DNA from: Cohnella candidum
GTDB lineage: Bacteria > Bacillota > Bacilli > Paenibacillales > Paenibacillaceae
Assembly (NCBI RefSeq): GCF_003713065.1
Contig: NZ_CP033433.1
Span: 1,585,001-1,649,000 of the forward strand
Length of the DNA stretch: 64,000 nucleotides
Reading direction: 5' to 3'
Positions 1 to 64,000 of the stretch are shown here, piece after piece. How positions within the stretch are numbered: position 1 is the first letter of the stretch; the number at the start of each line of letters is the position of its first letter. Below the pieces are notes generated by a model. It searched no databases. It had not been told where the DNA came from and saw only the letters and a list, made by a program, of their open reading frames with translations. A program made the translations under genes and the position numbers.

Positions 1-17
1 ACCAAAGAGGTGAGTCA

Positions 18-461
18 ATGGCAGTCGTTAAAGCCAGGAAACAGGATATTGATATGTTGGCGAGGTTGCTTCGAGCTGAAGCCGAGGCTGAAGGCGAAAT
101 GGGCATGCTCCTTGTTGGCAATGTCGGCATTAACCGAATCCGGGCGAACTGCTCCGATTTTAAAGGAATCCGGACGATTCCCCAAATGATCTATCAGCCG
201 CATGCGTTCGAGGCACTGCAACATGGCATGTTCTATCAAAGCGCGAGAGACAAGGTACGCCGTCTCGCTCGACGGGCTGTGAATGGGGAGCGGAATTGGC
301 CGGCGAAATTCTCCCTATGGTATTTCCGTCCCGGAACGTACCAGAACCCCGGGCCATGTCCGCCAACTTGGTATAATCAACCGTTCGTTGGACGTTGGAA
401 GAAGCACTGTTTTTATCAGCCGACCGCGGAAACATGTGAAAATGTATATAACACGTTTTGA
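18..461 (+). CDS. cwlJ: Cell wall hydrolase, CwlJ/SleB type (spore cortex lytic)
   Basis: 147 aa, close to the size of B. subtilis CwlJ (about 142 aa). The protein is a single hydrolase-2 domain: an early LARLLRAEAEAEGEMGM segment carries the conserved acidic helix, followed by VGNVGINRI and a C-terminal WYFRPGTYQNPGPCPPTW stretch typical of CwlJ. There is no signal peptide or LysM/peptidoglycan-binding domain, which fits CwlJ rather than SleB. Family knowledge: CwlJ sits in the spore coat/cortex and degrades cortex peptidoglycan during germination. The start is set by AAAGAGGTG (4-12) just upstream of the ATG. A strong hairpin terminator follows the stop directly, so the gene ends its transcript. 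Its own promoter is outside the window. Confidence 0.88.
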   Translation: MAVVKARKQDIDMLARLLRAEAEAEGEMGMLLVGNVGINRIRANCSDFKGIRTIPQMIYQPHAFEALQHGMFYQSARDKVRRLARRAVNGERNWPAKFSLWYFRPGTYQNPGPCPPTWYNQPFVGRWKKHCFYQPTAETCENVYNTF

Positions 462-463
462 TG

Positions 464-494
464 GAGATCCGCGCTGGGCGCGGATCTTTTTTTA
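464..494 (+). terminator. Rho-independent terminator of cwlJ
   Basis: GATCCGCGC (466-474) pairs with GCGCGGATC (478-486) over a 3-base loop and is followed by seven or more T. It starts 5 bases after the cwlJ stop codon. Confidence 0.9.
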
Positions 495-498
495 TGGA

Positions 499-765
499 TT
501 AAAAATTCCGATCCAACAATATCCCTGTTTGTTCTGCCATGACTCGGGGAGGTAAAGGCATGCCATTTTTAAACCACCATTCCACGGCTCCCACGACCGC
601 AGCACCGAAAAATTGAAGCAAAACATCTTGGTTTAAGCCTTGATTCTTTCCGTCGGATAGATCGACTCCAACCTCATACTCTTGAATGACCAATTCGAGG
701 AATCGGCTGCAAAAATGTGCAGAATTATGGCGAGCATAGCTTCTTCCCGGTATTTGGCGGAAAAA
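499..765 (-). pseudogene. C-terminal remnant of a TetR-family regulator
   Basis: The minus-strand frame ending at 499 encodes SRFLELVIQEYEVGVDLS...GAVEWWFKNGMPLPPRVMAEQTGILLDR, which has the pattern of TetR C-terminal ligand domains (VIEWWxxNGMPxxPxxMAEQ). Upstream of about 725 the coding pattern moves to another frame (FSAKYREEAMLAIILHIF), implying a frameshift. The N-terminal helix-turn-helix is absent because the aldo/keto reductase gene and its promoter occupy the place where it should lie. I read it as a dead tetR gene. The family assignment rests on this short tail only. Confidence 0.55.
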
Positions 766-809
766 TATAGTAAAATATTGAATGGTCGATAGAGAAAGGA
801 ATGACGAAT

Positions 810-1801
810 ATGGAATACGTAAAATTGGGCAATACGGGCTTGGACGTATCCAGGCTTTGCCTTGGCTGCATGAGCTTCGGCGATGCGAGCCGGTGGACGC
901 ATCCATGGATTCTCGACGAGGAACGCAGCCGCCCGATCATCAAAAAAGCTCTTGATCTCGGAATCAATTTTTTCGATACGGCCAACGTGTATTCGACTGG
1001 AGCGAGCGAAGAAATTGTGGGCAGGGCCTTAAAGGATTACGCGAACCGGATGAGGTCGTCATTGCTACGAAAGTTCATTTCCGCATGCAACCGGGACCTA
1101 ACGGCGCCGGGCTTTCCCGCAAGGCGATTTTGAGTGAAATCGATAAGAGCCTGAAGCGACTCGGAACCGATTACGTAGATCTGTATCAAATTCACCGCTG
1201 GGACTACGACACGCCCATCGAAGAAACCATGGAAGCTTTGCACGATGTGGTGAAGGCAGGGAAAGCAAGATATATCGGGGCATCGGCGATGTTTGCTTGG
1301 CAATTCCTCAAGGCTCTGCATGTTGCGGAGAAGCATGGCTGGACCCGATTCGTGTCGATGCAGAACCATTACAATCTTCAATACCGCGAAGAGGAACGGG
1401 AGATGCTCCCACTCTGCAAAGAAGAGAAGATCGGCGTGATTCCATACAGTCCGCTGGCATCCGGAAGATTGTTGCGCGATCCGGGAGAAACGACTTCTCG
1501 ATCTGAAACCGACCAAGCCCAGAAGTCGAAATATGACGCGATGACGACAGCCGATCGGCCGATCGCGGAACGGGTTGCAGCCATCGCGGCGCAGCACGGC
1601 GTTCCCCGCGTACAAATCGCGCTGGCCTGGATGTTGCAAAAGGAGACCGTAACATCTCCTATCATCGGCGTGACGAGTTTATCCCAGCTTGAAGAAGCGG
1701 TACCGGCACTGTCGGTCAAGTTGACGCCGGAAGAAATCGCAACGCTTGAAGAACCGTATGTGCCTCATCCCGTCGTGGGCGCCTTAAAATCTCTTTCGTG
1801 A
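810..1801 (+). pseudogene. Aldo/keto reductase gene with a single-base frameshift
   Basis: Two overlapping frames together make one full-length aldo/keto reductase. Frame 1 runs from the ATG at 810 (MEYVKLGNTGLDVSRL...INFFDTANVYSTGASEEIVGRAL, with the catalytic Asp and Tyr) and breaks at about 1046-1049. Frame 2 continues DEVVIATKVHFRMQPGPNG (catalytic Lys), LYQIHRWD (catalytic His) and the C-terminal NADPH-binding part SPIIGVTSLSQLEEA. Inserting one G in AACCGGATGAG would restore YANR-DEVVIATK. AGAAAGGA (793-800) abuts a possible ATG at 801 and is correctly spaced for the ATG at 810, so I prefer 810. The rest is well preserved, so this is either a recent mutation or an assembly error. Confidence 0.85.
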
Positions 1802-1879
1802 AAAAGCGGCGATCACATCAGAAGAGGGGGATGTGGTAAAATAGTGACGTCAACGTTGGAACAAAGTGGGGGAGACGTA

Positions 1880-2380
1880 GTGAAATACTATTATTACTGG
1901 GTTGCGCTCGTCGTGTTTGCGTTGGACCAGATTACGAAGAAAATCGTCTCCGGTACCATGCAAGTAGGCGATCAGATTTCAGTGATCGGCGAGTTTTTCA
2001 AAATTCAACTATATAAGAACAACGGCGCGGCATTCAGCATGTTGCCTAACCAGCAGCTGTTCTTTATTGTAATTACGACCGCTGTCGTTATCGGCATCAT
2101 ATGGTACATTCAGAGGAATCGGAATTCGGGAAGAACTCTGCTTCTGGCGGCGCTAGGATTGATTCTCGGGGGCGCAATCGGAAACCTGTTCGACCGGGCG
2201 CTGTATGGAGAGGTTGTCGACTTCTTCAAGCTGACATTCGGCAGCTATATCTTCCCGATTTTCAACATTGCTGACATCGGAATCAACATCGGCGTGGTAC
2301 TCATCCTGCTGGATACGATTCTCGACGGACGGTACAAGAGGACAAATGTCCAGCGAAAAACCGCAGAAGATCGCCCTTAA
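1880..2380 (+). CDS. lspA: Lipoprotein signal peptidase (signal peptidase II)
   Basis: LspA cleaves the signal peptide of prolipoproteins after lipid attachment to the +1 Cys. It has four membrane segments and the conserved blocks LDQITKK, NNGAAFS, GGAIGNLFDR with VVDFF (first catalytic Asp region), and FPIFNIADIGINIG (second catalytic Asp). I place the start at the GTG at 1880 (MKYYYYWVALVVFALDQ), 6-7 bases after GTGGGGGAG. An in-frame GTG at 1844 would add a 12-residue non-family tail. Length from 1880 is 166 aa, normal for the family. It is monocistronic: a terminator overlaps its stop codon. Confidence 0.93.
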   Translation: MKYYYYWVALVVFALDQITKKIVSGTMQVGDQISVIGEFFKIQLYKNNGAAFSMLPNQQLFFIVITTAVVIGIIWYIQRNRNSGRTLLLAALGLILGGAIGNLFDRALYGEVVDFFKLTFGSYIFPIFNIADIGINIGVVLILLDTILDGRYKRTNVQRKTAEDRP

Positions 2381-2402
2381 GCTTGAGAAATCAAGCTTTT
2401 TT
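2379..2402 (+). terminator. Terminator of lspA
   Basis: AAGCTTGA (2379-2386), GAAA loop, TCAAGCTT (2391-2398), then a T run. The stem begins inside the lspA stop codon. Confidence 0.88.
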
Positions 2403-2430
2403 GTTTGAGCAAACTTTCATACCTGAAATA

Positions 2431-2460
2431 TTGGACCTATTGTTCCAAAAAGTATATACT
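2431..2460 (+). promoter_or_regulatory. Sigma-A-like promoter overlapped by a TetR-type operator
   Basis: TTGGAC (2431-2436), 18-base spacer, TATACT (2455-2460). The dyad GGACC-TATT-GTTCC (2433-2446), or TTGGACC/GTTCCAA with one mismatch, covers the -35 box. A perfect version of the same dyad lies before the MFS gene at 3084, suggesting autorepression by the regulator at 2487. Confidence 0.65.
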
Positions 2461-2486
2461 GTACCTACGGAAACGGAGGTAGAGCC

Positions 2487-3062
2487 ATGGGACGCTACAA
2501 AGAGTTTGATAAAGAAGCGGTGCTCCATAATGCGATGCTCGTTTTTTGGAAGAAGGGATACGAAGCGGCAAGCATTCCCGATTTGCTGGAGGCCATGGAT
2601 CTTAGCAGATCAAGTCTGTACGAAACGTTCGGGGACAAACAAACGCTTTATATCGACGCGATCAACTGGTACAAGAAGTGGAAGCAAGCCAAACGGGACC
2701 TCCTCGTCAATGCGACTTCCGCAAAATCGGGTATTCGGCAGTACTTCGAGGTACACATCGATTCCGCCTTGGACGGCGATTCGCCGAAGGGCTGTCTCAT
2801 TACGAATGCAGCAGTCGGCATGGACTCGCCGGATGAGCAACTGAATGCGTTGATCAGAGAGCGGTTTGACGAGTTGGAGAAATCCTTTTACGAGCTGCTG
2901 CGCAAAGGTCAGGAGACGGGAGAAATCATGCCTGAGAAAGATATCAAGACTTTATCTTATCTGCTCACAAACCTGAATCATAGTATAAATATCGATGCGA
3001 AGGTGCGGGGGGACCACAGCAAGATGCAGCAGATGATAGACATGGTGATGGAAATGCTTTAG
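2487..3062 (+). CDS. TetR/AcrR-family transcriptional regulator
   Basis: 191 aa. The N-terminal helix-turn-helix (about residues 8-55: AMLVFWKKGYEAASIPDLLEAM, then DLSRSSLYETFGDKQTLY) is the canonical TetR DNA-binding domain; the C-terminal half is the ligand/dimer domain (GCLITNAAVGM...ELLRKGQETGEIM), resembling the ComR/YcdC-like subgroup. The start has GGAGG at about 2474-2479. The MFS transporter 67 bases downstream has its own operator-like site, so the pair looks like a classic repressor/efflux-pump module. The inducer is unknown. It is intact, unlike the decayed tetR at 499-765. Confidence 0.9.
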   Translation: MGRYKEFDKEAVLHNAMLVFWKKGYEAASIPDLLEAMDLSRSSLYETFGDKQTLYIDAINWYKKWKQAKRDLLVNATSAKSGIRQYFEVHIDSALDGDSPKGCLITNAAVGMDSPDEQLNALIRERFDELEKSFYELLRKGQETGEIMPEKDIKTLSYLLTNLNHSINIDAKVRGDHSKMQQMIDMVMEML

Positions 3063-3072
3063 AACATTTTTT

Positions 3073-3105
3073 TTGCACATTCCGGAACGACTGTTCCAGA
3101 ATATT
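3073..3105 (+). promoter_or_regulatory. Promoter with perfect GGAAC-N4-GTTCC operator
   Basis: TTGCAC (3073-3078) is a plausible -35 and CAGAAT/AATATT (3097-3105) the -10 region. GGAACGACTGTTCC (3084-3097) is a perfect inverted repeat in the spacer, matching the operator at 2433 with one difference in the arms. Confidence 0.6.
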
Positions 3106-3129
3106 TCTGGTGAGTAAAGGGGACTTTTT

Positions 3130-4347
3130 ATGCAATCAGCTTCCATTCCAACGGAAAAATCGATTTCGCCATCGCTGATTTTTATCCTGGCAATCGCTTG
3201 CGGTATCATAGCGGCAAATCTTTATTATGCTCAACCATTGATAGGCTCTATCGGTTCGACCATCGGGCTCTCCGCCGGGGCTGCCGCACTCATCGTTACG
3301 TTGACTCAAGTCGGCTACGGGATCGGCTTATTATTTATCGTACCGCTGGGAGACATCCTGGAAAATCGTAAGTTGATCCTTTCATCATTGCTCCTAACAG
3401 CCGTCGTTTTGACAGGTGCCGCTGTAATCAAAAGCCCCATTCTCTTCCTCACCGCTTCACTCGTGATCGGAGTAGGTTCCGTAGCAGCGCAAATCCTTGT
3501 GCCGTATGCGGCTCATCTTTCGCCTGAAGCCGTGCGCGGTCGGAATGTCGGCAACGTCATGAGCGGTCTGCTTCTGGGGATTATGCTTGCGCGTCCCATT
3601 TCAAGTTTGGTGGCGGAGTATATGGGCTGGCGCGCCATATATTTCATCTCCGCAGCATTGATTTTCACGTTGGCTCTTGTATTGGCAAAGGCACTACCCT
3701 CAAGGAAGCCTTCGACCGCTACAGCTTACCCGGCGCTGCTGTCTTCCATGCTGCATCTGCTGAAGACGACACCGGCATTGCGCCGGAGGGCCATTTATCA
3801 TGCTTGTGTATTCGGGACATTCAGTTTGTTTTGGACTACAGTTCCGTTGGTATTGACAAGTCCGGCGTTTCATTTCACTCAGAAGGAAGTCGCTCTGTTC
3901 GCATTAGTCGGGGTAATGGGGGCAATTGTAGCGCCAGCGGCGGGCCGTATGGCAGACCGTGGATGGGTTCGCCCGGCTACGGGATGGGCACTGGCCATCG
4001 TTATCGTTTCCGTGCTGCTTCCCTTGCTGGTTCCATCAAGTTCTGCACTCGCAGTCCCCATCCTCGTAGTTGCGGCGATTTTACTTGACATGGGGGTTTC
4101 CGCCAACATGGTTCTCGGGCAGCGGGTGATTTTCTCTTTGGGGGCGGAATTTCGCAGTAGGCTTAACGGTTTGTATATGGCCATTTTCTTTTTAGGTGGC
4201 GCTATCGGCTCAGCGGCAGGGGGATGGGCTTACGCAAAGGGGGGCTGGGAGGCGGCACTGCTGATCGGAATCGCCTTACCGGCCATCGCCATAGTGTATT
4301 ATGCGACGGAGTTTTTGAGAGTACGGAAGCAAAATCTAATTGATTGA
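3130..4347 (+). CDS. Major facilitator superfamily efflux transporter
   Basis: 405 aa with about twelve hydrophobic segments. It begins after a short cytoplasmic tail with [22 protein letters not shown], a start shared with the YnfM/arabinose-efflux-like MFS group. The loop [11 protein letters not shown] between helices 2 and 3 matches the MFS signature GxLxDRxGRR loosely; the equivalent loop in the second half is [13 protein letters not shown]. The start codon follows GTAAAGGGG. The adjacent TetR gene and shared operator imply that the regulator controls an exporter of a small toxic compound. The substrate cannot be read from sequence. Confidence 0.88.
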
Positions 4348-4400
4348 GGAACAGAGTTGAGTAATCCACACGTTCAAAGTTAACGGGAAACGTTAGTTCA

Positions 4401-4430
4401 AAAATGCCGGCCAACGTGGCCGGCATTTTT
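4401..4430 (+). terminator. Terminator of the MFS gene
   Basis: AAAATGCCGGCC (4401-4412) pairs with GGCCGGCATTTT (4418-4429) over AACGT, followed by T. The A-rich left arm makes it potentially bidirectional. Confidence 0.88.
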
Positions 4431-4500
4431 ATATGCTGAAATGAGAAGGCTGATTTGAAGAGTCAGAGGACAAGAACCGCCTATGGTTATCTCATTTATT

Positions 4501-4622
4501 ACAAAAATATTGTATTAAAAACTGTTTTAGTTGATATTCCATTGAATCATTCAAAAATATTGTAACAAAAGTTGACTTTTCCTGAAAAAAGTCGATATAC
4601 TCACGATGTATTACAATATTTT
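4501..4622. repeat. Three copies of an AAAATATTGTA motif upstream of the GH43 gene
   Basis: ACAAAAATATTGTA at 4501-4514, TCAAAAATATTGTA at 4551-4564 (exactly 50 bases later), and an inverted TACAATATTTT at about 4613-4622. The AATATT cores are centred at 4508, 4558 and 4617; the last two flank the promoter at 4572-4601. The placement suggests binding sites for a regulator of the glycosidase, but the protein is unknown and the region is AT-rich, so chance is possible. Confidence 0.4.
4572..4601 (+). promoter_or_regulatory. Sigma-A promoter of the GH43 gene
   Basis: TTGACT (4572-4577), 18-base spacer, TATACT (4596-4601). The untranslated leader would be about 115 bases and contains a cre-like site. 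Confidence 0.75.
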
Positions 4623-4683
4623 CGGAAGAATAGAGGTGATGAGACAACGGTATCAGGTGAAGATCATTACGATCATTCATCTA

Positions 4684-4697
4684 TGAAAGCGCTTAAA
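4684..4697 (+). promoter_or_regulatory. cre-like site (CcpA, carbon catabolite repression)
   Basis: TGAAAGCGCTTAAA matches the cre consensus TGWAANCGNTNWCA with one mismatch (A instead of C at position 13). It lies downstream of the promoter and just before the ribosome binding site, a place where CcpA blocks elongation. That fits an enzyme for polysaccharide use. Confidence 0.6.
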
Positions 4698-4721
4698 CCA
4701 AATCGATGAGGTGATAAGTTG

Positions 4722-7700
4722 ATGTTGAAACGAAGTATAACGGTTTTGCTGTGTGTGCTGCTCTTGTTTGCCTCTCAGTCGGCATTCGCCTATAAGAATC
4801 CAGCATCGCTGCCGGACGAATGGGGACAATATGGACTTGGCGACCCTTACGTGCTGAAGTTTAACGGTACTTATTATTTGTATGTGAGCACGAGAGATAC
4901 CGATATCGGGGTCAAAGTGTGGAGCTCGCCAGACCTTGTCAATTGGAGCTATGGAGGATTGGCTGCTACCGATCCGGTTACGAAAGGAGCCTACGCTCCT
5001 GAAGTCGTATATTGGAACGGATACTTCTACATGTATACCTCTCCAGCCGGCAATGGTCATTACGTACTGCGCAGCGAGAGCCCGACCGGTCCGTTCACGG
5101 TGCAGACGGGCAATTTGGGTCATTCGATCGATGGCGACGTCTTCATTGACGATGATGGCAAGTGGTATTTCTATCATGCGGGCGGATCGGGAATTCTCGC
5201 GGCTCCGATGCCTACGCCAACGACGATTGGCAACGACATCAGTACAGGTGCGAGCATGAACGGTTGGACGGAAGGCTCTACTTTGTTCAAGCGCGACGGC
5301 AAATACTATATGACGTATACCGGCAACCATGTATTCAGCAAAGGCTATCGGGTCGACTACGCGGTTAGCACAAACCCGCTCACGGGATTCGTGCGTGATA
5401 AGGATAACCCGATTCTGATTAGTACGGAAGGTCCGACCGTCGGTCTCGGCCATAATACGGTCGTTATTGGCCCGAACCTGGATGCCCGCTATATCATCTA
5501 CCACAATCTCGAAGGAAAGGGCATTGTCGGCCCTCTTCGCCATATGGGGATGGACCGGATCGTGTTCAACGGGGATAAAATGTCTGTGCTCGGACCGACG
5601 GCAACCGATCAGCCGGATCCGGAGATGCCGGATTTCGAAGACCGGTTCAATGGCGCGGAACTCAGCCCGGCGTGGACGAATGAGGACGGTGCCAGCTGGA
5701 GGATTGATTCCGGCCTTCTGCGGATGCAAGCCGCCGGTAATAGCAGACTGTTGACCACTGCTGCGGCCGGAAACAGCTATACGGCAGAATTTAACCTGCA
5801 CCTGGCTGATTCCAGCAATATCGGTGACTCGCGGCTCGGAATCGTATTTTCCTACAAGGGCGATAACGATTTCGGCACTGCGTTGTTAGATCCGGGGAGC
5901 AATTCGTTGCAGACGCAGTTCCGGGTGAACGGCGTCGATCTGGGATGGGTGGCGAGCTCGCTGCCAGATGGGTACGATTATACGAAGCTGCACAATATCC
6001 GGGTTGAGAAAGCAGGAGATACTTTCAAGATCTACGTCGACGGCATGCTGAAGCAGACGCGCAGCGTGATGCTTGGCGGCGGCAGCATCGGTTACGTCAC
6101 GGAGAACGCGAAGGCTAATTTCGGTTATGTCGCTTTCAGCAACGATGTGAACGGCAGCAGCGATTTTGACGCAGCGAAACCGGTTCCGGGTCAAGTTGAG
6201 GCCGTTCATTACCTGTCAGGAGGCGAAGGGGTCGGGTACCACGACCAGACACCGGGTACAATCGGCGAATACCGCGGTGATGGCGTTGATACCGGCAAAG
6301 CAAATGACGGCACCTCACATGTCACCGCTTTCGAGAAGGGCGAATGGCTGCAATACCGGCTGAACATCGCGGAAACAGGCAAATACGATATCGATCTTTC
6401 TTATTCGGATGCAGCCCTGGGCAGCAAGGTACAACTCACTCTGGATGGTGGACAGCCGTTAGGCGAGTTTGAGCTGGCAGAAGACACTGATGCTGAAAAT
6501 GCAGGATGGCAAACCGCTCAGTTGAATGGTGTAGAACTGCCGGCAGGTGTGCATATCTTGAAGGTCGCTGCCGTATCAGGCACGATCTCGCTGGACAAGC
6601 TGACGTTCCATCGACACGTCGACGTTCCGGTTCTCTATGATAATTTCGATGATGGCCAGGATGACGGCTGGCAGCGGTATGAAGGTTTCTGGAGCGTGAA
6701 GAGCGACATTGCCGAGGAAGAGCAGGCTTACGACGCTTATCATCCAATCCCGGGTGCGATTGGTACGGTGCATTATATCTCCGGCGGTGAAGGCGTCGGT
6801 TATCATGATAATACACTCCAAAACATCGGCGGCCAGTACCGGGGAGATTCCGTCGACATTCGCTCCAATCCGGTCAGCGGCGGTTACAACGTCGGCTGGA
6901 ACCAGGCGGGCGAATGGCTGAAGTTTAACATTGACGTAGCGGAAGCCGGAACCTATAACGCAGAGTTTAAAGTGGCTACTACGCTGGATGGAGGTCAGAT
7001 CCGGCTATGGCTGGACGATACGACGGATCTTACCGGCGTTGTAGACATTCCGAAGACCGGTGACTGGAACATCTGGAATGTGGTGCGCAAATCCGGCGTT
7101 ACACTGCCGGCAGGCAAGCATACGCTGAAAGCCGAGACGGTCCGCGGAGAATTTGATTTTGCAGGTATTGCGCTGACGAGGACGAATCAGCCGATACCCG
7201 TTCCCGGCATCATCGAAGCCGAGCATTACAAGCCCGGCGGTGAAGGAGTAGGCTACCATGATTTGACTCCTGCGAATATTGGGGGCAAATACCGCAGCGA
7301 TAGCGTCGACATTCGATCCGCTGCTTCCGGCGATCAGATCGTTGGCTGGAATCAAACAGGCGAATGGCTCAAGTACAACATCCACGTCGCGGAAGATGGT
7401 ATGTACGATCTCGACTTGTGGGCAGCGACGACGTTCACAGATGCACAAGTCCGGTTATGGTTGGATGACACGACTGATTTAACAGGCGTACTGGGCGTCC
7501 CTGCTTCCGGTGACTGGAATAAGTGGAAGTCGGTGAAGAAATCCGGCATCCTGCTGCCGGCCGGCGATCATGAATTGAAGGTCGAAATTGTTAAAGGCGA
7601 GTTTGACATGACGAGACTGTCGCTCACCCAATTCGATAAGCCACACGTATTGCCCGGCTTTATCCAGGCTGTTGATTATAAGACGGGCGGCGAAGGTACG

Positions 7701-8861
7701 GGCTACCATGATCTGACTCCCGCTAACATTGGTTCGGAATACCGGAATGATGCGGTCGATATCCGCCGTAATGCAGGCGGCAGCTACAATGTGGGGTGGA
7801 ACGCTACTGGCGAATGGTTAGCCTACAGCGTAGATATTGCCAAGGCCGGAGTGTACAACGTTGATTTCGTGACCGCTACATCGATGGATGGCGCGAAGGT
7901 CCGGTTGTGGCTCGACGATGCAACCGATCTAACCGGTGAAGTCGATGTTCCGAATTCCGTCACCTGGGAGAACTGGGCGACAACAACGAAGCAAGGCGTC
8001 TATCTCCCGGCGGGCACACATACCTTGAAGGTCGAAACGGTAAAAGGTGAATTCGACTTCCAAGGAATACGAATTCATCAAAATCCGGTCGAACCGAAGG
8101 TTGCTCATACCGGCGAATATCAGGCAGCGGTTGGCAGCTTCGCGAAGACGATGATCGGGGATGCCAATTGGTCGGATTACAGCGTGGAGTCCGATATCAA
8201 GCTGATTAGCAATTCCGGTGACGGAGGCATTCTGTTCAGGGCGAGCAACCCGGCTCACGGCACGGAGCTGAATCAGAACAATGCGGACTTCGTGCAAGGA
8301 TATGTCGCGTACCTGAACAAACAGGGCGTTCATCTCGGCAAGTTGAATTACAGCTGGACCTATTTAACTGGGGTGCCGCTCGAGGTGAAGACAGGCGAAT
8401 GGAAGCATGTCAAAGTCGTTGCGCAAGGTGCCCGCATTCTAGTGTATGTCGATGATATGAGCAAGCCGGTTATCGACTATACGGACCGCAGCGGCAATCC
8501 ATTTACACACGGCAAGGTCGGCATGCGGACGTTCATGAACGAAACGAGCTACGACAATTTCACGGTTCTTCCAGCCCCCATTAACGCTCCTGCCATCGGT
8601 AAACTGCTGGATTGGTTTAGCTCAGCCGGACAGTTAGACGAAAAGACGTGGAAACTGCTGGATAAAGAGCTTGAGCATGCAACAGATGCGGTCACCAAAA
8701 ATAAGCCGGACTGGAAACAGGGGATCAAGCATCTTGAGAATTTGCTGAAAGAGCTGAATAAAGAGAAGAAGCAGCAAGAGGTGTCCGATCAAGCAAAGAC
8801 AACGCTCAATCGGAGCATTAACGCACTCATTGAGGTGTGGAGCGCTATTCTGGGCAAGTAA
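4722..8861 (+). CDS. Secreted GH43 glycosidase with four CBM6-like modules
   Basis: About 1,379 aa. Residues 1-24 are a signal peptide (ITVLLCVLLLFASQSAFA). About 25-295 form a GH43 five-bladed propeller: GLGDPYVL (catalytic base Asp), SIDGDVFIDDDG (pKa-modulating Asp) and WTEGSTLFKRDGKYYM (acid Glu). About 300-480 is a GH43 C-terminal/laminin-G-like beta-sandwich. Four CBM6-like modules follow (about 486-627, 676-824, 827-973, 977-1123), each starting PGxIxAxxYxxGGEGxGYHD. About 1287-1379 is a charged helical tail. A further laminin-G-like domain is split: DNFDDGQDDGWQRYEGFWSV (near 640-660) is separated from HTGEYQAAVGSFAKTMIGD (from about 1128) by three CBM6 modules. The start is ATG 4722 after GAGGTGAT; TTG 4719 is also possible. 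Likely substrate: arabinan/xylan side chains, not resolvable here. Confidence 0.9.
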   Translation: MLKRSITVLLCVLLLFASQSAFAYKNPASLPDEWGQYGLGDPYVLKFNGTYYLYVSTRDTDIGVKVWSSPDLVNWSYGGLAATDPVTKGAYAPEVVYWNGYFYMYTSPAGNGHYVLRSESPTGPFTVQTGNLGHSIDGDVFIDDDGKWYFYHAGGSGILAAPMPTPTTIGNDISTGASMNGWTEGSTLFKRDGKYYMTYTGNHVFSKGYRVDYAVSTNPLTGFVRDKDNPILISTEGPTVGLGHNTVVIGPNLDARYIIYHNLEGKGIVGPLRHMGMDRIVFNGDKMSVLGPTATDQPDPEMPDFEDRFNGAELSPAWTNEDGASWRIDSGLLRMQAAGNSRLLTTAAAGNSYTAEFNLHLADSSNIGDSRLGIVFSYKGDNDFGTALLDPGSNSLQTQFRVNGVDLGWVASSLPDGYDYTKLHNIRVEKAGDTFKIYVDGMLKQTRSVMLGGGSIGYVTENAKANFGYVAFSNDVNGSSDFDAAKPVPGQVEAVHYLSGGEGVGYHDQTPGTIGEYRGDGVDTGKANDGTSHVTAFEKGEWLQYRLNIAETGKYDIDLSYSDAALGSKVQLTLDGGQPLGEFELAEDTDAENAGWQTAQLNGVELPAGVHILKVAAVSGTISLDKLTFHRHVDVPVLYDNFDDGQDDGWQRYEGFWSVKSDIAEEEQAYDAYHPIPGAIGTVHYISGGEGVGYHDNTLQNIGGQYRGDSVDIRSNPVSGGYNVGWNQAGEWLKFNIDVAEAGTYNAEFKVATTLDGGQIRLWLDDTTDLTGVVDIPKTGDWNIWNVVRKSGVTLPAGKHTLKAETVRGEFDFAGIALTRTNQPIPVPGIIEAEHYKPGGEGVGYHDLTPANIGGKYRSDSVDIRSAASGDQIVGWNQTGEWLKYNIHVAEDGMYDLDLWAATTFTDAQVRLWLDDTTDLTGVLGVPASGDWNKWKSVKKSGILLPAGDHELKVEIVKGEFDMTRLSLTQFDKPHVLPGFIQAVDYKTGGEGTGYHDLTPANIGSEYRNDAVDIRRNAGGSYNVGWNATGEWLAYSVDIAKAGVYNVDFVTATSMDGAKVRLWLDDATDLTGEVDVPNSVTWENWATTTKQGVYLPAGTHTLKVETVKGEFDFQGIRIHQNPVEPKVAHTGEYQAAVGSFAKTMIGDANWSDYSVESDIKLISNSGDGGILFRASNPAHGTELNQNNADFVQGYVAYLNKQGVHLGKLNYSWTYLTGVPLEVKTGEWKHVKVVAQGARILVYVDDMSKPVIDYTDRSGNPFTHGKVGMRTFMNETSYDNFTVLPAPINAPAIGKLLDWFSSAGQLDEKTWKLLDKELEHATDAVTKNKPDWKQGIKHLENLLKELNKEKKQQEVSDQAKTTLNRSINALIEVWSAILGK

Positions 8862-8901
8862 CCGACTATGCCCTTTCAAGTGGCGACTAACAATAACGCA
8901 A

Positions 8902-8943
8902 AACGTCCCCGTACCGATGGAGCTTCGGTGCGGGGACGTTTTG
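8902..8943 (+). terminator. Terminator of the GH43 gene
   Basis: AACGTCCCCGTACCGA (8902-8917) pairs with TCGGTGCGGGGACGTT (8925-8940) with one central mismatch, followed by TTG. It lies 40 bases after the stop. Confidence 0.85.
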
Positions 8944-9139
8944 TGTGAGTAACTATATCAGGACTCCTTTGTAATAGCTTGCATTACCCTCCTAATAGGT
9001 TTTGGAAGGTTTTTCGGTACACCGATTAGGGATAACCAGACTGGGAATGAGATCGTCTTTCGAGTAAGATAATTATAAACTTTGGGTAAAATAGGGAACG
9101 CACAAATATATGACTCATTAACGAAAGGTGACGTCCAAC

Positions 9140-9928
9140 ATGACGAACAAAAGGTTAGAAGGCATTCGGGCGCTCGTGACGGGTGCGTCGGGCGGCTTGG
9201 GCTATGCGATGGCGGAAGCGCTGCTGGCCGAAGGGGCAAAGGTAGCGGTATCTTCAAGAACGGGAGATAAGTTGGATCAAGCGGTTGCCGGCTTTATAAA
9301 AAAAGGATACGATGCGCACGCCCTGCCGCTTGACGTGCGATCCGAGCAGTCAGCAGAAGAAGCTGCCCGGTGGGTCCGCCGCGAATGGGGCGGAATCGAT
9401 GTGCTGGTGAACAACGCCGGCATCGGTATGAAGACAGTAAATCCGCGCTTTCTCACCGAGCCACAGCCTTTTTACCAGGTAACGCCCGAAGGCTTTCGGA
9501 ATTTGATTGACACCAACGTGACGGGCTACTTCCTCGTCGCCCGCGCTTTTGCGCCCCTTATGATTGAGCAGGGCAAGGGGCGCATTATCAACATTTCAAT
9601 GAACTATGAAACCATGAAAAGAAAAGGCTTCGTGCCTTACGGTCCGTCACGCGCAGCAACCGAATCGCTCTCTTTTATCATGGCGGAAGACCTGAGGGAA
9701 CACGGCGTGGCGGTCAACATGCTGCTTCCCGGCGGTGCAACGGTGACCGGTATGATTCCGGACGAATTGCGAAAGGAACTTGGCCCGCAGACGCATCTGC
9801 TCACGCCGGCAATTATGGCAGCCCCCATCATCTACCTCGCTTCATCGGACGCGGAGGGAGTGACGGGCGAACGGATCGTGGCGGTCGAATTTGATCAATG
9901 GTTGTTCAACCGGGAAAGTAAAGGATAA
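9140..9928 (+). CDS. Short-chain dehydrogenase/reductase (SDR) with YxxxR active site
   Basis: 262 aa classical-SDR fold: cofactor motif TGASGGLG near residue 14, DVLVNNAGIG near 90, active-site Ser in IINIS. The usual YxxxK is YGPSR, so the catalytic Lys is replaced by Arg. Either the enzyme tolerates Arg or it is an altered, possibly non-catalytic member. ATG 9140 sits 9 bases after AAAGGTG; a GTG at 9128 is inside that ribosome binding site and is rejected. Single gene with a downstream terminator. Substrate unknown. Confidence 0.85.
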   Translation: MTNKRLEGIRALVTGASGGLGYAMAEALLAEGAKVAVSSRTGDKLDQAVAGFIKKGYDAHALPLDVRSEQSAEEAARWVRREWGGIDVLVNNAGIGMKTVNPRFLTEPQPFYQVTPEGFRNLIDTNVTGYFLVARAFAPLMIEQGKGRIINISMNYETMKRKGFVPYGPSRAATESLSFIMAEDLREHGVAVNMLLPGGATVTGMIPDELRKELGPQTHLLTPAIMAAPIIYLASSDAEGVTGERIVAVEFDQWLFNRESKG

Positions 9929-9960
9929 CCAACGGTTGGTTGCTAAAAAAATAAAATCTA

Positions 9961-10006
9961 AATAACCCTCTACTAGGCTACTATCAGCTTGGTGGAGGGT
10001 TATTCT
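9961..10006 (+). terminator. Terminator after the SDR gene
   Basis: AATAACCCTC (9961-9970) pairs with GAGGGTTATT (9995-10004), extendable inwards with a wobble pair. The T tail is short (TTCTT). Confidence 0.7.
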
Positions 10007-10167
10007 TGGTCATCCGCTCATTTCCTACACAAGTTTAACACTTTTAAATACTTGGATTAGCAGTTACAACATAAACATTTCAAGGAATAAGTGCAATAGG
10101 AGCCCCGGAACGGAAAATATTCTGAGACGAAGGCATTTGCAGATCGCATCCAGTGGGAGGGTGTCAA

Positions 10168-11148
10168 ATGGCACAAGAATCTGATGAGCATGAGTTGCAA
10201 CAAATAAAACAAATGCAACAGATGTTTTTAGCGAAAATGATAACTCAACCTTATCCCATGTACCCTAATTACGGAAAAATCACACGCTTTGAAGAAATTC
10301 CAATTAATTTACCTGAACAACGCCAACTTCGTCATCCTGGTATAGAAGGATTAATGGTACCACTTCCAATAATCGAAAATCCAAATTACAAAGGGAGTGG
10401 TAAGTTAGCCGGTAAAGTTGCTCTAATTACAGGAGGGGATAGTGGAATTGGTGCGGCAGCAGCCATTGCCTTCGCAAAGGAAAATGCTGACGTTGCCATT
10501 GCATACTTAGATGAACATGAGGATGCTAATAGAACAAAAGCAAGAATCGAAGCACTAGGGCAACGTTGCCTATTGATGCCAGGAGACTTGCGAGATAAAC
10601 GGCAATGTATCGCCATTGTAGAGCAAACAGTGAAAACTTTCGGACGCCTAGATGTTCTTTGTAACCACGTTGGCATCCAATTTCAACAACAAAGCCTTCT
10701 TGACATTACAGACGAACAATTCGATGATACCTTCAAAGTTAACATATACTCCCATTTTTACACAACGAGAGCAGCGATTCCTTACCTAAAACCAGGCAGT
10801 TCTATTATCGGTACTTCTTCAGTCGTAACGTATGTAGGCGAGCAACAAATGATTGATTATACAGCCACAAAAGGTGCAATTGTTGGTTGGACGCGTGCAT
10901 TGGCTAAAAATGTTGTGAAACAAGGAATTCGAGTTAACGCCGTTGCTCCAGGTCGAATCTGGACGCCACTCATTGCAGCAAGCTTCTCGTCAGACCAAGT
11001 GGCTGTTTATGGAGCATTTAACCCAATGGAACGAGTTGCTCATCCATTTGAACTCGCACCTACGTATGTTTATCTAGCTTCTGATGATTCACGTTTTGTT
11101 ACAGGTCAAGTGCTGCATGTTGACGGTGGGGAATCCACACATTCCTAA
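10168..11148 (+). CDS. SDR oxidoreductase, YhdF/YdaD (general stress protein 39) type
   Basis: 326 aa. A long N-terminal extension rich in Gln and Met ([14 protein letters not shown], then YPMYPNYG) precedes the Rossmann domain, as in the Bacillus YhdF/YdaD/YhxD group. Motifs: [13 protein letters not shown] (cofactor), DVLCNHVGI (NNAG equivalent with His), GTSSVVTY (Ser), DYTATKGAI (YxxxK), and the C-terminal [14 protein letters not shown] 10168 follows GGGAGGGTG with good spacing; GTG 10153 lies before that site. Its base use is visibly AT-richer and more Bacillus-like than the genes at 9.1 and 13.6 kb, suggesting transfer. It is followed directly by a 54-aa ORF with its own strong ribosome binding site. 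Confidence 0.88.
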
Positions 11149-11166
11149 TGGAAGGAGGTGCTTGGA

Positions 11167-11331
11167 TTGAGATTTGAATTTAATCCAGAAGTAAAGTTAT
11201 TACTTGTGAATCAATCTACCGAAAAAGTTACTATGATTTATATTGAAGATTCATGGCTGATGCCTAAAATAGGACGTAGACCGCCTTACTATTGCTACCC
11301 AAAATACGAAATGAATTATCCAAAAATATAG
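11167..11331 (+). CDS. Small 54-aa protein, unrecognised, co-transcribed with the SDR gene
   Basis: A short reading frame with TTG start 6 bases after an excellent AAGGAGGTG (11152-11160). The protein begins MRFEFNPEVKLLLVNQ, has a MIYIEDSWLM core and ends in a Tyr/Pro-rich RRPPYYCYPKYEMNYP tail. It lies 18 bases after the SDR stop, has the same AT-rich composition, and a terminator follows. The strong ribosome site and operon position argue for a real gene. No family recognised. Confidence 0.6.
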   Translation: MRFEFNPEVKLLLVNQSTEKVTMIYIEDSWLMPKIGRRPPYYCYPKYEMNYPKI

Positions 11332-11414
11332 CTGAAGATTAGACAATATCTGGGCTGGCGAGGAATTTTAAATGATTGATAGGCAGGGACATAACTGAAC
11401 GGCCATATTTATCA

Positions 11415-11456
11415 GCCCCAGATGACCCGGTTAGTCGGGTTATCTGGGGCGTTTTT
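11415..11456 (+). terminator. Terminator of the SDR/54-aa operon
   Basis: GCCCCAGATGACCCG (11415-11429) pairs with CGGGTTATCTGGGGC (11436-11450) with one G-T pair, then GTTTTTG. Confidence 0.88.
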
Positions 11457-11506
11457 GCTTGAAGACAGAGTTATTTAGTATTGAGACCCACCATAAAAAA
11501 GCCCCC

Positions 11507-11537
11507 TTGACTTAAAGTTACCTTTAAGTTTTATGCT
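11507..11537 (+). promoter_or_regulatory. MerR-family type promoter (19-base spacer with central dyad)
   Basis: TTGACT (11507-11512) and TATGCT (11532-11537) are 19 bases apart, too long for sigma-A alone, and the dyad CTTAAAG-TTAC-CTTTAAG (11511-11528) sits between them. Over-long spacer plus central dyad is the hallmark of promoters untwisted by MerR-family activators. The dyad is close to AdhR/NmlR-type boxes. No merR gene is visible in the window. Confidence 0.75.
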
Positions 11538-11688
11538 TGGATTATAACTTGAATTGGAAGGTCATGTGAATGAAAACAGCAGGGTGCGGTCACAAATCAT
11601 GCGCAAGTAAAAGGGGTTATAAACATGAACAAAGAAATACCGGTTGCTTGTGGTCAAGACCCCATTTAGCGGACACTAAAGAAAAACC

Positions 11689-12576
11689 CTACCCGACAAG
11701 CTGGCGCCGGTATTGAACCGGAGCCAGCTTGTTCAATTTTCTTTGCGGTCGACAATGATTGTAAAAGTGGATGTACTCATCAATTCGCCTTTGTGCTTCT
11801 TCAAAGGTTCGAATATCATAGGGGTAGAGCCCTTCCGCTTTCAAATGCGAGAAGAAGCTCTCCATGGAGGCATTGTCATAACAATTGCCTCGGCGTGACA
11901 TGCTGATTTGGGCGCCAACCTTTGGCAGCATGTCGTGGTACTTGTAGGACGTGTACTGGGTTCCCTGATCGCTGTGAACGATCAGGCCGGTCACGTCCTT
12001 CTCCGTTTCGAATGCCTTTGCGAATGTCTGTAACACAAGTTCCGTGTCATTACTCTCACTTATATGGTGAGCGACGATTTCGTTCTGGCATAAGTCTTTA
12101 ATGGCGGAGAGGTACAGCCAGGAATCGCCAACTCGATACTGCGTGATATCGGTGACCCATTTTTGGTTAGGTGCGTCTGCTCTGAATTGGCGACTCAAGA
12201 TGTTTCCAACAGCCCGGTCACCTGTGTTCCAAGTGCGGCTGTTATGACGGTATTTGCGACGAATTTTAGAGCGAAGGCCCATTAATTGCATTAACCGCAG
12301 CACCTTCTTGTGGTTCATCCATACACCGTAATCTTGATGCAGGAATAGCTGAACTTGCCTATAACCGTAAACACCGTTGTAACGCTCATAAGTGGCACGA
12401 ACTAGCTGCTTAGATGCTTTATCCTTGTCCTCCTCCAACCTTTTTACATAGGCGTAGTATCCACTGCGGGAAACGCCGACTTCCTTACAGAGCTCAGTGA
12501 CGCTAAAGTTTTCACGGAGCTCATGGACGAGCCTATATTTCTCTGGTACACCTCCGCCTTCGTAATGGCCAACCAC
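11689..12576 (-). CDS. IS3-family transposase OrfB (DDE integrase core), copy 1
   Basis: 295 aa rve-type integrase domain with the full catalytic triad: WVTDITQY (first Asp), IVHSDQGTQY (second Asp) and CYDNASMESFF (Glu), plus the HTH-21 region YGYRQVQLFL. It is normally produced as an OrfAB fusion by -1 slippage on AAAAAAG in the orfA/orfB overlap. In the shifted frame LKK-VVGHYEGG joins smoothly, so the GTG at 12576 need not be the true start. Confidence 0.93.
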   Translation of the reverse strand: MVGHYEGGGVPEKYRLVHELRENFSVTELCKEVGVSRSGYYAYVKRLEEDKDKASKQLVRATYERYNGVYGYRQVQLFLHQDYGVWMNHKKVLRLMQLMGLRSKIRRKYRHNSRTWNTGDRAVGNILSRQFRADAPNQKWVTDITQYRVGDSWLYLSAIKDLCQNEIVAHHISESNDTELVLQTFAKAFETEKDVTGLIVHSDQGTQYTSYKYHDMLPKVGAQISMSRRGNCYDNASMESFFSHLKAEGLYPYDIRTFEEAQRRIDEYIHFYNHCRPQRKLNKLAPVQYRRQLVG

Positions 12577-12839
12577 TTTTTTAGGACGGCGTTCTCCAAT
12601 TCCAAGCGTTTTACATAACGATCCACGTCGGTGTACTCTTTCCGCTTACCACGGTGATCCATAAGGCCATAATCACCCATTTGCTTGTACCGGCGCATCC
12701 AAACCTTTAGTCGAGTAATATCCTCGATAGCCAATACTTCTGCCACTTTCTTCTTCGGCATTCCTTGGAGCCGCATTTCAATCGCTTTCTTCTTCGTTTC
12801 AAAACTGTAGTAAACAAATTTCTGCCCCTTCTTCGCCAT
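12444..12839 (-). CDS. IS3-family OrfA (helix-turn-helix protein), copy 1
   Basis: About 131 aa. It starts MAKKGQKFVYYSFETKKKAIEM at the ATG complementary to 12837-12839 and contains the HTH (MPKKKVAEVLAIEDITRLKVWMRRY) and a C-terminal leucine-zipper-like segment (VKRLELENAVLKKWLA) typical of OrfA. It overlaps orfB in the -1 frame. Its C-terminal residues after the slippage site are probably not part of the transposase. Confidence 0.9.
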   Translation of the reverse strand: MAKKGQKFVYYSFETKKKAIEMRLQGMPKKKVAEVLAIEDITRLKVWMRRYKQMGDYGLMDHRGKRKEYTDVDRYVKRLELENAVLKKWLAITKAEVYQRNIGSSMSSVKTLASLSSVRKSAFPAVDTTPM

Positions 12840-13250
12840 AACGAAAAGCACCCCCTATAGTTTTCATCGGTTTAAACACCAGGGTGTTTTTCCAATGTCC
12901 ACTATAAGGGGTGCACTTCATTGCTGCCATGGGGTTTTTACGAAAGAACAGCGGGTAGTGTATAAAAACATTTGGGAAGAGCTCAAAACAAGAAGGCTCG
13001 ACATTACAGAGCTAGAAACCGGGTATCAATATCATTTTCCGGGAGACTCGGAAACGCTCCGACTTGTTAACGAATGGGTAAGCATGGAGCGGAAATGCTG
13101 TCCGTTCTTAACGTTTACGGTCATTGCAAACAACGAAGATGAGCCGGTTTTGCTGCAACTGACAGGAAACGAAGAAGCTAAAGCGTTCTTGAGAACGGAC
13201 ATCGAATCAAATATAGGCATGATAATCAATCAATCTTAGGAGATCGGAAA

Positions 13251-13487
13251 ATGATGGATGATAAGTCGAAAACAACCGTTTATTGGATTGTAACTTTGCT
13301 TGGCGCGGGGTTATTGTTCATCGGGGGAATCCTTTTCCTTACCCACGGCGAAGAGCAAGTGGAAGAAATCAAGCATCTCGGTTATTGAAATTGCTTCGCC
13401 ATTATTCTTTTTTGCACTGATTGCATCATCCTGGGCACTACGTCCACAGAGACGTAAAACTCAAGACTCTGTAGACCAGCAAGTCTA
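13251..13487 (+). pseudogene. Collapsed DoxX-like membrane protein gene
   Basis: The N-terminal part (MMDDKSKTTVYWIVTLL...FLTHGEEQVEEIKHLGY, stop at 13386) matches the beginning of DoxX-like proteins, which continue PLYLLTILGIWK. The C-terminal part appears in another frame from about 13386 (IEIASPLFFFALIASSWALRPQRRK), matching the family end (SWALRPxSRR). The middle, roughly two membrane segments, is missing. So the gene has lost an internal segment and its frame. It belongs to the same MerR-type operon as the IS-split gene upstream. Confidence 0.7.
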
Positions 13488-13615
13488 AAGAAATATAGCG
13501 ATGTAGTGCTCGGAGCGCGTGCTTATGGGTTGCGTCTTTTTTATTCGGGTATGGAAAGTCTCGAGAATGTTTGGGGAATAGTAATTCATTATGAACAGTA
13601 ATGGAGCGTTGAGGA

Positions 13616-14059
13616 ATGAAAGTATTATCCATGATTCAACCATGGGCGACTCTGCTTGTCCAAGGCGAGACTCTCTATGAAACAAGATCCTGGAAGACCC
13701 GGTATCGCGGACCGTTGGCCATTCATGCAAGCCAGAAAGTCGATAAGCAAGCCTGCAAATATGAACCCGTACGTTCTTTACTCGCCAAGATTGGCTATTC
13801 GGAACAAAACCTCCCTACGGGGGTTATCCTTGCAACTTGCGAGCTAACAAATTGTTATCAAGTCATCGACGCTAATCATACGTCAGCCATTCTGGATTGC
13901 GGGAAGCTTGTGACGGGTGAGGATCTCCTGTTAGGCGATTACAGTCCAGGTTATTTTGCGTGGGAAATAGCAGGTTTCCGTCAGCTGAAGCGCTATATTC
14001 CAGTGAAGGGAAAACTGGGACTATGGGAATATCCGATAGACGAAGAGTTGATGATATGA
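13616..14059 (+). CDS. ASCH-domain protein
   Basis: 147 aa. It begins MKVLSMIQPWATLLVQGETLYETRSWKTRYRG, the N-terminal signature of ASCH domains (SIxxPWAxLIxxGxKxxExRSW), followed by GPLAIHASQK and a closing GKLGLWEY. ASCH proteins have a PUA-like fold and are suspected RNA-binding or RNA-modifying proteins; the molecular role here is unknown. The ATG follows GTTGAGGA. No obvious operon partner: the upstream DoxX-like gene is dead and the next gene has its own promoter. Confidence 0.85.
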   Translation: MKVLSMIQPWATLLVQGETLYETRSWKTRYRGPLAIHASQKVDKQACKYEPVRSLLAKIGYSEQNLPTGVILATCELTNCYQVIDANHTSAILDCGKLVTGEDLLLGDYSPGYFAWEIAGFRQLKRYIPVKGKLGLWEYPIDEELMI

Positions 14060-14245
14060 CCTTCTCCTTATGAAATACATCAAGGCTTGTTTCATGCTGT
14101 GAAAGTTGAGTTAGAATGTATGGAAGACCACTGCAAAACACCGCCCAATATATTCGCTATGGAGAACAGGACGGGGCTCTTCGGGAAAAAATCATACCCA
14201 TTTTGATTATGCAGTTTTGTTCTGCTTAGAATGGCCACAAAGAGG

Positions 14246-14274
14246 TTGACGCTTCGGAAACCATTGTGTAAAAT
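14246..14274 (+). promoter_or_regulatory. Strong sigma-A promoter of the leader/DinB unit
   Basis: TTGACG (14246-14251), 17-base spacer, TAAAAT (14269-14274). Transcription would begin about 20 bases before the leader-peptide ORF. Confidence 0.75.
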
Positions 14275-14302
14275 TATGGAACCGACAAAGGAGGTGGGTG
14301 CT

Positions 14303-14368
14303 ATGAATAAAAACCACATAGAAGTTGTGTCGCAACTAGCCCCCCTTACGGAACAGATGTGCGTTTAG
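14303..14368 (+). CDS. Putative 21-aa regulatory leader peptide
   Basis: ATG at 14303 preceded by a near-perfect AAAGGAGGTGGG and followed after 21 codons by TAG. The peptide begins MNKNHIEVVS and ends TEQMCV. It lies between a strong promoter and a terminator hairpin 30 bases past its stop, with the DinB-like gene after that. That is the layout of ribosome-mediated attenuation as used by antibiotic-responsive genes. Evidence is positional only. Confidence 0.6.
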   Translation: MNKNHIEVVSQLAPLTEQMCV

Positions 14369-14398
14369 GATACGCCGTGCGCGTGTCCGCTCCCTTCT

Positions 14399-14432
14399 GG
14401 CCATGGGCTGATTGCCCGTGGTCTTTTTTTTT
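14399..14432 (+). terminator. Intrinsic terminator in the DinB leader (probable attenuator)
   Basis: GGCCATGGGC (14399-14408), TGATT loop, GCCCGTGGTC (14414-14423), then nine T. It sits between the leader peptide and the DinB gene, so most transcripts should stop here unless the hairpin is prevented. Confidence 0.85.
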
Positions 14433-14468
14433 GGTTTAAAAAATTGAATCTATTTGGAGGCAAACCAG

Positions 14469-14939
14469 ATGTTGAAATTATTCGAGTATAACTGGCAAGT
14501 TCGGCAGGATTGGTTCAATTGGTGCCAAGACGTTTCCGAAGAAGAACTGCTTAAGAAGCGGACAGGCGGGATCGGGGGCATTTTGCATACGTTGTTTCAT
14601 ATTGCGGATGTTGAATTCAGCTGGATATCCGGTTTGCAAGGGAAGCCGGAGTTTACTGACCCGTTCGATTCCTATGCCAGCCTGCAGAAAGTGAAGGATT
14701 TATCTGCACGGTTTCATAATGAAATTCGTCCTTTTGTCATGTCATGGACCCCAGAAATGGAATTTAAGGAACTATCGGAATTAACGTCAAAGGGGGAGAC
14801 GGTTATCTTCAAATATGGAGAAATCATGCGACATGTCATCGCCCATGAAATCCACCATATCGGCCAATTGTCTGTATGGTCGAGGGAAGTGGGCAAATTC
14901 CCCGTGACGGCTGATTTCATTCGCCGGGGATTATTTTAA
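14469..14939 (+). CDS. DinB-family metalloprotein
   Basis: 156 aa four-helix DinB/YfiT-like fold. Possible metal-ligand histidines are in LHTLFHIADVEFSWI, in MRHVIAHEIHHIGQLS (HEIHHIGQ is the family hallmark) and the preceding helix. Relatives include thiol-dependent S-transferases such as bacillithiol transferase. ATG 14469 follows TTTGGAGG with 8-base spacing; a TTG at 14454 lies before the ribosome site. It is expressed only by read-through of the attenuator-like terminator at 14399, hinting at induction by a stress that stalls ribosomes. Confidence 0.85.
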   Translation: MLKLFEYNWQVRQDWFNWCQDVSEEELLKKRTGGIGGILHTLFHIADVEFSWISGLQGKPEFTDPFDSYASLQKVKDLSARFHNEIRPFVMSWTPEMEFKELSELTSKGETVIFKYGEIMRHVIAHEIHHIGQLSVWSREVGKFPVTADFIRRGLF

Positions 14940-14960
14940 CGGGTAACGATAGAATATGCA

Positions 14961-14998
14961 CTGAACAGCCTGCCGACAATATTCGGCAGGCTGTTCAG
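14961..14998. repeat. Long perfect hairpin after the DinB gene
   Basis: CTGAACAGCCTGCCGA (14961-14976) pairs perfectly with TCGGCAGGCTGTTCAG (14983-14998). It lacks a U tract, so it may be a weak terminator or an mRNA-stabilising hairpin. Confidence 0.7.
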
Positions 14999-15044
14999 AT
15001 AAAGGGCAGTAAAACTGAGAAATGGTGGGATCAAGTATCCAGTC

Positions 15045-15190
15045 CAGAGCATCGACGATCGCATCCCTCAGAGTGGTGCTGCCGTTCAGGCTGGTCCCGG
15101 AAGTCGTATAGCCAAGGGCCAAATCTTTGATGCGATAGTAGACCAATGTCACGTCCGCCGAGTTGTTGATCGTGCTGTTGCCCGCTCATC
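15045..15190 (-). pseudogene. ORF fragment of unknown origin
   Basis: An open minus-strand frame after a TGA at about 15191 encodes NNSADVTLVYYRIKDLALGY followed by TTSGTSLNGSTTLRDAIVDALDW. It reads like a real protein fragment but has no good start or end; the frame runs on into the hairpin at 14961-14998. Not recognised. Confidence 0.3.
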
Positions 15191-15276
15191 TTGAAAGCCA
15201 GATCGGTCCCCAGTGAGCAGCAATTCGATGTCAGAAATCAATCAGACAGAACCGATCATCCGGTCCGGATGTCGGG

Positions 15277-15407
15277 GGACAAGAACATACATTCATTTAA
15301 ATCCACGCGCAGCGCGGCTTTTCATTTTATCGATGTAAGTTCTTGTCCTTGGGTCGGGACAAGAACTTACATCGATTCCCGATTGAGGACAAGAACTTGC
15401 ATTTTTT
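15277..15407. repeat. Inverted/direct repeat element, locus 1 (GGACAAGAA family)
   Basis: Four copies of a GGACAAGAA-headed unit: 15277 (GGACAAGAACATACATTCATT begins here), an inverted copy at 15329-15348, a perfect partner at 15357-15376, and a further direct copy at 15387 (30 bases on). The middle pair forms a perfect 20-base inverted repeat over an 8-base loop, and a CGCGCAGCGCG hairpin lies between the first two. The same architecture and spacing occur at 32841-32970 with a different but internally matching arm sequence. Confidence 0.75.
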
Positions 15408-15544
15408 GCCGCGTTCGGGCGAAAACCATAAAATTTACACCAGCTGCTGCAAATGTTGAGGGTTCGAAGAAGGGAGGACCGCTTGCGGACTAAATCACCC
15501 GCCGTAGTCCTCTTTTTTTCATTCGTCCAGCTTTGCAACGCGGC

Positions 15545-15790
15545 GCTTATTTGGGACTTATTACGCATAAGGCAAATTCGTTTCAAGGGTTGGCTACCTA
15601 AGTCCTTGATGCGATTTCTCTCCTTGCGACGATAGCGCCACCAGCATAAATGTCTGTTATCGTTATGCCCCGTTGACTCCAGAATGACAGCGGGGGAGGA
15701 GCTAGTCTTACGGAGGACTTCGTTGTTCACACTCAACAAATCCTTAAAACCCTCAAGCGTATGAAAGAAACGAAAGTTCCTGCCAAAGGT
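15545..15790 (-). pseudogene. Degenerate IS110-family transposase fragment
   Basis: The minus strand encodes FRFFHTLEGFKDLL...SSSPAVILESTGHND, the N-terminal pattern of IS110 transposases (LESTGHYHxPLV). Downstream the match continues in other frames: VNP-like, LETNLPYA and PNK can be picked out, as in VNPLxxxxxxxS. At least two frameshifts and in-frame stops make it dead. A C-terminal IS110 remnant lies separately at 34190-34338. Confidence 0.6.
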
Positions 15791-15963
15791 TGTCCTTTGC
15801 TAAAAAAAGCTTGTCCTTCGATTTGACCTTTTGTTAAATATCCAGACCGATTACTGGACTCATGATGCTCGAAATGCCGGTATCCCTATGGAATTGTTAG
15901 TTGAAAAGTGGAATTACCGAACTAACAATGCTTGTTCTGTATCCATTTTCCATCACTTTCATA

Positions 15964-15992
15964 TTGTCTGATATTTGCTTAATTTGTATATT
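15964..15992 (+). promoter_or_regulatory. Sigma-A-like promoter of the RHS gene
   Basis: TTGTCT (15964-15969), 17-base spacer, TATATT (15987-15992), 35 bases before the start codon with GGAGG at 16015-16019. Confidence 0.65.
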
Positions 15993-16026
15993 CTAAAAGC
16001 ACTACATATAAAGTGGAGGTTGAATA

Positions 16027-19000
16027 ATGCAATTTAGACAACTTAGAAAAGTATCAATGTTGTTTTTGAGTTTCCTAATTTTATGGACTGTACCTCAGTG
16101 GTCAGTTTCCGCACCTGGTAAGGCACACGCAAACGAAAAAGATTTGAATATTGAATCATTTACACAACAAGTCCCTAAAAAGAGAAACGAAAAAGTTGAA
16201 TTGATCGACAAACGAACGGCTAATTCGAAGCGCTGGTTAAACCCGGACGGTAGTTTTACTGAAGAAATTGCCATGAGGAACATTCATTACAAGAAGAATG
16301 GTAAGTTCGAGGATATTGACAATAATCTGACTCCAATTACGGATCCAAAATACAAATTCAAAAATAAAGCAAATCAATTCGATGTTAAATTTGCGGATTC
16401 TTCCTCAAATGATAAGTTCATTCTGTTTTCCGAGGGCTCTGCCTCCTTGGAGATGAAACCTGTGGGGTTCAAAACGAAGAACGCGGTTGTAAACGGAAAT
16501 AAAGTGCAGTACCAGACAGACAGCACGGAGACGGTTACGCCTGTTGGACTTGAGTATAATGTGGATAACAATGGTTTAAAAGAGGACATTGTCCTGGATC
16601 AGTATCATCCAGTTAATCTTATTTCTTTTGCGGTCAACCTGAATGGAGTCACCTATAAAACGGAAAAAGACGGCTCGATTGGTTTTTATGATGTGAACAC
16701 GAAGAAGAAACGTTGGTATATTAACCGTGCGTACATGGAAGATAATGCCCAGGCACACAGCGATGCTGTAACCATGACAGCCAGAGTGCAAGGTTCACAG
16801 CTCTTTATCGATATTGTTCCCGATGACACATGGTTAAAAGCTGCCGACCGTGTCTACCCGGTTCGCATTGATCCGACTATCCTACTTTATAACGATGGTC
16901 AAGATACATTCGTTTCCAAAAATAACCCCAATACAAACTATTCGACCGCAACTTATCTATCTGCGGGTTATGATTCCGCCAGTCTTGGGCTGACGCAGTC
17001 TTATGTATGGTTTACACTGCCCGTGCTTCCTGCAGGATCGTATGTACAAGGGGGCACTTTAAAGCTCTATCAATATGGTTCCGTTACACCTGGATCCAAT
17101 ACAGTAATTCAAGCCTATCGTGCGACTTCAGATTGGGCCGCGGAAACACTGAAATGGAGCAATAATAACGTTACGACGGTTGCCACCCCCGAGACGCTAA
17201 CAAGTTCACCGACTGGTGCGGGCTGGTATAACTTTGATGTAAAATCTGCGGTAGATAGCTGGTATAACAAAGGGGCCAACAATTTCGGTTTTGTAATCAA
17301 AGCATCTACAGACACTTCGGAACGCAGGCTCTTTTACGCTTTTAATTACACCAATAATGTAGATCTAACTCCTCGAATCTACTTGGACTACATCGTGAAT
17401 CCACTGGGTTACGAGGACCATTGGACTTACCAAACCGATGTCAATGTGGCAAACGGTAATTTAACATTCACGAATTCCGACGTCACGGTACCGGGTCGAA
17501 TCGCCACATCCGTTAGCCGAACCTACAATAGCAGATCCAGTTATGAAGGCATTTTCGGTTATGGATGGTTCTCCAGCCTGGAGGCAAGAATTTATCCCGT
17601 CGATAGGGGAAATATCTTGTACATTGATGCAGACCGCACGCTGCACACCTTCGAGCAGTCGGGAACGAGTTATATCGCGCCACCAGGCGTCGATGTAGAC
17701 CTGGTTAAGAATGTAGACGGCACATATAAAATGACAGACAAAGTCGGCACGGCATATAACTTTTCAAGTGCTGGGAACCTGACATCGATAACAGATGCCA
17801 ATAACAATACGTTAACATACGTGTATGGAACAAGCGGAAAAGTAGAGAGCATCAAGGATCCTGCCGGCAGGGTAACGGCAACCATCCAATATAATGCCAA
17901 CGGGAAAGTTTCTTCAGTTACGGATCTTGCAAATCACGTAACAACATACAGCTATACAGGCAATGATCTGACTCAAGTTACCCAGGCTAGCGGCACGGCC
18001 GAAGTCGTAACGATCCGTTATGAATATGATACGAGCCATAATTTGATCTCCATCACTGACCCGAAGGGGTACAAAACTTATTATTACTACACGACAGATC
18101 CTCAAAACCCTGATAAAGATGATCGGGTACAGAGCGTCAATCCCAATAATAAAATCCAAAATGCCAGCTTTGAAGTTGACTCAGACGGCGATACTTACCA
18201 TGTCCCTGACCGCTGGTCATACAATTCCGGACAAACGAATGCAACTGGAGTCGATGGTGTCGGAGTCCAAGGAACAAGAAGTTTAAAAATGACCGTATCC
18301 AGTCAATATTCCGTTTATTTTTCGGACTCCATTCCTGTTAACCGTACGCTAAACTACACGCTTAGCGGTATGATCAAAGCTACTCAAACAAGCGGTACTT
18401 TGAATACTGTTCTTTCGGTTATCGCTTTCGACAGTGCCAACACGAATCTTGGCGAGTTTGGGAAAATCACGCAGCCAGGCACCGTAATTACATGGAAAAG
18501 CGTGAATGCGACCATTGCAGCGAATACTTTGCCGGTGGGTACTTCATATGTAAAAGTTAAAACGGCCATCTCGAATACAACTGGCGCGAGCAGCTCTTGG
18601 TTTGATGCACTTCAACTGGAAGAGGGCACAACGGCTTCTTCGTTCATTGGACCCTTCACGCATACCGTGAACCCTCCGACCATGAATTCCGCTTTTTATG
18701 ATGAGAACGGCCGCAAGGTGTTTTATGCCTACAATGAGAACGGAAATATTGCGGAAGAGACACTCGACCCTATTAGTCAGAGTAATCCTGCGGGTCAGAA
18801 CTTAAAAACAACCTACACATACGCAAAAGATTCAGCAACCAAACGGATGAACAATGAAATAGAGAGCATTACCGATCCAAAAACAAACAAACAATTAACC
18901 AACCTATATGACGCTGGTTCAGGAAATCTTACTTCAAGCACTTTAGCGGATAACACTACATTCAACTATGAATATGACAATCAAAATAATCTTATTGCGT

Positions 19001-22000
19001 CAACCGACGGCACGATTGGGTCGTCAAACAAAACGAATTATTTTTATGATAATCTTCATAACTGGCTTGGGTCTAAGGATCCTTTAAACCGGCAGAGCGC
19101 TGTTTCGTATAATAAAGGCAATCTAACTGATGATTATCGTACGATGACTGCGGGTGAAAATCTTCTTCTCAACGCGAGCTTTGAAGAGGATGCCAACCAA
19201 GATTCCTGGCCGGACAGTTGGAATTCACCTGCGATAGCCGGTGCTGCTTCCGTAACATGGGGGTATGATGCGGAATTTGGCAGCAGGGGTCTAACTTTCA
19301 GTGGGATTACAGCGGGTTCTACTGCAATTGTAACGTCTGCCGACGTTGCAGTGGTTCCGGCATCACAATTCACCTTGAGCGCCTATTTTAAAGGATCTAC
19401 CGCTGACGCAGCGAAAGCGACCAAAATCAGATTGGAAGCAATGGATTCAAACCATGCCGTAATTTCCAGTTTTACGCAAGGTAATGTTGCGATCGGAGAA
19501 GTTAACGCATGGAATCGACTGCAAATCTCGCCTAATCAAGCATTGCCTGAACAAACTGCCTTTGTACATGTGGTGATTGAGGTAGGCGCCAACACAGGCA
19601 CGGTTAATTTTGACGGGGTTCAACTCGAAAATTCTTTCGTTATATCCGCTTATAATCTAATCGGTAATTCCAGTTTTGAACGAGGCAGTTCTACGCCGGA
19701 TGAGTGGAAGTACGTCCAAGGAAGCGGGCTCTCGATTGATACCGCGCAAATGGACAGCGGTAAGCGCAGCGTTACCGTTTCCAACCCCTTGTCGGCAATC
19801 CAATATGCACCGGTCAGCGACATTGCCATTCAATCAGGGAAAGGCTATTCATTTACCGGATTGATCAAATCGCAATCATCGGTCATTCCTAATGTTGATC
19901 TCAAAATCAATTTCTATGATGCCAATCACCAATTGATCTCGTCGATTATGGGAGACAAGCCATCCACGATCCCGATGGGTTGGGTGAGATTGTCCGTAAC
20001 ATCGGCAGCAGATCAAGTTCCGAACGGGGCTGTATTTGCCCTGCCGGTTATTGAGATCAACCCGTTCAATGGAACAATCTGGTTAGACAGCTTCCGAATG
20101 CAAGAAGGAAGCATCAAATCTTCTTTTAAGTACGACACAAATAACACCTATATCACACAGGTTCTCGATGAGCTTGGTCGAGTTACGACAATAGACTCTG
20201 ATACCGAGGGAAATCCGCTATTTGTCACTGACGCCAAAAATAATAAAACTTCCTACACCTATGACCTGTTCGACCGGTTGAAATCCGTTCAACTCCCAGG
20301 GGTTAACCTTAAGACGAATTACAGCTACGACTTGAATGGCAACCTGACGTCCACAAGTTATCAATCTACAGACGGATTGACGACGTATTCGAGTAAAACC
20401 AATGTCTATAATAAAAATGACCAATTGGTAAGCTCGACGGATGGTGTAGGTGAAACTACAACGTACGAGTACGAGGCCGGCAGCAACCTGGTGAAAGTAA
20501 GTTACCAGAACGGCAACAAAGTTGAATTCGGATACGACTCCGCGAACCGGTTGAACTCCATCAAATACAATGGTGTATTGAAATATTCGTACGAATACGA
20601 TGCGAATAGCAACATCACGAGAATCACTGACAAAATCACGAACAAAACTTGGACGTACACACCGGATACCTTGGATCGATTGCAAGAACAAACTGCTCCA
20701 GATAATAGTAAACTGAGCATCCAATACGTGCCGAACAGTGACGCTCGAAGTTCGATCACGGTCAGTGCGGGTACGACAAGCTTTAAGACGATTTTCCATT
20801 ACGGGATCAGCAATCTTCCGACTGAAGTCGTGGACCACAATCAGAATCTCAGCCGCTTCGCTTACGATGAAGAGGGCAATCTAACCCAACTTCAATTCGG
20901 TAACGGCACACAGTTACAGCAGCTGTACAATGAAGCCGGTGAGACGCTGAAAATGGTAAATACGAATTCCAATGGCGAGGTTCTCTCTTCTTCGGCTTAC
21001 CAGTACGATGACAATGGAAATCGAATCCAAGTAATCAACGAGATTGGGCAGAAGATCACTTATACGTATGACTCGTTAAACCAACTTCTTTCGGAAACGA
21101 ATCCGAAAGATGGAACCACGATTTCTTACTCCTATGATGTTTTAGGCAATCGGACGAAAAAAGAGATCAAAGACTCTGCAGGCAATGTGGTTAATACCTT
21201 TAGCTATAGCTATGACAAGGCGAATAAGCTGCTATCGGTAAATGGGCAAGCGTACACTTATGAGACTATGACTGGCTCAGGCGATAAAGCTGGAAACTTG
21301 ATCCAGGATAATAAACTTAAGTACAAATGGGATGAGTCAGGCCGGCTGTTTGAAGTTCGAAATAAGGTAGATGACGCTCTGCTCGGCCAATATGAGTACG
21401 ACGATACCGGTCGCAGAGTCAAGTCTACAGTAAATGGTGTTGTCACGAACTATCATTATGATGGGAACAGCATCAAGGTCTTGTACGAAACAGATGCCAA
21501 TGGTAATGTAACAAAGCTGTACACATACTCAACAGACGGTGTCTTGTTAAGTATGACTATTACGGGGCAAGGCACATACTATTATCAGTACAATGGTCAT
21601 GGTGATATTGTTGCCTTAACTGACCAAAATCAAGAGATCGTTGCGTCTTATGAATATGATGCATACGGGAACGTCTTAAGCAACACAGGGTCATTAGCCA
21701 ACTCAAATCCGTACCGCTATGCCGGATATCGTTACGATACTGAATCAGGGTTATACTATCTGATGGCCAGGTATTATAATGCAGATACCGGACGGTTTCT
21801 TTCGGAGGATACGTATGAAGGGGACTTAATTAGTCCTTTAAGTCAGAATCAACACACTTATGTAATAAATAATCCATTAAAATACGATGACCACTCAGGA
21901 AAATGCGTGTGGGATTTATGTATCGGTGAAACTGCTGCTGCAATCTGGGTGGCCGGTGCGATTGGAACTGCGGTTGCCGCCGGAGTCTCGGCCGCATTGA

Positions 22001-22290
22001 GTTTAGATCATGCAGGATACAATTTGTTTGCAACGAAGAAATCAAAAACAAATACTACGCAAAAAGAAAGAGATCCAAACCCACCGGCCAAAAGAAAGAA
22101 CTTTAGCTCAAAAAAAGATGCATATGAAGCTGCAAAAAAAGCTGGAAATGGCAGAGAACCTAGACTCGATGGACCAAAAGATGCAAAAGGACCGCATTAT
22201 CATCCTGATGTACCAGTACCAAAAGGACCGAAAACACCAAAGATGAATACACCACATGATCATTATTATTTTCCTAGAAGCCAATGGTGA
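16027..22290 (+). CDS. RHS/YD-repeat secreted toxin protein, WapA-like
   Basis: 2,087 aa. The N-terminus is a signal peptide (VSMLFLSFLILWTVPQWSVSAPGKAHA). About 30-290 is a WapA-type N-terminal region, then a DNRLRE domain (DGQDTFVSKNNPNTNYS...YNFDVKSAVDSWY). From about 480 to 1950 there are many YD repeats (YDxxGNLTSxT), interrupted by three jelly-roll carbohydrate-binding-like inserts that start NASFEVDSDGD, NASFEEDANQD and NSSFERGSSTP. The RHS core ends NPYRYAGYRYDTESGLYYL, ARYYNADTGRFLSEDTYEGD, INNPLKYDDHSGK. After that (from about 21901) comes an AT-richer 129-residue tip: a hydrophobic Ala/Gly stretch, a Lys/Asn linker and a closing domain with FSSKKDAYEAAKKAG, PHYHPDV and PHDHYYFPRSQW. 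Family knowledge: RHS cages deliver such tips as contact-dependent toxins. The His-rich end suggests a metal-dependent or nuclease-type activity, unproven. Confidence 0.9.
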   Translation: MQFRQLRKVSMLFLSFLILWTVPQWSVSAPGKAHANEKDLNIESFTQQVPKKRNEKVELIDKRTANSKRWLNPDGSFTEEIAMRNIHYKKNGKFEDIDNNLTPITDPKYKFKNKANQFDVKFADSSSNDKFILFSEGSASLEMKPVGFKTKNAVVNGNKVQYQTDSTETVTPVGLEYNVDNNGLKEDIVLDQYHPVNLISFAVNLNGVTYKTEKDGSIGFYDVNTKKKRWYINRAYMEDNAQAHSDAVTMTARVQGSQLFIDIVPDDTWLKAADRVYPVRIDPTILLYNDGQDTFVSKNNPNTNYSTATYLSAGYDSASLGLTQSYVWFTLPVLPAGSYVQGGTLKLYQYGSVTPGSNTVIQAYRATSDWAAETLKWSNNNVTTVATPETLTSSPTGAGWYNFDVKSAVDSWYNKGANNFGFVIKASTDTSERRLFYAFNYTNNVDLTPRIYLDYIVNPLGYEDHWTYQTDVNVANGNLTFTNSDVTVPGRIATSVSRTYNSRSSYEGIFGYGWFSSLEARIYPVDRGNILYIDADRTLHTFEQSGTSYIAPPGVDVDLVKNVDGTYKMTDKVGTAYNFSSAGNLTSITDANNNTLTYVYGTSGKVESIKDPAGRVTATIQYNANGKVSSVTDLANHVTTYSYTGNDLTQVTQASGTAEVVTIRYEYDTSHNLISITDPKGYKTYYYYTTDPQNPDKDDRVQSVNPNNKIQNASFEVDSDGDTYHVPDRWSYNSGQTNATGVDGVGVQGTRSLKMTVSSQYSVYFSDSIPVNRTLNYTLSGMIKATQTSGTLNTVLSVIAFDSANTNLGEFGKITQPGTVITWKSVNATIAANTLPVGTSYVKVKTAISNTTGASSSWFDALQLEEGTTASSFIGPFTHTVNPPTMNSAFYDENGRKVFYAYNENGNIAEETLDPISQSNPAGQNLKTTYTYAKDSATKRMNNEIESITDPKTNKQLTNLYDAGSGNLTSSTLADNTTFNYEYDNQNNLIASTDGTIGSSNKTNYFYDNLHNWLGSKDPLNRQSAVSYNKGNLTDDYRTMTAGENLLLNASFEEDANQDSWPDSWNSPAIAGAASVTWGYDAEFGSRGLTFSGITAGSTAIVTSADVAVVPASQFTLSAYFKGSTADAAKATKIRLEAMDSNHAVISSFTQGNVAIGEVNAWNRLQISPNQALPEQTAFVHVVIEVGANTGTVNFDGVQLENSFVISAYNLIGNSSFERGSSTPDEWKYVQGSGLSIDTAQMDSGKRSVTVSNPLSAIQYAPVSDIAIQSGKGYSFTGLIKSQSSVIPNVDLKINFYDANHQLISSIMGDKPSTIPMGWVRLSVTSAADQVPNGAVFALPVIEINPFNGTIWLDSFRMQEGSIKSSFKYDTNNTYITQVLDELGRVTTIDSDTEGNPLFVTDAKNNKTSYTYDLFDRLKSVQLPGVNLKTNYSYDLNGNLTSTSYQSTDGLTTYSSKTNVYNKNDQLVSSTDGVGETTTYEYEAGSNLVKVSYQNGNKVEFGYDSANRLNSIKYNGVLKYSYEYDANSNITRITDKITNKTWTYTPDTLDRLQEQTAPDNSKLSIQYVPNSDARSSITVSAGTTSFKTIFHYGISNLPTEVVDHNQNLSRFAYDEEGNLTQLQFGNGTQLQQLYNEAGETLKMVNTNSNGEVLSSSAYQYDDNGNRIQVINEIGQKITYTYDSLNQLLSETNPKDGTTISYSYDVLGNRTKKEIKDSAGNVVNTFSYSYDKANKLLSVNGQAYTYETMTGSGDKAGNLIQDNKLKYKWDESGRLFEVRNKVDDALLGQYEYDDTGRRVKSTVNGVVTNYHYDGNSIKVLYETDANGNVTKLYTYSTDGVLLSMTITGQGTYYYQYNGHGDIVALTDQNQEIVASYEYDAYGNVLSNTGSLANSNPYRYAGYRYDTESGLYYLMARYYNADTGRFLSEDTYEGDLISPLSQNQHTYVINNPLKYDDHSGKCVWDLCIGETAAAIWVAGAIGTAVAAGVSAALSLDHAGYNLFATKKSKTNTTQKERDPNPPAKRKNFSSKKDAYEAAKKAGNGREPRLDGPKDAKGPHYHPDVPVPKGPKTPKMNTPHDHYYFPRSQW

Positions 22291-22340
22291 GCAAAAGGGG
22301 CAAAGTATAGCTCCATTCCTTATAATAGGAGGAGTAAAAA

Positions 22341-23168
22341 TTGGATATGTTTACTGCAGCTCTAAAAGGAAATCTTAAAGCATTAAAAAAAATCATAAAT
22401 ACAGACAATATAAATGCTGGGGATAAAGATGGATATACAGCATTGCACTGGGCAAGTCAAAACGGACATGTAAATATAGTAAGATTTTTGCTTGCTAACG
22501 GAGCTAACCCTAATGTTATTGATTATGAAGGATTTACTCCCATAGAAGTTGCAACAACTCATGGAAATATTGAAGTAGTTAAGGCACTATTGGCAGTAGA
22601 GACGACCGACTTATCAATCACTCGTAATGGTTATACTCCGTTGCATTCTGCTGCAGCATGTGGGCATTTGGATATTTTACAGTTGTTAATTAGTGAAGGT
22701 ATGGATATTGAGTGCAGGGATTCAGGTGGTGTCGGATATACTCCATTGCACTGGGCTGTTCAAGAAAATCATTTCGATGTAACTAAATTCCTCGTAAGAA
22801 GAGGTGCAAATGTTAATGTAAAGGATGCAGATGGATTTTCTGCGCTGTACATTGCCGCGAGCAATGGATATATTGAAATCATTGGGCTTTTATTAAGTAG
22901 TGGCGCGGAAATTGATATTAAATGTGAAGGTTCAAAAAATTGTACTCCTCTTCATATTGCGGTTTGTTATGGCCATTTTGACTCAGTTAAAATGCTTATT
23001 AAACATAATGCCTCTCTAAATGCTATTGATAATAATGCACAAACATCGTTACACTATGCGTACATTAATAATCATTCCGAAATTATTTCCGTTTTAGAAG
23101 AACATGGCGCAGACACAACAATCAAGGATAGTTATGGAAAGCTTGCATCTGAATATTTAGATAGGTGA
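22341..23168 (+). CDS. Ankyrin-repeat protein, candidate immunity protein
   Basis: 275 aa made almost entirely of ankyrin repeats: a capping helix (FTAALKGNLKALKKII), seven full repeats of the form DGYTALHWASQNGHVNIVRFLL, and a closing half-repeat (SYGKLASEYLDR). No signal peptide, so cytoplasmic. It starts at TTG 22341 (or ATG 22347) after AGGAGGAG, 50 bases behind the RHS gene, and shares the low-GC composition of the RHS tip rather than of the RHS body. Ankyrin-repeat proteins are a known class of immunity protein beside polymorphic toxins. That and the position support an antitoxin role for the RHS tip; direct evidence is lacking. Confidence 0.85.
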   Translation: MDMFTAALKGNLKALKKIINTDNINAGDKDGYTALHWASQNGHVNIVRFLLANGANPNVIDYEGFTPIEVATTHGNIEVVKALLAVETTDLSITRNGYTPLHSAAACGHLDILQLLISEGMDIECRDSGGVGYTPLHWAVQENHFDVTKFLVRRGANVNVKDADGFSALYIAASNGYIEIIGLLLSSGAEIDIKCEGSKNCTPLHIAVCYGHFDSVKMLIKHNASLNAIDNNAQTSLHYAYINNHSEIISVLEEHGADTTIKDSYGKLASEYLDR

Positions 23169-23315
23169 GCATATAGTTTTCATAATAAACAGCACTAAAA
23201 GAATATAAGAGTTTAGATTCGCAAGTGAACTGCGTCATAAGACGCAGTTCTCTTTACTTGTTTATTCATATCATTTTCTAATTCTTATCGCAAATTTTTA
23301 ATGGGGGGATAAAGG

Positions 23316-23729
23316 TTGAATACAGAAATTGAAGCTCTTATTGTAAAGTCTTTTTTTGTCAAGAGAGTACAGGACAGGGTATTATATGAACTATCCAATC
23401 CCCAAAAGCGTAAAGATGCATTACACCGGCTAAGCAGTTACGAAAAATTCTTAGAAAGGAGGATTATGAAAGAAATACCTAAGCCCAATTCAAACTATTT
23501 GAATATTGAAACTTTGTTGAAACAGCAAGGCGCATCGGATGAATGTTATGCCATCTCATGGTGTGAAGATATTGATGGAAAACAAATACCTTTAAAAACT
23601 GCATTAAAGAGAGCTGTTGGTCTTGGAATGCCAAGTCTTGTATTTTGCTTTCCTCATAAACTCGGTTATTTTGAAGGAGAGCAAGAATACGGCCCTCCAG
23701 AAAGATATATATTACTGAAAAATAACTGA
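23316..23729 (+). CDS. Hypothetical cytoplasmic protein, possible second immunity protein
   Basis: 137 aa, no signal peptide or membrane segment. It opens with a helical region (EALIVKSFFVKRVQDRVLYEL, then RKDALHRLSSYEKFLERR), has a central GASDECYAISWCEDIDGK segment, and ends in a beta-like LGMPSLVFCFPHKLGYFEGEQEYGPPERYILL. The start follows a GGGGGGAT ribosome site. A hairpin-like inverted repeat (GAACTGCGTC/GACGCAGTTC, 23227-23250) separates it from the ankyrin gene. The family is not named by me; genes of this size and composition often follow toxin tips, so immunity for a displaced toxin is a fair guess. Confidence 0.65.
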   Translation: MNTEIEALIVKSFFVKRVQDRVLYELSNPQKRKDALHRLSSYEKFLERRIMKEIPKPNSNYLNIETLLKQQGASDECYAISWCEDIDGKQIPLKTALKRAVGLGMPSLVFCFPHKLGYFEGEQEYGPPERYILLKNN

Positions 23730-23882
23730 GGCAATAGTGAAATGCAACTCGATTTGTGAACTAGGTAACATGGATATAGCTCGAATTCAAAGGACACCAT
23801 CAGGCGTTTGAAGTTATATTATTATTTATTTATTTTACTCTAAGCACTATACAAATTGGCCACGAAACCCCGCCACCCGTTA

Positions 23883-23928
23883 AACGCCCAAGCGAACCGG
23901 AAGAACCCTGTTCCATTGGGCGTTTTTT
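23883..23928 (+). terminator. Terminator of the RHS/immunity region
   Basis: AACGCCCAA (23883-23891) pairs with TTGGGCGTT (23916-23924), followed by T. The loop is 24 bases, so it is weaker than others in the window. Confidence 0.65.
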
Positions 23929-24030
23929 GCTGCGCAAATCACAAACACGGGTACCCGGCGGCGTGCGATGGCTGAGGAGCGCCAGTAACTAAGTCCAAAG
24001 TGGAAAAGTGAGCTTGAATTGTTTTTTTAT

Positions 24031-24062
24031 CAGTGGAAATACTAAACAGTGGAAATACTAAA
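24031..24062 (+). repeat. 16-base perfect tandem duplication
   Basis: CAGTGGAAATACTAAA occurs twice head-to-tail (24031-24046 and 24047-24062), shortly before the hypothetical gene at 24099. It could be a simple slippage event. Confidence 0.85.
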
Positions 24063-24098
24063 CACACAATTTTGACTTAGAAAGGAACGTTAAAGGGA

Positions 24099-24563
24099 AT
24101 GAATCTTTTGGGCGCAGTGATGGCAATAGCTTTATCTATTTTGAATCCACAAAATCCCTTGGGGGACAACCTTTCTGTAAACGAAGCAAAAAGTGCATTC
24201 GAAAGTAAATACAATACCAAAATGTTGTTGCCAACGTATGTACCTTTTACACCAACACATATAGGCGGGGATTTAAAAAAAACGATGCTTAGGATTCGTT
24301 ATTTTAATGAAAAGACTCAACACACAATGCTACTAGATATAATACCGAAAACCGAAACTCTGTATGATCAGATATTTATACCACATGGAGATGAAGTTAA
24401 ACTTATTGACGGGACAAAGGGGAAGTACTACCATGATTCAAATTTAGCATTAGATCGAATACATTTCGTTAAAAATAATATCGGTTATCGTATCTACATT
24501 GGGAAAAATAATGGACCAGTTCCTTTAAGTGATTTACTTAAGGTAGCAGATTCTTTAAGGTAA
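24099..24563 (+). CDS. Hypothetical protein, DUF4367-like
   Basis: 154 aa. The first 14 residues are hydrophobic (LLGAVMAIALSIL) and could be a membrane anchor or short signal peptide, without a lipobox Cys. The body has LLPTYVPFTPTHIGGDL, LRIRYFNE and HTMLLDIIPKTE segments; the LPTYLPFxPTHIGG pattern recalls small DUF4367-type domains of Bacillales, but this is tentative. AAAGGGA precedes the ATG. The 3' side is cut by the second IS3-family copy 36 bases after the stop, so its original terminator (CAAAAGCCCTCCACCGA looks like a left arm) is probably broken. Confidence 0.6.
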   Translation: MNLLGAVMAIALSILNPQNPLGDNLSVNEAKSAFESKYNTKMLLPTYVPFTPTHIGGDLKKTMLRIRYFNEKTQHTMLLDIIPKTETLYDQIFIPHGDEVKLIDGTKGKYYHDSNLALDRIHFVKNNIGYRIYIGKNNGPVPLSDLLKVADSLR

Positions 24564-24679
24564 AGGAAGGTACTAAATAGCAAAAGCCCTCCACCGAAAT
24601 GAAGTGCACCCCTTATAGTGGACATTGGAAAAACACCCTGGTGTTAAACCGATGAAAACTATAGGGGGTGCTTTTCGTC

Positions 24680-25075
24680 ATGGCGAAGAAGGGGCAAAAA
24701 TTTGTTACGTATAGCTTCGAAACGAAGAAGAAAGCAATTGAAATGCGACTTCAAGGGATGACAAAACAGAAAGTGGCAGAGGTACTCGGAATCGAGGATA
24801 TTACTCGACTAAAAGTATGGATGAGACGCTACAAGCAGATGGGCGAGTATGGGCTTATGGATCACCGTGGGAAACGGAAAGAGTATGTCGATGAAGATCG
24901 CTATGTACGGCGTTTGGAGATGGAGAATGCCGTCCTAAAAAAGTGGTTGGCCATTACGAAGGCGGAGGTATACCAGAGAAGTATAGGCTCGTCTACGAGC
25001 TCCGTGAAAACTTTAGCGTCGCAGAGTTCTGTAAAGAAGTCGGCGTTTCCCGAAGCGGATACTACGCATATGTAA
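24680..25075 (+). CDS. IS3-family OrfA, copy 2
   Basis: About 131 aa, same architecture as copy 1 OrfA (MAKKGQKFVTYSFETKKKAIEM, HTH MTKQKVAEVLGIEDITRLKVWM, zipper RRLEMENAVLKK). The frame is intact and the A6G slippage site is at 24937-24943. It differs from copy 1 at several positions, so the copies are not a very recent duplication. Confidence 0.88.
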   Translation: MAKKGQKFVTYSFETKKKAIEMRLQGMTKQKVAEVLGIEDITRLKVWMRRYKQMGEYGLMDHRGKRKEYVDEDRYVRRLEMENAVLKKWLAITKAEVYQRSIGSSTSSVKTLASQSSVKKSAFPEADTTHM

Positions 25076-25826
25076 AGCGGATGGATGTGGATAAGGATGA
25101 AGCAGCAAAGCAGTTAGTTCGTGCCACCTTTGAGCGCTACAAAGGGATTTACGGCTACCGGCAAGTTCAGCTTTTCCTGCACCAGGATCACGGTATCTGG
25201 ATCAATCACAAGAAAGTACTGCGGTTAATGCAAGGGATGGGACTTCGCTCCAAAATTCGCCGCAAGTACCGTCCGTACAGCCGGACTTGGAACATTGGCG
25301 ACCGAGTAGCAAGAAACATCTTAGATCGCCAATTCCGGGCAGATGCACCGAACCAAGAATGGGTCACCGATATTACGCAGTATCGAGTTGGAGATTCCTG
25401 GCTGTACCTCTCCGCCATTAAAGACTTATGCCAGAACGAAATCGTCGCTCACCATATAAGTGAGATGACACGGAACTTGTGTTGCAGACATTCGCAAAGG
25501 CATTCGAAACGGAGAAGGACGTGACCGGTCTGATCGTTCACAGCGATCAGGGAACCCAGTACACGTCCTACAAGTACCACGACATGCTGCCAAAGGTTGG
25601 CGCCCAAATCAGCATGTCTCGCCGAGGCAATTGTTATGACAATGCCTCCATGGAGAGTTTCTTCTCGCATTTGAAAGCGGAAGGGCTCTACCCCTATGAT
25701 ATTCGAACCTTTGAAGAAGCACAAAGGCGAATTGATGAGTACATCCACTTTTACAATCATTGTCGACCGCAAAGAAAATTGAACAAGCTGACTCCGGTTC
25801 AATACCGGCGCCAGCTTGTCGGGTAG
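24943..25826 (+). pseudogene. IS3-family OrfB, frameshifted, copy 2
   Basis: The frame from 24943 matches copy 1 until HHISE (about 25463), where copy 1 has GAGAGTAATGACAC and this copy GAGATGACAC: four bases are lost and the frame goes to RNLCCRHSQRH and a stop. The correct frame resumes as LQTFAKAFETEKDVTGLIVHSDQ through to the end (25479-25826). The second Asp and the Glu are therefore separated from the first Asp, so no active transposase can be made from this copy; copy 1 could act in trans. Confidence 0.9.
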
Positions 25827-26023
25827 GGTTTTTCTTTAGTGTCCGCTAAAAGGGGTCTTGACCATGTAAGAGGAGGGATTAATCGATAGTTTGAGATAGT
25901 TTCTATAAAGCTTGTTTCGATTTTTTTCGGCTTATTAAGACATCATTTAAAATTCCATATACTACCAAATGACTATATAAAATTGAATATATGTGGTATA
26001 AAATACAGTTAATAGGGGGGGGA

Positions 26024-27553
26024 GTGAAGATATATAAAATCTCTTGGCGTCATAGAGGATTTGTGCTAGCAGCGATCGCTATATTTGTACTTTGCCTAAT
26101 CTCCTATTTAATTATTAGAAGTCATTCAATATCAAGTTCTATCGCTTCAGTTGTGGAAACTAAATCCAATAGTAGAGAATTAACACTAAGAGAAGCCGCG
26201 ATAGTCGGCTTCCGAAAAGCTAAAGTTTGGAATCAGAATGCCGCTCTTGAATCAATGACTAGTGTTGATGAGACTATGGGAGGAACAAGAGGGGAAACTG
26301 GAAAACGGTTTAAATGGACATTGTTTTTTTCAAAGCCAGATTCAGTGCAGCATTTAATGATCGGGATATCAGAAGGAAAAATTACGATAGAAGAACAAAC
26401 AACCGGGCTTAAAGATACGAAACCAATAACGCTATCAGATATTAAATATGACAGTCCAGCTTTGCTCGAAGCAGCAAAGTCCCAATTCCACCTAAAAAAA
26501 GGTGAACATTGGGCTACCGGGTATCAATTTACGCTTTCCATTATTGATAGCAAACCAGTTATTACAGTGGTTGGAATCGATAGTGAAAATAGGTTTTCTA
26601 AAATTTATTATGACGCGAAAAGCGGGACAGTTATTGATGCTTTACACAAAACCCCTTCAGGAGGGGGGGTATTCAGGTATACTGGTTCGATTAATAAAGC
26701 TTTAATTTATAAAAGCGGATTTGCGGTAAACGGGATATCAGCAGGAAAAAACCCCCTGATAGCATGGGGTGACAGTAACCCAAGTGAATTTATTTCAGGA
26801 ATAAAACCATTCGTTTTGATAACATATAACAACGGAAACTCCTGGGAATTTTTAAAGATTAAAGAGAATATTAAAGCCGCTTGGTTTAATAAACAGGATG
26901 AATTGTTTTTTGCAACAGATAAGGAAGTTTGGGATTATTCCTTATACAAACGTGAACATAGAGCAATCTTATCCCTTGAGTCTAGTATTAAAAGTGTTGA
27001 TGTATCATTGAACAAATCAATTGTTATATCCACAGAACAATATATTTATGAATCAAAAAACGACGGAGGATCTTGGAATAAAACTGTTATTCCATCTCCC
27101 TTACTATCACTAAACATCGCAGATGATGGCAAGTTGGTTGCTTTAACAGAAGAAAGAAAATTGCTTATCAAAAAGGGTACATCATGGGAACGTATTAAAA
27201 CACCTGCAATCGAGGGAGAACCGAAGTATATTATTCCTGTTGAAGATTCGTTAATTGCTAATTTATCTGGCTCGCTTTGGTCAATAGACATTAATAAGGA
27301 AAGATGGACAAGGATACCTTCAGAGGAACCAATTTCGAGACTAATAAAAAAGGCGACTAAAACTTTCGCGATTTCTTCCTCAGGAAATCCATATCAAATT
27401 GTGAAAGAGGGTGATTCTATAAGTTGGAAAATGGTGAAACTTCTGAAACCAGATTCCGAAATAATTTCTGATTTGCTTGTAAAGGATGATTATTTATTTA
27501 TTGCATCAATACCTGATTTCTTGTGGACTAAATTACAAGGAGTGAAGAAATAA
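26024..27553 (+). CDS. Membrane-anchored protein with BNR/Asp-box beta-propeller
   Basis: About 509 aa. One N-terminal transmembrane anchor (GFVLAAIAIFVLCLISYLIIR) is followed by a helical/beta segment (about 50-220) with a PepSY-like feel (GIDSENRFSKIYYDAKSGTVIDA). Then comes a propeller-like domain with repeated Asp-box-type turns NNGNSWEF, NDGGSWNK, KKGTSWERI, each after a beta-strand pair. I prefer GTG 26024, immediately after a G-rich ribosome site; ATG 25991 has none. Its stop overlaps the start of the next gene (TAATG), so they are translationally coupled. It is flanked by IS copies and remnants. Function unknown; extracytoplasmic sensing or binding is plausible. Confidence 0.65.
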   Translation: MKIYKISWRHRGFVLAAIAIFVLCLISYLIIRSHSISSSIASVVETKSNSRELTLREAAIVGFRKAKVWNQNAALESMTSVDETMGGTRGETGKRFKWTLFFSKPDSVQHLMIGISEGKITIEEQTTGLKDTKPITLSDIKYDSPALLEAAKSQFHLKKGEHWATGYQFTLSIIDSKPVITVVGIDSENRFSKIYYDAKSGTVIDALHKTPSGGGVFRYTGSINKALIYKSGFAVNGISAGKNPLIAWGDSNPSEFISGIKPFVLITYNNGNSWEFLKIKENIKAAWFNKQDELFFATDKEVWDYSLYKREHRAILSLESSIKSVDVSLNKSIVISTEQYIYESKNDGGSWNKTVIPSPLLSLNIADDGKLVALTEERKLLIKKGTSWERIKTPAIEGEPKYIIPVEDSLIANLSGSLWSIDINKERWTRIPSEEPISRLIKKATKTFAISSSGNPYQIVKEGDSISWKMVKLLKPDSEIISDLLVKDDYLFIASIPDFLWTKLQGVKK

Positions 27554-28026
27554 TGAAGATGTTAAGGATTATTTTGTCCCTTGTTCTATTATTTGTTGCT
27601 ATTACTCCCAATGCATTTGCGGCAATTTGGACTAACCAGGACGTAACAGCTTACACAGGCAGTATGAAAACTTCGTCGGGCAGTACTAGGCTTACTCATT
27701 CAGGGTTAGCACCGCAAGTTGGATTTGCAGCAGTTAGAAAGAACACCTCTGGTACCCCGGTTGTTCCATTTGGAACAACAATCAAAACACCACAAAATGT
27801 ATCAATTGAAGGGCAGTCGTTAAATACTTTTACAGTTCAAGATACAGGAGTTGATCCTAACCTTTCTAGTTTGGCGACTGACCTTTGGTTTGGTTTTTGT
27901 CGAACAAATGCGTATACAGGATCTGATGCGACTCCTTTGGGTTGTAATCCTGGTTTTGATTCAACATATATAAATGCACGAGCTTTTGGACAAAAAAAAT
28001 GGGATCTAGTTGTAACTACTCCGTAA
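27553..28026 (+). CDS. Secreted 3D-like (double-psi beta-barrel) protein
   Basis: 157 aa with a clear signal peptide (LRIILSLVLLFVAITPNAFA-AI). The mature part contains GFAAVRKNTSGTPVVPFGTTI and FTVQDTGVDPNLSSLATDLWFG. The order PFGT..., FTVxDTG, DLWFG resembles the 3D domain and RlpA-type double-psi barrels that act on peptidoglycan, but the third conserved Asp pattern is only partly visible. Two Cys (FCRTN, LGCNPG) could form a disulfide. It is translationally coupled to the upstream propeller protein, suggesting the two work together outside the membrane. Confidence 0.6.
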   Translation: MKMLRIILSLVLLFVAITPNAFAAIWTNQDVTAYTGSMKTSSGSTRLTHSGLAPQVGFAAVRKNTSGTPVVPFGTTIKTPQNVSIEGQSLNTFTVQDTGVDPNLSSLATDLWFGFCRTNAYTGSDATPLGCNPGFDSTYINARAFGQKKWDLVVTTP

Positions 28027-28055
28027 AGGATTAAAATACTAAGTCGGTTTTAAAG

Positions 28056-28090
28056 AGTCAGCTCAAGAAGTTGAGCTGACTTTCGGTTTA
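28056..28090 (+). terminator. Terminator of the propeller/3D-like operon
   Basis: AGTCAGCTCAA (28056-28066), GAAG loop, TTGAGCTGACT (28071-28081), then TTCGGTTTATTTTT. Confidence 0.85.
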
Positions 28091-28137
28091 TTTTTAGGCA
28101 TATTTCGAAACCTATTTAACATATTTTACCATATCAA

Positions 28138-28476
28138 GTGAAAGACATGCTGGATGCATGTAAGTTCGGACGGCCGGCACTTGAAGGGATTGTCGAACAG
28201 CTGGAAATGAAATTCGATAACCGGACGGATCTCAGCCTCAAAGAAAAGTTAGTCAGGCAGATGATCGGGGCAGCCGTTAAACATGTGCTTGGGTATTTCG
28301 GATATCGGCAGACGATTCAAAAGGCGATGCCGAAAGCCCGATGTTTCACCAGTGCAAACATTATGAATTTGACGAGAAAGCATTTAGCAGTCGAACATTG
28401 GAATTATCCCCCAGGATCCTTAGGAAGGATGACCTCTAATCCCGCCTCATACCCCGAATATAATTGCGTATATTGA
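28138..28476 (+). pseudogene. Hypothetical protein fragment
   Basis: An open frame from a GTG without a ribosome binding site: MLDACKFGRPALEGIVEQLEM then DLSLKEKLVRQMIGAAVKHVLGYFGYRQTIQKAMPK...TSANIMNLT. Composition is GC-richer than the operon upstream and it reads like a real helical protein. Its end (about residues 85-112) runs into an unrelated IS3-type OrfB remnant in another frame. I do not recognise the family. Probably a gene truncated by the mobile element. Confidence 0.4.
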
Positions 28477-28732
28477 GTCATTTCATAGCATTTTGGAACG
28501 TGATCTTTTTAGCTTGATGGAGTTCATGACGCTGGATGAGGCGTATGGTGCACTCGATCGTTACATGGATTTCTACAACAACCGCAAAAAACACGGCAGC
28601 CTAAAGAACATGCCACCAGTGGTATTTTCAAAGTGGGTCATGACGCTCGAAGATCGAACAAAGTATCACCGAGCCCGTAAATCAGAGAAAAAAAAGCAAT
28701 CTTACGGTCCACATCATTTTTGGTGGGCATGA
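28439..28732 (+). pseudogene. C-terminal remnant of an IS3-family OrfB transposase
   Basis: The frame reads HTPNIIAYIESFHSILERD, FSLMEFMTLDEAYGALDRYM, FYNNRKKHGSLKNMPPVVF. IESFHSxLE carries the third catalytic residue (Glu) of the integrase core, and the YNxxRxHGSLxxxxP ending is typical of OrfB. The first two Asp are absent, so only the tail of an IS3-family element is left. It differs in sequence from the two IS150-like copies in this window. Confidence 0.75.
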
Positions 28733-28837
28733 CTCCGGATTAACGGGGCCGAGCCGCTACACAATATTTGCATGAAGCACCGAGGGGGTGAAACGGTTCA
28801 CTCCAAAAAGAAAACGGTGAGTTTACTGTGAATGCCT

Positions 28838-29166
28838 TTACGTGATGCTTTTTTCCCTCTTGTCTGAGTCTCTCGATACGTGGCATATAAACTCCGAAAA
28901 CCGGCTTCTTATGGTCTTGCCCGTTTTCGAATAGCGGGCCGGCATTTGTTTCTTCTTCTGTTCTTGGTGACCCAGATGCTTCCCGCGTCGTAACAACGAC
29001 AAACTAACAGCTACCGCCAGACTGAAGACAAACGCCATCGTTTCGGTTCGAAACGAAGGCGTTTGCCGTAAATGTAGAGGTGTTCCTTTTTTAGGCATAA
29101 AAATACCCCCTATGTAGACTTTTTCGGCTTTTAATAACCGTGTCTACATAGAGGGTACCAGTTCAC
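28838..29166 (-). mobile_element. Left-end remnant of another IS3-family element
   Basis: On the minus strand TGAACTGGTACCCTC.. (from 29166) resembles the left ends of the IS150-like copies (TGAAGTGCACCCC..). An internal inverted repeat (GTCTACATAG, 29111-29155) follows, then an orfA-like start MPKKGTPLHLRQ. The frame then passes into sequence resembling the hairpin region after IS1182-type transposases (ACAAACGCC..GGCGTTTG; compare 33190-33240). So two element ends have been fused. Nothing here can be active. Confidence 0.45.
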
Positions 29167-29433
29167 TCGGGACTCTTTATCATTCCTTTGACCTATGCCT
29201 TCAGCGGCAAGCCTTGCTTATCCTTGAACTTGCCGACGACAATAATAACCAGGTCGATGATCGCCCAGATACCAAAACCACCTAGCGTCAAAAGAGACAG
29301 GATGCCTGTGCCGATTTTACCGACGTAGAAGCGATGGATGCCAAAACTGCCCAAAAAGAAGCACAGCAAGATCGCGGCAAGGAACGACTTTTCACTTTTT
29401 AACAAACTAATTCTCTCCCCTAGAATACTATTC

Positions 29434-30804
29434 GGTAGCGTCAAGAAGTTTGTGTAAGGTGCTGTAGGGGTACCCAAGGGTACGGTGGATAGTGAAACGC
29501 GGGGACGGTTTTTATTCCGCCGTCTTAGCAGTAGGGTAGCTTTCCTCAAACATCTCGGACAGTCTCTTCTTTACAGCTGTATCACCGAAACCTCGAATCA
29601 CTCTGTTGGCAAATCGCTCGTTGTAATCAATGGCATCCAGGTAAACGATCTTCTCAGCCGCATCCATGTTCGTTAAGCTGTTCATCGGCTTAAGACGCTT
29701 ACGAATTTCTTTGTTCATACGTTCGATCGGATTGGACGTGTAAATCGCTTCTTTGATGAGAGGTGGATATTTGTAAAACGTCAGCAACGTCGACAACTGC
29801 TCTTCCCACGACTTGATCTCCTTAGGGTATAGCTTATTCCACTTGGCCTTTACCGTATCGAATGCGGCGAGCGCCAGCTCATGATCAAGTGCATTGTAAA
29901 CCGTCTTCAAGTCATCCAGGAAGTCGGTCTTGTGCTGCACTCGGATTTTTGGGAATGTGGCGCGAACCTTGTGGACAATACAGTGTTGTACGTCAGCCTT
30001 GGGATAGATCTCGCGGAAAGCGTCGTCAAGCCCAGGTAACCCGTCGAACACACCAAGCAGCACCTCATGAGCACCACGGCGGTAGAGATCCTTGAGTACG
30101 TCTCGCCAGCCGTTTGCGCTTTCCTGGCCGCCGACGTAGAAGCCGAGGATCTGACGATGGCCTTCCTCGTCGATACCCATAGCGAAATAGATGACTTCAC
30201 CGCTCACCGTACTGCGCTTTAGCTTCACATAGAGGCCGTCAAGATAAATGACACTATAGCGCTTTTGCAAGGGGCGTTGCTGCCAGTTCTCAATGTCCTC
30301 TAGGACAGTGGCCGTGATGTTGCTGACCGTTGTGGGGGAGTAGTGACTGCCGAACATGCTCTCAATGAAACGAGCCACTTCTCGGGTTCCCATGCCACTC
30401 TTGTACATCTGAATTACTGCCTCCTCCAGCCATCCGTCCCGGCGCTGGTAGGGCTCGAATACATGTGTGTGGAATTCACCATTTCGATCCCGAGGGACTG
30501 CCATGTCTTCGATGTTACCGTATCTAGTGTGCAAGTTACGCCGGTAATAACCGTTTCGGCTGTTATGGTGACCCTCCGGATTTTCATCCATAAACTGAGT
30601 AATTTCCGCACACATGATGGATTCGAGGTTGTCTTTAATAAATTGAGTAACAAGATTTTCAAATAGATTAGACAGCGTACTTTCAGGTATAGTAGTCATC
30701 GAGTAGGGTTCCTTTCTTGGTGACTTAGCCATCCCGAGAATACCCTACTTTTTTTGTGTCTGGATAGACTCCAAACTCTGGTACACAAACTACTTTACGT
30801 CATC
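29434..30804 (-). mobile_element. IS256-family insertion sequence
   Basis: 1,371 bp flanked by the 8-bp direct repeat TACTATTC (29426-29433 and 30805-30812), the duplication length expected for IS256. The 23-bp terminal repeats match at 18 positions and share AGTTTGTGTA at their inner ends. It contains one transposase gene filling almost the whole element. Confidence 0.93.
29512..30699 (-). CDS. IS256-family transposase (mutator type)
   Basis: 395 aa from the ATG at 30699 (MTTIPESTLSNLFENLV), preceded by AGAAAGGAA; a longer start at 30732 has no ribosome site. Catalytic context: SVIYLDGLYVKLKR (first Asp), VLLGVFDGLPGL (second Asp) and TSNPIERMNKEIRKR (Glu region), with the AEITQFMDENPEGHHNSRNGY zinc/DNA-binding start. 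Appears intact and probably active; it has disrupted the TM2 gene. Confidence 0.95.
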   Translation of the reverse strand: MTTIPESTLSNLFENLVTQFIKDNLESIMCAEITQFMDENPEGHHNSRNGYYRRNLHTRYGNIEDMAVPRDRNGEFHTHVFEPYQRRDGWLEEAVIQMYKSGMGTREVARFIESMFGSHYSPTTVSNITATVLEDIENWQQRPLQKRYSVIYLDGLYVKLKRSTVSGEVIYFAMGIDEEGHRQILGFYVGGQESANGWRDVLKDLYRRGAHEVLLGVFDGLPGLDDAFREIYPKADVQHCIVHKVRATFPKIRVQHKTDFLDDLKTVYNALDHELALAAFDTVKAKWNKLYPKEIKSWEEQLSTLLTFYKYPPLIKEAIYTSNPIERMNKEIRKRLKPMNSLTNMDAAEKIVYLDAIDYNERFANRVIRGFGDTAVKKRLSEMFEESYPTAKTAE

Positions 30805-30880
30805 TACTATTCTGACAGACAGATAATACTATATTGAGAATAAGCAATATAGCGGTAATATTTACATCAAAAGGGCCCAT

Positions 30881-31426
30881 TGGAGTCCTTTTAATTGCTC
30901 TTTTTGAAGGCGAATTTCTTAGTCGAACGAAAATGCAAAACGATACCAACGGCTGAGCAGCCACGCCGATCGCCGTGCCGATTAAGTGACCAAAGATAAG
31001 CCCAACCAGCATTCTAGAAAGGCTTTATTATTTAAAATGCATCAAAGATAACCGCTGATGAATTGCGTTATGAAACAAGATATTTATATTGTTGATAAGG
31101 ACTTTACATGGACATATATAGTAACACATGAAAGTATATTGGGACCTTATTATTGCCGTAGATAGTATGAAAATGTTCAACTAACGGGTACGATAGTACA
31201 CAATAACCGCCAATAAAAGGCGGTTTTTCTTTTGGTTGTCTGGCAACGCTGCTTGCCATTCTGCCGCGTTGTAGGTACCTAGGTGGACAATTGAGGAGGG
31301 AATGAAACGGAAGCGGGAGAGACGATCTGGGGGGTTACTGGTGATGGAGTGATGATAAGGGAAACTTGGGATAAACCAGATGCGGTTTGGAACAATAAAG
31401 GAAACATGAATAAAGGGGGCGAAAGA
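30881..31426. other. Intergenic region between the TM2 gene and the DUF3889 gene
   Basis: A 546-base stretch with no supported gene. It holds the promoter side of the split TM2 gene (minus strand), a small terminator at 31205-31227 and, at 31290-31320, a GAATGAAACGGAAGCGGGAG stretch that recurs in similar form near 32808-32828 after another terminator, suggesting a duplicated downstream segment. Confidence 0.5.
31205..31230 (+). terminator. Small intrinsic terminator
   Basis: AACCGCC (31205-31211) pairs with GGCGGTT (31219-31225), followed by TTTCTTTT. No intact plus-strand gene precedes it, so it may be the leftover of a lost gene. Confidence 0.7.
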
Positions 31427-32425
31427 ATGAAAAAGCTATTGTGCTTTATTGTCATTTCGCTGCAATTGATAAAGAATGATGCCAAACCTGTTTTAGCCAT
31501 TCCCAATAAATATTCTGTGGAGGATGCAGAAGATGGGTATCATCAATACATCAAATGGGCGAACATGGCTAGCAGTGCAGCAAAATCGAAGTACCCAAGC
31601 GCAGCTATTGTTGATTTTCATTACGTTGGCTGTGCAGCTACATTACCAACAACTAGACATCTTGTATATAAGTTCTGGCTGAGGGAAGCCAACGGTGCGT
31701 TCGGTGTGTATGTCACAATTGCGGCAAATAAGGGAACTGGCAGAGCAGTAGTATTAAAAGTGGAGAAAGCAGACGGAAGTATACCTTATTACGGCAAGTG
31801 GAGACGAATTGTACAAGAAGCAGTGAAGCAAAAGTATCCTGATGCCATAATAAATGGCAGCCCGACACCGCAAGGCTGTCACTGGATACGTAATAATGCA
31901 GCTAGTCAAACCTTTTCGCAGTGGGTAAATCGCAACAACCAATCACAAATCGTAGAAGTCACCATTCAATATATAATTGACTCTGAAAAGGTCATGACCA
32001 TTGAAGTTAAAGAACGTCGACGTTTTAAGTCAACTATAGGTGCAACAAGCGTTCCCGCGATGCAGGAATCCCAACGATACTTGTGTCAGGATATGCTTAT
32101 GTTGTTTCTGCTTCCGTACATCCAAGAAGCCGTAAATCAACATTACGTCAAACTGCTTCATGAACTCCCTCTCGTCTATCCATACCAGGTAGATGTAATA
32201 AATGCAGGAAGGGTTGACGGCGGACCAAGAGATCGAGGATTTCATTTTTACATAACTCTTGCTGTAACTCCTGTAGTCGGACCACATATTTCAGTTGGCA
32301 AAGATAAAATAACGTTTGAAATATCGCCTAAATTCCCAAACAGTGTAAAGCTGGCAAGTTTTCAGCATTTAGAGACACATACCTTACCTCAACATTGGCA
32401 GGATATTGTAAGGGGAACTAAGTGA
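31427..32425 (+). CDS. Secreted protein with two DUF3889-like and one DUF3888 domain
   Basis: 332 aa. Signal peptide (KKLLCFIVISLQLIKNDAKPVLA). Residues about 25-110 resemble DUF3889 (YIKWANMASSAAKSKYPSAAIVDFHYVG...FGVYVTIAA); about 118-200 look like a second, diverged copy (YGKWRRIVQEAVKQKYPDAIIN...VEVTIQYI). About 210-330 is DUF3888 (LCQDMLMLFLLPYIQEAVNQHYV...GFHFYITLAVTPVVGPHISVGKDKITFEI). ATG 31427 follows GGGGGCGAAAG; upstream in-frame ATGs lack good sites. Both DUFs are known from Bacillales exported proteins without a function. Fusion of them in one chain is notable. Confidence 0.75.
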   Translation: MKKLLCFIVISLQLIKNDAKPVLAIPNKYSVEDAEDGYHQYIKWANMASSAAKSKYPSAAIVDFHYVGCAATLPTTRHLVYKFWLREANGAFGVYVTIAANKGTGRAVVLKVEKADGSIPYYGKWRRIVQEAVKQKYPDAIINGSPTPQGCHWIRNNAASQTFSQWVNRNNQSQIVEVTIQYIIDSEKVMTIEVKERRRFKSTIGATSVPAMQESQRYLCQDMLMLFLLPYIQEAVNQHYVKLLHELPLVYPYQVDVINAGRVDGGPRDRGFHFYITLAVTPVVGPHISVGKDKITFEISPKFPNSVKLASFQHLETHTLPQHWQDIVRGTK

Positions 32426-32487
32426 TAACTTGGTTGACCGACAGACAGCGCTCCCTTCTTACAATGGAATAAGGGGGTAATTCGATC

Positions 32488-32718
32488 ATGAATCTTCCAA
32501 CAAGGCAAAGCTTAACAAAAGACCAATTTGAATGAATGCGTAAAATTAGAAAGGAAATCAATGGGCTTCGTCAACAACTCAATAACTTGGCATTAGTGAC
32601 GAAGGATCAAATGCTTTATATCGCTGAGGACCATTTAGCGGAGGCCGTTGAAGTTTTGAATAGTATTGAAGAAGGGGACTCTGGTTGTAATTTGGTTGCC
32701 CGCTTTACTCAACAATGA
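32488..32718 (+). pseudogene. Small ORF with an in-frame TGA at codon 16
   Basis: ATG 32488 follows AAGGGGG and reads MNLPTRQSLTKDQFE, then TGA (32533-32535), then continues in the same frame MRKIRKEINGLRQQLNNLAL...IAEDHLAEAVEVLNSIEEGDS to 32718. The downstream ATG has no ribosome site of its own, and the whole reads as one 76-aa protein with a nonsense codon. It is followed by a terminator. Either a recent nonsense mutation, a sequencing error or, less likely, recoding. No family recognised; the protein would be a small helical one. Confidence 0.55.
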
Positions 32719-32742
32719 CCGCCTAATCAGGCGGTTTTTTTT
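32718..32742 (+). terminator. Terminator after the 76-codon ORF
   Basis: ACCGCCT (32718-32724), AATC loop, AGGCGGT (32729-32735), then seven or more T. Confidence 0.88.
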
Positions 32743-32840
32743 CGTCAATGTGATCGCGTAATTTGCCCTATGCTGCTTTGTTGGTGTGTGGAAGTCATGA
32801 TGGAGGACGAATAAAACGGTAGCGGGAGGAAGGTGTCGGA

Positions 32841-32970
32841 GGACAAGAATATGTACCGATTCAATCCCGCGTAAATCGCGGGTTTTTAAATTTATCGGAA
32901 CAGATTCTTGTCACTTGCCGTGGTCAAGAATCTGTTCCGATTACCGAATGAGGCCAAGAAAGTGTTCCGA
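32841..32970. repeat. Inverted/direct repeat element, locus 2 (GGACAAGAA family)
   Basis: Same layout as 15277-15407: head unit at 32841 (GGACAAGAATATGTACCGATT begins here), a CCGCG..CGCGG hairpin, an inverted unit TCGGAACAGATTCTTG (32895-32910), its partner CAAGAATCTGTTCCGA (32925-32940) and a direct copy CAAGAAAGTGTTCCGA 30 bases later (32955-32970). The CAAGAA core is shared with locus 1 but the arm differs (CTGTTCCGA against TTACATCGA), and both arms changed together. Confidence 0.75.
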
Positions 32971-32989
32971 TTACCGACCGAATTGACAC

Positions 32990-33190
32990 AAGGAAACGAT
33001 TCAGAGAGTATTCGCCGACATGAAGGAAAAGCATGGCTAGCGATGGACGACCTTACGCGGACTGAAGAACATCACCATCAGGCGATGCTCGCTTATGCTG
33101 CAATGAACCTAAAAAAAATTAGCCTCTTGGCTCTGGCGCTCAGGTGGTTTCAACGATCCGCATAAACGAAATCAGTTGTTTGTCGCTTTC
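32990..33190 (+). pseudogene. C-terminal remnant of an IS1182-type transposase
   Basis: Segments HEGKAWLAMDDLTRTEEHHHQAML, AYAAMNLKKI and, in another frame, GGFNDPHKRNQLFVAFNYNKRLRF resemble the end of IS1182/DDE transposases (AMLxxAAMNLKKLA) and the conserved segment after it. At least one frameshift near 33125. An ACAAACGCC..GGCATTTGT hairpin follows at about 33190-33235. Only the tail is present. Confidence 0.45.
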
Positions 33191-33275
33191 AACTACAACA
33201 AACGCCTTCGATTCGATCCGAAACGAGGGCATTTGTCTTCATTCTGAAGGAGCTGATATCAGCCCCTTCGTTATT

Positions 33276-33587
33276 TTAGAATGGTTTTCTATAAACCTTG
33301 ATGATACGCGTACCGTTTCGAATTAGCCTTTGCGCTGTCGCTCGGTTGATTCGGACTAAAACGGAAATGTCCATCTTCGCGTTTTCTACGTCGAAGACCT
33401 TAAATATTTGTCCATTGGCAAACAAAACGCCTTTCAGCTCGACTTTCGTTGTACTCGTAGGTCTAGGATCAGAAATCGCAAATTTCGTACGTCTTACGCC
33501 TGCGCGAAGGAATGCTGCCGCTTGTTGACCAGTCGTCCGAACTCCAAATACCGGATCAATTTCAACTCCGGTTGTTTTTGCCTCCAC
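33276..33587 (-). CDS. Hypothetical protein with an uncertain 5' end
   Basis: 103 aa from GTG 33587. The body (VEIDPVFGVRTTGQQAAAFL, RRTKFAISDPRPTSTTKVELK, FDVENAKMDISVLVRINRATAQRLI) reads as a soluble beta-rich protein; not recognised. The same frame stays open and protein-like upstream (TAQPITIGANSIANIGGRFFL) to about 33665, where a TGA stops it; beyond the TGA the frame continues to ATG-ATG at 33675-33680. So the true start may be lost to a nonsense change, or an unusual start codon near GAGGGGGTG is used. A sigma-K-like promoter precedes it, hinting at a late sporulation gene. Confidence 0.5.
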   Translation of the reverse strand: MEAKTTGVEIDPVFGVRTTGQQAAAFLRAGVRRTKFAISDPRPTSTTKVELKGVLFANGQIFKVFDVENAKMDISVLVRINRATAQRLIRNGTRIIKVYRKPF

Positions 33588-33679
33588 CTCGACAATTAGA
33601 AAAAACCGACCGCCAATATTAGCTATGCTATTCGCTCCAATAGTTATCGGTTGAGCCGTTTTTAATCACCCCCTCATCA

Positions 33680-33709
33680 TACAATATGTGTAGATGTAAG
33701 AGGGTGCAC
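33680..33709 (-). promoter_or_regulatory. Sigma-K-like promoter for the gene at 33276
   Basis: On the minus strand CATATTGTA (33680-33688) fits the sigma-K -10 consensus CATANNNTA, with CACC about 14-15 bases upstream as the -35 element. The start of transcription would be close to GAGGGGG. Confidence 0.4.
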
Positions 33710-33836
33710 GCTATAACAGACTAATTTTCACACGGATTTTCGGCTATCGGTCACTCGTCTTAAACCATAGTGCCTGATTGTGTACACGCCAATTTTGATC
33801 GTTATAGTGCGAATACACTGCCCGTATACTGCTCCC

Positions 33837-33845
33837 CATAATATA
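33837..33845 (+). promoter_or_regulatory. Sigma-K-like -10 element before the YjcZ-like gene
   Basis: CATAATATA fits CATANNNTA, about 45 bases before the start codon. No clear -35; support comes mainly from the sporulation-type product. Confidence 0.35.
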
Positions 33846-33888
33846 TTAGACAGGGTAATAACAACTACAAAAAAAGGCGGTGATTTCG

Positions 33889-34005
33889 ATGTCTTTTGGC
33901 GTTCGTAGCTTAGGTCATCATCACTTTCATCACCACAGAATGGCAGCTTTTACACTTGTTCTTTTCATCCTGTTAGTTATCATATTGAGTACGGGTATTT
34001 GGTAA
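33889..34005 (+). CDS. YjcZ-family small sporulation-type membrane protein
   Basis: 38 aa, too short for usual gene callers: a His-rich start (MSFGVRSLGHHHFHHHRM) and one hydrophobic helix (FTLVLFILLVIILSTGIW). YjcZ/SscA-like proteins end with FxLxVVLFILLIIVGxxxW, and several act in spore assembly in Bacillales. ATG 33889 follows AAGGCGGTGA at good spacing, with a terminator 33 bases downstream, so it is a complete single-gene unit. Confidence 0.75.
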   Translation: MSFGVRSLGHHHFHHHRMAAFTLVLFILLVIILSTGIW

Positions 34006-34031
34006 AAATCATGTACTGATTTATCTCCCCA

Positions 34032-34202
34032 TCAGGGCCACCCCTGGTGGGTTTTTTTATAACCCAGTAAGTACCCGGCCTTCCAACTCCCATAATCAAA
34101 TTCCCAGTTAATTAATTTTAAACGGCTGTGATTGGATTTTGCTATTTCCCTTATTATTCGTTCCAATTCTGTAATGCGATCCTCTGCTGGTGTCGGAGCC
34201 TG
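34032..34202 (-). pseudogene. Small ORF fragment, unrecognised
   Basis: Minus-strand frame after a TAG: APTPAEDRITELERIIREIA, KSNHSRLKLINWEFDYGSWK, AGYLLGYKKT. Protein-like with a helical first half, but there is no start codon, and its 5' side is replaced by an IS110 remnant in another frame. Probably a truncated small gene. Confidence 0.4.
34038..34058 (+). terminator. Terminator of the YjcZ-like gene
   Basis: CCACC (34038-34042) pairs with GGTGG (34046-34050), extended by flanking G/C, then seven T. Confidence 0.75.
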
Positions 34203-34338
34203 CTAGACCAACGTTTCTGATCCGGTTAACGGTGGCCGCAAACTTCCTGGAGATAATAAACGCTGGGTCCACGCTGGCATAGACAACGAGCTTTTTTGGG
34301 TGATTAAACCGATCGATTTCACCGAATTCTGGCTGAAG
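34190..34338 (-). pseudogene. C-terminal remnant of an IS110-family transposase
   Basis: The minus strand encodes LQPEFGEIDRFNHPKKLVVY, ASVDPAFIISRKFAATVNRI, RNVGLAGSD. This fits the C-terminal transposase-20 domain of IS110 (IGDISRFxSxKKLVAYAGLDP...SGKF). It is truncated on both sides and could be the other half of the element whose N-terminal piece lies at 15545-15790, although they are 18 kb apart. Confidence 0.6.
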
Positions 34339-34419
34339 GCTTTATGGCCATAGTATCTTGATTAGATCTGTCTATTGGTGGTAAATAACTTTGACGCACT
34401 GGACCGGGAGGCAGATTTA

Positions 34420-34635
34420 ATGTCGGCCAATCAAGATAAATTACCACTAGCAAAAGATTTATCTTCGTTAAGTTTGTCTGAACTTATGGTTTATAATGCT
34501 CTCATAAAGATGGATGAACGTACCGATATTTCGAAAATCGCAAAAGAATGCCGTTTAACCGATCTTCAAGTTGTGGTTGCTTTGCAGTTACTGATCCATA
34601 AAAATTTGATTCCAAGCGATATATTCCTGCCATAA
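34420..34635 (+). CDS. Small winged-helix-like protein
   Basis: 71 aa. SLSLSELMVYNALIKMDERT, DISKIAKECRLTDLQVVVAL, QLLIHKNLIPSD has the spacing of a winged helix-turn-helix (helix 1 SELMVYNALI, helix 2 DISKIAKEC, recognition helix TDLQVVVALQLLI). ATG 34420 follows GGGAGG at 8 bases; the frame is open back to 34375 but without a ribosome site. A terminator follows at once. Possibly a small transcription factor, target unknown. Confidence 0.6.
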   Translation: MSANQDKLPLAKDLSSLSLSELMVYNALIKMDERTDISKIAKECRLTDLQVVVALQLLIHKNLIPSDIFLP

Positions 34636-34640
34636 CACTT

Positions 34641-34682
34641 GAAAAGTTCCCCGCTCGCCATAAGGCCGGCAGGGAACTTTTC
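34641..34682 (+). terminator. Terminator of the small winged-helix gene
   Basis: GAAAAGTTCCC (34641-34651) pairs with GGGAACTTTTC (34672-34682); both arms are A/T-ended, so it can act in both directions. Confidence 0.8.
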
Positions 34683-35441
34683 ATTATCCAGATATGCCTT
34701 ATTAAACTCGATATCGGACCCATAACAGGAAATGAGTACAATTTATCGGCGTGATAGGTCATATGAGGCGTAGTAAACCATGTTGAAGCTGACGGTAACA
34801 ACGGTATGTATTTTGGTTTTCGTTGTTATGATGGATCACCTTAAACAAGCCTGAATAAAAAAAACGGCCATTATTGGCGCTGGCCGCATGCGCTGCCGAT
34901 CCACACCTTAAACGCCTGACATCGACGTCCGTCCTTGGCCGAAAACCAAGCAATAGGAGGGGGTCCGCATTCCGGTATTTGCCCCTACCGGAATGTTTCG
35001 AAAGGACCTCTTGGGGAGGTATGGAGTAAACCCAAAATGACTTTTGCTGTACCTAGCTCCCTGGGCTTATTTCACTGCATTGCCCTTTTTTATTCGTTTC
35101 ATATCGCAATTAAACGATGATAGTACATGCAAAAGTCATATACTATATGCTCATAAGATAAGCTGAGTTTGGGCATGGAGGAATGGCTTTTACGAAATAG
35201 GCAACTGAATGCATTATCGATAAAAAATGGGGTTGCCGGCCAATAGGCATTCACAGCATCCTAGATAATAAATAACGCCATCTCCCAGAAGGGTGATGGC
35301 GTTATTTATCTTGGTATCTCTTGAACTCTGAAGTACTCGTTTGTTTACGACTTCCGCGCTCCGGCAATATTGAATATGAGGTGATCAGCGAATGGCGTTT
35401 TTGGTGGTCAGCCTAGCTGATTATATGAGTTCTCGATCTGT
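34683..35441. other. 759-base region without a supported gene
   Basis: Only short, unsupported frames. Two inverted repeats stand out: CATTCCGGTA (34968-34977) with TACCGGAATG (34986-34995), followed by TTTCG, and ATAAATAACGCCATC (35268-35282) with GATGGCGTTATTTAT (35295-35309). Both look like terminators of genes now lost, consistent with a degraded accessory segment. Confidence 0.55.
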
Positions 35442-35705
35442 ATGCCAAAGCGGATGACGGGATTTGAATTGTACTATTTTTATCCTCATCGTAAAGCGTT
35501 GCATTTTCATGTCCTCTATATCGCCACGGCGACCATCGCATCGCTTGTGTACGAATGGTTGGCGATGCAAGCTGGTTTCTTTTCATATCAGAGTTGGAAG
35601 CTAGTGTATTCTGCGATTTGTTACCCCGACATTTTAATCATCCTAGCAGCCCATTTCGCGTTTACGCGGTCGAAGATAAATCATGATTTCAGTTCGCAAC
35701 ATTGA
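35442..35705 (+). CDS. Small membrane protein, CBO0543-like, possibly truncated
   Basis: 87 aa: MTGFELYYFYPHRKALHFHVLYIATATIASLVYEWLAMQ, then a second hydrophobic stretch (IILAAHF). The PHRKxLHFHV motif recalls the CBO0543 family, whose members normally have further membrane segments on the N-terminal side. No ribosome site precedes the ATG, so this may be the end of a decayed gene. Confidence 0.45.
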   Translation: MPKRMTGFELYYFYPHRKALHFHVLYIATATIASLVYEWLAMQAGFFSYQSWKLVYSAICYPDILIILAAHFAFTRSKINHDFSSQH

Positions 35706-35944
35706 AATCAATCAAACAAAATAAAATATCCTGCAAACTAACACATCGAAAAGCTCTCTATTTTCCAAATGAACAAGTTGTACCACGAATTACTGGAAAT
35801 GAGCATGTTAAAAGCAAACAATTTACTCGAGAATTGCATGGGAATCCTTCAGTTCATAATCATTTAATAAATGCTTCACCGGATGTTTAGAAATCGATCT
35901 TATTGTAACAGTTGAAGCTACTGACCCACGAAGGAGTGCAAAAT

Positions 35945-36394
35945 TTGCTCGCATTCTTTGCCAACTATCCGCTGCTTTCCGCCCTCGCATCCATCGTTCT
36001 CGCGCAAGTGATAAAAGTGCCTTTATACTGGTTTACCAACAAGAAATGGGACCTACTTCGGAGCATAAGTACAGGAGGGATGCCCAGTTCGCATTCGGCG
36101 GGCGTATCTGCTCTTGCCACGGCCGTCGGGATTTCCGACGGTTTTTCATCTTCCGTATTTGCCGTCGCCGCAATGGTTAGCGTGATAACGATGTACGACG
36201 CGGCAGGCATCCGGCGACACGCCGGTATCCATGCGAAATTACTTAATCGGATATTAAAATCTCAATCAGCTCGGGCCTCCGATAAAAGGGATCCCGTTGT
36301 ACTGAAGGAAATGCTAGGGCACCGTCCGATCGAAGTCGTCACCGGTGCTATATTCGGTGGAATTGTCAGTATATTGCTGCACTTATTAATCTAA
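35945..36394 (+). CDS. Divergent PAP2-family membrane protein (YuiD-like)
   Basis: 149 aa. The N-terminal LAFFANYPLLSALASIVLAQVIKVPLYW and the motif ISTGGMPSSHSAGVSALA (PSSH of acid phosphatases), plus MYDAAGIRRHAG, define the small DUF212/YuiD family, a shortened PAP2 phosphatase. TTG 35945 lies 6 bases after AAGGAGTG; the longer start at 35912 has no ribosome site. It is followed 33 bases on by a diacylglycerol glucosyltransferase-like gene, so a role in lipid phosphate metabolism fits. Confidence 0.85.
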   Translation: MLAFFANYPLLSALASIVLAQVIKVPLYWFTNKKWDLLRSISTGGMPSSHSAGVSALATAVGISDGFSSSVFAVAAMVSVITMYDAAGIRRHAGIHAKLLNRILKSQSARASDKRDPVVLKEMLGHRPIEVVTGAIFGGIVSILLHLLI

Positions 36395-36426
36395 TATTTT
36401 AAGGTCTGAGGTAGGAGGCAATTGTC

Positions 36427-37605
36427 ATGAATAAGGACGCCACAATACTCATTATTTATTCTACCTTTGGCGATGGTCATCTCCAGGTGGCGAATTCGCT
36501 CAAGCAGACGTTTAACGATATGGGGTACGAACGGATCCATCTTGTCGATTTGCTCGCGGAAGCCCATCCGCTTTGGAATACGCTTTCTCGGTTCGCCTAT
36601 TTGAAAAGTACGGTCTATTGTCCAAAGTTGTACGGTCTAAGCTATCATATGGCCAATTCGCGAAAACAAAATCTTTGGCTGAATCAATGGCTGCATGCCA
36701 TCGGTAAACACAAAATATCGGCACTGATCGAAAAGTGGAAACCGGACGCGGTCATTCATACATTTCCCTTCCTTACGGTCCCACAGATGTCTCTCAAACG
36801 GGAAAGCTCGATGCCGTTGACCTTTACGGTGTTAACGGATTATGTACTTCACAGTCGTTGGATCCATCCCGGCACATACCGATATTTTGTCGCTACCGAG
36901 GATTTGAAAGGAGAAATGTTGCGATACGGAGTAAGCGACAAACAGGTCGTCGTCAGCGGCATTCCTGTTCGAAACCCATTTCTAAAGGAATTTATCCTAG
37001 AGACACTGTTTGAAAAATACAAGCTGAACCCCCAACGCAAATACTTGTTACTGGCCGCAGGCGCGCATGGCGTATTGTCTAATATCCGAGAACAGGTACA
37101 AACCATTTTGAAGGGCACTTCTTTCGATATCTTGCTCGTGTGCGGAAATAACGGAAAACTTGCTGCTCAAATGAAGAAGACGTATGCCAGTGAACAAAGG
37201 ATCCATGTATTCGGATACGTCAAAAAAATGGAAGAGCTGATGTCGGTTTCGGCTTGTCTTGTTACAAAAGCGGGCGGGATCACCCTCTCCGAAGCGGCAG
37301 TCAAGTCGCTCCCGGTCGTGGTATATCGGCCATTGCCCGGACAAGAAAAAGGGAACGCTGACTCGTTGTCCGCAAGGGGGGCGTTACTTATTGCAAATAA
37401 CTTGAATGAATTATCAGCCAATCTGGTTCGATTGGAGGATGATGGCTTTCGCCAGGAGATGGCGAGAGCCATGGGTCAAGTCCGCGAATATGACGCAGCG
37501 GGTACAATTGCGACGAATATTGTTCGTGAAATTCAACAGCACAGTTTTGCATGTGAACGGGTGAACATCCAACAGAATAGGCAGGCCGTTCAAAGATATC
37601 GTTAA
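36427..37605 (+). CDS. UgtP-like diacylglycerol glucosyltransferase (GT28)
   Basis: 392 aa, two-domain GT-B fold as in MGDG synthase/UgtP. N-terminal lipid-acceptor domain: TFGDGHLQVANSLKQTF and VLTDYVLHSRWIHPGTYRYF; C-terminal sugar-nucleotide domain: VFGYVKKMEELMSVSACLVTKAGGITLSEA and LPVVVYRPLPGQEKGNA, where UDP-sugar is held. Family role: transfer of glucose from UDP-glucose to diacylglycerol on the cytoplasmic face, giving glycolipids that anchor lipoteichoic acid. GGAGGC precedes the ATG. Probably co-transcribed with the YuiD-like gene. Confidence 0.85.
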   Translation: MNKDATILIIYSTFGDGHLQVANSLKQTFNDMGYERIHLVDLLAEAHPLWNTLSRFAYLKSTVYCPKLYGLSYHMANSRKQNLWLNQWLHAIGKHKISALIEKWKPDAVIHTFPFLTVPQMSLKRESSMPLTFTVLTDYVLHSRWIHPGTYRYFVATEDLKGEMLRYGVSDKQVVVSGIPVRNPFLKEFILETLFEKYKLNPQRKYLLLAAGAHGVLSNIREQVQTILKGTSFDILLVCGNNGKLAAQMKKTYASEQRIHVFGYVKKMEELMSVSACLVTKAGGITLSEAAVKSLPVVVYRPLPGQEKGNADSLSARGALLIANNLNELSANLVRLEDDGFRQEMARAMGQVREYDAAGTIATNIVREIQQHSFACERVNIQQNRQAVQRYR

Positions 37606-37735
37606 ACAAATAATTTTGCCGAGTTGTTCGCATTGAATTAAGAATTATTTAATGGGTGTTTCACGTGTTCTTCATTATTCGAAAGTACGATGATATGGGA
37701 TGTGTCCCAATTATTATCGAACAAGGAGGAAGGAC

Positions 37736-38653
37736 ATGAAAAAGAAATGGTTGATGACAGGCGGTGCGATTGGCATCAGTGGAGTCGTCATGCTGACGAC
37801 TGGCTTTACGGCCTTGGCTAGCACTTCCGGCTATGATGCGTACAAGTCGGCTCTCAAAACGACGAAAGCACTCAAGAGCGTAACTGTACAGGTTTCGGGA
37901 TCGTTGATGGACAACGGCACGATCCTTGAACAGGGACAAGGAACGCTCAAGGCAAACATGCAAAACGAAGCCAAAAGCGGAAACTTCCAAATTTCCGGTA
38001 AAAGCGGCAACGAGTCGCTTCAATTGTTCGCGCAAAACAATGGTGAAGTGTGGAAGACCAGCAACAACAATACTTATTATTTGAAGCAAGACAAGGCTGA
38101 TCAAGAAGAAGGCAACCACCAGGAAGGTAAATCCGCTTGGATGGATCAGCAAGCGGAAACCGTTGTTGACGCGCTTGTCGGCAATTTAAAGAATTATGTG
38201 CAGTCGACCACTCAGAGCGATGGTTCCAAGCAAATTTCGGTGCAATTGTCCCAAACTCAAATTCCTGCTGTCGTTCAGGCGCTAGCGCCGCTTGCCCTTC
38301 ATCGTTTTGGGAACGAAAATGGCGATTCCAACGAACATAAAGATCAACAAGATCCTGAGCGCGCATTCGGAGAGACCTTGTTATTAAACCAGGTGCTGCC
38401 GATTACGCAAGACATTCAAATTCAATCGTTCCGCTTAGATGCTACGATTAATGCAAGTAATCAAATCGAAAGTCAACAAGCCAGCATTACATTTACCGGG
38501 AAAGACACCAACGGCAACGCGCATACTGTTTCGTTCGACTTCGATGCAAAATTGACGGGATTCGATCAGACGGTGCCAGATACGATTGATTTGACGGGCA
38601 AAACTGTGAAAACGGTACAGGATCGTCATGAAGGCCACAATCACGAGGATTGA
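37736..38653 (+). CDS. Exported hypothetical protein before the ABC transporter
   Basis: 305 aa. Signal/anchor segment (LMTGGAIGISGVVMLTTGFTALAS), then a mature domain of alternating beta strands (KALKSVTVQVSGSLMDNGTILEQ...GTLKANMQNEAKSGNFQISGKSG), similar in style to lipoprotein-carrier-like folds, and a His/Asp-rich end (DRHEGHNHED) that may bind metal. Start ATG 37736 after AAGGAGGAAGGAC. A terminator follows, then the ABC genes. No named family recognised. Confidence 0.65.
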   Translation: MKKKWLMTGGAIGISGVVMLTTGFTALASTSGYDAYKSALKTTKALKSVTVQVSGSLMDNGTILEQGQGTLKANMQNEAKSGNFQISGKSGNESLQLFAQNNGEVWKTSNNNTYYLKQDKADQEEGNHQEGKSAWMDQQAETVVDALVGNLKNYVQSTTQSDGSKQISVQLSQTQIPAVVQALAPLALHRFGNENGDSNEHKDQQDPERAFGETLLLNQVLPITQDIQIQSFRLDATINASNQIESQQASITFTGKDTNGNAHTVSFDFDAKLTGFDQTVPDTIDLTGKTVKTVQDRHEGHNHED

Positions 38654-38695
38654 TTTTATGTAATGCCCAATAGTTGCATTCATAATCTATGGGAA

Positions 38696-38733
38696 AACAG
38701 CAGACCGAGCTTTCTTTGCTCGGGTCTGCTGTT
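38696..38733 (+). terminator. Terminator between the exported protein and the ABC operon
   Basis: AACAGCAGACCGAGC (38696-38710) pairs with GCTCGGGTCTGCTGTT (38718-38733) with one bulged G, then TATT. It is 26 bases before the ABC gene, so partial read-through is possible. Confidence 0.8.
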
Positions 38734-38758
38734 TATTCCAAGAAAGGGGAGTGGCAGG

Positions 38759-39493
38759 ATGTCAACAATTATTGAAGTTGATCGATTAAGTAAGCTTTAT
38801 CGTAACAATCGGGGAATCCGTGATATTCATCTGAAGCTTCACCAAGGAGATGTTTACGGCTTACTTGGGCCGAACGGAGCAGGCAAGACGACTTTATTAA
38901 AATTGATAACCGGTCTTATTCAAGCCGACCAAGGGAACGTCTGCTTGTTTGGCGAGCAGATGGAAAACTCATTTGAACGCGCAATGAGCAGGGTTGGGTG
39001 CATGATCGAATCCGCTGATTTTTATGATTACGTGTCCGCCAATCAATATTTATCGTTGATCGCCTCTTTTTATCCAAATGTAAACTCAAACCGAATAACG
39101 GAAATGCTACAAGAGGTAGGGCTTGACCGATATCAGAACGAAAAGATTAAACATTTTTCTACCGGCATGAAACAAAAGCTGGCACTAGCTGCTGCACTTC
39201 TTCCGAATCCAGAACTTGTCATTCTCGATGAGCCGACTAACGGTCTGGATATTGAGGGGATCGTCCTGTTTCGGAACGTAGTCAAACGGCGTGCGGCTGA
39301 AAAGGGTACAACTTTTCTTATTTCCAGTCACATGATTCACGAGTTGGAGCAGTTATGTAATCGTGTTGGCATTTTGTTTAATGGGGGAATGATGGTAGAA
39401 GGTGACGTGTCAGCTCTGCTTCAGGGTACCCCTACTTTAGAGCAGTATTATATTGAGCAATTGCAGAGTGCGAAGAAGGGGGATCCAACATGA
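38759..39493 (+). CDS. ABC transporter ATP-binding protein, BcrA type
   Basis: 244 aa. Walker A GPNGAGKTT, Q-loop region VGCMIESADFYDY, signature FSTGMKQKLALA, Walker B LVILDEPTNGLD, H-loop SSHMIHELE. The STGMKQ signature and overall length fit the BcrA/DrrA group that pairs with a six-helix permease. ATG 38759 follows AAAGGGGAGTGG. It overlaps the permease gene by 4 bases. With the kinase, regulator and UppP that follow, it suggests resistance to a lipid-II or undecaprenyl-phosphate-targeting peptide. Confidence 0.9.
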   Translation: MSTIIEVDRLSKLYRNNRGIRDIHLKLHQGDVYGLLGPNGAGKTTLLKLITGLIQADQGNVCLFGEQMENSFERAMSRVGCMIESADFYDYVSANQYLSLIASFYPNVNSNRITEMLQEVGLDRYQNEKIKHFSTGMKQKLALAAALLPNPELVILDEPTNGLDIEGIVLFRNVVKRRAAEKGTTFLISSHMIHELEQLCNRVGILFNGGMMVEGDVSALLQGTPTLEQYYIEQLQSAKKGDPT

Positions 39494-40239
39494 GCAGCTT
39501 GCTGGCGGGATACCGGAATGAGGTTCGTCTCATGACGTACCGCAGAAAGACCACTTATTTTTTACTCTTTTCAGCCATACTGCCTATACTTCTCGCCCTA
39601 GCCTTTCATGCCCTTGGTCCTCGTATCGGTTGGATCGCTGTCAGCGCATCCTTTCCCATTCAGATCCTCAGTATTTATACTGCTCTATGGATCCCTTTAT
39701 TTTTATTTCTTTCCATTGCAGATATTTTTCCTCATGAAGTGGCCTCCAAAACGTTAAAACTTTCTCTGTTGCGACCCATTACCCGATTTCGTGTCTATAT
39801 GGCCAAGACACTTGTCCTTTTTACTGCCATTGCCGCTATTTTTCTGTTGTTGGCGTCTGTCTCGATCGTTTGCAATTTAGCAGCAGGATCTTCGGTGATG
39901 AATGGAATGGATTACTTCGATGTCCTTAAGGCTTACCTGGCAAGTTTTATCTCCATGTGCGCGCTTGCTGCTCTTTTCGTATTTGTGGCGCAGTTGTTTC
40001 AAAGCGTGAGCGGATTCGTCGTTTTTGCGATCGTACTATATGCTGTTGTGAAGGTTCTTCCTTATTTCGTCAAAGGGTTTTCTGCATTTTCAATTGCATC
40101 TTACACGGACTGGTACGTTCTTTGGCTGGCTGGCGCTGTATCCGTTGGAAAAATAGTAATCACGGCCTTGTTTATTTTATCTGCCCTCGTCTTGTTCCTC
40201 TCACTTGGATTTTTACGGTTTGATCGCAAAGAAGCTTAA
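39490..40239 (+). CDS. ABC transporter permease, BcrB/ABC-2 type
   Basis: 249 aa with six hydrophobic segments. The N-terminus MSSLLAGYRNEVRLMTYRRKTTYFLLFS is the usual cytoplasmic helix of ABC-2 permeases; PHEVASKTLKLSLLRPITRFRVYMAK is the coupling loop. It overlaps the ATPase by ATGA and ends 18 bases before the kinase gene. Acts in the membrane as partner of the ATPase. Confidence 0.85.
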   Translation: MSSLLAGYRNEVRLMTYRRKTTYFLLFSAILPILLALAFHALGPRIGWIAVSASFPIQILSIYTALWIPLFLFLSIADIFPHEVASKTLKLSLLRPITRFRVYMAKTLVLFTAIAAIFLLLASVSIVCNLAAGSSVMNGMDYFDVLKAYLASFISMCALAALFVFVAQLFQSVSGFVVFAIVLYAVVKVLPYFVKGFSAFSIASYTDWYVLWLAGAVSVGKIVITALFILSALVLFLSLGFLRFDRKEA

Positions 40240-40257
40240 TTTGCGGAGTTGATTCTG

Positions 40258-41724
40258 TTGTCCATCCGTTTAAAATTATTGATCTCCTATGCCGCGATGC
40301 TCATCGTTCCGCTCATTCTGATGGTTGTCACCGCATTATTATTCGTGTTCGTGTACCGAGGAGATATTCAAAATATTAAAAGTTTCTACGAAACGCAAGT
40401 AGAAGGCTTTGACGATGGAGATTATCACCACATTATCAAGCATTTGATCTCGCAAAACTCGACTCTTTTGACTGACCCCAGTTATTTAGCCGATTTCAAC
40501 GAGGAAATGAAACAAAAGAGCGGCTACGTTGTCGTTCGTTTGAACGATTCAATGTTATTCGTGCCGGAGCTGATTCGCGTGAATGGCTCACTTTTGGCCA
40601 GTTTGCCGCAATACAATAGCGTAGGATTCCGAGGTGAATTGCCGACGCAGTCATACGGCAATGAGCTATTTCAAGTGAATCAATTCGATTTCCTGACTCA
40701 AACAGGCGGTAAGGGCAGCCTTTATTTGGTTATCAAAGTGGATCCGCTCGTATACTTTGCGCGGAAGTACTTTCCGAGCTTGTTTGCCGTGCTCGTGGTC
40801 ATCCTTGTACTTACGCATTCGTTTCTTACTTATGTCATGTCCAAAAGTATTATCCGGCCGCTCCGACAGCTCCGATCGGCGACGCAGCAAATAAAAAATG
40901 GGAATCTTAATTTTCAAGTCAAGGTTTCCGGCAAAGACGAAATCGGTCAACTTGGAAATGATTTCGAAGAAATGAGATCTCAGCTTCAGAAATCTATACT
41001 TTTGCAGCTTCAATATGAAGAAAATCGCAAGGAATTGATTTCGAACATTTCGCACGATTTGAAAACGCCTCTTACCTCTATTCAGGGCTATGTCGACGGC
41101 ATCCTGGAAGGCGTCGCCGATTCACCTGAAAAAACGGAGAAATATATGAAGACAATTGCTGCCAAAGCTGAAGAAATGGATCGGTTAATCAATGAGTTGT
41201 TCCTCTTTTCTAAATTGGATTTAAAAAGAATTCCTTTTATTTTTGAAGTAGTTCCCGTTCAGATGTTTATGACAGATTGGACAGAAGAACTTCAGTTTGA
41301 ACTAGAAAAAATGGACATTCATCTAGGGACTACTTGGCAATTGGATCATGATGCAACGGTATTAATGGACCGCGAGAAATTCAAGCGGGTATTGAGCAAT
41401 GTCATCCAGAACAGCTTGAAATATATGGACAAGGAAGAAAAACGAATTTCTATTCGCGCAACTTCGACGGATTGGGAATTCCATATTGAAATAGAGGACA
41501 ACGGATCGGGGATAGCGGCCTCATCCTTACCGCACATTTTTGACCGATTCTACCGAGCCGAGCAATCCCGTAATTCCAGTACAGGAGGCAGCGGTTTGGG
41601 ACTAGCGATCGCGAAGCAAATTATGGAGAGCCACGGAGGAACGATTGCAGCTGAGAGCAAGGAAGGTGTAGGCACCATAATCTTGCTGACGCTGCCACTT
41701 CAAGCGAAGGAGGTATCCGTTTGA
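40258..41724 (+). CDS. Sensor histidine kinase with extracellular loop and HAMP
   Basis: 488 aa. TM1 (LLISYAAMLIVPLILMVVTALLFVFV), about 130-residue outer domain, TM2 (LFAVLVVILVLTHSFLTYVM), HAMP (KSIIRPLRQLRSATQQIKNG), HisKA with the phosphorylated His in ISNISHDLKTPLTSI, and ATPase boxes NVIQNSLKYM, EDNGSGI, GGSGLGLAI. I prefer TTG 40258 (MSIRLKLLISY) to TTG 40249, which abuts the GCGGAG ribosome site. It overlaps the regulator gene by 4 bases. The large outer domain suggests direct sensing rather than the short-loop transporter-dependent BceS style. Confidence 0.9.
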   Translation: MSIRLKLLISYAAMLIVPLILMVVTALLFVFVYRGDIQNIKSFYETQVEGFDDGDYHHIIKHLISQNSTLLTDPSYLADFNEEMKQKSGYVVVRLNDSMLFVPELIRVNGSLLASLPQYNSVGFRGELPTQSYGNELFQVNQFDFLTQTGGKGSLYLVIKVDPLVYFARKYFPSLFAVLVVILVLTHSFLTYVMSKSIIRPLRQLRSATQQIKNGNLNFQVKVSGKDEIGQLGNDFEEMRSQLQKSILLQLQYEENRKELISNISHDLKTPLTSIQGYVDGILEGVADSPEKTEKYMKTIAAKAEEMDRLINELFLFSKLDLKRIPFIFEVVPVQMFMTDWTEELQFELEKMDIHLGTTWQLDHDATVLMDREKFKRVLSNVIQNSLKYMDKEEKRISIRATSTDWEFHIEIEDNGSGIAASSLPHIFDRFYRAEQSRNSSTGGSGLGLAIAKQIMESHGGTIAAESKEGVGTIILLTLPLQAKEVSV

Positions 41725-42407
41725 AAAAAGTATTAATCATTGAGGATGAACCATCCATTGCGGAGCTTCAACGCGATTATTTGCAAATGAACGGATATGA
41801 AGTACAAATTGCCATCGAAGGCGAGTCCGGGCTTGCATTTGGATTATCCGGAGATTTTGATTTGATTGTATTGGATTTAATGCTGCCGAAATTGAGCGGA
41901 TTTGAAATTTGCAAGCGAATTCGCGAACATTCGAACATTCCAATTGTGATGGTAACCGCGAGACGAGAAGACATAGACGTCATCCGCGGACTAGGATTGG
42001 GCGCGGACGATTACATCGTAAAACCATTTAAACCCGCTGAATTGGTTGCGCGCGTAAAAGCTCATCTCACCCGTTACGATCGACTGGTAGGCAGAAAAAA
42101 TGGATCGAATGAAGTATCGGTAAATGGACTCAGTATCAATCCAGACGAAAGACGTGTTTTCATTCGAGAGAAGGAAATAACGTTGACGGCCAAAGAGTTC
42201 GAATTGTTGTATTTTATGGCCTCAAATCCAAACCACGTTTTCAGTAAGGAGCATTTGTTTGAACGTCTTTGGGGTTACGACGCCTCGGGAGATACCCAGA
42301 CGGTAACCGTTCATATCCGTAAACTTCGGGAAAAAATAGAAGTTGATTCCAGCGATCCTCAGTTTATTGAAACCGTGTGGGGGGCGGGGTACCGATTTCG
42401 TATTTGA
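41721..42407 (+). CDS. OmpR-family response regulator
   Basis: 228 aa. Receiver domain 1-115: acidic pair EDEPS, phospho-acceptor Asp in DLIVLDLMLPK, switch Thr in VMVTARRED, Lys in DYIVKPFKPAE. Winged-helix DNA-binding domain from about 130 (LTAKEFELLYFMASNPNHVFS...DTQTVTVHIRKLREKIE). TTG start shares bases with the kinase stop, so the two are translationally coupled. Likely target: the promoter of its own ABC/UppP cluster. Confidence 0.93.
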   Translation: MKKVLIIEDEPSIAELQRDYLQMNGYEVQIAIEGESGLAFGLSGDFDLIVLDLMLPKLSGFEICKRIREHSNIPIVMVTARREDIDVIRGLGLGADDYIVKPFKPAELVARVKAHLTRYDRLVGRKNGSNEVSVNGLSINPDERRVFIREKEITLTAKEFELLYFMASNPNHVFSKEHLFERLWGYDASGDTQTVTVHIRKLREKIEVDSSDPQFIETVWGAGYRFRI

Positions 42408-42478
42408 GAAAAAGTTATAAAAATATGGAAATTATAGTTTTGATGAGAAAGTCAGATGAAACGGAGGAAGGTTAAACT

Positions 42479-43291
42479 GTGAGCCATATTGTGACTGCCA
42501 TAATTCAAGGAATTATTGAAGGATTGACGGAGTTTCTTCCTGTATCGTCAACGGGCCATTTGATTCTCAGTGGAGACTTAATGAGCTTTAAAGGAGATAA
42601 AGCTGATACGTTCGAGGTTTTCATTCAGCTTGGAGCAATTTTGGCAATTGTGGTCTTGTATTGGAGGAAGTACTTGAGTCTGCTTGGCATCGTTAAGAAT
42701 GAGGTGAGCCAAGAAGCGAACGGTCATTCTCTTAACCTCGGTCACATCATTGTCGCATGTCTCCCCGCGATGGCAATGGGTTTGGTCCTGAACAAAGTCA
42801 TTAAGAACTACTTGTTTTCTCCCTATACCGTATTGATCGGTCTTGTGGTGGGCGGGGTCTTCATGATTTACGCCGAACGGAACGCGAAGCCTGCTAAAGC
42901 CCAATCGATGGATGGGTTGTCCTACCGGCAAGCGTTGCAAATTGGCCTGTTTCAGTGTTTGGCGCTCTGGCCGGGTTTCTCCAGATCAGGTGCCACGATC
43001 GCAGGAGGTTTACTCATCGGCGCAAGTTACCGAGCGGCTACAAACTTCTCCTTCTTAATCGCAGTACCTATGATGGTAGCTGCAAGCGGCTTTGACATGC
43101 TGAAGAGCTATAAAACGCTAACCGCTTCAGACATGGGATACTTTGCGGTTGGATTCGTGATTGCCTTTATCGTCGCATTGCTTGCAGTTGTCTCGTTTAT
43201 GAAATTACTGGAGAAGCTGAAGTTAAGCTCTTTTGCGTATTATCGATTTGTACTGGCCATTCTATTTGGGATATACCTTCTCGTGAGATAA
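42479..43291 (+). CDS. uppP: Undecaprenyl-diphosphatase (BacA/UppP)
   Basis: 270 aa, eight or so membrane helices. The two signature blocks are present: QGIIEGLTEFLPVSSTGHLIL (Glu-rich motif plus PVSSTGH) and PGFSRSGATIAGG (with catalytic Ser/Arg). It recycles undecaprenyl diphosphate to the monophosphate carrier for cell-wall synthesis; extra copies give bacitracin resistance. GTG 42479 follows GGAGGAAGG. Position after an ABC/two-component set is like BcrD in bcrABD clusters. Confidence 0.93.
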   Translation: MSHIVTAIIQGIIEGLTEFLPVSSTGHLILSGDLMSFKGDKADTFEVFIQLGAILAIVVLYWRKYLSLLGIVKNEVSQEANGHSLNLGHIIVACLPAMAMGLVLNKVIKNYLFSPYTVLIGLVVGGVFMIYAERNAKPAKAQSMDGLSYRQALQIGLFQCLALWPGFSRSGATIAGGLLIGASYRAATNFSFLIAVPMMVAASGFDMLKSYKTLTASDMGYFAVGFVIAFIVALLAVVSFMKLLEKLKLSSFAYYRFVLAILFGIYLLVR

Positions 43292-43329
43292 AGCGAAAAT
43301 CATAGCGGAAAAGAAGGAGTTGAAAAGTT

Positions 43330-43935
43330 TTGCATCAATTAATGGATCGTCTAACTGAATTCATTCAATCGTTAATTGATCATTTAGGTATTTTGGGAAT
43401 AGGATTCAGCATGCTATTGGAAAGTGCCTGTATTCCGCTACCAAGCGAAGTCATCATGCTTGTCGGAGGCTTTCAAGTCTCCAGAGGCAATTTTGGATTT
43501 CTTGAGATAGTCGCTGCTGGCGTTATTGGTAATTTGTTTGGCTCAATTGTCGCATATGCTGTCGGGTATGCTGGCGGGAGAACTTTCATTCAGAGATTCG
43601 GGAAATATGTTCGACTTCATGAGCGCCATCTGGAAAAAGCAGAGCAATGGTTTCAGAATTATGGAGAGTGGACTGTACTTGTTACAAGAAACCTGCCCTT
43701 TATTCGAACGTTCATTTCTTTACCTGCTGGCATAGCCAAAATGAATTTCTTCCGGTTCACCATCTTTACCGCTCTTGGTTGCATTCCCTGGAACTTAGCA
43801 TTAACATATGCCGGATTTCGGTTGGGCGAGAATTGGAACGAAGCCGAGCCATACATCAGACCGTTCAGTTATTTGGTTGCAGCTATTATCCTTTTGTTAA
43901 TTGTTCGGTGGGTTTGGAAATCAAGAAAACGTTAA
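43330..43935 (+). CDS. DedA-family membrane protein
   Basis: 201 aa. Conserved motifs FSMLLESACIPLPSEVIMLVGG (E and P of the re-entrant region) and RNLPFIRTFISLPAGIAKM (family signature R-x3-F/I-R-x5-PAG). DedA proteins are flippase-like; some recycle undecaprenyl phosphate or phospholipids. TTG 43330 follows AAGGAG at 10-12 bases; ATG 43342 is the alternative. Neighbouring uppP supports a role in carrier-lipid recycling and envelope stress. Confidence 0.9.
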   Translation: MHQLMDRLTEFIQSLIDHLGILGIGFSMLLESACIPLPSEVIMLVGGFQVSRGNFGFLEIVAAGVIGNLFGSIVAYAVGYAGGRTFIQRFGKYVRLHERHLEKAEQWFQNYGEWTVLVTRNLPFIRTFISLPAGIAKMNFFRFTIFTALGCIPWNLALTYAGFRLGENWNEAEPYIRPFSYLVAAIILLLIVRWVWKSRKR

Positions 43936-44021
43936 CCCGTAATTAACCGTAGCCGTTGCCACGGATAATTAAAGTCCACGATCGAAATTGAAGATCGACA
44001 AGATGAATCCTAGTTCTTCGT

Positions 44022-44720
44022 TTACATTGAAAATGGTTGCGGCTGTATGATACTGGCTTCCTTCAAAATACTCAGGAGAATACTCATCTGGTAATTTACC
44101 CGTTCATGAAAAGGCAATTCCCAGCTGGTTTCGACTGTGATTGACTTTGCTTGAAAACATCGAAATGCGGCGCTTCGACCGGAACCCGGCAAGTTTCTTT
44201 GGCGGACCATGAAATGTCTTGTGCTACTCTTTATTGATCTATTCATATTAAGCGCGATAGACTTTGCAATAGTTATTGCTGGGCTTTTTGGATCGACAAT
44301 TAATGTTTGTCCGAGTACTTTGGGGTTTAGTTGAGACAATCCATTGGCTTCGTGCAGGTCGATATACCATTCTGGTCTGATACGCATCGCTAATTGGTAA
44401 ATTGCATTCGAAATCGGGTGACGCGAATAATCGGAGGGATTTTTCGGGAACGTTCGATTTAAGTCGGGCTTTCCCCTAATACGCAATTTGTAAGCTATAC
44501 GATTGACAAGGGGGATAATGACAACCAAACCCTTGTGGATCAGAAGCTCTTCTCTTTTCAACATCCCAACAAATCTCTCGGCAGCATAAATACTTGCCAA
44601 TTCCTTCCCATGGACTCCAGCTGTTATCATCATCGATGGACCTTCTGAGTTGCCTTTTACAACGAGACAAGCGGTTTTGAATTTGGTGTTCGGCAGTAAC
44701 CTCCCTTTTTGAATGTGCAA
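44022..44720 (-). CDS. Succinylglutamate desuccinylase/aspartoacylase-like (M14) hydrolase
   Basis: About 232 aa. Zinc-ligand motif TAGVHGKELAS (His and Glu), LNRTFPKNPSDY substrate loop, DLHEANGLS (third ligand His), and VETSWELPF (catalytic Glu). This is the AstE/AspA-like short M14 group that acts on small N-acyl or peptide substrates. I place the start at TTG 44720 (MHIQKGRLLPNTKF) behind AGGAGGTGG; the frame is open to 44879 but that extension (PPRGAPPF..) is encoded by the G7C6 tract of the opposite gene and is unlikely. Divergent from the ATP-grasp gene. Cytoplasmic; substrate unknown. Confidence 0.75.
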   Translation of the reverse strand: MHIQKGRLLPNTKFKTACLVVKGNSEGPSMMITAGVHGKELASIYAAERFVGMLKREELLIHKGLVVIIPLVNRIAYKLRIRGKPDLNRTFPKNPSDYSRHPISNAIYQLAMRIRPEWYIDLHEANGLSQLNPKVLGQTLIVDPKSPAITIAKSIALNMNRSIKSSTRHFMVRQRNLPGSGRSAAFRCFQAKSITVETSWELPFHERVNYQMSILLSILKEASIIQPQPFSM

Positions 44721-44955
44721 AGGACAACCACCTCCTGAATGATCATAATACGTTCCGATATGCAAAAGGGTAACGGTCGTGAACCCAACAAGGCGCGAAC
44801 CGCATACTTTAGATAAATGAATACATCGGAAAGGGGGGGCCCCCCTGGGAGGCTTTGCAACAAAACACAATGTATACAAATCATTAATTCAAATCCGTGA
44901 TCTTCATGAACATGTCCCTGAAACAAGGCTGTTTTCCATAGGCACGCTAAAAGCG

Positions 44956-45579
44956 ATGTTAGACAAGTACACGATGGTGTATGTGAAGCCAAATAATGGA
45001 ACTGGCGGCAAGGATGTCTTCCGAGTTGAACAAGTAAAAGAAAATAAATACTTTTTTCAAGTAAACACGGAAATCAGGACTTTCTACACATTTGAAGATC
45101 TATTTAAGGCCATAGAGAAGCTGAGGTACAAACGCGTATTTGTTGTTCAACGCGGCATTGAATTATTGAAATATGACGGGCGCCGCTTTGATTTGAGGAT
45201 CATGGTACAGAAAAATCCAAATCAAAAATGGGACACAACGGGGATCATCGGCCGATTAGGGCATCCAAGAAAGATCGTTACGAATGTGTGCAAAGGTGGA
45301 TCTTCCAAACCGGTTGAATTATTGTTAGCACGGCATGTGTCAGACATCGATGCATACACGAACAAACTTAAAGATTTAGGATGCCGAGCTGTCGCTCAAT
45401 TGAATAAAACGTTTCCCTTGATTAAGGAAATCGGGTTCGATGTAGGCATTGACAGCAATCTGCGTCCTTGGATTTTGGAAGCCAATCCGCGTCCGGCCAT
45501 TTATGGCTTTAAAATCTTAAAAGACAAACGGATTTATCAGAAGATCCGCCGCTATCAGATCATGAATGGACGGCGTTAA
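44956..45579 (+). CDS. YheC/YheD-like ATP-grasp protein, 5' end uncertain
   Basis: 207 aa from ATG 44956. ATP-grasp features: VYVKPNNGTGGKDVFRV (nucleotide loop), VQRGIELLKYDGRRFDLRIMVQ, GIIGRLGHPRKIVTNVCKGG, and DVGIDSNLRPWILEANPRPA (metal ligands). YheC/YheD proteins are spore-coat-associated in Bacillus. The same frame reads as family sequence upstream (LGGFATKHNVYKSLIQIRDL, HEHVPETRLFS) to about 44846 with no normal start; an ATG at 44817 would reach it if a run of seven G (44833-44839, before six C) were one base shorter. So the annotated start probably trims about 35 residues. Confidence 0.75.
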   Translation: MLDKYTMVYVKPNNGTGGKDVFRVEQVKENKYFFQVNTEIRTFYTFEDLFKAIEKLRYKRVFVVQRGIELLKYDGRRFDLRIMVQKNPNQKWDTTGIIGRLGHPRKIVTNVCKGGSSKPVELLLARHVSDIDAYTNKLKDLGCRAVAQLNKTFPLIKEIGFDVGIDSNLRPWILEANPRPAIYGFKILKDKRIYQKIRRYQIMNGRR

Positions 45580-45694
45580 ATTTCCCAATTCCGATTATGT
45601 CCATATACGCCCTTGCAGGTAACGAAGCATGCACATAGCATATACCATCATGCTTATAGAGCCTCTTGGAGTCGGCGAATCGGGATGGTGAACC

Positions 45695-46780
45695 ATGAAA
45701 ATACTGATGTTGATTTCTAGATTGAATATTGGCGGTACGGAAAAATATACCCTCGCCATCTCCAAAATTTTAATGGCACGCGGCATCCCAATAGGTGTTG
45801 CAACAGAAGGAGGTCCCCTCACAGCAGCTTATTCAGCAGCGGGTATTAAACTTCATATTCTCCCGAGTAGGAACAAGGCAGCCTGGCTCAGCTCAATGCT
45901 CATCAAAGAAAAATATGAATTAATGCATGCTCATGATTCTAAATCATTTACTCTCGCGGCTACACTATCGAATTTGCGGAATATTCCGTTCGTCGTTACT
46001 GTTCATGGTACTTATCATGATAAATCGGCCTTATTGACGGCAGCGAGAAAGTCAAAACGCATGATATCCGTGTCTCCTCAATTAACAAATTGGTTGAAAC
46101 GCCATCAAGTTCCGACGGAAAAAATCCGGACGATCCCCAATGGAATTGAGTTAGAGACGTTCCATCCCGTAAAAAATCCGAATTCATCAAGAAAGGGGTT
46201 TGGTTTACCACTATCATCTAAAATACTCTTGTACGCCGGCAGGTTCTCTTTTGACAAATATCCGATAGCCCGGATCGTAGTCAAGGTTGCAGAGCAGATC
46301 GCGAAGAACGATCCACAAGTTATCGCCGTTCTCATGGGTCCCGGAACCAAACGTTCGTACTTGGTTTCGCTTGCCGCTGCTGTCAATCGACGCATAGGCC
46401 GAAAAGCCATCATCGTTCGCCCCCCTACGTCCCGGATCCATGAAGCTTATGCTGCTGCAGATATCGTCGTCGGTACGGGGCGCGTCGCACTTGAAGCCAT
46501 GGCTTGTGGAAAACCTGTTGTAGCAGTAGGTGTTGCCGGATACTGTGGCATCGTACAACCGAATCTAATCGATAAAATGATTCAATTTCATTTTGGCGAT
46601 CATGGTGCAATGAATTCGGTTTCCACACAAAGACTGAATAGAGACATTCGTTTCTTATTAGGAAATCCTGCTCTAGCCCGAGAATGGGGAGAGTTCGGAT
46701 CGCAAACAGTCAAGAAGAAATTTTCGAATCATAACGTTGTCGCCAGGTTGCTTCAAACGTATAAGGAGGTCACACCATGA
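45695..46780 (+). CDS. Glycosyltransferase family 4
   Basis: 361 aa GT-B fold. N-terminal MKILMLISRLNIGGTEKYTL (GGTE loop), VTVHGTYHDKS, linker RTIPNGIELETFHP, and the C-terminal donor site DIVVGTGRVALEAMACGKPVVA with GVAGYCGIVQP. Retaining transferase using a nucleotide sugar, probably for a surface polymer. It overlaps the following NlpC/P60 gene by 4 bases. No signal peptide: cytoplasmic or membrane-associated. Confidence 0.9.
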   Translation: MKILMLISRLNIGGTEKYTLAISKILMARGIPIGVATEGGPLTAAYSAAGIKLHILPSRNKAAWLSSMLIKEKYELMHAHDSKSFTLAATLSNLRNIPFVVTVHGTYHDKSALLTAARKSKRMISVSPQLTNWLKRHQVPTEKIRTIPNGIELETFHPVKNPNSSRKGFGLPLSSKILLYAGRFSFDKYPIARIVVKVAEQIAKNDPQVIAVLMGPGTKRSYLVSLAAAVNRRIGRKAIIVRPPTSRIHEAYAAADIVVGTGRVALEAMACGKPVVAVGVAGYCGIVQPNLIDKMIQFHFGDHGAMNSVSTQRLNRDIRFLLGNPALAREWGEFGSQTVKKKFSNHNVVARLLQTYKEVTP

Positions 46781-47751
46781 TATCTACGAATTCGCAGGTA
46801 ACCGTCCTCTTATTTCAAAGAGACTATTTCACGCGGAAGAGAAGGCAATTTTCGAACGTAAACATGTTCACGAAAAACGGATTGCACTATTTACCGCTTA
46901 AAGATGTGATGGAGATCCTGGAGTATGATATCTTGAGAACGACCCATACAGGCTTCGTGATCACGGACGGTTCGGAATGCATCACGATTCCCAAATCCGG
47001 AGAAGCAGCAAGAAGAGAAAATGTTACGCTGCGAATCGATCCGCTTGTCGTCTTGAACAAGCAGAGATACATTACTCTTCGCTCAACGAACCGGCTTTTT
47101 AATGTCGATTTTCGGCTGAATTACAAAGCACATCGAATTTGCATCAAACAACCCGGCCGTTTCTTCACTACGCTGAGTGGGGACACCTTAAAAAAACTGT
47201 CCCAATTGTTCAATACTACAGTTAAGAACGTGCTTGCCTCCAATACGCAATTAAAAGAACCGATCCCCTCCGGAACACGCGTGTTGATACCCGCCGGGAA
47301 ACTCGCCGTGATGGCGGCAAATCAAAAGGATAAACCCGTGAAGATCAAACAATTACCGGAACCGGAACTCGCTCCGGCAATTCTGGCGCTTGGCAGAACC
47401 TTGCTTAAAAAGCCTTACCAGTTCGGTGCCGGACCATATCCCCGAACGGGTAAATTCGACTGTTCTTCTTATACGCAATATATTTTCGGAAAAAACGGTG
47501 TGAGACTCACAAGAACTTCGAGATCCCAAGCGCGACTGGGTCGCGCGATTACTCGAAGTCAGATCGAACCCGGGGATTTAATCTTTTTCAAAAGAGACCG
47601 TTACTCGGATAATCGGATCGGCCATGTCGGGGTGGACATCGGGAACGGCTACATGCTCAATACGTATCGTTCGCCGCCGGGCGTGACGATTACGAAATGG
47701 ACTTCACCTTATTGGCTTAGTCGATTCGTGACGGCACGGGAGATATTATAA
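46777..47751 (+). CDS. NlpC/P60 endopeptidase with copper-amine-oxidase-like and LysM domains
   Basis: 324 aa. About 15-120: stalk-like domain of the copper amine oxidase N-terminal type (VNMFTKNGLHYLPLKDVMEIL, RYITLRSTNRLFNVDFRL). About 125-172: LysM (LSGDTLKKLSQLFNTTVKNVLASN). About 205-324: NlpC/P60 with catalytic Cys in FDCSSYTQYIF and His in RIGHVGVDIG. No signal peptide is evident, unusual for a wall hydrolase; export by another route, spore-coat location, or a wrong start are options. Translationally coupled to the glycosyltransferase (ATGA overlap). Confidence 0.85.
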   Translation: MISTNSQVTVLLFQRDYFTRKRRQFSNVNMFTKNGLHYLPLKDVMEILEYDILRTTHTGFVITDGSECITIPKSGEAARRENVTLRIDPLVVLNKQRYITLRSTNRLFNVDFRLNYKAHRICIKQPGRFFTTLSGDTLKKLSQLFNTTVKNVLASNTQLKEPIPSGTRVLIPAGKLAVMAANQKDKPVKIKQLPEPELAPAILALGRTLLKKPYQFGAGPYPRTGKFDCSSYTQYIFGKNGVRLTRTSRSQARLGRAITRSQIEPGDLIFFKRDRYSDNRIGHVGVDIGNGYMLNTYRSPPGVTITKWTSPYWLSRFVTAREIL

Positions 47752-47753
47752 GT

Positions 47754-47783
47754 AAAGCAGAGCTTCTCTCGGAGCTCTGCTTT
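47754..47783. terminator. Bidirectional terminator between the two NlpC genes
   Basis: AAAGCAGAGCT (47754-47764) pairs with AGCTCTGCTTT (47773-47783). A-rich and T-rich flanks let it serve both convergent genes. Confidence 0.88.
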
Positions 47784-47798
47784 TAGTGATATATCTTA

Positions 47799-48461
47799 TT
47801 ATTGTTCGCTTTGCTGGTTATCCGAGTCCGTTCTGTAAGCGTGTTTCCAAACTTTTGAAGGTGAAGCCGGTGTTTGAACCGGTGCGCTCCGGGCAGGTTG
47901 TGCTTGGGTAAACCCGGGGGCTTGTACAGAACCGCCGTTAATTACCCGGCGAGCCGTGACGAAAGTACGATCCCAAGTGCTGCCCGCGAAATTGGAAATC
48001 GTGACACCGATGCCCACCCGATAGGTGTGCAGGAGCTGTCCGCCGCCAATGTAGATGCTTACGTGGTTAATGATCCCATCGCGATTCGTATCGGAGAAAA
48101 TCAAATCGCCCGGCTGCAGTTGATCCTTGGAAACAGCCACTCCTGCTGCCGCTTGCTGTCTCGAAGAACGCGGCAGGTAGATGCCGTTTTGCTTGAATAC
48201 ATACTGCGTAAACGAAGAACAATCGAAGACGTCCGTCCGTCCGCCGGGCGCGCCGAATTGATAACGAACGCCCATGAATTGTTCCCCGGTGGCAATCACT
48301 TTGTCGGCAATGGAGTTCGTCGAAACGGCAACCGCCGCATAAGTTGGTTGAGCGTTCATCAACAAACCACCGGACAAAGCAATGGAAAGACCAAGAGCGA
48401 ACCCGGCAAAAGATTTATTCATTCGCGTATTCTTGATGCTGTGGACGATGTTCATATTCAT
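47799..48461 (-). CDS. Secreted NlpC/P60 peptidoglycan endopeptidase
   Basis: 220 aa. Signal peptide (FAGFALGLSIALSGGLLMNAQPTYA-AV). Catalytic domain about 50-170: YQFGAPGGRTDVFDCSSFTQYVF (Cys), GIINHVSIYIGGG (His), then LLHTYRVGIGV. The tail is Pro/Ala-rich and disordered. Hydrolyses D-gamma-glutamyl-diaminopimelate bonds in wall peptides by family knowledge. GAAGGAGGC precedes the ATG and a TATAGT -10 is present upstream. Converges on the other NlpC gene. Confidence 0.92.
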   Translation of the reverse strand: MNMNIVHSIKNTRMNKSFAGFALGLSIALSGGLLMNAQPTYAAVAVSTNSIADKVIATGEQFMGVRYQFGAPGGRTDVFDCSSFTQYVFKQNGIYLPRSSRQQAAAGVAVSKDQLQPGDLIFSDTNRDGIINHVSIYIGGGQLLHTYRVGIGVTISNFAGSTWDRTFVTARRVINGGSVQAPGFTQAQPARSAPVQTPASPSKVWKHAYRTDSDNQQSEQ

Positions 48462-48669
48462 AACAGCCTCCTTCGATGTGTTTAGGACCCGGTTTAAATC
48501 CCAGGACCACTATACCACATCGATTTTTGCCGACACTTTCCAAGGAGAACGAAAAGCCGAACATCATCCATCAAAAAGGCTCTTATGAAAAAATGATGTG
48601 AATAGATTAATCTACTATACTGGACAATCTCATCATAATGCCGAAGAGCGCTGTCTTTTCTCATGAAAA

Positions 48670-48691
48670 TCTAATGGTTTCTTAAAGTCTT
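48670..48691 (+). promoter_or_regulatory. Conserved promoter motif, site A
   Basis: TCTAATGG followed by TTTCTTAAAGTCTT. Matches site B (54794-54815) at 19 of 22 positions; a weaker relative is at 53613-53630. It lies 60 bases before the remnant gene that heads the two-component operon. Confidence 0.6.
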
Positions 48692-48750
48692 GCTCATTAG
48701 GATAAGGTACTGTTAGGTACGTAGTTGACAATCAACATGGAGGAAATGAT

Positions 48751-48915
48751 GTGAAGAAAAAATGGATTCCATTTGCCGTGTTGCTAGCTGCTTTGATAAC
48801 GCTACGGTCCAATCGGATGGCGACGGAGAAGCGGCTGACGATCAAGATACGTCCGATGGAGATGGCGAAACCGAAAACGATTGAGGATAAACACTGGATA
48901 AGACAGGTATTCTAA
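48751..48915 (+). pseudogene. Remnant of a PepSY-like exported protein gene
   Basis: GTG after GGAGGAAATGAT encodes MKKKWIPFAVLLAALIT (signal peptide), then 37 residues in an unnatural basic frame to a TAA at 48913. In another frame the same bases give an acidic tail TVQSDGDGEAADDQDTSDGD, GETEND ending in TGA. Paenibacillus-type PepSY proteins have exactly such a start and such an acidic end around a PepSY core, so the middle seems deleted and the frame broken. PepSY genes commonly accompany this kind of two-component system. Confidence 0.5.
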
Positions 48916-48965
48916 TGAGGGATACCTGTTTTATCTGGTTCTTTCATTGTCAGGAGAGATCGAAC

Positions 48966-49652
48966 ATGAAGAAACTGCTGCTCGTCGAAGACGAGCCCAA
49001 TTTTGCGCGTTTCGTTCAATTGGAGTTGGAGTATGAAGGATTCCACATCACCGTTTGTTCTGACGGCAGAGAAGGGTATAAGCAAGCATCCGAGCACAAG
49101 TGGGATATGATTTTCCTGGACATTATGCTGCCGGGAATTAGCGGAATCGAAATATGCAGGCGATTAAGGAGCCAGCACAACAAGACTCCAATCATTATGT
49201 TGACTGCGCGCGATTCGGTACTTGATCGCGTTGCCGGATTAGACAGCGGTGCTGACGATTACATCGCGAAACCGTTCGCCATCGAAGAATTGCTTGCCCG
49301 AATGAGGGCGATATTTCGCAGGGTAGAAGTCGACGAGGCGAAAGGCGAATCCCATGATGACGGAATTACGGCCATTCACGATATAACCGTCAATATCTTG
49401 TCAAGAACAGTGAAAAAGAAAGGGAAACGGATCGAACTGACCAAAAGAGAATTTGATTTATTGATTACGTTGCTTCAACACAGAAACGAGGTAATGAACA
49501 GGGATCGTTTATTGAACGAAGTTTGGGGATACGATGCCGAAATCGAAACGAACGTCGTTGACGTTTATATCCGATATCTGAGGCAAAAACTTGATCCTGG
49601 GCAATATTTCATTCAGACGATAAGGGGAGTGGGCTACATGCTAAAAGGTTGA
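48966..49652 (+). CDS. OmpR-family response regulator
   Basis: 228 aa. Receiver: VEDEPNF, Asp in DMIFLDIMLPGISG, Thr in IIMLTARDS, Lys in DYIAKPFAIEE; winged helix from about 135 (LTKREFDLLITLLQHRNEVM...ETNVVDVYIRYLRQKLD). Resembles ArlR/MprA-type regulators. ATG 48966 follows AGGAGAGATC. Upstream motif A and its near-twin before the lipoprotein/ABC operon make it the obvious candidate to bind that motif. A decayed relative of its receiver domain lies at 59640-59790. Confidence 0.93.
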   Translation: MKKLLLVEDEPNFARFVQLELEYEGFHITVCSDGREGYKQASEHKWDMIFLDIMLPGISGIEICRRLRSQHNKTPIIMLTARDSVLDRVAGLDSGADDYIAKPFAIEELLARMRAIFRRVEVDEAKGESHDDGITAIHDITVNILSRTVKKKGKRIELTKREFDLLITLLQHRNEVMNRDRLLNEVWGYDAEIETNVVDVYIRYLRQKLDPGQYFIQTIRGVGYMLKG

Positions 49653-49676
49653 TATCTAAGAAGGAGATGCATCGCA

Positions 49677-51050
49677 TTGAAAATCAAACTAAAACTGGCC
49701 ATACTAACATCGAGTCTGATTTTAATTTTATTCGTCATTTATAGTCTGACCCAGTACGGCCTTATTTCCCATTGGATTCAACAAACGGAAAGGAACAACT
49801 TGAAAAAGACGGTTGATGAAGTCGCCGGCTATTTGAACGAACAAGAATCGGAAAACGATCCGGCAGATTGGAGCAGCCATCGTCAATTTTTTGACAAACT
49901 CGTTCGTCAGGATCAACTCTTTCGATTATTGGATGCAAAAGGGCACGTATTTTTAGAAATCTCCAACGGGATTCCGGCAGTATGGATACCTTCTTCGATG
50001 GTGAAAGCCGTTCAATATACTTCCACGTATCATGGACAAGACCATTTGCTAACGATTCGGAGTCCCATTCAGACGCTTTCGTTTACCGGGACCATCGAGC
50101 TAGCCACGAATATCGAAACCGCTGACAACTTGATTGAGCGACTCAACAGCCTTATCGTGGCATGTGGAATATTTGGCATCGTTTTTTGCGCGCTCGGAGG
50201 GTGGTTCGTCGCTCGGCAATTGGTCAAGCCCATTCAGCATATGTCGATTACTATGAATAGGATCAAGCGACAGGGATTGCATGAACGAATCATTCATCAA
50301 GATAATAACGATGAACTGTCGAATCTCATTCGCGTGTTCAATGAAATGATGGACGAGTTGGAAAGCTCTTTCAACAGGCAAAGCAAATTCATCGAAGACG
50401 CTTCACATGAACTCCATACCCCGATCGCGATTATCGAAGGCCATCTGAAACTCATTCATCGGTGGGGGAAACATCGAGCCGACGTACTTGACGAATCGCT
50501 GAATGCGGCAATACAAGAGACGGAGAGATTAAAGTCGCTTGCGAGCCAACTACTCGTCCTTCAGAAGGACAGAAATATTATTCCTCTAGAGTTGGTAGCC
50601 CCCGTTAATGTTGCGGAAGTCATCTCATCCGTAATCCGAAATTATCGAATGTTGCACCCCAGGTATACATTTCTAGCCAAGTTAAACCCGGATATTGAAA
50701 TCTGCATTAACCGAGATCATCTCGTGCAAATGCTGATCATCGTATTGGATAATGCCGTACGCTATTCCGGCGTTGATAAACCGATCCTTATACGATCTCA
50801 AGTCGATAATGAAAAGGTCTATCTACAAGTAGAGGACCATGGTTCAGGCATTCCCAAAGCTGAATTGCCTTTCGTTTTCGAAAGGTTTTACCGTGTGGAT
50901 AAGTCGAGGAGTAGGAAGGAAGGCGGCGGTAACGGACTGGGTTTATCGATCGCGAGAGAACTTGCGTCAGAGTACTTAGGGTCCGTCTCCATCACAAGCG
51001 AAGAAGGTAAGGGCACTACGGTTTCATTCGTTTTTTCGCGTACATATTGA
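49677..51050 (+). CDS. Sensor histidine kinase
   Basis: 457 aa. TM1 (LAILTSSLILILFVIYSLTQYGL), outer domain of about 130 residues, TM2 (LIVACGIFGIVFCALGGWFVA), HAMP (RQLVKPIQHMSITMNRIKRQG), HisKA with His in FIEDASHELHTPIAII, and N/G boxes IVLDNAVRYS, EDHGSGIP, GGGNGLGLSI. Resembles ArlS/BaeS kinases. TTG 49677 follows AGAAGGAGATG. Partner of the regulator 24 bases upstream. Confidence 0.93.
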   Translation: MKIKLKLAILTSSLILILFVIYSLTQYGLISHWIQQTERNNLKKTVDEVAGYLNEQESENDPADWSSHRQFFDKLVRQDQLFRLLDAKGHVFLEISNGIPAVWIPSSMVKAVQYTSTYHGQDHLLTIRSPIQTLSFTGTIELATNIETADNLIERLNSLIVACGIFGIVFCALGGWFVARQLVKPIQHMSITMNRIKRQGLHERIIHQDNNDELSNLIRVFNEMMDELESSFNRQSKFIEDASHELHTPIAIIEGHLKLIHRWGKHRADVLDESLNAAIQETERLKSLASQLLVLQKDRNIIPLELVAPVNVAEVISSVIRNYRMLHPRYTFLAKLNPDIEICINRDHLVQMLIIVLDNAVRYSGVDKPILIRSQVDNEKVYLQVEDHGSGIPKAELPFVFERFYRVDKSRSRKEGGGNGLGLSIARELASEYLGSVSITSEEGKGTTVSFVFSRTY

Positions 51051-51085
51051 TCACATGGAAGATTGAGGAGATAGATTGAGTAAGA

Positions 51086-51730
51086 ATGCTAAAAAATAAA
51101 TCAAGATGGGTCAATTTCGTGAGTTTGGCATTGATCGCCACCGCGATTGGTTATTACATTTACTTATTAAAAATTGGAGTTGTACAACACGCTTTTCATG
51201 CCATTCAGGATTTTGGGCTATGGGGCGTTGTGATTGGTATTTGCGTGCAAATGACCGTCAATGTCTTTCCGGTACCTGGTGAGTTTACGACACTGCTGTT
51301 GATGGAAATTTACGGCCCGGCATTAGGCGGCGTTTATTCATGGATCGGGGGCGTTCTTGGAGCAATTGGCGCTTATTATTTGGCGAAGTGGCTATCTAAT
51401 CCTTTTGCGAGTACCCTGAAGAAATTCGCATTTACAAAGATACTAGAGCGATATCTGAGTGAACAAGAGGCTTTAGGATTGTTGATGGCCCGCTTCGTGC
51501 CTTTTCTGCCATACCATATGATCAATTACGCCGCGGGAATACTAAAAGCCAACGTTAGAAAATTTATTTGGACGACAATGATAGGCCTCTTGCCATACCA
51601 TATCGCTGTCAGCGGAATGTATGCGGGTGTGCGGCACGGATCCTGGACAGCAGGAGTAATAGGCTTCATCGTTTTTATTGCCCTTATCGGAATCAGCAGA
51701 GTGATGAAAAAACGAAAACCCGCTATATGA
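51086..51730 (+). CDS. TVP38/TMEM64-family membrane protein
   Basis: 214 aa, about six hydrophobic segments. VFPVPGEFTTLLLMEIYGPALGGVYSWIGGVLGAIGAYYLAKW is the conserved SNARE-associated/VTT motif (P-E, G-x-x-G-A). RFVPFLPYHMINYAAGI matches the second family block. VTT proteins are scramblase-like relatives of DedA. It follows the kinase by 35 bases and may share its transcript. Confidence 0.85.
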   Translation: MLKNKSRWVNFVSLALIATAIGYYIYLLKIGVVQHAFHAIQDFGLWGVVIGICVQMTVNVFPVPGEFTTLLLMEIYGPALGGVYSWIGGVLGAIGAYYLAKWLSNPFASTLKKFAFTKILERYLSEQEALGLLMARFVPFLPYHMINYAAGILKANVRKFIWTTMIGLLPYHIAVSGMYAGVRHGSWTAGVIGFIVFIALIGISRVMKKRKPAI

Positions 51731-51935
51731 AATCATTCGTCAACCTTGGCATGAAAAGTTATGAAGTTAAGAAACAGTTTAGAATTCCTTCACCGATGCT
51801 TTAGGATTAGAGGCTAATGTATGGGTAGGCTAATGTAATAAGTTGAATCAACCGAGAAGGAGTTAATTCGAACGACTTCTGTTCGGACGAGAAATCCATT
51901 GAAAAAGGAAAATGTCGAGGAGGACAAAGAAGGTC

Positions 51936-53537
51936 ATGGCGACAAATCCAACCCAAACGAAAAAATTACTGAGCAAGGTACCTGAAGTTACGATTTACTT
52001 CTGGATCATCAAAGTCCTATGCACGACGGTCGGGGAAACATTTGCGGATTATATCAATTTCAACTTGGGATTCGGTTTAACGAACACAACGATTATTATG
52101 GGAGTCGCGTTTTTCATCTTATTGTTCCTTCAATTCAGGGCGCCGAAATATGTACCCGGTATATATTGGCTGACTGTCGTATTAATAAGCGTATTCGGTA
52201 CCTTGGTTACCGATAATTTGACGGACGGAATCGGAATTCCGCTGGAGAGAAGCACGACCGTATTCAGCATACTGCTGGGTCTCACTTTCCTGCTTTGGTA
52301 CGCAAGCGAAAAAACGCTTTCCATTCACTCGATCTACACAAGGAAACGCGAAGTTTTTTATTGGCTAACCATTCTATTCACATTCGCCCTAGGAACAGCT
52401 GTCGGCGATTTGTATTCCGAACAACTCGGACTTGGTTACTTTAACACGGGCATCACGGTCGTTATTATCATCGCAATTACGTATATGGCTTGGAAATGGC
52501 TGCGTCTCGATGCGGTATTAGCTTTCTGGGTCGTTTATATTCTGACTCGTCCGCTTGGGGCATCCTTGGGTGACTACTTATCCCAAACCAAAATAAATGG
52601 CGGATTAGGCTTAGGTACCACCATTACGAGCGTCATCTTTCTAGCTGCGATTTTGGTTGTCATCATTTTCTTGGCGGTTACCAAAATCGATACGGCACCG
52701 AAAAGCGAAATCGCAGAGCCGGGGCAAGCAAAAGAAAACAAAAGAAACGTCCTCGTTCAAACCGCAGCCGTACTCCTTATTTTCTTAGCTGCCGGCATCG
52801 GCGGATATGTTCTGCTGAACAATAAAATCGCATCGCAAATGGATTCTCCCGGTTCGTCCTCAGCGTCCAATCCGGCTTCATTAGCCGGACAGTTGACCGA
52901 TTTTATAAATTTAGAAAATGATATGTTGAACGCCGTAAACACGAAGGACTTTGTTACTGCGAAAAAAGATGCCGACAATTTGGAAAATCAATGGGACAAG
53001 TCGGAGCCGAAGCTTAGAAAAATAGACGGCTCCACATGGACTCAAATCGATGGAACGATTGACGTTGTATTGGCCTCAGTACGCAATGGCAAACCCGATG
53101 CGAATCAATGCACAACCGCAATTCAGTCTTCTCTAAAGGTACTGAACGATGCAAATAGGGCAGAGGCATCACAAACCCCCGTTTCTTCGCCATCGGGGAC
53201 TTCTCAAGTTCCGGCAGAATCTCCGGCAGCCACGAATGCTCCATCTCAATCGAAATTGGCCGGACGATTAACGGATTTCGTCAATATTGAAAATGACATG
53301 TTGAATGCCATAAACAAAAAGGACTTTTCATCCGCCAAAAAAGGCGCCGACAATTTGGAGCATCAGTGGGACATTTCTGAGCCAAAGCTCAGGAAAATTG
53401 ATGGCCCAACATGGACTCGAATCGATGGAACGATTGACGTTGTTTTGGCAGCCGTTCGCAAAAGCAACCCTAATGCGGACAAGTGCATTTCTGCGCTTAA
53501 CGATTCACTTAGTATTTTGAACGGCTCAAATAAATAA
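51936..53537 (+). CDS. COG4705-like membrane protein with duplicated C-terminal domain
   Basis: 533 aa. The first 240 residues hold four similar membrane units (VPEVTIYFWIIKVLCTTVGETFAD; KREVFYWLTILFTFALGTAVGD and so on), the hallmark of COG4705 proteins. A further helix (TAAVLLIFLAAGIGGYVLL) leads to two near-identical outer domains of about 85 residues, each LAGxLTDFxNxENDMLNAxN, AKKxADNLExQWDxSEPKLR, IDGTIDVVLAxVR, joined by a Ser/Pro/Ala linker. I take ATG 51936 (MATNPTQTKKLLSKVPEV), as family members start there and GAGGAGG precedes it; ATG 51912 is an in-frame alternative. Function unknown. Confidence 0.8.
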   Translation: MATNPTQTKKLLSKVPEVTIYFWIIKVLCTTVGETFADYINFNLGFGLTNTTIIMGVAFFILLFLQFRAPKYVPGIYWLTVVLISVFGTLVTDNLTDGIGIPLERSTTVFSILLGLTFLLWYASEKTLSIHSIYTRKREVFYWLTILFTFALGTAVGDLYSEQLGLGYFNTGITVVIIIAITYMAWKWLRLDAVLAFWVVYILTRPLGASLGDYLSQTKINGGLGLGTTITSVIFLAAILVVIIFLAVTKIDTAPKSEIAEPGQAKENKRNVLVQTAAVLLIFLAAGIGGYVLLNNKIASQMDSPGSSSASNPASLAGQLTDFINLENDMLNAVNTKDFVTAKKDADNLENQWDKSEPKLRKIDGSTWTQIDGTIDVVLASVRNGKPDANQCTTAIQSSLKVLNDANRAEASQTPVSSPSGTSQVPAESPAATNAPSQSKLAGRLTDFVNIENDMLNAINKKDFSSAKKGADNLEHQWDISEPKLRKIDGPTWTRIDGTIDVVLAAVRKSNPNADKCISALNDSLSILNGSNK

Positions 53538-53546
53538 CAATTAAGA

Positions 53547-53574
53547 AACGGTCGTCTGATTCCAGACGACCGTT
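53547..53574 (+). terminator. Terminator after the COG4705-like gene
   Basis: AACGGTCGTCTG (53547-53558), ATTC loop, CAGACGACCGTT (53563-53574), followed by CCTTAT. Confidence 0.88.
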
Positions 53575-53612
53575 CCTTATATAGCATTATAGTTAAGAAT
53601 TTATTACTTTAA

Positions 53613-53630
53613 GAATCTCTTAAGAAGATT
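53613..53630 (+). promoter_or_regulatory. Possible relative of the shared promoter motif, site C
   Basis: GAATCTCTTAAGAAGATT shares ATCTCTTAA with site B and is about 60 bases before the next start codon, the same relation as at sites A and B. Confidence 0.35.
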
Positions 53631-53690
53631 GATGTAGCCTAACTAATGAGGAATTTATTCGTATTTCTGAATAGTTAGGATGTGATTATC

Positions 53691-54743
53691 TTGAGAAGAA
53701 GAAGCCGTAGAAAAAACAATTTTTTACTTTTTCTCTACGCGGCGTTACTAGTTATTCTCGGGGGGACAGGATGGTTTTACTTCACGCCATCCGGCTCAAA
53801 TCTACGGTACATGTTGGCAGACACTTTGATTACAACTCAGCATCGTTATTTAGCAAAATATTTGATTGGCCAAGATGGTTTGGATAGCCGTGTGGCCGAT
53901 TACAACAAAGAGTTTGATGCCATGGCGCAAGTGAAGGACAATCGTCCTGTTAGATTATCGACACATTCGAGCAATAGCGTTGACATTGAACAGATTTCAG
54001 GAAGCAAATTCAAGGGCTATATTATGTATGTGCACGATCCCAAAATGATCAGACTTGTTGTCACGAATACGGTTGGAAGTGGAGAAAAAGTCTTGAGCAT
54101 GGTTCAACGGACGGGGGCCATTGCAGGTGTGAATGGCGGCGCTTTCGATGATCCTAATTGGGAGGGCAACGGCTTTAAGCCTGCGGGCATCGTCATGTCG
54201 GGGGGCCAAATATTGTATCGGGATGTCGACATGGATACACCTGTTAACGTAGTCGGCGTTGATCGTAACGGAATGATGGTTTCAGGAAAATATAAACCCG
54301 CGGATCTGCTTTCTATGGGGGTTCAGGAAGCCGTGACTTTTCAACCGAGATTTATCGTGAACGGTAAAGGCTTAGTAAAGAACGAAGCCGACGGATGGGG
54401 AATCGCCCCTCGTACCTGTATGGCTCAGAAAAAAGACGGTACGATCATGTTCATTGTCATTGATGGACGTCAACCGGGTTATTCCCTCGGCGCTACGTTA
54501 TATGATGTACAGAAAATCCTTCTCGAAAAGGGAGCTGTGATCGCCGCTAATCTCGATGGAGGAGCGTCTACCGTACTTGTGAAAGACAATAACATTATAG
54601 ATAAGCCTGCCGTCAAGAATGGGGGGCGTTACTTGCCAACCGCTTTCTTGGTGTTTGATCATCCGGAACAAGTCGTTGTGAAAAATATATGGCAAGGCAT
54701 TGATATGAGTCATTTCGACTCTTCAAACAAGATTAGGAGTTAA
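53691..54743 (+). CDS. Phosphodiester glycosidase (NAGPA) family exoprotein
   Basis: 350 aa. One N-terminal membrane anchor (FLLFLYAALLVILGGTGWFYF). From about 120 the NAGPA domain: GAIAGVNGGAFDD, GGQILYRDVD, IVIDGRQPGYSLGATLYD and AANLDGGASTVLV, the conserved catalytic blocks. Related proteins (YngK, DUF2233) remove terminal N-acetylglucosamine or related caps from phosphodiester glycans such as teichoic acids. I take TTG 53691 (MRRRSRRKNN) after AGGATGTGAT. Motif C upstream links it to the nearby two-component system. Confidence 0.88.
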   Translation: MRRRSRRKNNFLLFLYAALLVILGGTGWFYFTPSGSNLRYMLADTLITTQHRYLAKYLIGQDGLDSRVADYNKEFDAMAQVKDNRPVRLSTHSSNSVDIEQISGSKFKGYIMYVHDPKMIRLVVTNTVGSGEKVLSMVQRTGAIAGVNGGAFDDPNWEGNGFKPAGIVMSGGQILYRDVDMDTPVNVVGVDRNGMMVSGKYKPADLLSMGVQEAVTFQPRFIVNGKGLVKNEADGWGIAPRTCMAQKKDGTIMFIVIDGRQPGYSLGATLYDVQKILLEKGAVIAANLDGGASTVLVKDNNIIDKPAVKNGGRYLPTAFLVFDHPEQVVVKNIWQGIDMSHFDSSNKIRS

Positions 54744-54793
54744 TTACAGTTGGAAAAAGCCATCCGGATTGGGCTGTCTTTCTCTCATCAAAT

Positions 54794-54815
54794 TCTAATG
54801 ATCTCTTAAAGACTT
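54794..54815 (+). promoter_or_regulatory. Conserved promoter motif, site B
   Basis: TCTAATGA followed by TCTCTTAAAGACTT, 60 bases before the lipoprotein gene. Differs from site A at three positions; even the flanking TCATNAAA is shared. Confidence 0.6.
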
Positions 54816-54874
54816 TCAAAGTATGAAACAGATAAAGTTAGAATCGGATTTGAATACAAGGAGGTCGTTTGTCC

Positions 54875-55597
54875 ATGAAAAATACGTATAAGATTGCCGT
54901 CGTTTGTTTATTGACTGGCGCGCTGATCGGTGGATGTTCGAGCAACAAAGCTGCGAGTACGGCAACGGATACCGCACCTGACCAAGCTTCCGCATCGGCA
55001 CCTGCGTCTACGCAGCCGGCGGCCGCACCATCTCAATCGGCATCGGCGGCACCGTCAGCCACTGCATCGGCTGCTCCTGCTGAATCCGCCTTGCCGGGCG
55101 AAGAGCCGATCACCCCCGAGAAGAATCCTCCCGGCGATATCCCCGACTCTCAAGCATTCGTGAAATACCATTCGAAGTCGGGAGGCTATACTCTGGATGT
55201 TCCCGAAGGCTGGGGAAGAACGGAGCAAGATTCGAACGTCAGCTTCATTGATAAATTGGACGGCGTGAAAGTAGAGGTGAAGGCTCTCGATCAAGCGCCG
55301 ACGATAGACAGCGTGAAATCCAGTCTAGCCGCCGATTTAGCGAAGAACGGCCGCGCCGTGAAGATTGTCAAGATCAAGGAAGTGTCCTTGCCACACGGCA
55401 AAGCAATCAAAGTCTCATACGAGTCCAACTCGGAGCCCAACGAAGTGACCGGCAAACAAGTGCGTCAGGAGAACGAAACGTACTACTACTGGCACAATAA
55501 AGTATTGGCCGCACTGACGATGTGGGCGCCGCTCGGAGCGGATAACGTGGACCAATGGAAGAGGATGTCCGACAGCTTCGGATGGGATGCCCAATGA
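54875..55597 (+). CDS. Lipoprotein heading an ABC transporter operon
   Basis: 240 aa. Lipobox LTGALIGGC (Cys near residue 20) followed by a long Ala/Ser/Pro/Gln linker (about 25-80), then a compact alpha/beta domain: YHSKSGGYTLDVPEGWGRTEQD, VKVEVKALDQAPTIDSVK, LPHGKAIKVSYESNSEPNEV, ALTMWAPLGADN. That domain resembles the PsbP/Mog1-like fold of small lipoproteins. ATG 54875 lies 10 bases after AAGGAGG; TTG 54869 is possible. Stop overlaps the ATPase start. Probably the extracellular partner of the FtsX-type transporter. Confidence 0.85.
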   Translation: MKNTYKIAVVCLLTGALIGGCSSNKAASTATDTAPDQASASAPASTQPAAAPSQSASAAPSATASAAPAESALPGEEPITPEKNPPGDIPDSQAFVKYHSKSGGYTLDVPEGWGRTEQDSNVSFIDKLDGVKVEVKALDQAPTIDSVKSSLAADLAKNGRAVKIVKIKEVSLPHGKAIKVSYESNSEPNEVTGKQVRQENETYYYWHNKVLAALTMWAPLGADNVDQWKRMSDSFGWDAQ

Positions 55598-56265
55598 AGG
55601 TTCTTGAAGCGTTTGATCTCTACCGGTTCTATCACACCGAGAATGAAGAAACGTTAGCTTTGCGGGGAATGAGCCTGGAGGTGCATGCAGGAGAAATTGT
55701 AGCCGTAATGGGGCCTTCCGGCAGTGGAAAATCCACGCTGCTGGCCTGTCTGGCCGGATTGGACATGCCGGATGGCGGGCATGTCGAATTGATGGGCAAA
55801 CGAATTACGCGTTTAGCCGAAAAAGAACGTTCGGCCGTTCGCGCCGCTCAGATCGGTATTTTACTGCAATCCGGCAACCTGTTTTCTCACCTTACGGTAG
55901 CGGATAACATCCGTTTGCAAATGAAATTAGCCGGCAAAACCGATTTTTCGAAAGTTTCGGAATTGCTCCAGATTGTCGGTTTGGCGGATCGCGCCGACGC
56001 GAATTCCTCCGGACTCTCGGGCGGGGAAGCGGTTCGGGCGGGACTTGCGGTCGCCTTGTCGACGGATCCTCCGATCTTGCTGGCGGACGAACCTACCGGC
56101 GAAGTGGATGCCGAGGCGGAAAGGCAAATCTTGCGGTTGTTCGATGATCGCCGCAAACAAGGCGGAGCTATATTGGTTGTCACGCACAGCGAAGTCGTAG
56201 CTGGATATGCGGATCGCGTAATCAGCATGCAGGACGGGAGGATGCTGGATGAAAGCTCTCGTTGA
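55594..56265 (+). CDS. ABC transporter ATP-binding protein, LolD/MacB type (1)
   Basis: 223 aa. Walker A GPSGSGKSTLL, Q-loop LLQSGNLFSHLTV, signature LSGGEAVRAGLA (Ala-Val replaces the usual Gln-Arg), Walker B ILLADEPTGEVD, H-loop VTHSEV. Overlaps the lipoprotein stop (ATGA) and itself overlaps the second ATPase by 17 bases. Two different ATPases in one operon with one large permease suggests a heterodimeric motor; the altered signature may mark it as the weaker half. Confidence 0.9.
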   Translation: MKVLEAFDLYRFYHTENEETLALRGMSLEVHAGEIVAVMGPSGSGKSTLLACLAGLDMPDGGHVELMGKRITRLAEKERSAVRAAQIGILLQSGNLFSHLTVADNIRLQMKLAGKTDFSKVSELLQIVGLADRADANSSGLSGGEAVRAGLAVALSTDPPILLADEPTGEVDAEAERQILRLFDDRRKQGGAILVVTHSEVVAGYADRVISMQDGRMLDESSR

Positions 56266-56911
56266 AGCGCAGGAGATCGGCGTTAAGTACGAAAGCGGCG
56301 ATCAAACGGTGACGGCGCTTGAATCCGCGACTTGCATAGTAAATCCTGGCGACCGGATTGCATTGGTCGGCCCGTCCGGCAGCGGGAAATCGACGTTGCT
56401 TCAGCTTCTTGGCGGTATCGAAGCGCCCACCGCCGGGCAAATTCAATGGCCAGCGCTTGGCAAGCGCAGCGAACTGCGCCCCAAGAAGGTCGGATTTGTC
56501 TTCCAAATGCCCAGTTTGCTCGCGCCGTTGTCCGTTCTGGAAAACGTGGAGCTGCCGCTTCTGCTGGCCCATGCGAGCAGAGAAGAGGCAAGGTCTGCGG
56601 CCATCCAAGAATTGGACAGAATCGGGTTGAAGCACTTGGCGAACAAGCTGCCGGAGGAGCTTTCCGGCGGACAATCCCAACGCGTGGCCTTCGCCCGGGC
56701 TATGACGACCCGTCCTCCGTTGATCTTGGCTGATGAACCGACAGGACAACTGGACCATCCCACCGCGGAGCATTTGTTCGAAGTGCTGTTCGATGCCCTA
56801 AGAAACACGCAATCAGCGCTGGTTGTCGCTACGCATGATAGCCGCATCGCGGAGAAGTTCGATACCTTGTGGCAAATGAATAAAGGCAGACTGGAGGTGA
56901 GAACATCATGA
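56249..56911 (+). CDS. ABC transporter ATP-binding protein, LolD/MacB type (2)
   Basis: 220 aa. Walker A GPSGSGKSTLL, Q-loop FVFQMPSLLAPLSVLENVELP, signature LSGGQSQRVAFARA (canonical), Walker B LILADEPTGQLD, H-loop ATHDSRI. A complete ATPase. Overlaps both neighbours (17 bases with ATPase 1, 4 bases with the permease), so all four genes form one tight operon. Confidence 0.92.
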   Translation: MKALVEAQEIGVKYESGDQTVTALESATCIVNPGDRIALVGPSGSGKSTLLQLLGGIEAPTAGQIQWPALGKRSELRPKKVGFVFQMPSLLAPLSVLENVELPLLLAHASREEARSAAIQELDRIGLKHLANKLPEELSGGQSQRVAFARAMTTRPPLILADEPTGQLDHPTAEHLFEVLFDALRNTQSALVVATHDSRIAEKFDTLWQMNKGRLEVRTS

Positions 56912-59577
56912 TGCTGTCTATCTGGGTAAAGGGGCTCCTGCGCCGAAGAATCGGAAGGTTGGCCGGTACGATGGCAGGGGTTGCGCTAACCGTCGCTTTG
57001 CTGTCATCCCTGGGGAGCTTCATTTCGGACAGCAATGCCAGAATGACGCAGAAAGCCATTCACTCTCTTCCGGTCGATTGGCAAATCTTGCTGGCTCCGG
57101 GCGCAAATAATCAAACCATTCAGAATGCGGTTTCCGGCACTACACCCTACACCGAGATGTACCCGGTAGGGTATGCGGACGTCGCAAGCTTTACGGCGGT
57201 TACCGGCGGCACGACGCAAACCACTGGCGCAGGTAAGGTGCTGGGGTTGCCGAAGGATCCCACGCACTTCATGCAAGCGGAGGTTCGTCCTTTGCTCGGT
57301 GGGACACAGGGCGTCCTCATCGCCCAACAAACCGCGGCGAATCTGCACGTAACCGTCGGCGATACCGTGCGCATCGAACGCATCAGCGCCGCCCCGGCTG
57401 AAGTCAAGATTGACGGCGTCATCGATTTGCCGGAAGCGGATTCGTTGTTTCAGGCGGTAGGCGCGGCGCCGAGCGCTTCCCCGCAAGCGCCGCCGGATAA
57501 TGTGTTGGTACTACCGAACGCAGTGTACCATCAAATTTTCGATCCGCAAGCGGAAACGCGTCCGGATACGGTGACGACGCAAGTGCATGTCAAAATCGCC
57601 CATCCGCTTCCTTCCGACCCGAATGCCGCCTTTGCGGAAGCCATGCAAATGGCGAATCACGTGGAAGCCGAGATCGCGGGCAGCGGAACCGTAGGGAACA
57701 ATTTGGCAGCACGCCTCGACGGCGTGAGGGAAGATGCGCTCTATGCCCGAACCGTCTTTCTATTTCTTGGCCTGCCCGGCGCTGTTCTAGGCGTCCTGCT
57801 GACCGTCGCCATCACGGCTTCCGGTTCTGCTAGGCGCCGTCAAGAACAAGCGCTGCTTCGCACTCGAGGCGCATCCATGCGGCAAGTCTTGGCGCTGCAT
57901 GGCACGGAAGCGCTCATCATCACGATCGGAGGCATCGCAGCGGGAATCTTGTTCGCAGTCATCACCTCCAAGCTCATTGCGGCCATTCCTTTGGCTTGGA
58001 ACGCGACGACGATTATCTGGCTCGCCATCGCTTCCTTCGTCGGTTTCATGCTCTCCGTTTATTCCGTCGTTTATCCGGCCTGGATGGAAGCGAGACGGTC
58101 GACGGTCGCGAGCTTGAGAACGAGTGTCGGCCGCCAGCGCAAGCCACTTTGGCGTTTGCTTTGTTTGGATTGGATTCTCTTGGCGGTTGCCGGATTGTTC
58201 TATTGGCGAGCGGCGAATACCGGCTATGAGTTGGTACTGGCACCGGAAGGCGTCATCAAAACCTCAGTTCACTATGAGCAATTCATCGCGCCGCTCGGAT
58301 TGTGGATCGGCGGAGCGCTGCTGCTGCTGCGGCTATGGTCGATCATATTGGAGCAGGGAGGGGGCAAACTGTCATTCCTGTTTCGTCCCATCGCCGGGGG
58401 ATTGTCCCACGTGGTTTCCGGATCCTTGTCCAGACAGAAAGCGCTGGTGGCCAAGGGTACGATCCTGATCGCGCTGGCTTTCTCGTTTGCAGTCTCCACT
58501 TCCGTTTTCAACATGACCTATAACGGTCAGGCAAGAGTGGATGCCGAATTGACCAACGGCTCCGACGTCAACGTGACAGGGACGACGGCTGCTCCGCCAG
58601 ACAGCAAGCTTGCGGAGCTTGGCATGATTCCCGGCGTGAAGGGCATTCAGTCCATGGAGCACCGATTTGCTTTCGTCGGGAATGACCTGCAGGACATTTA
58701 CGGAATCGACCCTCGTCATATCGGCGAAGTCAGCACGATGTCCGACTTCTATTTCGGAAATGGGAACGCGAAAGCGACATTGGATGAGTTGGCCAACACG
58801 CCCGACGGAGTGCTGGTATCTCAGGAAACGATCTCGGACTTCCAGTTGAAAACGGGGGATCGGATCAATCTTCGATTACAGAACGCAATCGATCATCAAT
58901 ATCATGTGATTCCGTTCCATCTCGTTGGAATGGTGAAGGAATTTCCGACTGCGCCGAAGGATTCTTTCCTGGTCGCCAACTCGTCTTATATTGCTAAGCA
59001 GACAGGCTCCGACGCAGCTGAAGTCGTACTAATCCGAACGAACGGAAGCCCGGTTCAAGCCGCCAAACAAGCGGCCGATATCTCTTCTCCGCTTACCGGA
59101 GTCAGCGTCACGGAAATCGGATCCGTGGAGAAAACCATCAGCTCGAGTCTGACCTCCATCAGCCTGCGGGGGTTGTCTGATCTCGAAATCCTGTACGCGG
59201 TTCTGATTGCCGTCGGGTTCACGGGTTTGATACTAGCGCTCGGATTGACGGAACGACGTCGTACCTTCGCCATAATCTCGGCGCTTGGGGGGACGAAGAA
59301 GCAGGTCGGTTCCTTCTTATGGAGCGAAGGACTGTTCATGCTGATCGGCGGAGCGATTTCCGGAATCGTTCTTGGCTTTGGGATCGCGTATTTGTTCGTC
59401 AAGATTCTCACGGGCGTTTTCGATCCTCCGCCTGAAGCGATGGCCGTTCCTTGGATTTATTTCATTGAATTGTTGATCGCATCAGCGGTCTCCACGGTTA
59501 TCGCCATTATCGGACTCCGGCGCATCGCGGAACGGCAGTTGGTGCAAACGCTCCGCAACACGAATCTATTTTTCTAA
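56908..59577 (+). CDS. Large FtsX/MacB-like ABC permease
   Basis: 889 aa. N-terminal helix (GTMAGVALTVALLSSLGSF), outer domain 1 (about 40-280), FtsX block 1 (VFLFLGLPGAVLGVLLTVAITASGSARRRQEQALLRTRGASMRQVL plus two helices), a central helix (ILIALAFSFAVSTSVF), outer domain 2, and FtsX block 2 at the end (ILYAVLIAVGFTGLILALGLTERRRTFAIISALGG plus two helices). A duplicated MacB/LolCE-like permease; such systems extract or export lipids, lipoproteins or peptides by mechanotransmission. Regulated perhaps through motif B upstream of the operon. Confidence 0.9.
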   Translation: MMLSIWVKGLLRRRIGRLAGTMAGVALTVALLSSLGSFISDSNARMTQKAIHSLPVDWQILLAPGANNQTIQNAVSGTTPYTEMYPVGYADVASFTAVTGGTTQTTGAGKVLGLPKDPTHFMQAEVRPLLGGTQGVLIAQQTAANLHVTVGDTVRIERISAAPAEVKIDGVIDLPEADSLFQAVGAAPSASPQAPPDNVLVLPNAVYHQIFDPQAETRPDTVTTQVHVKIAHPLPSDPNAAFAEAMQMANHVEAEIAGSGTVGNNLAARLDGVREDALYARTVFLFLGLPGAVLGVLLTVAITASGSARRRQEQALLRTRGASMRQVLALHGTEALIITIGGIAAGILFAVITSKLIAAIPLAWNATTIIWLAIASFVGFMLSVYSVVYPAWMEARRSTVASLRTSVGRQRKPLWRLLCLDWILLAVAGLFYWRAANTGYELVLAPEGVIKTSVHYEQFIAPLGLWIGGALLLLRLWSIILEQGGGKLSFLFRPIAGGLSHVVSGSLSRQKALVAKGTILIALAFSFAVSTSVFNMTYNGQARVDAELTNGSDVNVTGTTAAPPDSKLAELGMIPGVKGIQSMEHRFAFVGNDLQDIYGIDPRHIGEVSTMSDFYFGNGNAKATLDELANTPDGVLVSQETISDFQLKTGDRINLRLQNAIDHQYHVIPFHLVGMVKEFPTAPKDSFLVANSSYIAKQTGSDAAEVVLIRTNGSPVQAAKQAADISSPLTGVSVTEIGSVEKTISSSLTSISLRGLSDLEILYAVLIAVGFTGLILALGLTERRRTFAIISALGGTKKQVGSFLWSEGLFMLIGGAISGIVLGFGIAYLFVKILTGVFDPPPEAMAVPWIYFIELLIASAVSTVIAIIGLRRIAERQLVQTLRNTNLFF

Positions 59578-59639
59578 GTGTTCATTGTGGCTGTGGACAG
59601 GTATCCTATAGGTACCTGTCCATTTGGATTTATTGTTAG

Positions 59640-59791
59640 GAGATCATGCTTCCGGGATTAATGGAATCGAAATCTGCAGACGGTTAAGGAGTCAACATGT
59701 AAAAACGCCCCTCATCTTGCTAACCGCAAGCGATACCGTGAAGGATCGTGTAACCGGGCTGCACTGCGGTGCGGACAATACATCATCGTGC
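59640..59791 (+). pseudogene. Response-regulator receiver fragment
   Basis: IMLPG (59645 region) then, after a one-base shift, INGIEICRRLRSQHVKTPLILLTASDTVKDRV, GLHCGADN. This is the middle of a receiver domain, very like residues 54-100 of the regulator at 48966 (ISGIEICRRLRSQHNKTPIIMLTARDSV). Both ends are missing. A former second two-component system, or a partial duplication of the first, has been deleted here. Confidence 0.75.
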
Positions 59792-59819
59792 GTGATATTG
59801 TTTTTTAAATTGAGTTCGG

Positions 59820-60162
59820 GGTGGATGCGTTCGACAGCAGACTTCTCGCAGTTGACGGATTCCACGTTTAGCCAATGCGTCAAACGAAGCCCTATTTGCT
59901 GGCGGTTGTTGAAGTCATCGCCAGCTACAAACTGGCCGGCATCAACCGCACGAAGCTGGAGGGGATACTCCACCGTATCTTTGCACCGGCTCAGCTCGAT
60001 CTCACCATCCGTGACCGTTTTGGCCGCCCTGTACGGCCAAAGGAATGGTTTCTTGTACCGCTGCAGGTGATTGACGAAGCGGTGCACCGTATACAGGATG
60101 GCTCGATTACCAATGTGGACTATGATCCCAAGACGGCTAGTTTGATTGTCCTTGCTCATTAA
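59820..60162 (+). pseudogene. C-terminal fragment of a GIY-YIG nuclease-family protein
   Basis: The frame reads GVDAFDSRLLAVDGFHV, a TAG, then MRQTKPYLLAVVEVIASYKLAGINRTKLE, LHRIFAPAQLDLTIRDRFGR, RPKEWFLVPLQVIDEAVHRI, ending at 60162. The segment FAPAxLDxxIxDRFGxPVxPxEWFLVPLxVIDEAVxRIxDG is the conserved C-terminal part of a GIY-YIG-type protein group. The N-terminal nuclease half is missing and an in-frame stop is present. It abuts the receiver fragment, so both are deletion debris. An ATG at 59875 could still give a 95-aa peptide. Confidence 0.55.
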
Positions 60163-60190
60163 ATATTTGATACAAAGATGACGAATAGTA

Positions 60191-60236
60191 AAAAGCTCTT
60201 TGAATGAGGGAAATCCTCAATCGAAGAGCTTTTATA
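60191..60236. terminator. Terminator between the fossil region and the XRE gene
   Basis: AAAAGCTCTT (60191-60200) pairs with AAGAGCTTTT (60224-60233), extended inward by GAGG/CCTC. Convergent with the minus-strand XRE gene; usable both ways. Confidence 0.85.
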
Positions 60237-60241
60237 TTTTG

Positions 60242-60586
60242 CTATCTACTTTCAAACAATTGATCGATAAGTACCTGTATTTTCTTTAAATCTGAAATCG
60301 ACATGTCACTTAACTTATGAATAATATCATTCAATAATTTATCTTTTTCAGTCTTTTTAAAACGAAGATGTCTAGAGTATAAAAATAATTCATGTAGTGG
60401 AACCTCAAGCCCATCAGCTATTTTTTGAAGATTGAGAAGCGAGATATTTTTTTCTGCACGTTCAACTCCACCTATATAAGAAAAATGAAATCCGGAAATC
60501 TCCCCGAGTTCTTCTTGGGAGAGTTTTTTCTGTTGTCTTAAATCGCGAATTCTTCGTCCTACAGATTTCAATACCGTCTTCTCCAT
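60242..60586 (-). CDS. XRE-family transcriptional regulator
   Basis: 114 aa. HTH-3 domain about residues 8-65: VGRRIRDLRQQKKLSQEELGEISGFHFSYIGGVERAEKNISLLNLQKIADGL; then a short helical tail (ISDLKKIQVLIDQLFESR) for dimerisation. GAGGTGTACC precedes the ATG. It is divergent from the Mu-C-like gene with a TTGATA-N8-TATCAA dyad in between, the likely operator. Similar regulators often control integrative or transposable elements. Confidence 0.9.
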   Translation of the reverse strand: MEKTVLKSVGRRIRDLRQQKKLSQEELGEISGFHFSYIGGVERAEKNISLLNLQKIADGLEVPLHELFLYSRHLRFKKTEKDKLLNDIIHKLSDMSISDLKKIQVLIDQLFESR

Positions 60587-60659
60587 TGGTACACCTCAAA
60601 TTTAGTGTAATCAATGGGGAATGGAGGATACATGCATTGATTGGTATCATTCGACGTAG

Positions 60660-60679
60660 TTGATATTCATATGTATCAA
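60660..60679. promoter_or_regulatory. Dyad operator between xre and the Mu-C-like gene
   Basis: TTGATA (60660-60665), 8 bases, TATCAA (60674-60679): perfect inverted repeat in the divergent intergenic region. Fits an XRE dimer site. Confidence 0.5.
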
Positions 60680-60720
60680 ATTGATCGAAATTGCACATAC
60701 ATACTTATGAGGTGATCAAA

Positions 60721-61059
60721 ATGACAAAAAAAACCGAACTCATTGAGTTCGGCATGGCAACAGTTACTCCCTCTGGACTAAAATTTCAAGGGCGGATGTT
60801 TACAAATACGAAAATGATTAAAAATCAGTGGTTTCTCATGAGTCAGCTCTATGGAGAATGGGAAGTCCCTGTTATTTTTAAACCAGCCGCACCTGACTCA
60901 ATCGCAATACTGGATATTAAAGGGGTAGAAGTTGCTTCAACAGTTGTGGTTTCGCAAATTAGTGATCTCGACGTTAAGGAAGCTTATTTTGAAGCTTTCA
61001 ACAACTTGAAGACGCGGCTTGCATTACAAAGAAATTCATTGCATGACCCTGAAGACTGA
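60721..61059 (+). CDS. Stand-alone Mu-transposase C-terminal-like domain protein
   Basis: 112 aa. After an acidic start (MTKKTELIEFG) comes ATVTPSGLKFQGRMFTNTKM, WFLMSQLYGEWEVPVIFKPA, PDSIAILDIKGVEVASTVVV and a helical end (VKEAYFEAFNNLKTRLALQR). The order G-x-V-x-x-x-G-L-x-F-Q-G-R, V-P-V-x-x-x-P, I-A-I-L resembles the beta-barrel domain at the C-terminus of Mu/TnsB-type transposases (Mu-transpos_C), here without an integrase core. ATG 60721 follows GAGGTGATC. It meets the recombinase gene tail-to-tail (3 bases apart). Could be a fossil of a TnsB gene or a separate accessory DNA-binding protein. Confidence 0.6.
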   Translation: MTKKTELIEFGMATVTPSGLKFQGRMFTNTKMIKNQWFLMSQLYGEWEVPVIFKPAAPDSIAILDIKGVEVASTVVVSQISDLDVKEAYFEAFNNLKTRLALQRNSLHDPED

Positions 61060-61061
61060 TG

Positions 61062-62093
61062 CTAATCATCAAAAAGATCAGCGAGAAAACCATATTTCTG
61101 GATTGTCTCAATTCCTTGTCCGAATTGATTTTTTGTGGTGATCAAATCGGTCGTTTGAACAAGGTTCAGTCCAAATGAATGCCGAAGTTGTCTGTTCGTT
61201 AGTTCGGACTTACCATATGCTCGACCATATTTTTTAACCATTTCTTGAATCGCCCGTTTGGTCATGCGTTTACCCTGTTCAAAGCCATTTTGAATTGCAA
61301 GAAACAAACCATTTTCATTTGTTTCTGGAGAATATTTTTCTTCTCTAACTTTAATATATTTTTCGATTTTTTCAGCAGCAATGCTGCTGAGCTGCTTTAC
61401 TACGGTACTATCATTCATTCTCAAGACGATACTCTGTTCATTCATTAGAAAATCATCAATATTTAAATTTACTAAATCACTTACCCTTAAGCCCAAATGA
61501 AGTTGAAGGCTGATAATACATAAATCACGTTCACAGTCACGGTCAAAGCAAAAAATTGATTGCTTGTTCCTACGTTGATCCTGCCTATAGCGAAACTCAA
61601 TGAAGTGAATGAAATCAAATATCGAGTTCCGATCCAGCACTTTATCTTTGATTTTACGTGCAATTGATTGAGGATCTGCAGATCGTTTGATCGAGACTTT
61701 TCTGAATACATTACGCTTCAGCAATGGATTACCGCTTCTATCTTCTTCAACATCATTTAAATAGTTAAATAACGATCTAACCGAAGAAACTTTTCGTTGC
61801 ATCGTTTGAACGCTTTTACCAAGATCTTCAAGGATGTAATTCATAAACCGGTGTACATCATCAACAGTTAGAGCTTCCAGGTCAACTAACGTAATGTACA
61901 AGTAGTCATCCTTTTCATCAACGCAGTTGGACAACATCCACTCGAAAAAAAACTTATAATCTCGAAGGTATTCAAGAAGAGAAGAGGGCGACAAATCATC
62001 TCGTTTGTAATTTATGAACTTACGAACAAACTCCGGATAGCCTTCCATCAAAGTTAAAACCACCGATAAATCGTTCTTTTCTTGAATCCTCAA
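61062..62093 (-). CDS. Tyrosine recombinase (XerS/XerD-like phage integrase family)
   Basis: 343 aa. N-terminal SAM-like core-binding domain (about 10-115: FINYKRDDLSPSSLLEYLRDYKFFFEWM) and catalytic domain (about 150-335) with the Arg in LHLGLRVSDLVNL, the RH pair in NRQLRHSFGLN and the nucleophile Tyr in GIETIQKYGFL. The second-Arg box is LRHSF rather than HxLRHTxAT, a variant form. TTG 62093 follows GAGGTG. Between two XRE genes and beside tnsA; probably performs resolution or integration for the element. Confidence 0.88.
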   Translation of the reverse strand: MRIQEKNDLSVVLTLMEGYPEFVRKFINYKRDDLSPSSLLEYLRDYKFFFEWMLSNCVDEKDDYLYITLVDLEALTVDDVHRFMNYILEDLGKSVQTMQRKVSSVRSLFNYLNDVEEDRSGNPLLKRNVFRKVSIKRSADPQSIARKIKDKVLDRNSIFDFIHFIEFRYRQDQRRNKQSIFCFDRDCERDLCIISLQLHLGLRVSDLVNLNIDDFLMNEQSIVLRMNDSTVVKQLSSIAAEKIEKYIKVREEKYSPETNENGLFLAIQNGFEQGKRMTKRAIQEMVKKYGRAYGKSELTNRQLRHSFGLNLVQTTDLITTKNQFGQGIETIQKYGFLADLFDD

Positions 62094-62137
62094 CGCTCAA
62101 CACCTCTAATACTTTTTACCCTCCAGTTTATCCATTC

Positions 62138-62398
62138 TTATTCAGTTGAAGTCATTGTTTTGAGCGTTAATACGAAGGGCTCGTCTAAAATGCGAAGCAA
62201 TTTATATAGCGCAAATGCTGATAAGTGGTGTCTTCCTAATTCGATATTTGAAAGTGATGAACGTGAAAGATGATACCTCGAACAAAGTTGAGACTGAGTC
62301 CATTTTTTACTCATCCTTAAGCCCTTCAGATATTGACCTAGCCATATATAAAATTCCTCTTCGTTTATGATAATCTCCCCCTCGGCAAATCTATTCAT
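62138..62398 (-). CDS. XRE-family regulator (small)
   Basis: 86 aa. HTH-3: YLKGLRMSKKWTQSQLCSRYHLSRSSLSNIELGRHHLSAFALYKLLRILD, followed by a short tail. It starts 16 bases from, and divergently to, the tnsA-like gene, so its promoter overlaps that of the transposition genes and it is well placed to repress them. Confidence 0.85.
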   Translation of the reverse strand: MNRFAEGEIIINEEEFYIWLGQYLKGLRMSKKWTQSQLCSRYHLSRSSLSNIELGRHHLSAFALYKLLRILDEPFVLTLKTMTSTE

Positions 62399-62413
62399 TC
62401 TATAACTCTAGTA

Positions 62414-63196
62414 TTGCCAATAAACGTGTTTCATATAGCTGTAGAAAGCCTGTATAAGGAACTGGAAAAATGTTTAGGTTATAAACATCGAGTGGAAGGG
62501 GGAAACGGATTGTCTTCAACGTTTCAAACACCTGGATATTCCCCAATTGTGTTACCCAGAAACAAACGGTACGGGAATAACTGCTGGAACGCAGCTGGTC
62601 GAAAAGTCGGTCTCAGGGATATTGTGCTTTACAGCGATTTAGAATTTGACCACTGGCTTAATGTGGAATCCGACTATCGAGTACTTACGTACTGCGAACA
62701 GCCCTGTGAAATCGAATTTGTTCTTAAAGGAAAGAGACATACTTCGATCCTTGATATGTGGATCCTGTATGTAAATGGAAAGGTGCTTTTTATCGAGGTT
62801 AAATACGAAAAGGAGCTTCATCCACGGCATCGCCAATATGAACGGACAATGAGACAAATTGAAGCTCAGGAAACTTGGTGTAATCAGGAAGGAATTGGTT
62901 ACGAGGTTAGAACGGAAAAGCAAATACGTCGAAGTCGCTTTCTTATTCAGAACCAATTAAAAATAGTCTCGAGTGTCACCAATCATGAAAAACCTCACTG
63001 TGCAAATGAAGTGTTGAAGAATATAACGCAAAAGAAAAGGTTGGATGAAATTTATTCTGAAATGTATGAAAAAGTTGGGAAAGAAAATATTCATCTTGCT
63101 TGTCAATGGCTGATTTATGAGGGTCACATTCAAGCTGATTTAGATAATCAAATTTGGAGTAACCAATTGGAGGTATGGAGAAATGAGCAGGCTTAG
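62414..63196 (+). CDS. TnsA-like endonuclease
   Basis: 260 aa. N-terminal PD-(D/E)XK-type nuclease: LYSDLEFDHWLNVESDYRVLTYCEQPCEIEF, then HTSILDMWILYVNGKVLFIEVKYEKEL, with acidic residue in the first helix, Asp in LDMWI and the E-V-K signature. C-terminal winged-helix region (about 200-260: NEVLKNITQKKRLDEIYSEM...LIYEGHIQADLD), the part that binds TnsC in Tn7. TnsA makes the 5'-strand cuts in Tn7-type cut-and-paste transposition. TTG 62414 is the longest start; GTG 62426 is possible, neither with a clear ribosome site. Overlaps the tnsB-like gene by 14 bases. Confidence 0.8.
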   Translation: MPINVFHIAVESLYKELEKCLGYKHRVEGGNGLSSTFQTPGYSPIVLPRNKRYGNNCWNAAGRKVGLRDIVLYSDLEFDHWLNVESDYRVLTYCEQPCEIEFVLKGKRHTSILDMWILYVNGKVLFIEVKYEKELHPRHRQYERTMRQIEAQETWCNQEGIGYEVRTEKQIRRSRFLIQNQLKIVSSVTNHEKPHCANEVLKNITQKKRLDEIYSEMYEKVGKENIHLACQWLIYEGHIQADLDNQIWSNQLEVWRNEQA

Positions 63197-64000
63197 AATT
63201 CATGAAAAGGAAGGGCTTCTTCCTGAGCAAGTGAACCCAGAGGTATGGCCAACTGTGGACGAACAATCTTTAAGTGAAACTTCAAGAGATATTTACAATC
63301 GTCGCCGAGAGGCAGTGATTATGTATTTCAAACGAGAGGCTGACCTTACCGAAATTAAAGAAAAAACAGGAGTAGACGAACAGAGCGTTCGGCGACTAAT
63401 TAAGCGATGCATGAGTTTAGACGGGCACGGAACAATTTGGGGGTTTCGAGCTTTAATCCCACAAAAGAAAGTCAAAAAGTATGAGCTTAATCCTTTGAAT
63501 ACAGCGAGAAACGAAACAAGAAAATCTGGTGAGTTTAATTTACTGCTTGCTAAGTATCCAGATATTAAGGATTTAATCGATGATCTTTACTTAGGCAGGA
63601 ATCGAAGGACATTGGAACCGGCTATGAAACCTAAGAGCATACATAAGAAGCTGATTGAAGAATGTCGTAAAAAAGAAATTCCATTGTCGGCCTATCCCTT
63701 TAATACAAAGCACATGGGATATAAAGCATTGCAACGTTATTTGAATCGCTTAGCTTACTTATACTTTGGCAAAGCAGTTTCCCGGTTCGGACATGATGCT
63801 GAACAAAAAGCCAGACATACGGGAGAAGGGGAGCAGAATCATCCGTCGACAATTCCGCCTTATCAGAAAATTCAATTTGATGCGCACCGCATCGATGGAT
63901 TTTTCGCAGTCAAGATCAAGACTCCAGAAGGTGACGAAGTCACCAAAGTCCTCGATCGCTTCTGGATACTAACCATAATTGACGTCGCAACGCGAAACAT
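63183..64000 (+). CDS. TnsB-like transposase, N-terminal part, cut by the window edge
   Basis: 272 codons visible and still open at the end. ATG 63183 follows GGAGGTATGG within the end of tnsA. N-terminal helix-turn-helix region: YNRRREAVIMYFKREADLTEIKEKTGVDEQSVRRLIKRCM, then GTIWGFRALIPQ; a second DNA-binding region (KSIHKKLIEECRKKEIPLSA...GYKALQRYL). The integrase core begins near the edge: YQKIQFDAHRIDGFF (first catalytic Asp area) and RFWILTIIDVATRN. This is the layout of TnsB/Mu-type transposases. The rest of the element (TnsC, TniQ/TnsD-like, cargo) should lie downstream. Confidence 0.8.
   Translation, partial: MSRLRIHEKEGLLPEQVNPEVWPTVDEQSLSETSRDIYNRRREAVIMYFKREADLTEIKEKTGVDEQSVRRLIKRCMSLDGHGTIWGFRALIPQKKVKKYELNPLNTARNETRKSGEFNLLLAKYPDIKDLIDDLYLGRNRRTLEPAMKPKSIHKKLIEECRKKEIPLSAYPFNTKHMGYKALQRYLNRLAYLYFGKAVSRFGHDAEQKARHTGEGEQNHPSTIPPYQKIQFDAHRIDGFFAVKIKTPEGDEVTKVLDRFWILTIIDVATRN

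Follow-up and report, generated by a model that had tools for sequence, protein, structure and literature searches.

A Tn7-like transposon of Cohnella candidum and its relatives located beside the chromosomal dif site

A complete Tn7-like transposon 42 bp from dif

In the window (the whole 64,000-nucleotide stretch of Cohnella candidum DNA analysed here), and with sequence past position 64000 added, end mapping delimits a complete Tn7-like transposon of 53,584 bp, spanning positions 15270-68853. One of its ends lies 42 bp from a motif identified by its sequence features as dif, the site that bacteria use to separate joined chromosome copies. We assign a probability of about 0.8 to the account as a whole, in which this cut-and-paste element homes to dif, with TniQ as reader of the target, a regulatory cassette, and tyrosine recombinases (YRs) in accessory roles. 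Insertion beside dif is the property that sets this Tn7-like family apart, and searches of the accessible literature (mostly without subscription papers and preprints) turned up no earlier account of a Tn7-like element that targets dif.

The element reaches far past the interval 60242-64000, in which a Tn7-like module had been proposed by a first-pass annotation, on both sides. Its ends are of the TGT...ACA type with several TnsB sites, and a 5-bp target-site duplication, CCGGA, flanks both of them (left copy, 15265..15269, unstranded, from end mapping; right copy, 68854-68858, L009:10854-10858, beyond the window); the element is therefore a complete transposon, and the ends and duplication that the first-pass annotation had suggested looking for are both there. 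The left end (15270..15430, + strand) comprises TGTCGGGGGACAAGAACATACATTC, an inverted pair of TnsB-type sites at approximately 15333-15372 and a further site at 15387, a layout that is the same in relatives, and the right end occupies 68759-68853 (L009:10759-10853), beyond the window. Paired 5-bp duplications were also found in four relatives (G113, TATAA; G082, GCAAT; G126, ACAAA; G186, ACGAC); in G032, the candidate left-end flank ACAAT does not match the right-end flank ATTAT. A left end directly upstream of xre1 was considered and rejected, as there is no site there and the true left end is 45 kb further left, and a five-gene module without cargo is ruled out by the mapped ends. The element is flanked by a DinB-family gene and an AAA-type kinase-like gene.

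The dif motif (68896-68926) lies outside the element, beyond its right end at 68853 and beyond the window. It has an inverted-repeat layout of 11-6-11 and was detected in 381 of 400 Paenibacillaceae genomes, with exactly one copy in 367, and the reversed-pattern control gave 0. With dnaA at 4,243,858 of 5,289,049, the antipode falls at 1,599,333; dif is located at 1,653,896, and the GC skew flips from positive to negative there. Judged from these sequence characteristics (one copy per chromosome, location at the terminus, the switch in GC skew and inverted half-sites), the target motif is the chromosomal dif site. A search of the window and of the whole element for another dif copy yielded none.

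The TnsABC-TniQ core

The tnsA gene (62510..63196, + strand) encodes a protein with a TnsA_N domain (PF08722, 7.9e-15), and its likely start is the TTG at 62510, the longest ORF beginning at 62414. Since TnsA of relatives starts about 30 residues later than the first TTG, and AAGGGGGAAACGGA stands directly before TTG 62510, the gap between xre2 and tnsA is approximately 111 bp; the 16 bases given by the first-pass annotation were an artefact of taking the first TTG. The overlap of tnsA with tnsB that it had noted is confirmed and measures 14 bp. The tnsB gene (63183-65171, of which 63183..64000 falls in the window; L009:5183-7171; + strand) encodes a 662-aa protein that matches Pfam rve weakly (E 0.015) and in which D233, D337 and E374, invariant across 15 relatives, mark a DDE transposase.

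Extension past 64000, as had been recommended, revealed the TnsC-like ATPase gene tnsC (65188-66156; L009:7188-8156; PF13401, 9.4e-12; PF05621 TniB, 1.7e-11), the tniQ gene (66169-67659; L009:8169-9659) and a second XerS-like gene, YR2, all beyond the window. The tniQ product is long (496 aa) and TnsD-like; its Pfam TniQ match (1e-4) is below the cut-off, its zinc-finger Cys/His residues are invariant in 30 homologues, and its structure model resembles TnsD (8v32) and TniQ (8fcu). Together with the ends, the tnsABC-tniQ genes confirm the earlier assignment of the element as Tn7-like. Of the two outcomes named beforehand as refuting the first-pass reading, a downstream region without a TnsC-like ATPase and related genomes in which the Xer/XRE genes are an unrelated neighbour, neither was observed.

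The xre1/Mu-C-like/xre2 cassette

All of the genes previously named (xre1, the Mu-C-like ORF, a tyrosine recombinase, xre2, tnsA and tnsB) are present. The xre1 gene (60242-60586, - strand) encodes 114 aa with an HTH_3 domain (1.7e-13) and is a conserved cassette member, and xre2 (62138-62398, - strand; 86 aa) is on the same strand as YR1 and divergent from tnsA. Between them, a gene at 60718-61059 (+ strand; 112 aa from the ATG at 60721) is predicted to encode a stand-alone beta-barrel protein. Its Mu-C-like designation found little backing in the sequence (Pfam E 0.1; no significant homology by hhalign) and agrees with the predicted fold, as the only probability-1.00 PDB matches of the AlphaFold2 model (pLDDT 83) are to Tn7 TnsB (7pik). 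The fold of the model thus suggests, by itself, a Mu-C identity.

The order and strands of xre1/Mu-C-like/xre2 are kept in about 30 related elements, so this part of the gene set that had been expected to recur does so, whereas the Xer-type protein occurs in a subset and at several positions. These three genes probably constitute a regulatory cassette for tnsABC-tniQ, in which the Mu-C-like protein, a lookalike of the TnsB barrel, might modulate TnsB. The absence of a YR from most relatives would fit the view that a Tn7-like core simply happens to lie next to Xer, Mu-C and xre genes with which it has no connection, but this is hardly credible: besides the constancy of the cassette, which already contradicts that view for xre1/Mu-C/xre2, YR1 occupies the same slot in at least nine elements, the YRs are under purifying selection (dN/dS 0.13-0.22 among close pairs), and all of these genes lie inside the mapped ends.

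Insertion beside dif across the family

Among 43 TnsB genes on dif-bearing contigs (14 more matches, on contigs without dif, are outside this count), 40 are located no more than 100 kb from dif; 37 of these are alike in side and strand, and the other three lie within 7 kb on the mirror side. The distance from the right end to the dif motif is 37-50 bp in 16 of 17 cases and 63 bp in the remaining one. Bacillaceae-type relatives (L184, L191, L202, L206, L215) are inserted 39-56 bp from the XerCD-type dif of their hosts, which is dissimilar to the XerS-type dif of Paenibacillaceae. The distance of about 42 bp and the preferred orientation are behaviours seen across the family. Three TnsB relatives depart from this pattern: G292 and the second copy in G321 are far from dif, and G200 is close to it but wrongly oriented; thus not every family member homes to dif. 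The Ku gene beside xre1 is not favoured as a chromosomal target, because ligase and Ku genes are found between tniQ and the right end in L060.

That the elements merely gather in the terminus, through insertion tolerance or a TnsE-like preference for terminating replication, with dif itself unrecognised, is highly improbable. Terminus regions do collect foreign DNA. Places where replication ends are also among the insertion sites of Tn7 (Peters and Craig 2000, as cited in PMC11406308). However, this reading is already contradicted by the fixed spacing: in more than 20 insertions, the distance to a 27-bp motif is 37-63 bp and one orientation towards it predominates, and TnsB relatives in the same genomes lie far from dif, so that clustering is not general.

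Degenerate XerS-like recombinases

YR1 (61062-62093, - strand; Phage_integrase, 5.2e-15) and YR2 (67656-68741; L009:9656-10741; beyond the window) have XerS as their best-matching model, aligned over their length and without a zinc-finger extension, and YR1 has a XerS-derived tyrosine-recombinase fold. Their NCBIfam XerS scores (259 and 144 bits, respectively) are below the equivalog cut-off of 267 bits and thus do not place them among active XerS proteins. Both retain Arg-I, Arg-II and Tyr, which makes residual activity possible, and both have lost the two catalytic His residues. Of 13 element YRs, none keeps either catalytic His, 10 lack Arg-I and seven lack Arg-II; the catalytic residues of host XerS are intact in 24 of 24 genomes tested. 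The YR1 group forms one clade, and YR2 sits on a very long branch of uncertain origin. YR2 overlaps tniQ by 4 bp, and YR1 adjoins xre2, away from tniQ. In four dif-adjacent loci (L077, L078, L214, L219), tnsC is separated from tniQ by a degenerate YR of a second, unrelated kind (YRb); a YR2 remnant is found beside dif in G019, and intact XerS-like genes beside dif in L064 and L065.

YRs are absent from most relatives, and most dif-adjacent relatives lack one; a targeting role for them is consequently not general, and their distribution rules them out as essential partners. The first-pass annotation had viewed a heteromeric transposase paired with a Xer recombinase as a possible distinct element class; with YRs confined to a subset and catalytically degenerate, pairing with a working recombinase is not the defining feature. 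YR1 and YR2, derived from XerS-type recombinases, most likely act as accessory or regulatory factors that bind DNA and are tuned to dif, rather than as integrases.

How dif may be recognised

In the mechanism that we propose, TniQ would read dif, either as such or with the host Xer recombinase bound to it, and would then recruit TnsC; TnsC would bring TnsAB, which would join the ends 37-63 bp from dif and leave dif undamaged. TniQ is the likely candidate for the dif reader. It is conceivable, at less than even odds, that the element instead recognises the host Xer protein sitting on dif, in the manner proposed for the Tn5053-type "res site hunters", so that TniQ would not be reading DNA. A single family keeps the same spacing from dif in Paenibacillaceae, where dif is of the XerS type, and in Bacillaceae, where it is of the dissimilar XerCD type; host XerS is intact wherever tested, and the IS1202 dif hunters are proposed to touch bound XerC (PMC10132070). 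Nevertheless, the long, TnsD-like TniQ is in principle capable of binding DNA itself, and identity among the TnsB proteins in question is only 42-47%, so that an evolutionary change in TniQ specificity may suffice as an explanation.

The YRs come from the protein family that binds dif, and TnsF, an inactivated tyrosine recombinase operonic with tniQ, selects comM (PMC10293859). By analogy, the degenerate YRs might select dif and place the machinery, with TniQ as a mere bridge, a reading to which the YR2/tniQ overlap, the position of YRb and the YR2 remnant in G019 lend weight. We consider it unlikely, as many elements without a recognisable YR (L043-L045, L047-L050 and others) lie at dif at the same distance, YR1 sits with xre2 rather than tniQ, and TniQ is long here compared with the 369-aa TniQ assisted by TnsF. 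It is very unlikely that YR1 and YR2 are working Xer recombinases by which the element integrates or resolves at dif through site-specific recombination: the retained Arg-I, Arg-II and Tyr and the intact genes in L064 and L065 would agree with this, but the uniform loss of both His, junctions that show TGT/ACA ends with a 5-bp duplication, some 42 bp from dif, and no crossover inside it, and the lack of a second dif copy oppose it. A speculative reading, which we regard as doubtful, is that the family domesticated a copy of the host dimer recombinase whose catalysis decayed and which now acts as a dif-binding guide or sensor; transposition would be steered to dif, possibly coupled to chromosome termination or division, and stacked insertions would form arrays that later move en bloc.

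Relation to known elements and significance

With Tn7 and Tn7-like elements, the transposon shares TnsA, a DDE TnsB, TnsC and a TnsD-like TniQ, TGT...ACA ends, repeated TnsB sites, the 5-bp duplication, and a set distance from a conserved site that is left intact. It differs in its target, the non-coding recombination site dif instead of glmS (it is not downstream of glmS, as canonical Tn7 is), tRNA, parE or comM genes, in its layout, with cargo upstream of tnsA and tniQ/YR2 adjoining the right end, and in carrying the xre1/Mu-C-like/xre2 cassette and degenerate XerS-like proteins. Tn5053 targets the res sites of serine resolvases and is without TnsA. The Tn5053/Tn402 "res site hunters", as cited in PMC11406308, likewise carry TniQ and insert beside the recombination site of a recombinase encoded elsewhere; the present element differs from that family in having tnsA and in using dif of the Xer recombinases.

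The nearest precedents are the IS1202 dif hunters and the dead-recombinase selector TnsF. The "dif site hunters" of the IS1202 family (ISAjo2 group) are one-gene insertion sequences of 1.5 kb that occur in Acinetobacter, at 5 bp from the XerC site of dif, with a TnsB-like DDE transposase, TGT/ACA ends, a 5-bp duplication, and fixed orientation and distance beside dif (PMC10132070); here, by contrast, a full 53.6-kb TnsABC-TniQ element carrying large cargo lies about 42 bp away. TnsF of Tn6022, which combines N-terminal zinc fingers with tandem core-binding domains and a partial catalytic domain, binds both TniQ and the target DNA, and target choice depends on it (PMC10293859). Both systems involve a Tn7-like element that recruits an inactivated tyrosine recombinase whose gene overlaps or adjoins tniQ, but YR1 and YR2 are full-length and XerS-like, their roles are predicted, and the element is at dif, not comM. 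Relative to XerS/difSL (PMC5357621), XerS is the best model for both YRs and the host has an intact XerS, whereas the YRs are sub-cut-off, degenerate and element-borne, and the Paenibacillaceae dif centre appears to be 6 bp rather than 11. Unlike IMEX-type Xer-using elements, which cross over within dif, this transposon left an intact dif beyond its duplication.

Most bacterial chromosomes carry dif, usually as a unique site outside coding sequence, and dimer resolution depends on its recombinase, which makes the site an ideal safe harbour. A dif-homing TnsABC-TniQ family, if confirmed, would add a new protein-guided class to the targets of Tn7-like elements and would explain one-sided accretion of foreign DNA at the Paenibacillus chromosome terminus. 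It supplies naturally occurring TniQ variants that go with dif sequences of two different kinds, bearing on how TniQ chooses targets, and makes the question of sequence versus bound protein directly testable. After TnsF, the degenerate XerS-like proteins provide a second candidate example of tyrosine recombinases recruited by Tn7-like elements.

Cargo

The cargo of about 45 kb (15431..60241) includes genes for an RHS-repeat protein (16027-22290) and an ankyrin protein (22341-23168), IS elements, and an envelope-stress cluster (DUF212/PAP2, an MGDG-synthase-like glycosyltransferase, ABC transporters, BacA/UppP, a DedA-type protein, NlpC/P60, two two-component systems and an FtsX/MacB permease); the two-component systems, the IS elements and some other cargo genes were named from translations only. 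No serine recombinase was seen among the annotated element genes, part of the cargo ORFs having been scanned. The cargo also contains a second, diverged left-end sequence (32834..33000, + strand), which is the remnant of another element of the same kind.

Genes, ends and extent of the element

The stretch covers positions 1585001-1649000 of a single 5,289,049-bp contig. The gene set that the first-pass annotation placed at 60242-64000, comprising xre1, a Mu-C-like ORF, a XerS-like tyrosine-recombinase gene (YR1), xre2, tnsA and the start of tnsB, is real and located as described. The 16-base interval reported between xre2 and tnsA is a start-codon artefact; the gap is about 111 bp, because TnsA of relatives begins about 30 residues later and a TTG codon at 62510 has a strong ribosome-binding sequence. 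The sequence past 64000 (window numbering continued), examined for tnsC and tniQ, contains both: tnsB ends at 65171 and is followed by tnsC (65188-66156), tniQ (66169-67659, encoding 496 aa) and YR2 (67656-68741), another XerS-like gene, which overlaps tniQ by 4 bp.

Just past YR2, tandem TnsB-type sites terminate in GTTCTTGTCCTTCGACA at 68853, the right end. An end consensus, derived by comparison with relatives and used to scan the whole stretch, placed the left end at 15270; inside it lie two sites in inverted orientation. The expected 5-bp duplication was found as well, since the same bases, CCGGA, lie outside each end. Thus, with both ends mapped and their flanks matching, the element spans 15270-68853 (53,584 bp). 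Every feature tested was that of a Tn7-like element. Paired target duplications were also present in four relatives (G113, TATAA; G082, GCAAT; G126, ACAAA; G186, ACGAC); in a further candidate, G032, the flank of the candidate left end does not match that of the right end.

The target site is the predicted dif

The outer flanks of the right ends of relatives share no gene context but do share a motif, ACATATGTAYAAAATACNRGTTTTGTG. This motif was found in 381 of 400 family genomes, in exactly one copy in 367, and its reversed control gave 0 matches among the 400. The host genome carries one copy, at 1,653,896 (68896 in the continued numbering), with dnaA at 4,243,858 and the antipode consequently at 1,599,333. 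GC skew is +0.03 to +0.09 in most bins left of the element's right end and -0.05 to -0.15 to its right. The motif layout, TATGTACAAAA-TACGGG-TTTTGTGAAAA, follows the 11-6-11 pattern of Xer sites, and an intact XerS gene lies about 42 kb away. From its copy number, position relative to the dnaA antipode, skew switch, layout and the intact XerS in the genome, we conclude that the motif is the predicted chromosome dimer resolution site, dif. The right end lies 42 bp from dif in this element; of 17 insertions measured, 16 lie 37-50 bp away and the remaining one 63 bp.

Homing across the family

Among the 43 TnsB genes sharing a contig with dif, to which scoring was confined, 37 lie on the same side and in the same orientation within 100 kb (31 of them within 20 kb), three lie in mirror orientation within 7 kb, and three lie elsewhere. 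The existence of such dif-distal genes shows that Tn7-like elements do not all home to dif. Relatives in Bacillus, Fictibacillus, Anoxybacillus, Aneurinibacillus and Virgibacillus have their right end 39-56 bp from a canonical XerCD-type dif, AGTTTACATAATATATATTATAGGAAGT; that of B. pumilus (L190), whose end position is less certain, is compatible with this spacing. The Bacillus dif sequence used as probe is supported by being found repeatedly beside the elements.

Related left ends recur on one side of dif in a single orientation. In genome G135, 18 sequences resembling left ends lie within the 577 kb to the left of dif (G135:C1:4422858-4999342, L261-L280), every one on the same strand, and this stretch is an accretion zone of old elements. 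At locus L061 a right end is joined directly to a left end with 5 bp in between. Within the cargo of the present element, a second left end of slightly different type (32834-33000) is a remnant of another dif-homing element. In G186 the same duplication flanks the outermost left end and the outermost right end, though further TnsB genes lie in between. This arrangement and the additional left end at 32834 suggest that elements, once stacked, can be mobilised together as a single unit.

Cassette and degenerate recombinases

When the gene set was sought in other genomes, the cassette xre1/Mu-C-like/xre2 ahead of tnsABC-tniQ proved to be kept in about 30 Paenibacillaceae elements; YR1 relatives recur in a subset only, placed either to the left of xre1 or between the Mu-C-like gene and xre2, and in the tree they group as a single clade separate from host XerS (support 99/97). 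The R-H-R-H-Y residues are kept in 24 of 24 host XerS, and the element copies have lost both His (13/13), Arg-I (10/13) and Arg-II (7/13) and kept Tyr (13/13); YR1 and YR2 of this element retain R, R and Y. Pairwise dN/dS among closer YRs was 0.13-0.22, so these genes are under purifying selection despite the lost residues. The modelled Mu-C-like protein is a barrel whose only probability-1.00 PDB matches are TnsB of Tn7, and the TniQ model resembles a TniQ/TnsD protein.

A second, unrelated kind of degenerate tyrosine recombinase (YRb, ~450-527 aa) is encoded between tnsC and tniQ (L077:11129-12670, L078, L079, L214, L219) or downstream of tniQ, and the type also occurs in L046, L054 and L218. 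In the L077 copy the Arg-I position is His (GLHLVE). YRb is a possible TnsF-like selector. A 279-aa protein lacking a Pfam match is encoded convergently with xre1 in L053, L055-L058, L062, L158 and L161-L167; most of these elements have a YR1 relative as well. A broken YR2 homologue (58% identity; G019:C50:45843-46425, L283) adjoins dif in a different species of the genus, where no tns genes lie close by. Some XerS-like genes close to dif or a dif-like sequence are catalytically intact (L065:18323-19393, 62 bp away; L064:4806-5876; L183:16516-17658); these probably encode integrases belonging to another, Xer-type mobile element that shares the hot spot.

Proposed mechanism and relation to known elements

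The scheme proposed here builds on the ends, duplication, spacing, orientation, gene content, residue loss and the identity of dif by position and copy number. TniQ would be the reader of dif, because elements without a recognisable YR home to it too, and would bring in TnsC and TnsAB. Both XREs and the Mu-C-like protein would regulate the operon, and the YRs would be DNA-binding accessories tuned to dif. TniQ could read dif DNA itself or sense a Xer protein bound there; that the family targets two dissimilar dif sequences with equal spacing somewhat favours the bound protein.

Hunting of dif has been described for the DDE elements of the IS1202 family (PMC10132070), res hunting for Tn5053 (cited in PMC11406308), and a dead tyrosine recombinase serves as selector in Tn6022 (PMC10293859). 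Two surveys of Tn7-like elements do not mention dif, and in the accessible literature we found no earlier description of dif-adjacent elements of a TnsABC-TniQ family.

Cargo and neighbouring genes

The genes at 35912-59577 encode DUF212/PAP2, glycosyltransferase, ABC transporter, BacA/UppP and DedA-type proteins, two two-component systems and an FtsX/MacB permease, a combination that resembles an envelope-stress or bacitracin-type resistance set. At 16027-23168, the gene for a 2087-aa RHS-repeat protein precedes one for an ankyrin-repeat protein, and the two resemble a polymorphic-toxin and immunity pair. Between 59624 and 60162, just left of xre1, lie a degraded piece of a response regulator and the C-terminal part of a GIY-YIG-like (MUG113) protein, both probably decayed cargo. 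The three Ku genes of the host genome (G000:C1:1235507, 3308810 and 4844658; L087-L089) all lie outside this element. Other dif-homing elements carry Ku genes beside xre1 (L045, L046, L047, L049-L052, L054, L061, L079) or between tniQ and the right end (L060/L170), accompanied in L059/L060 by an ATP-dependent DNA ligase; element-borne Ku and ligase could repair the break that cut-and-paste transposition leaves at the donor site.
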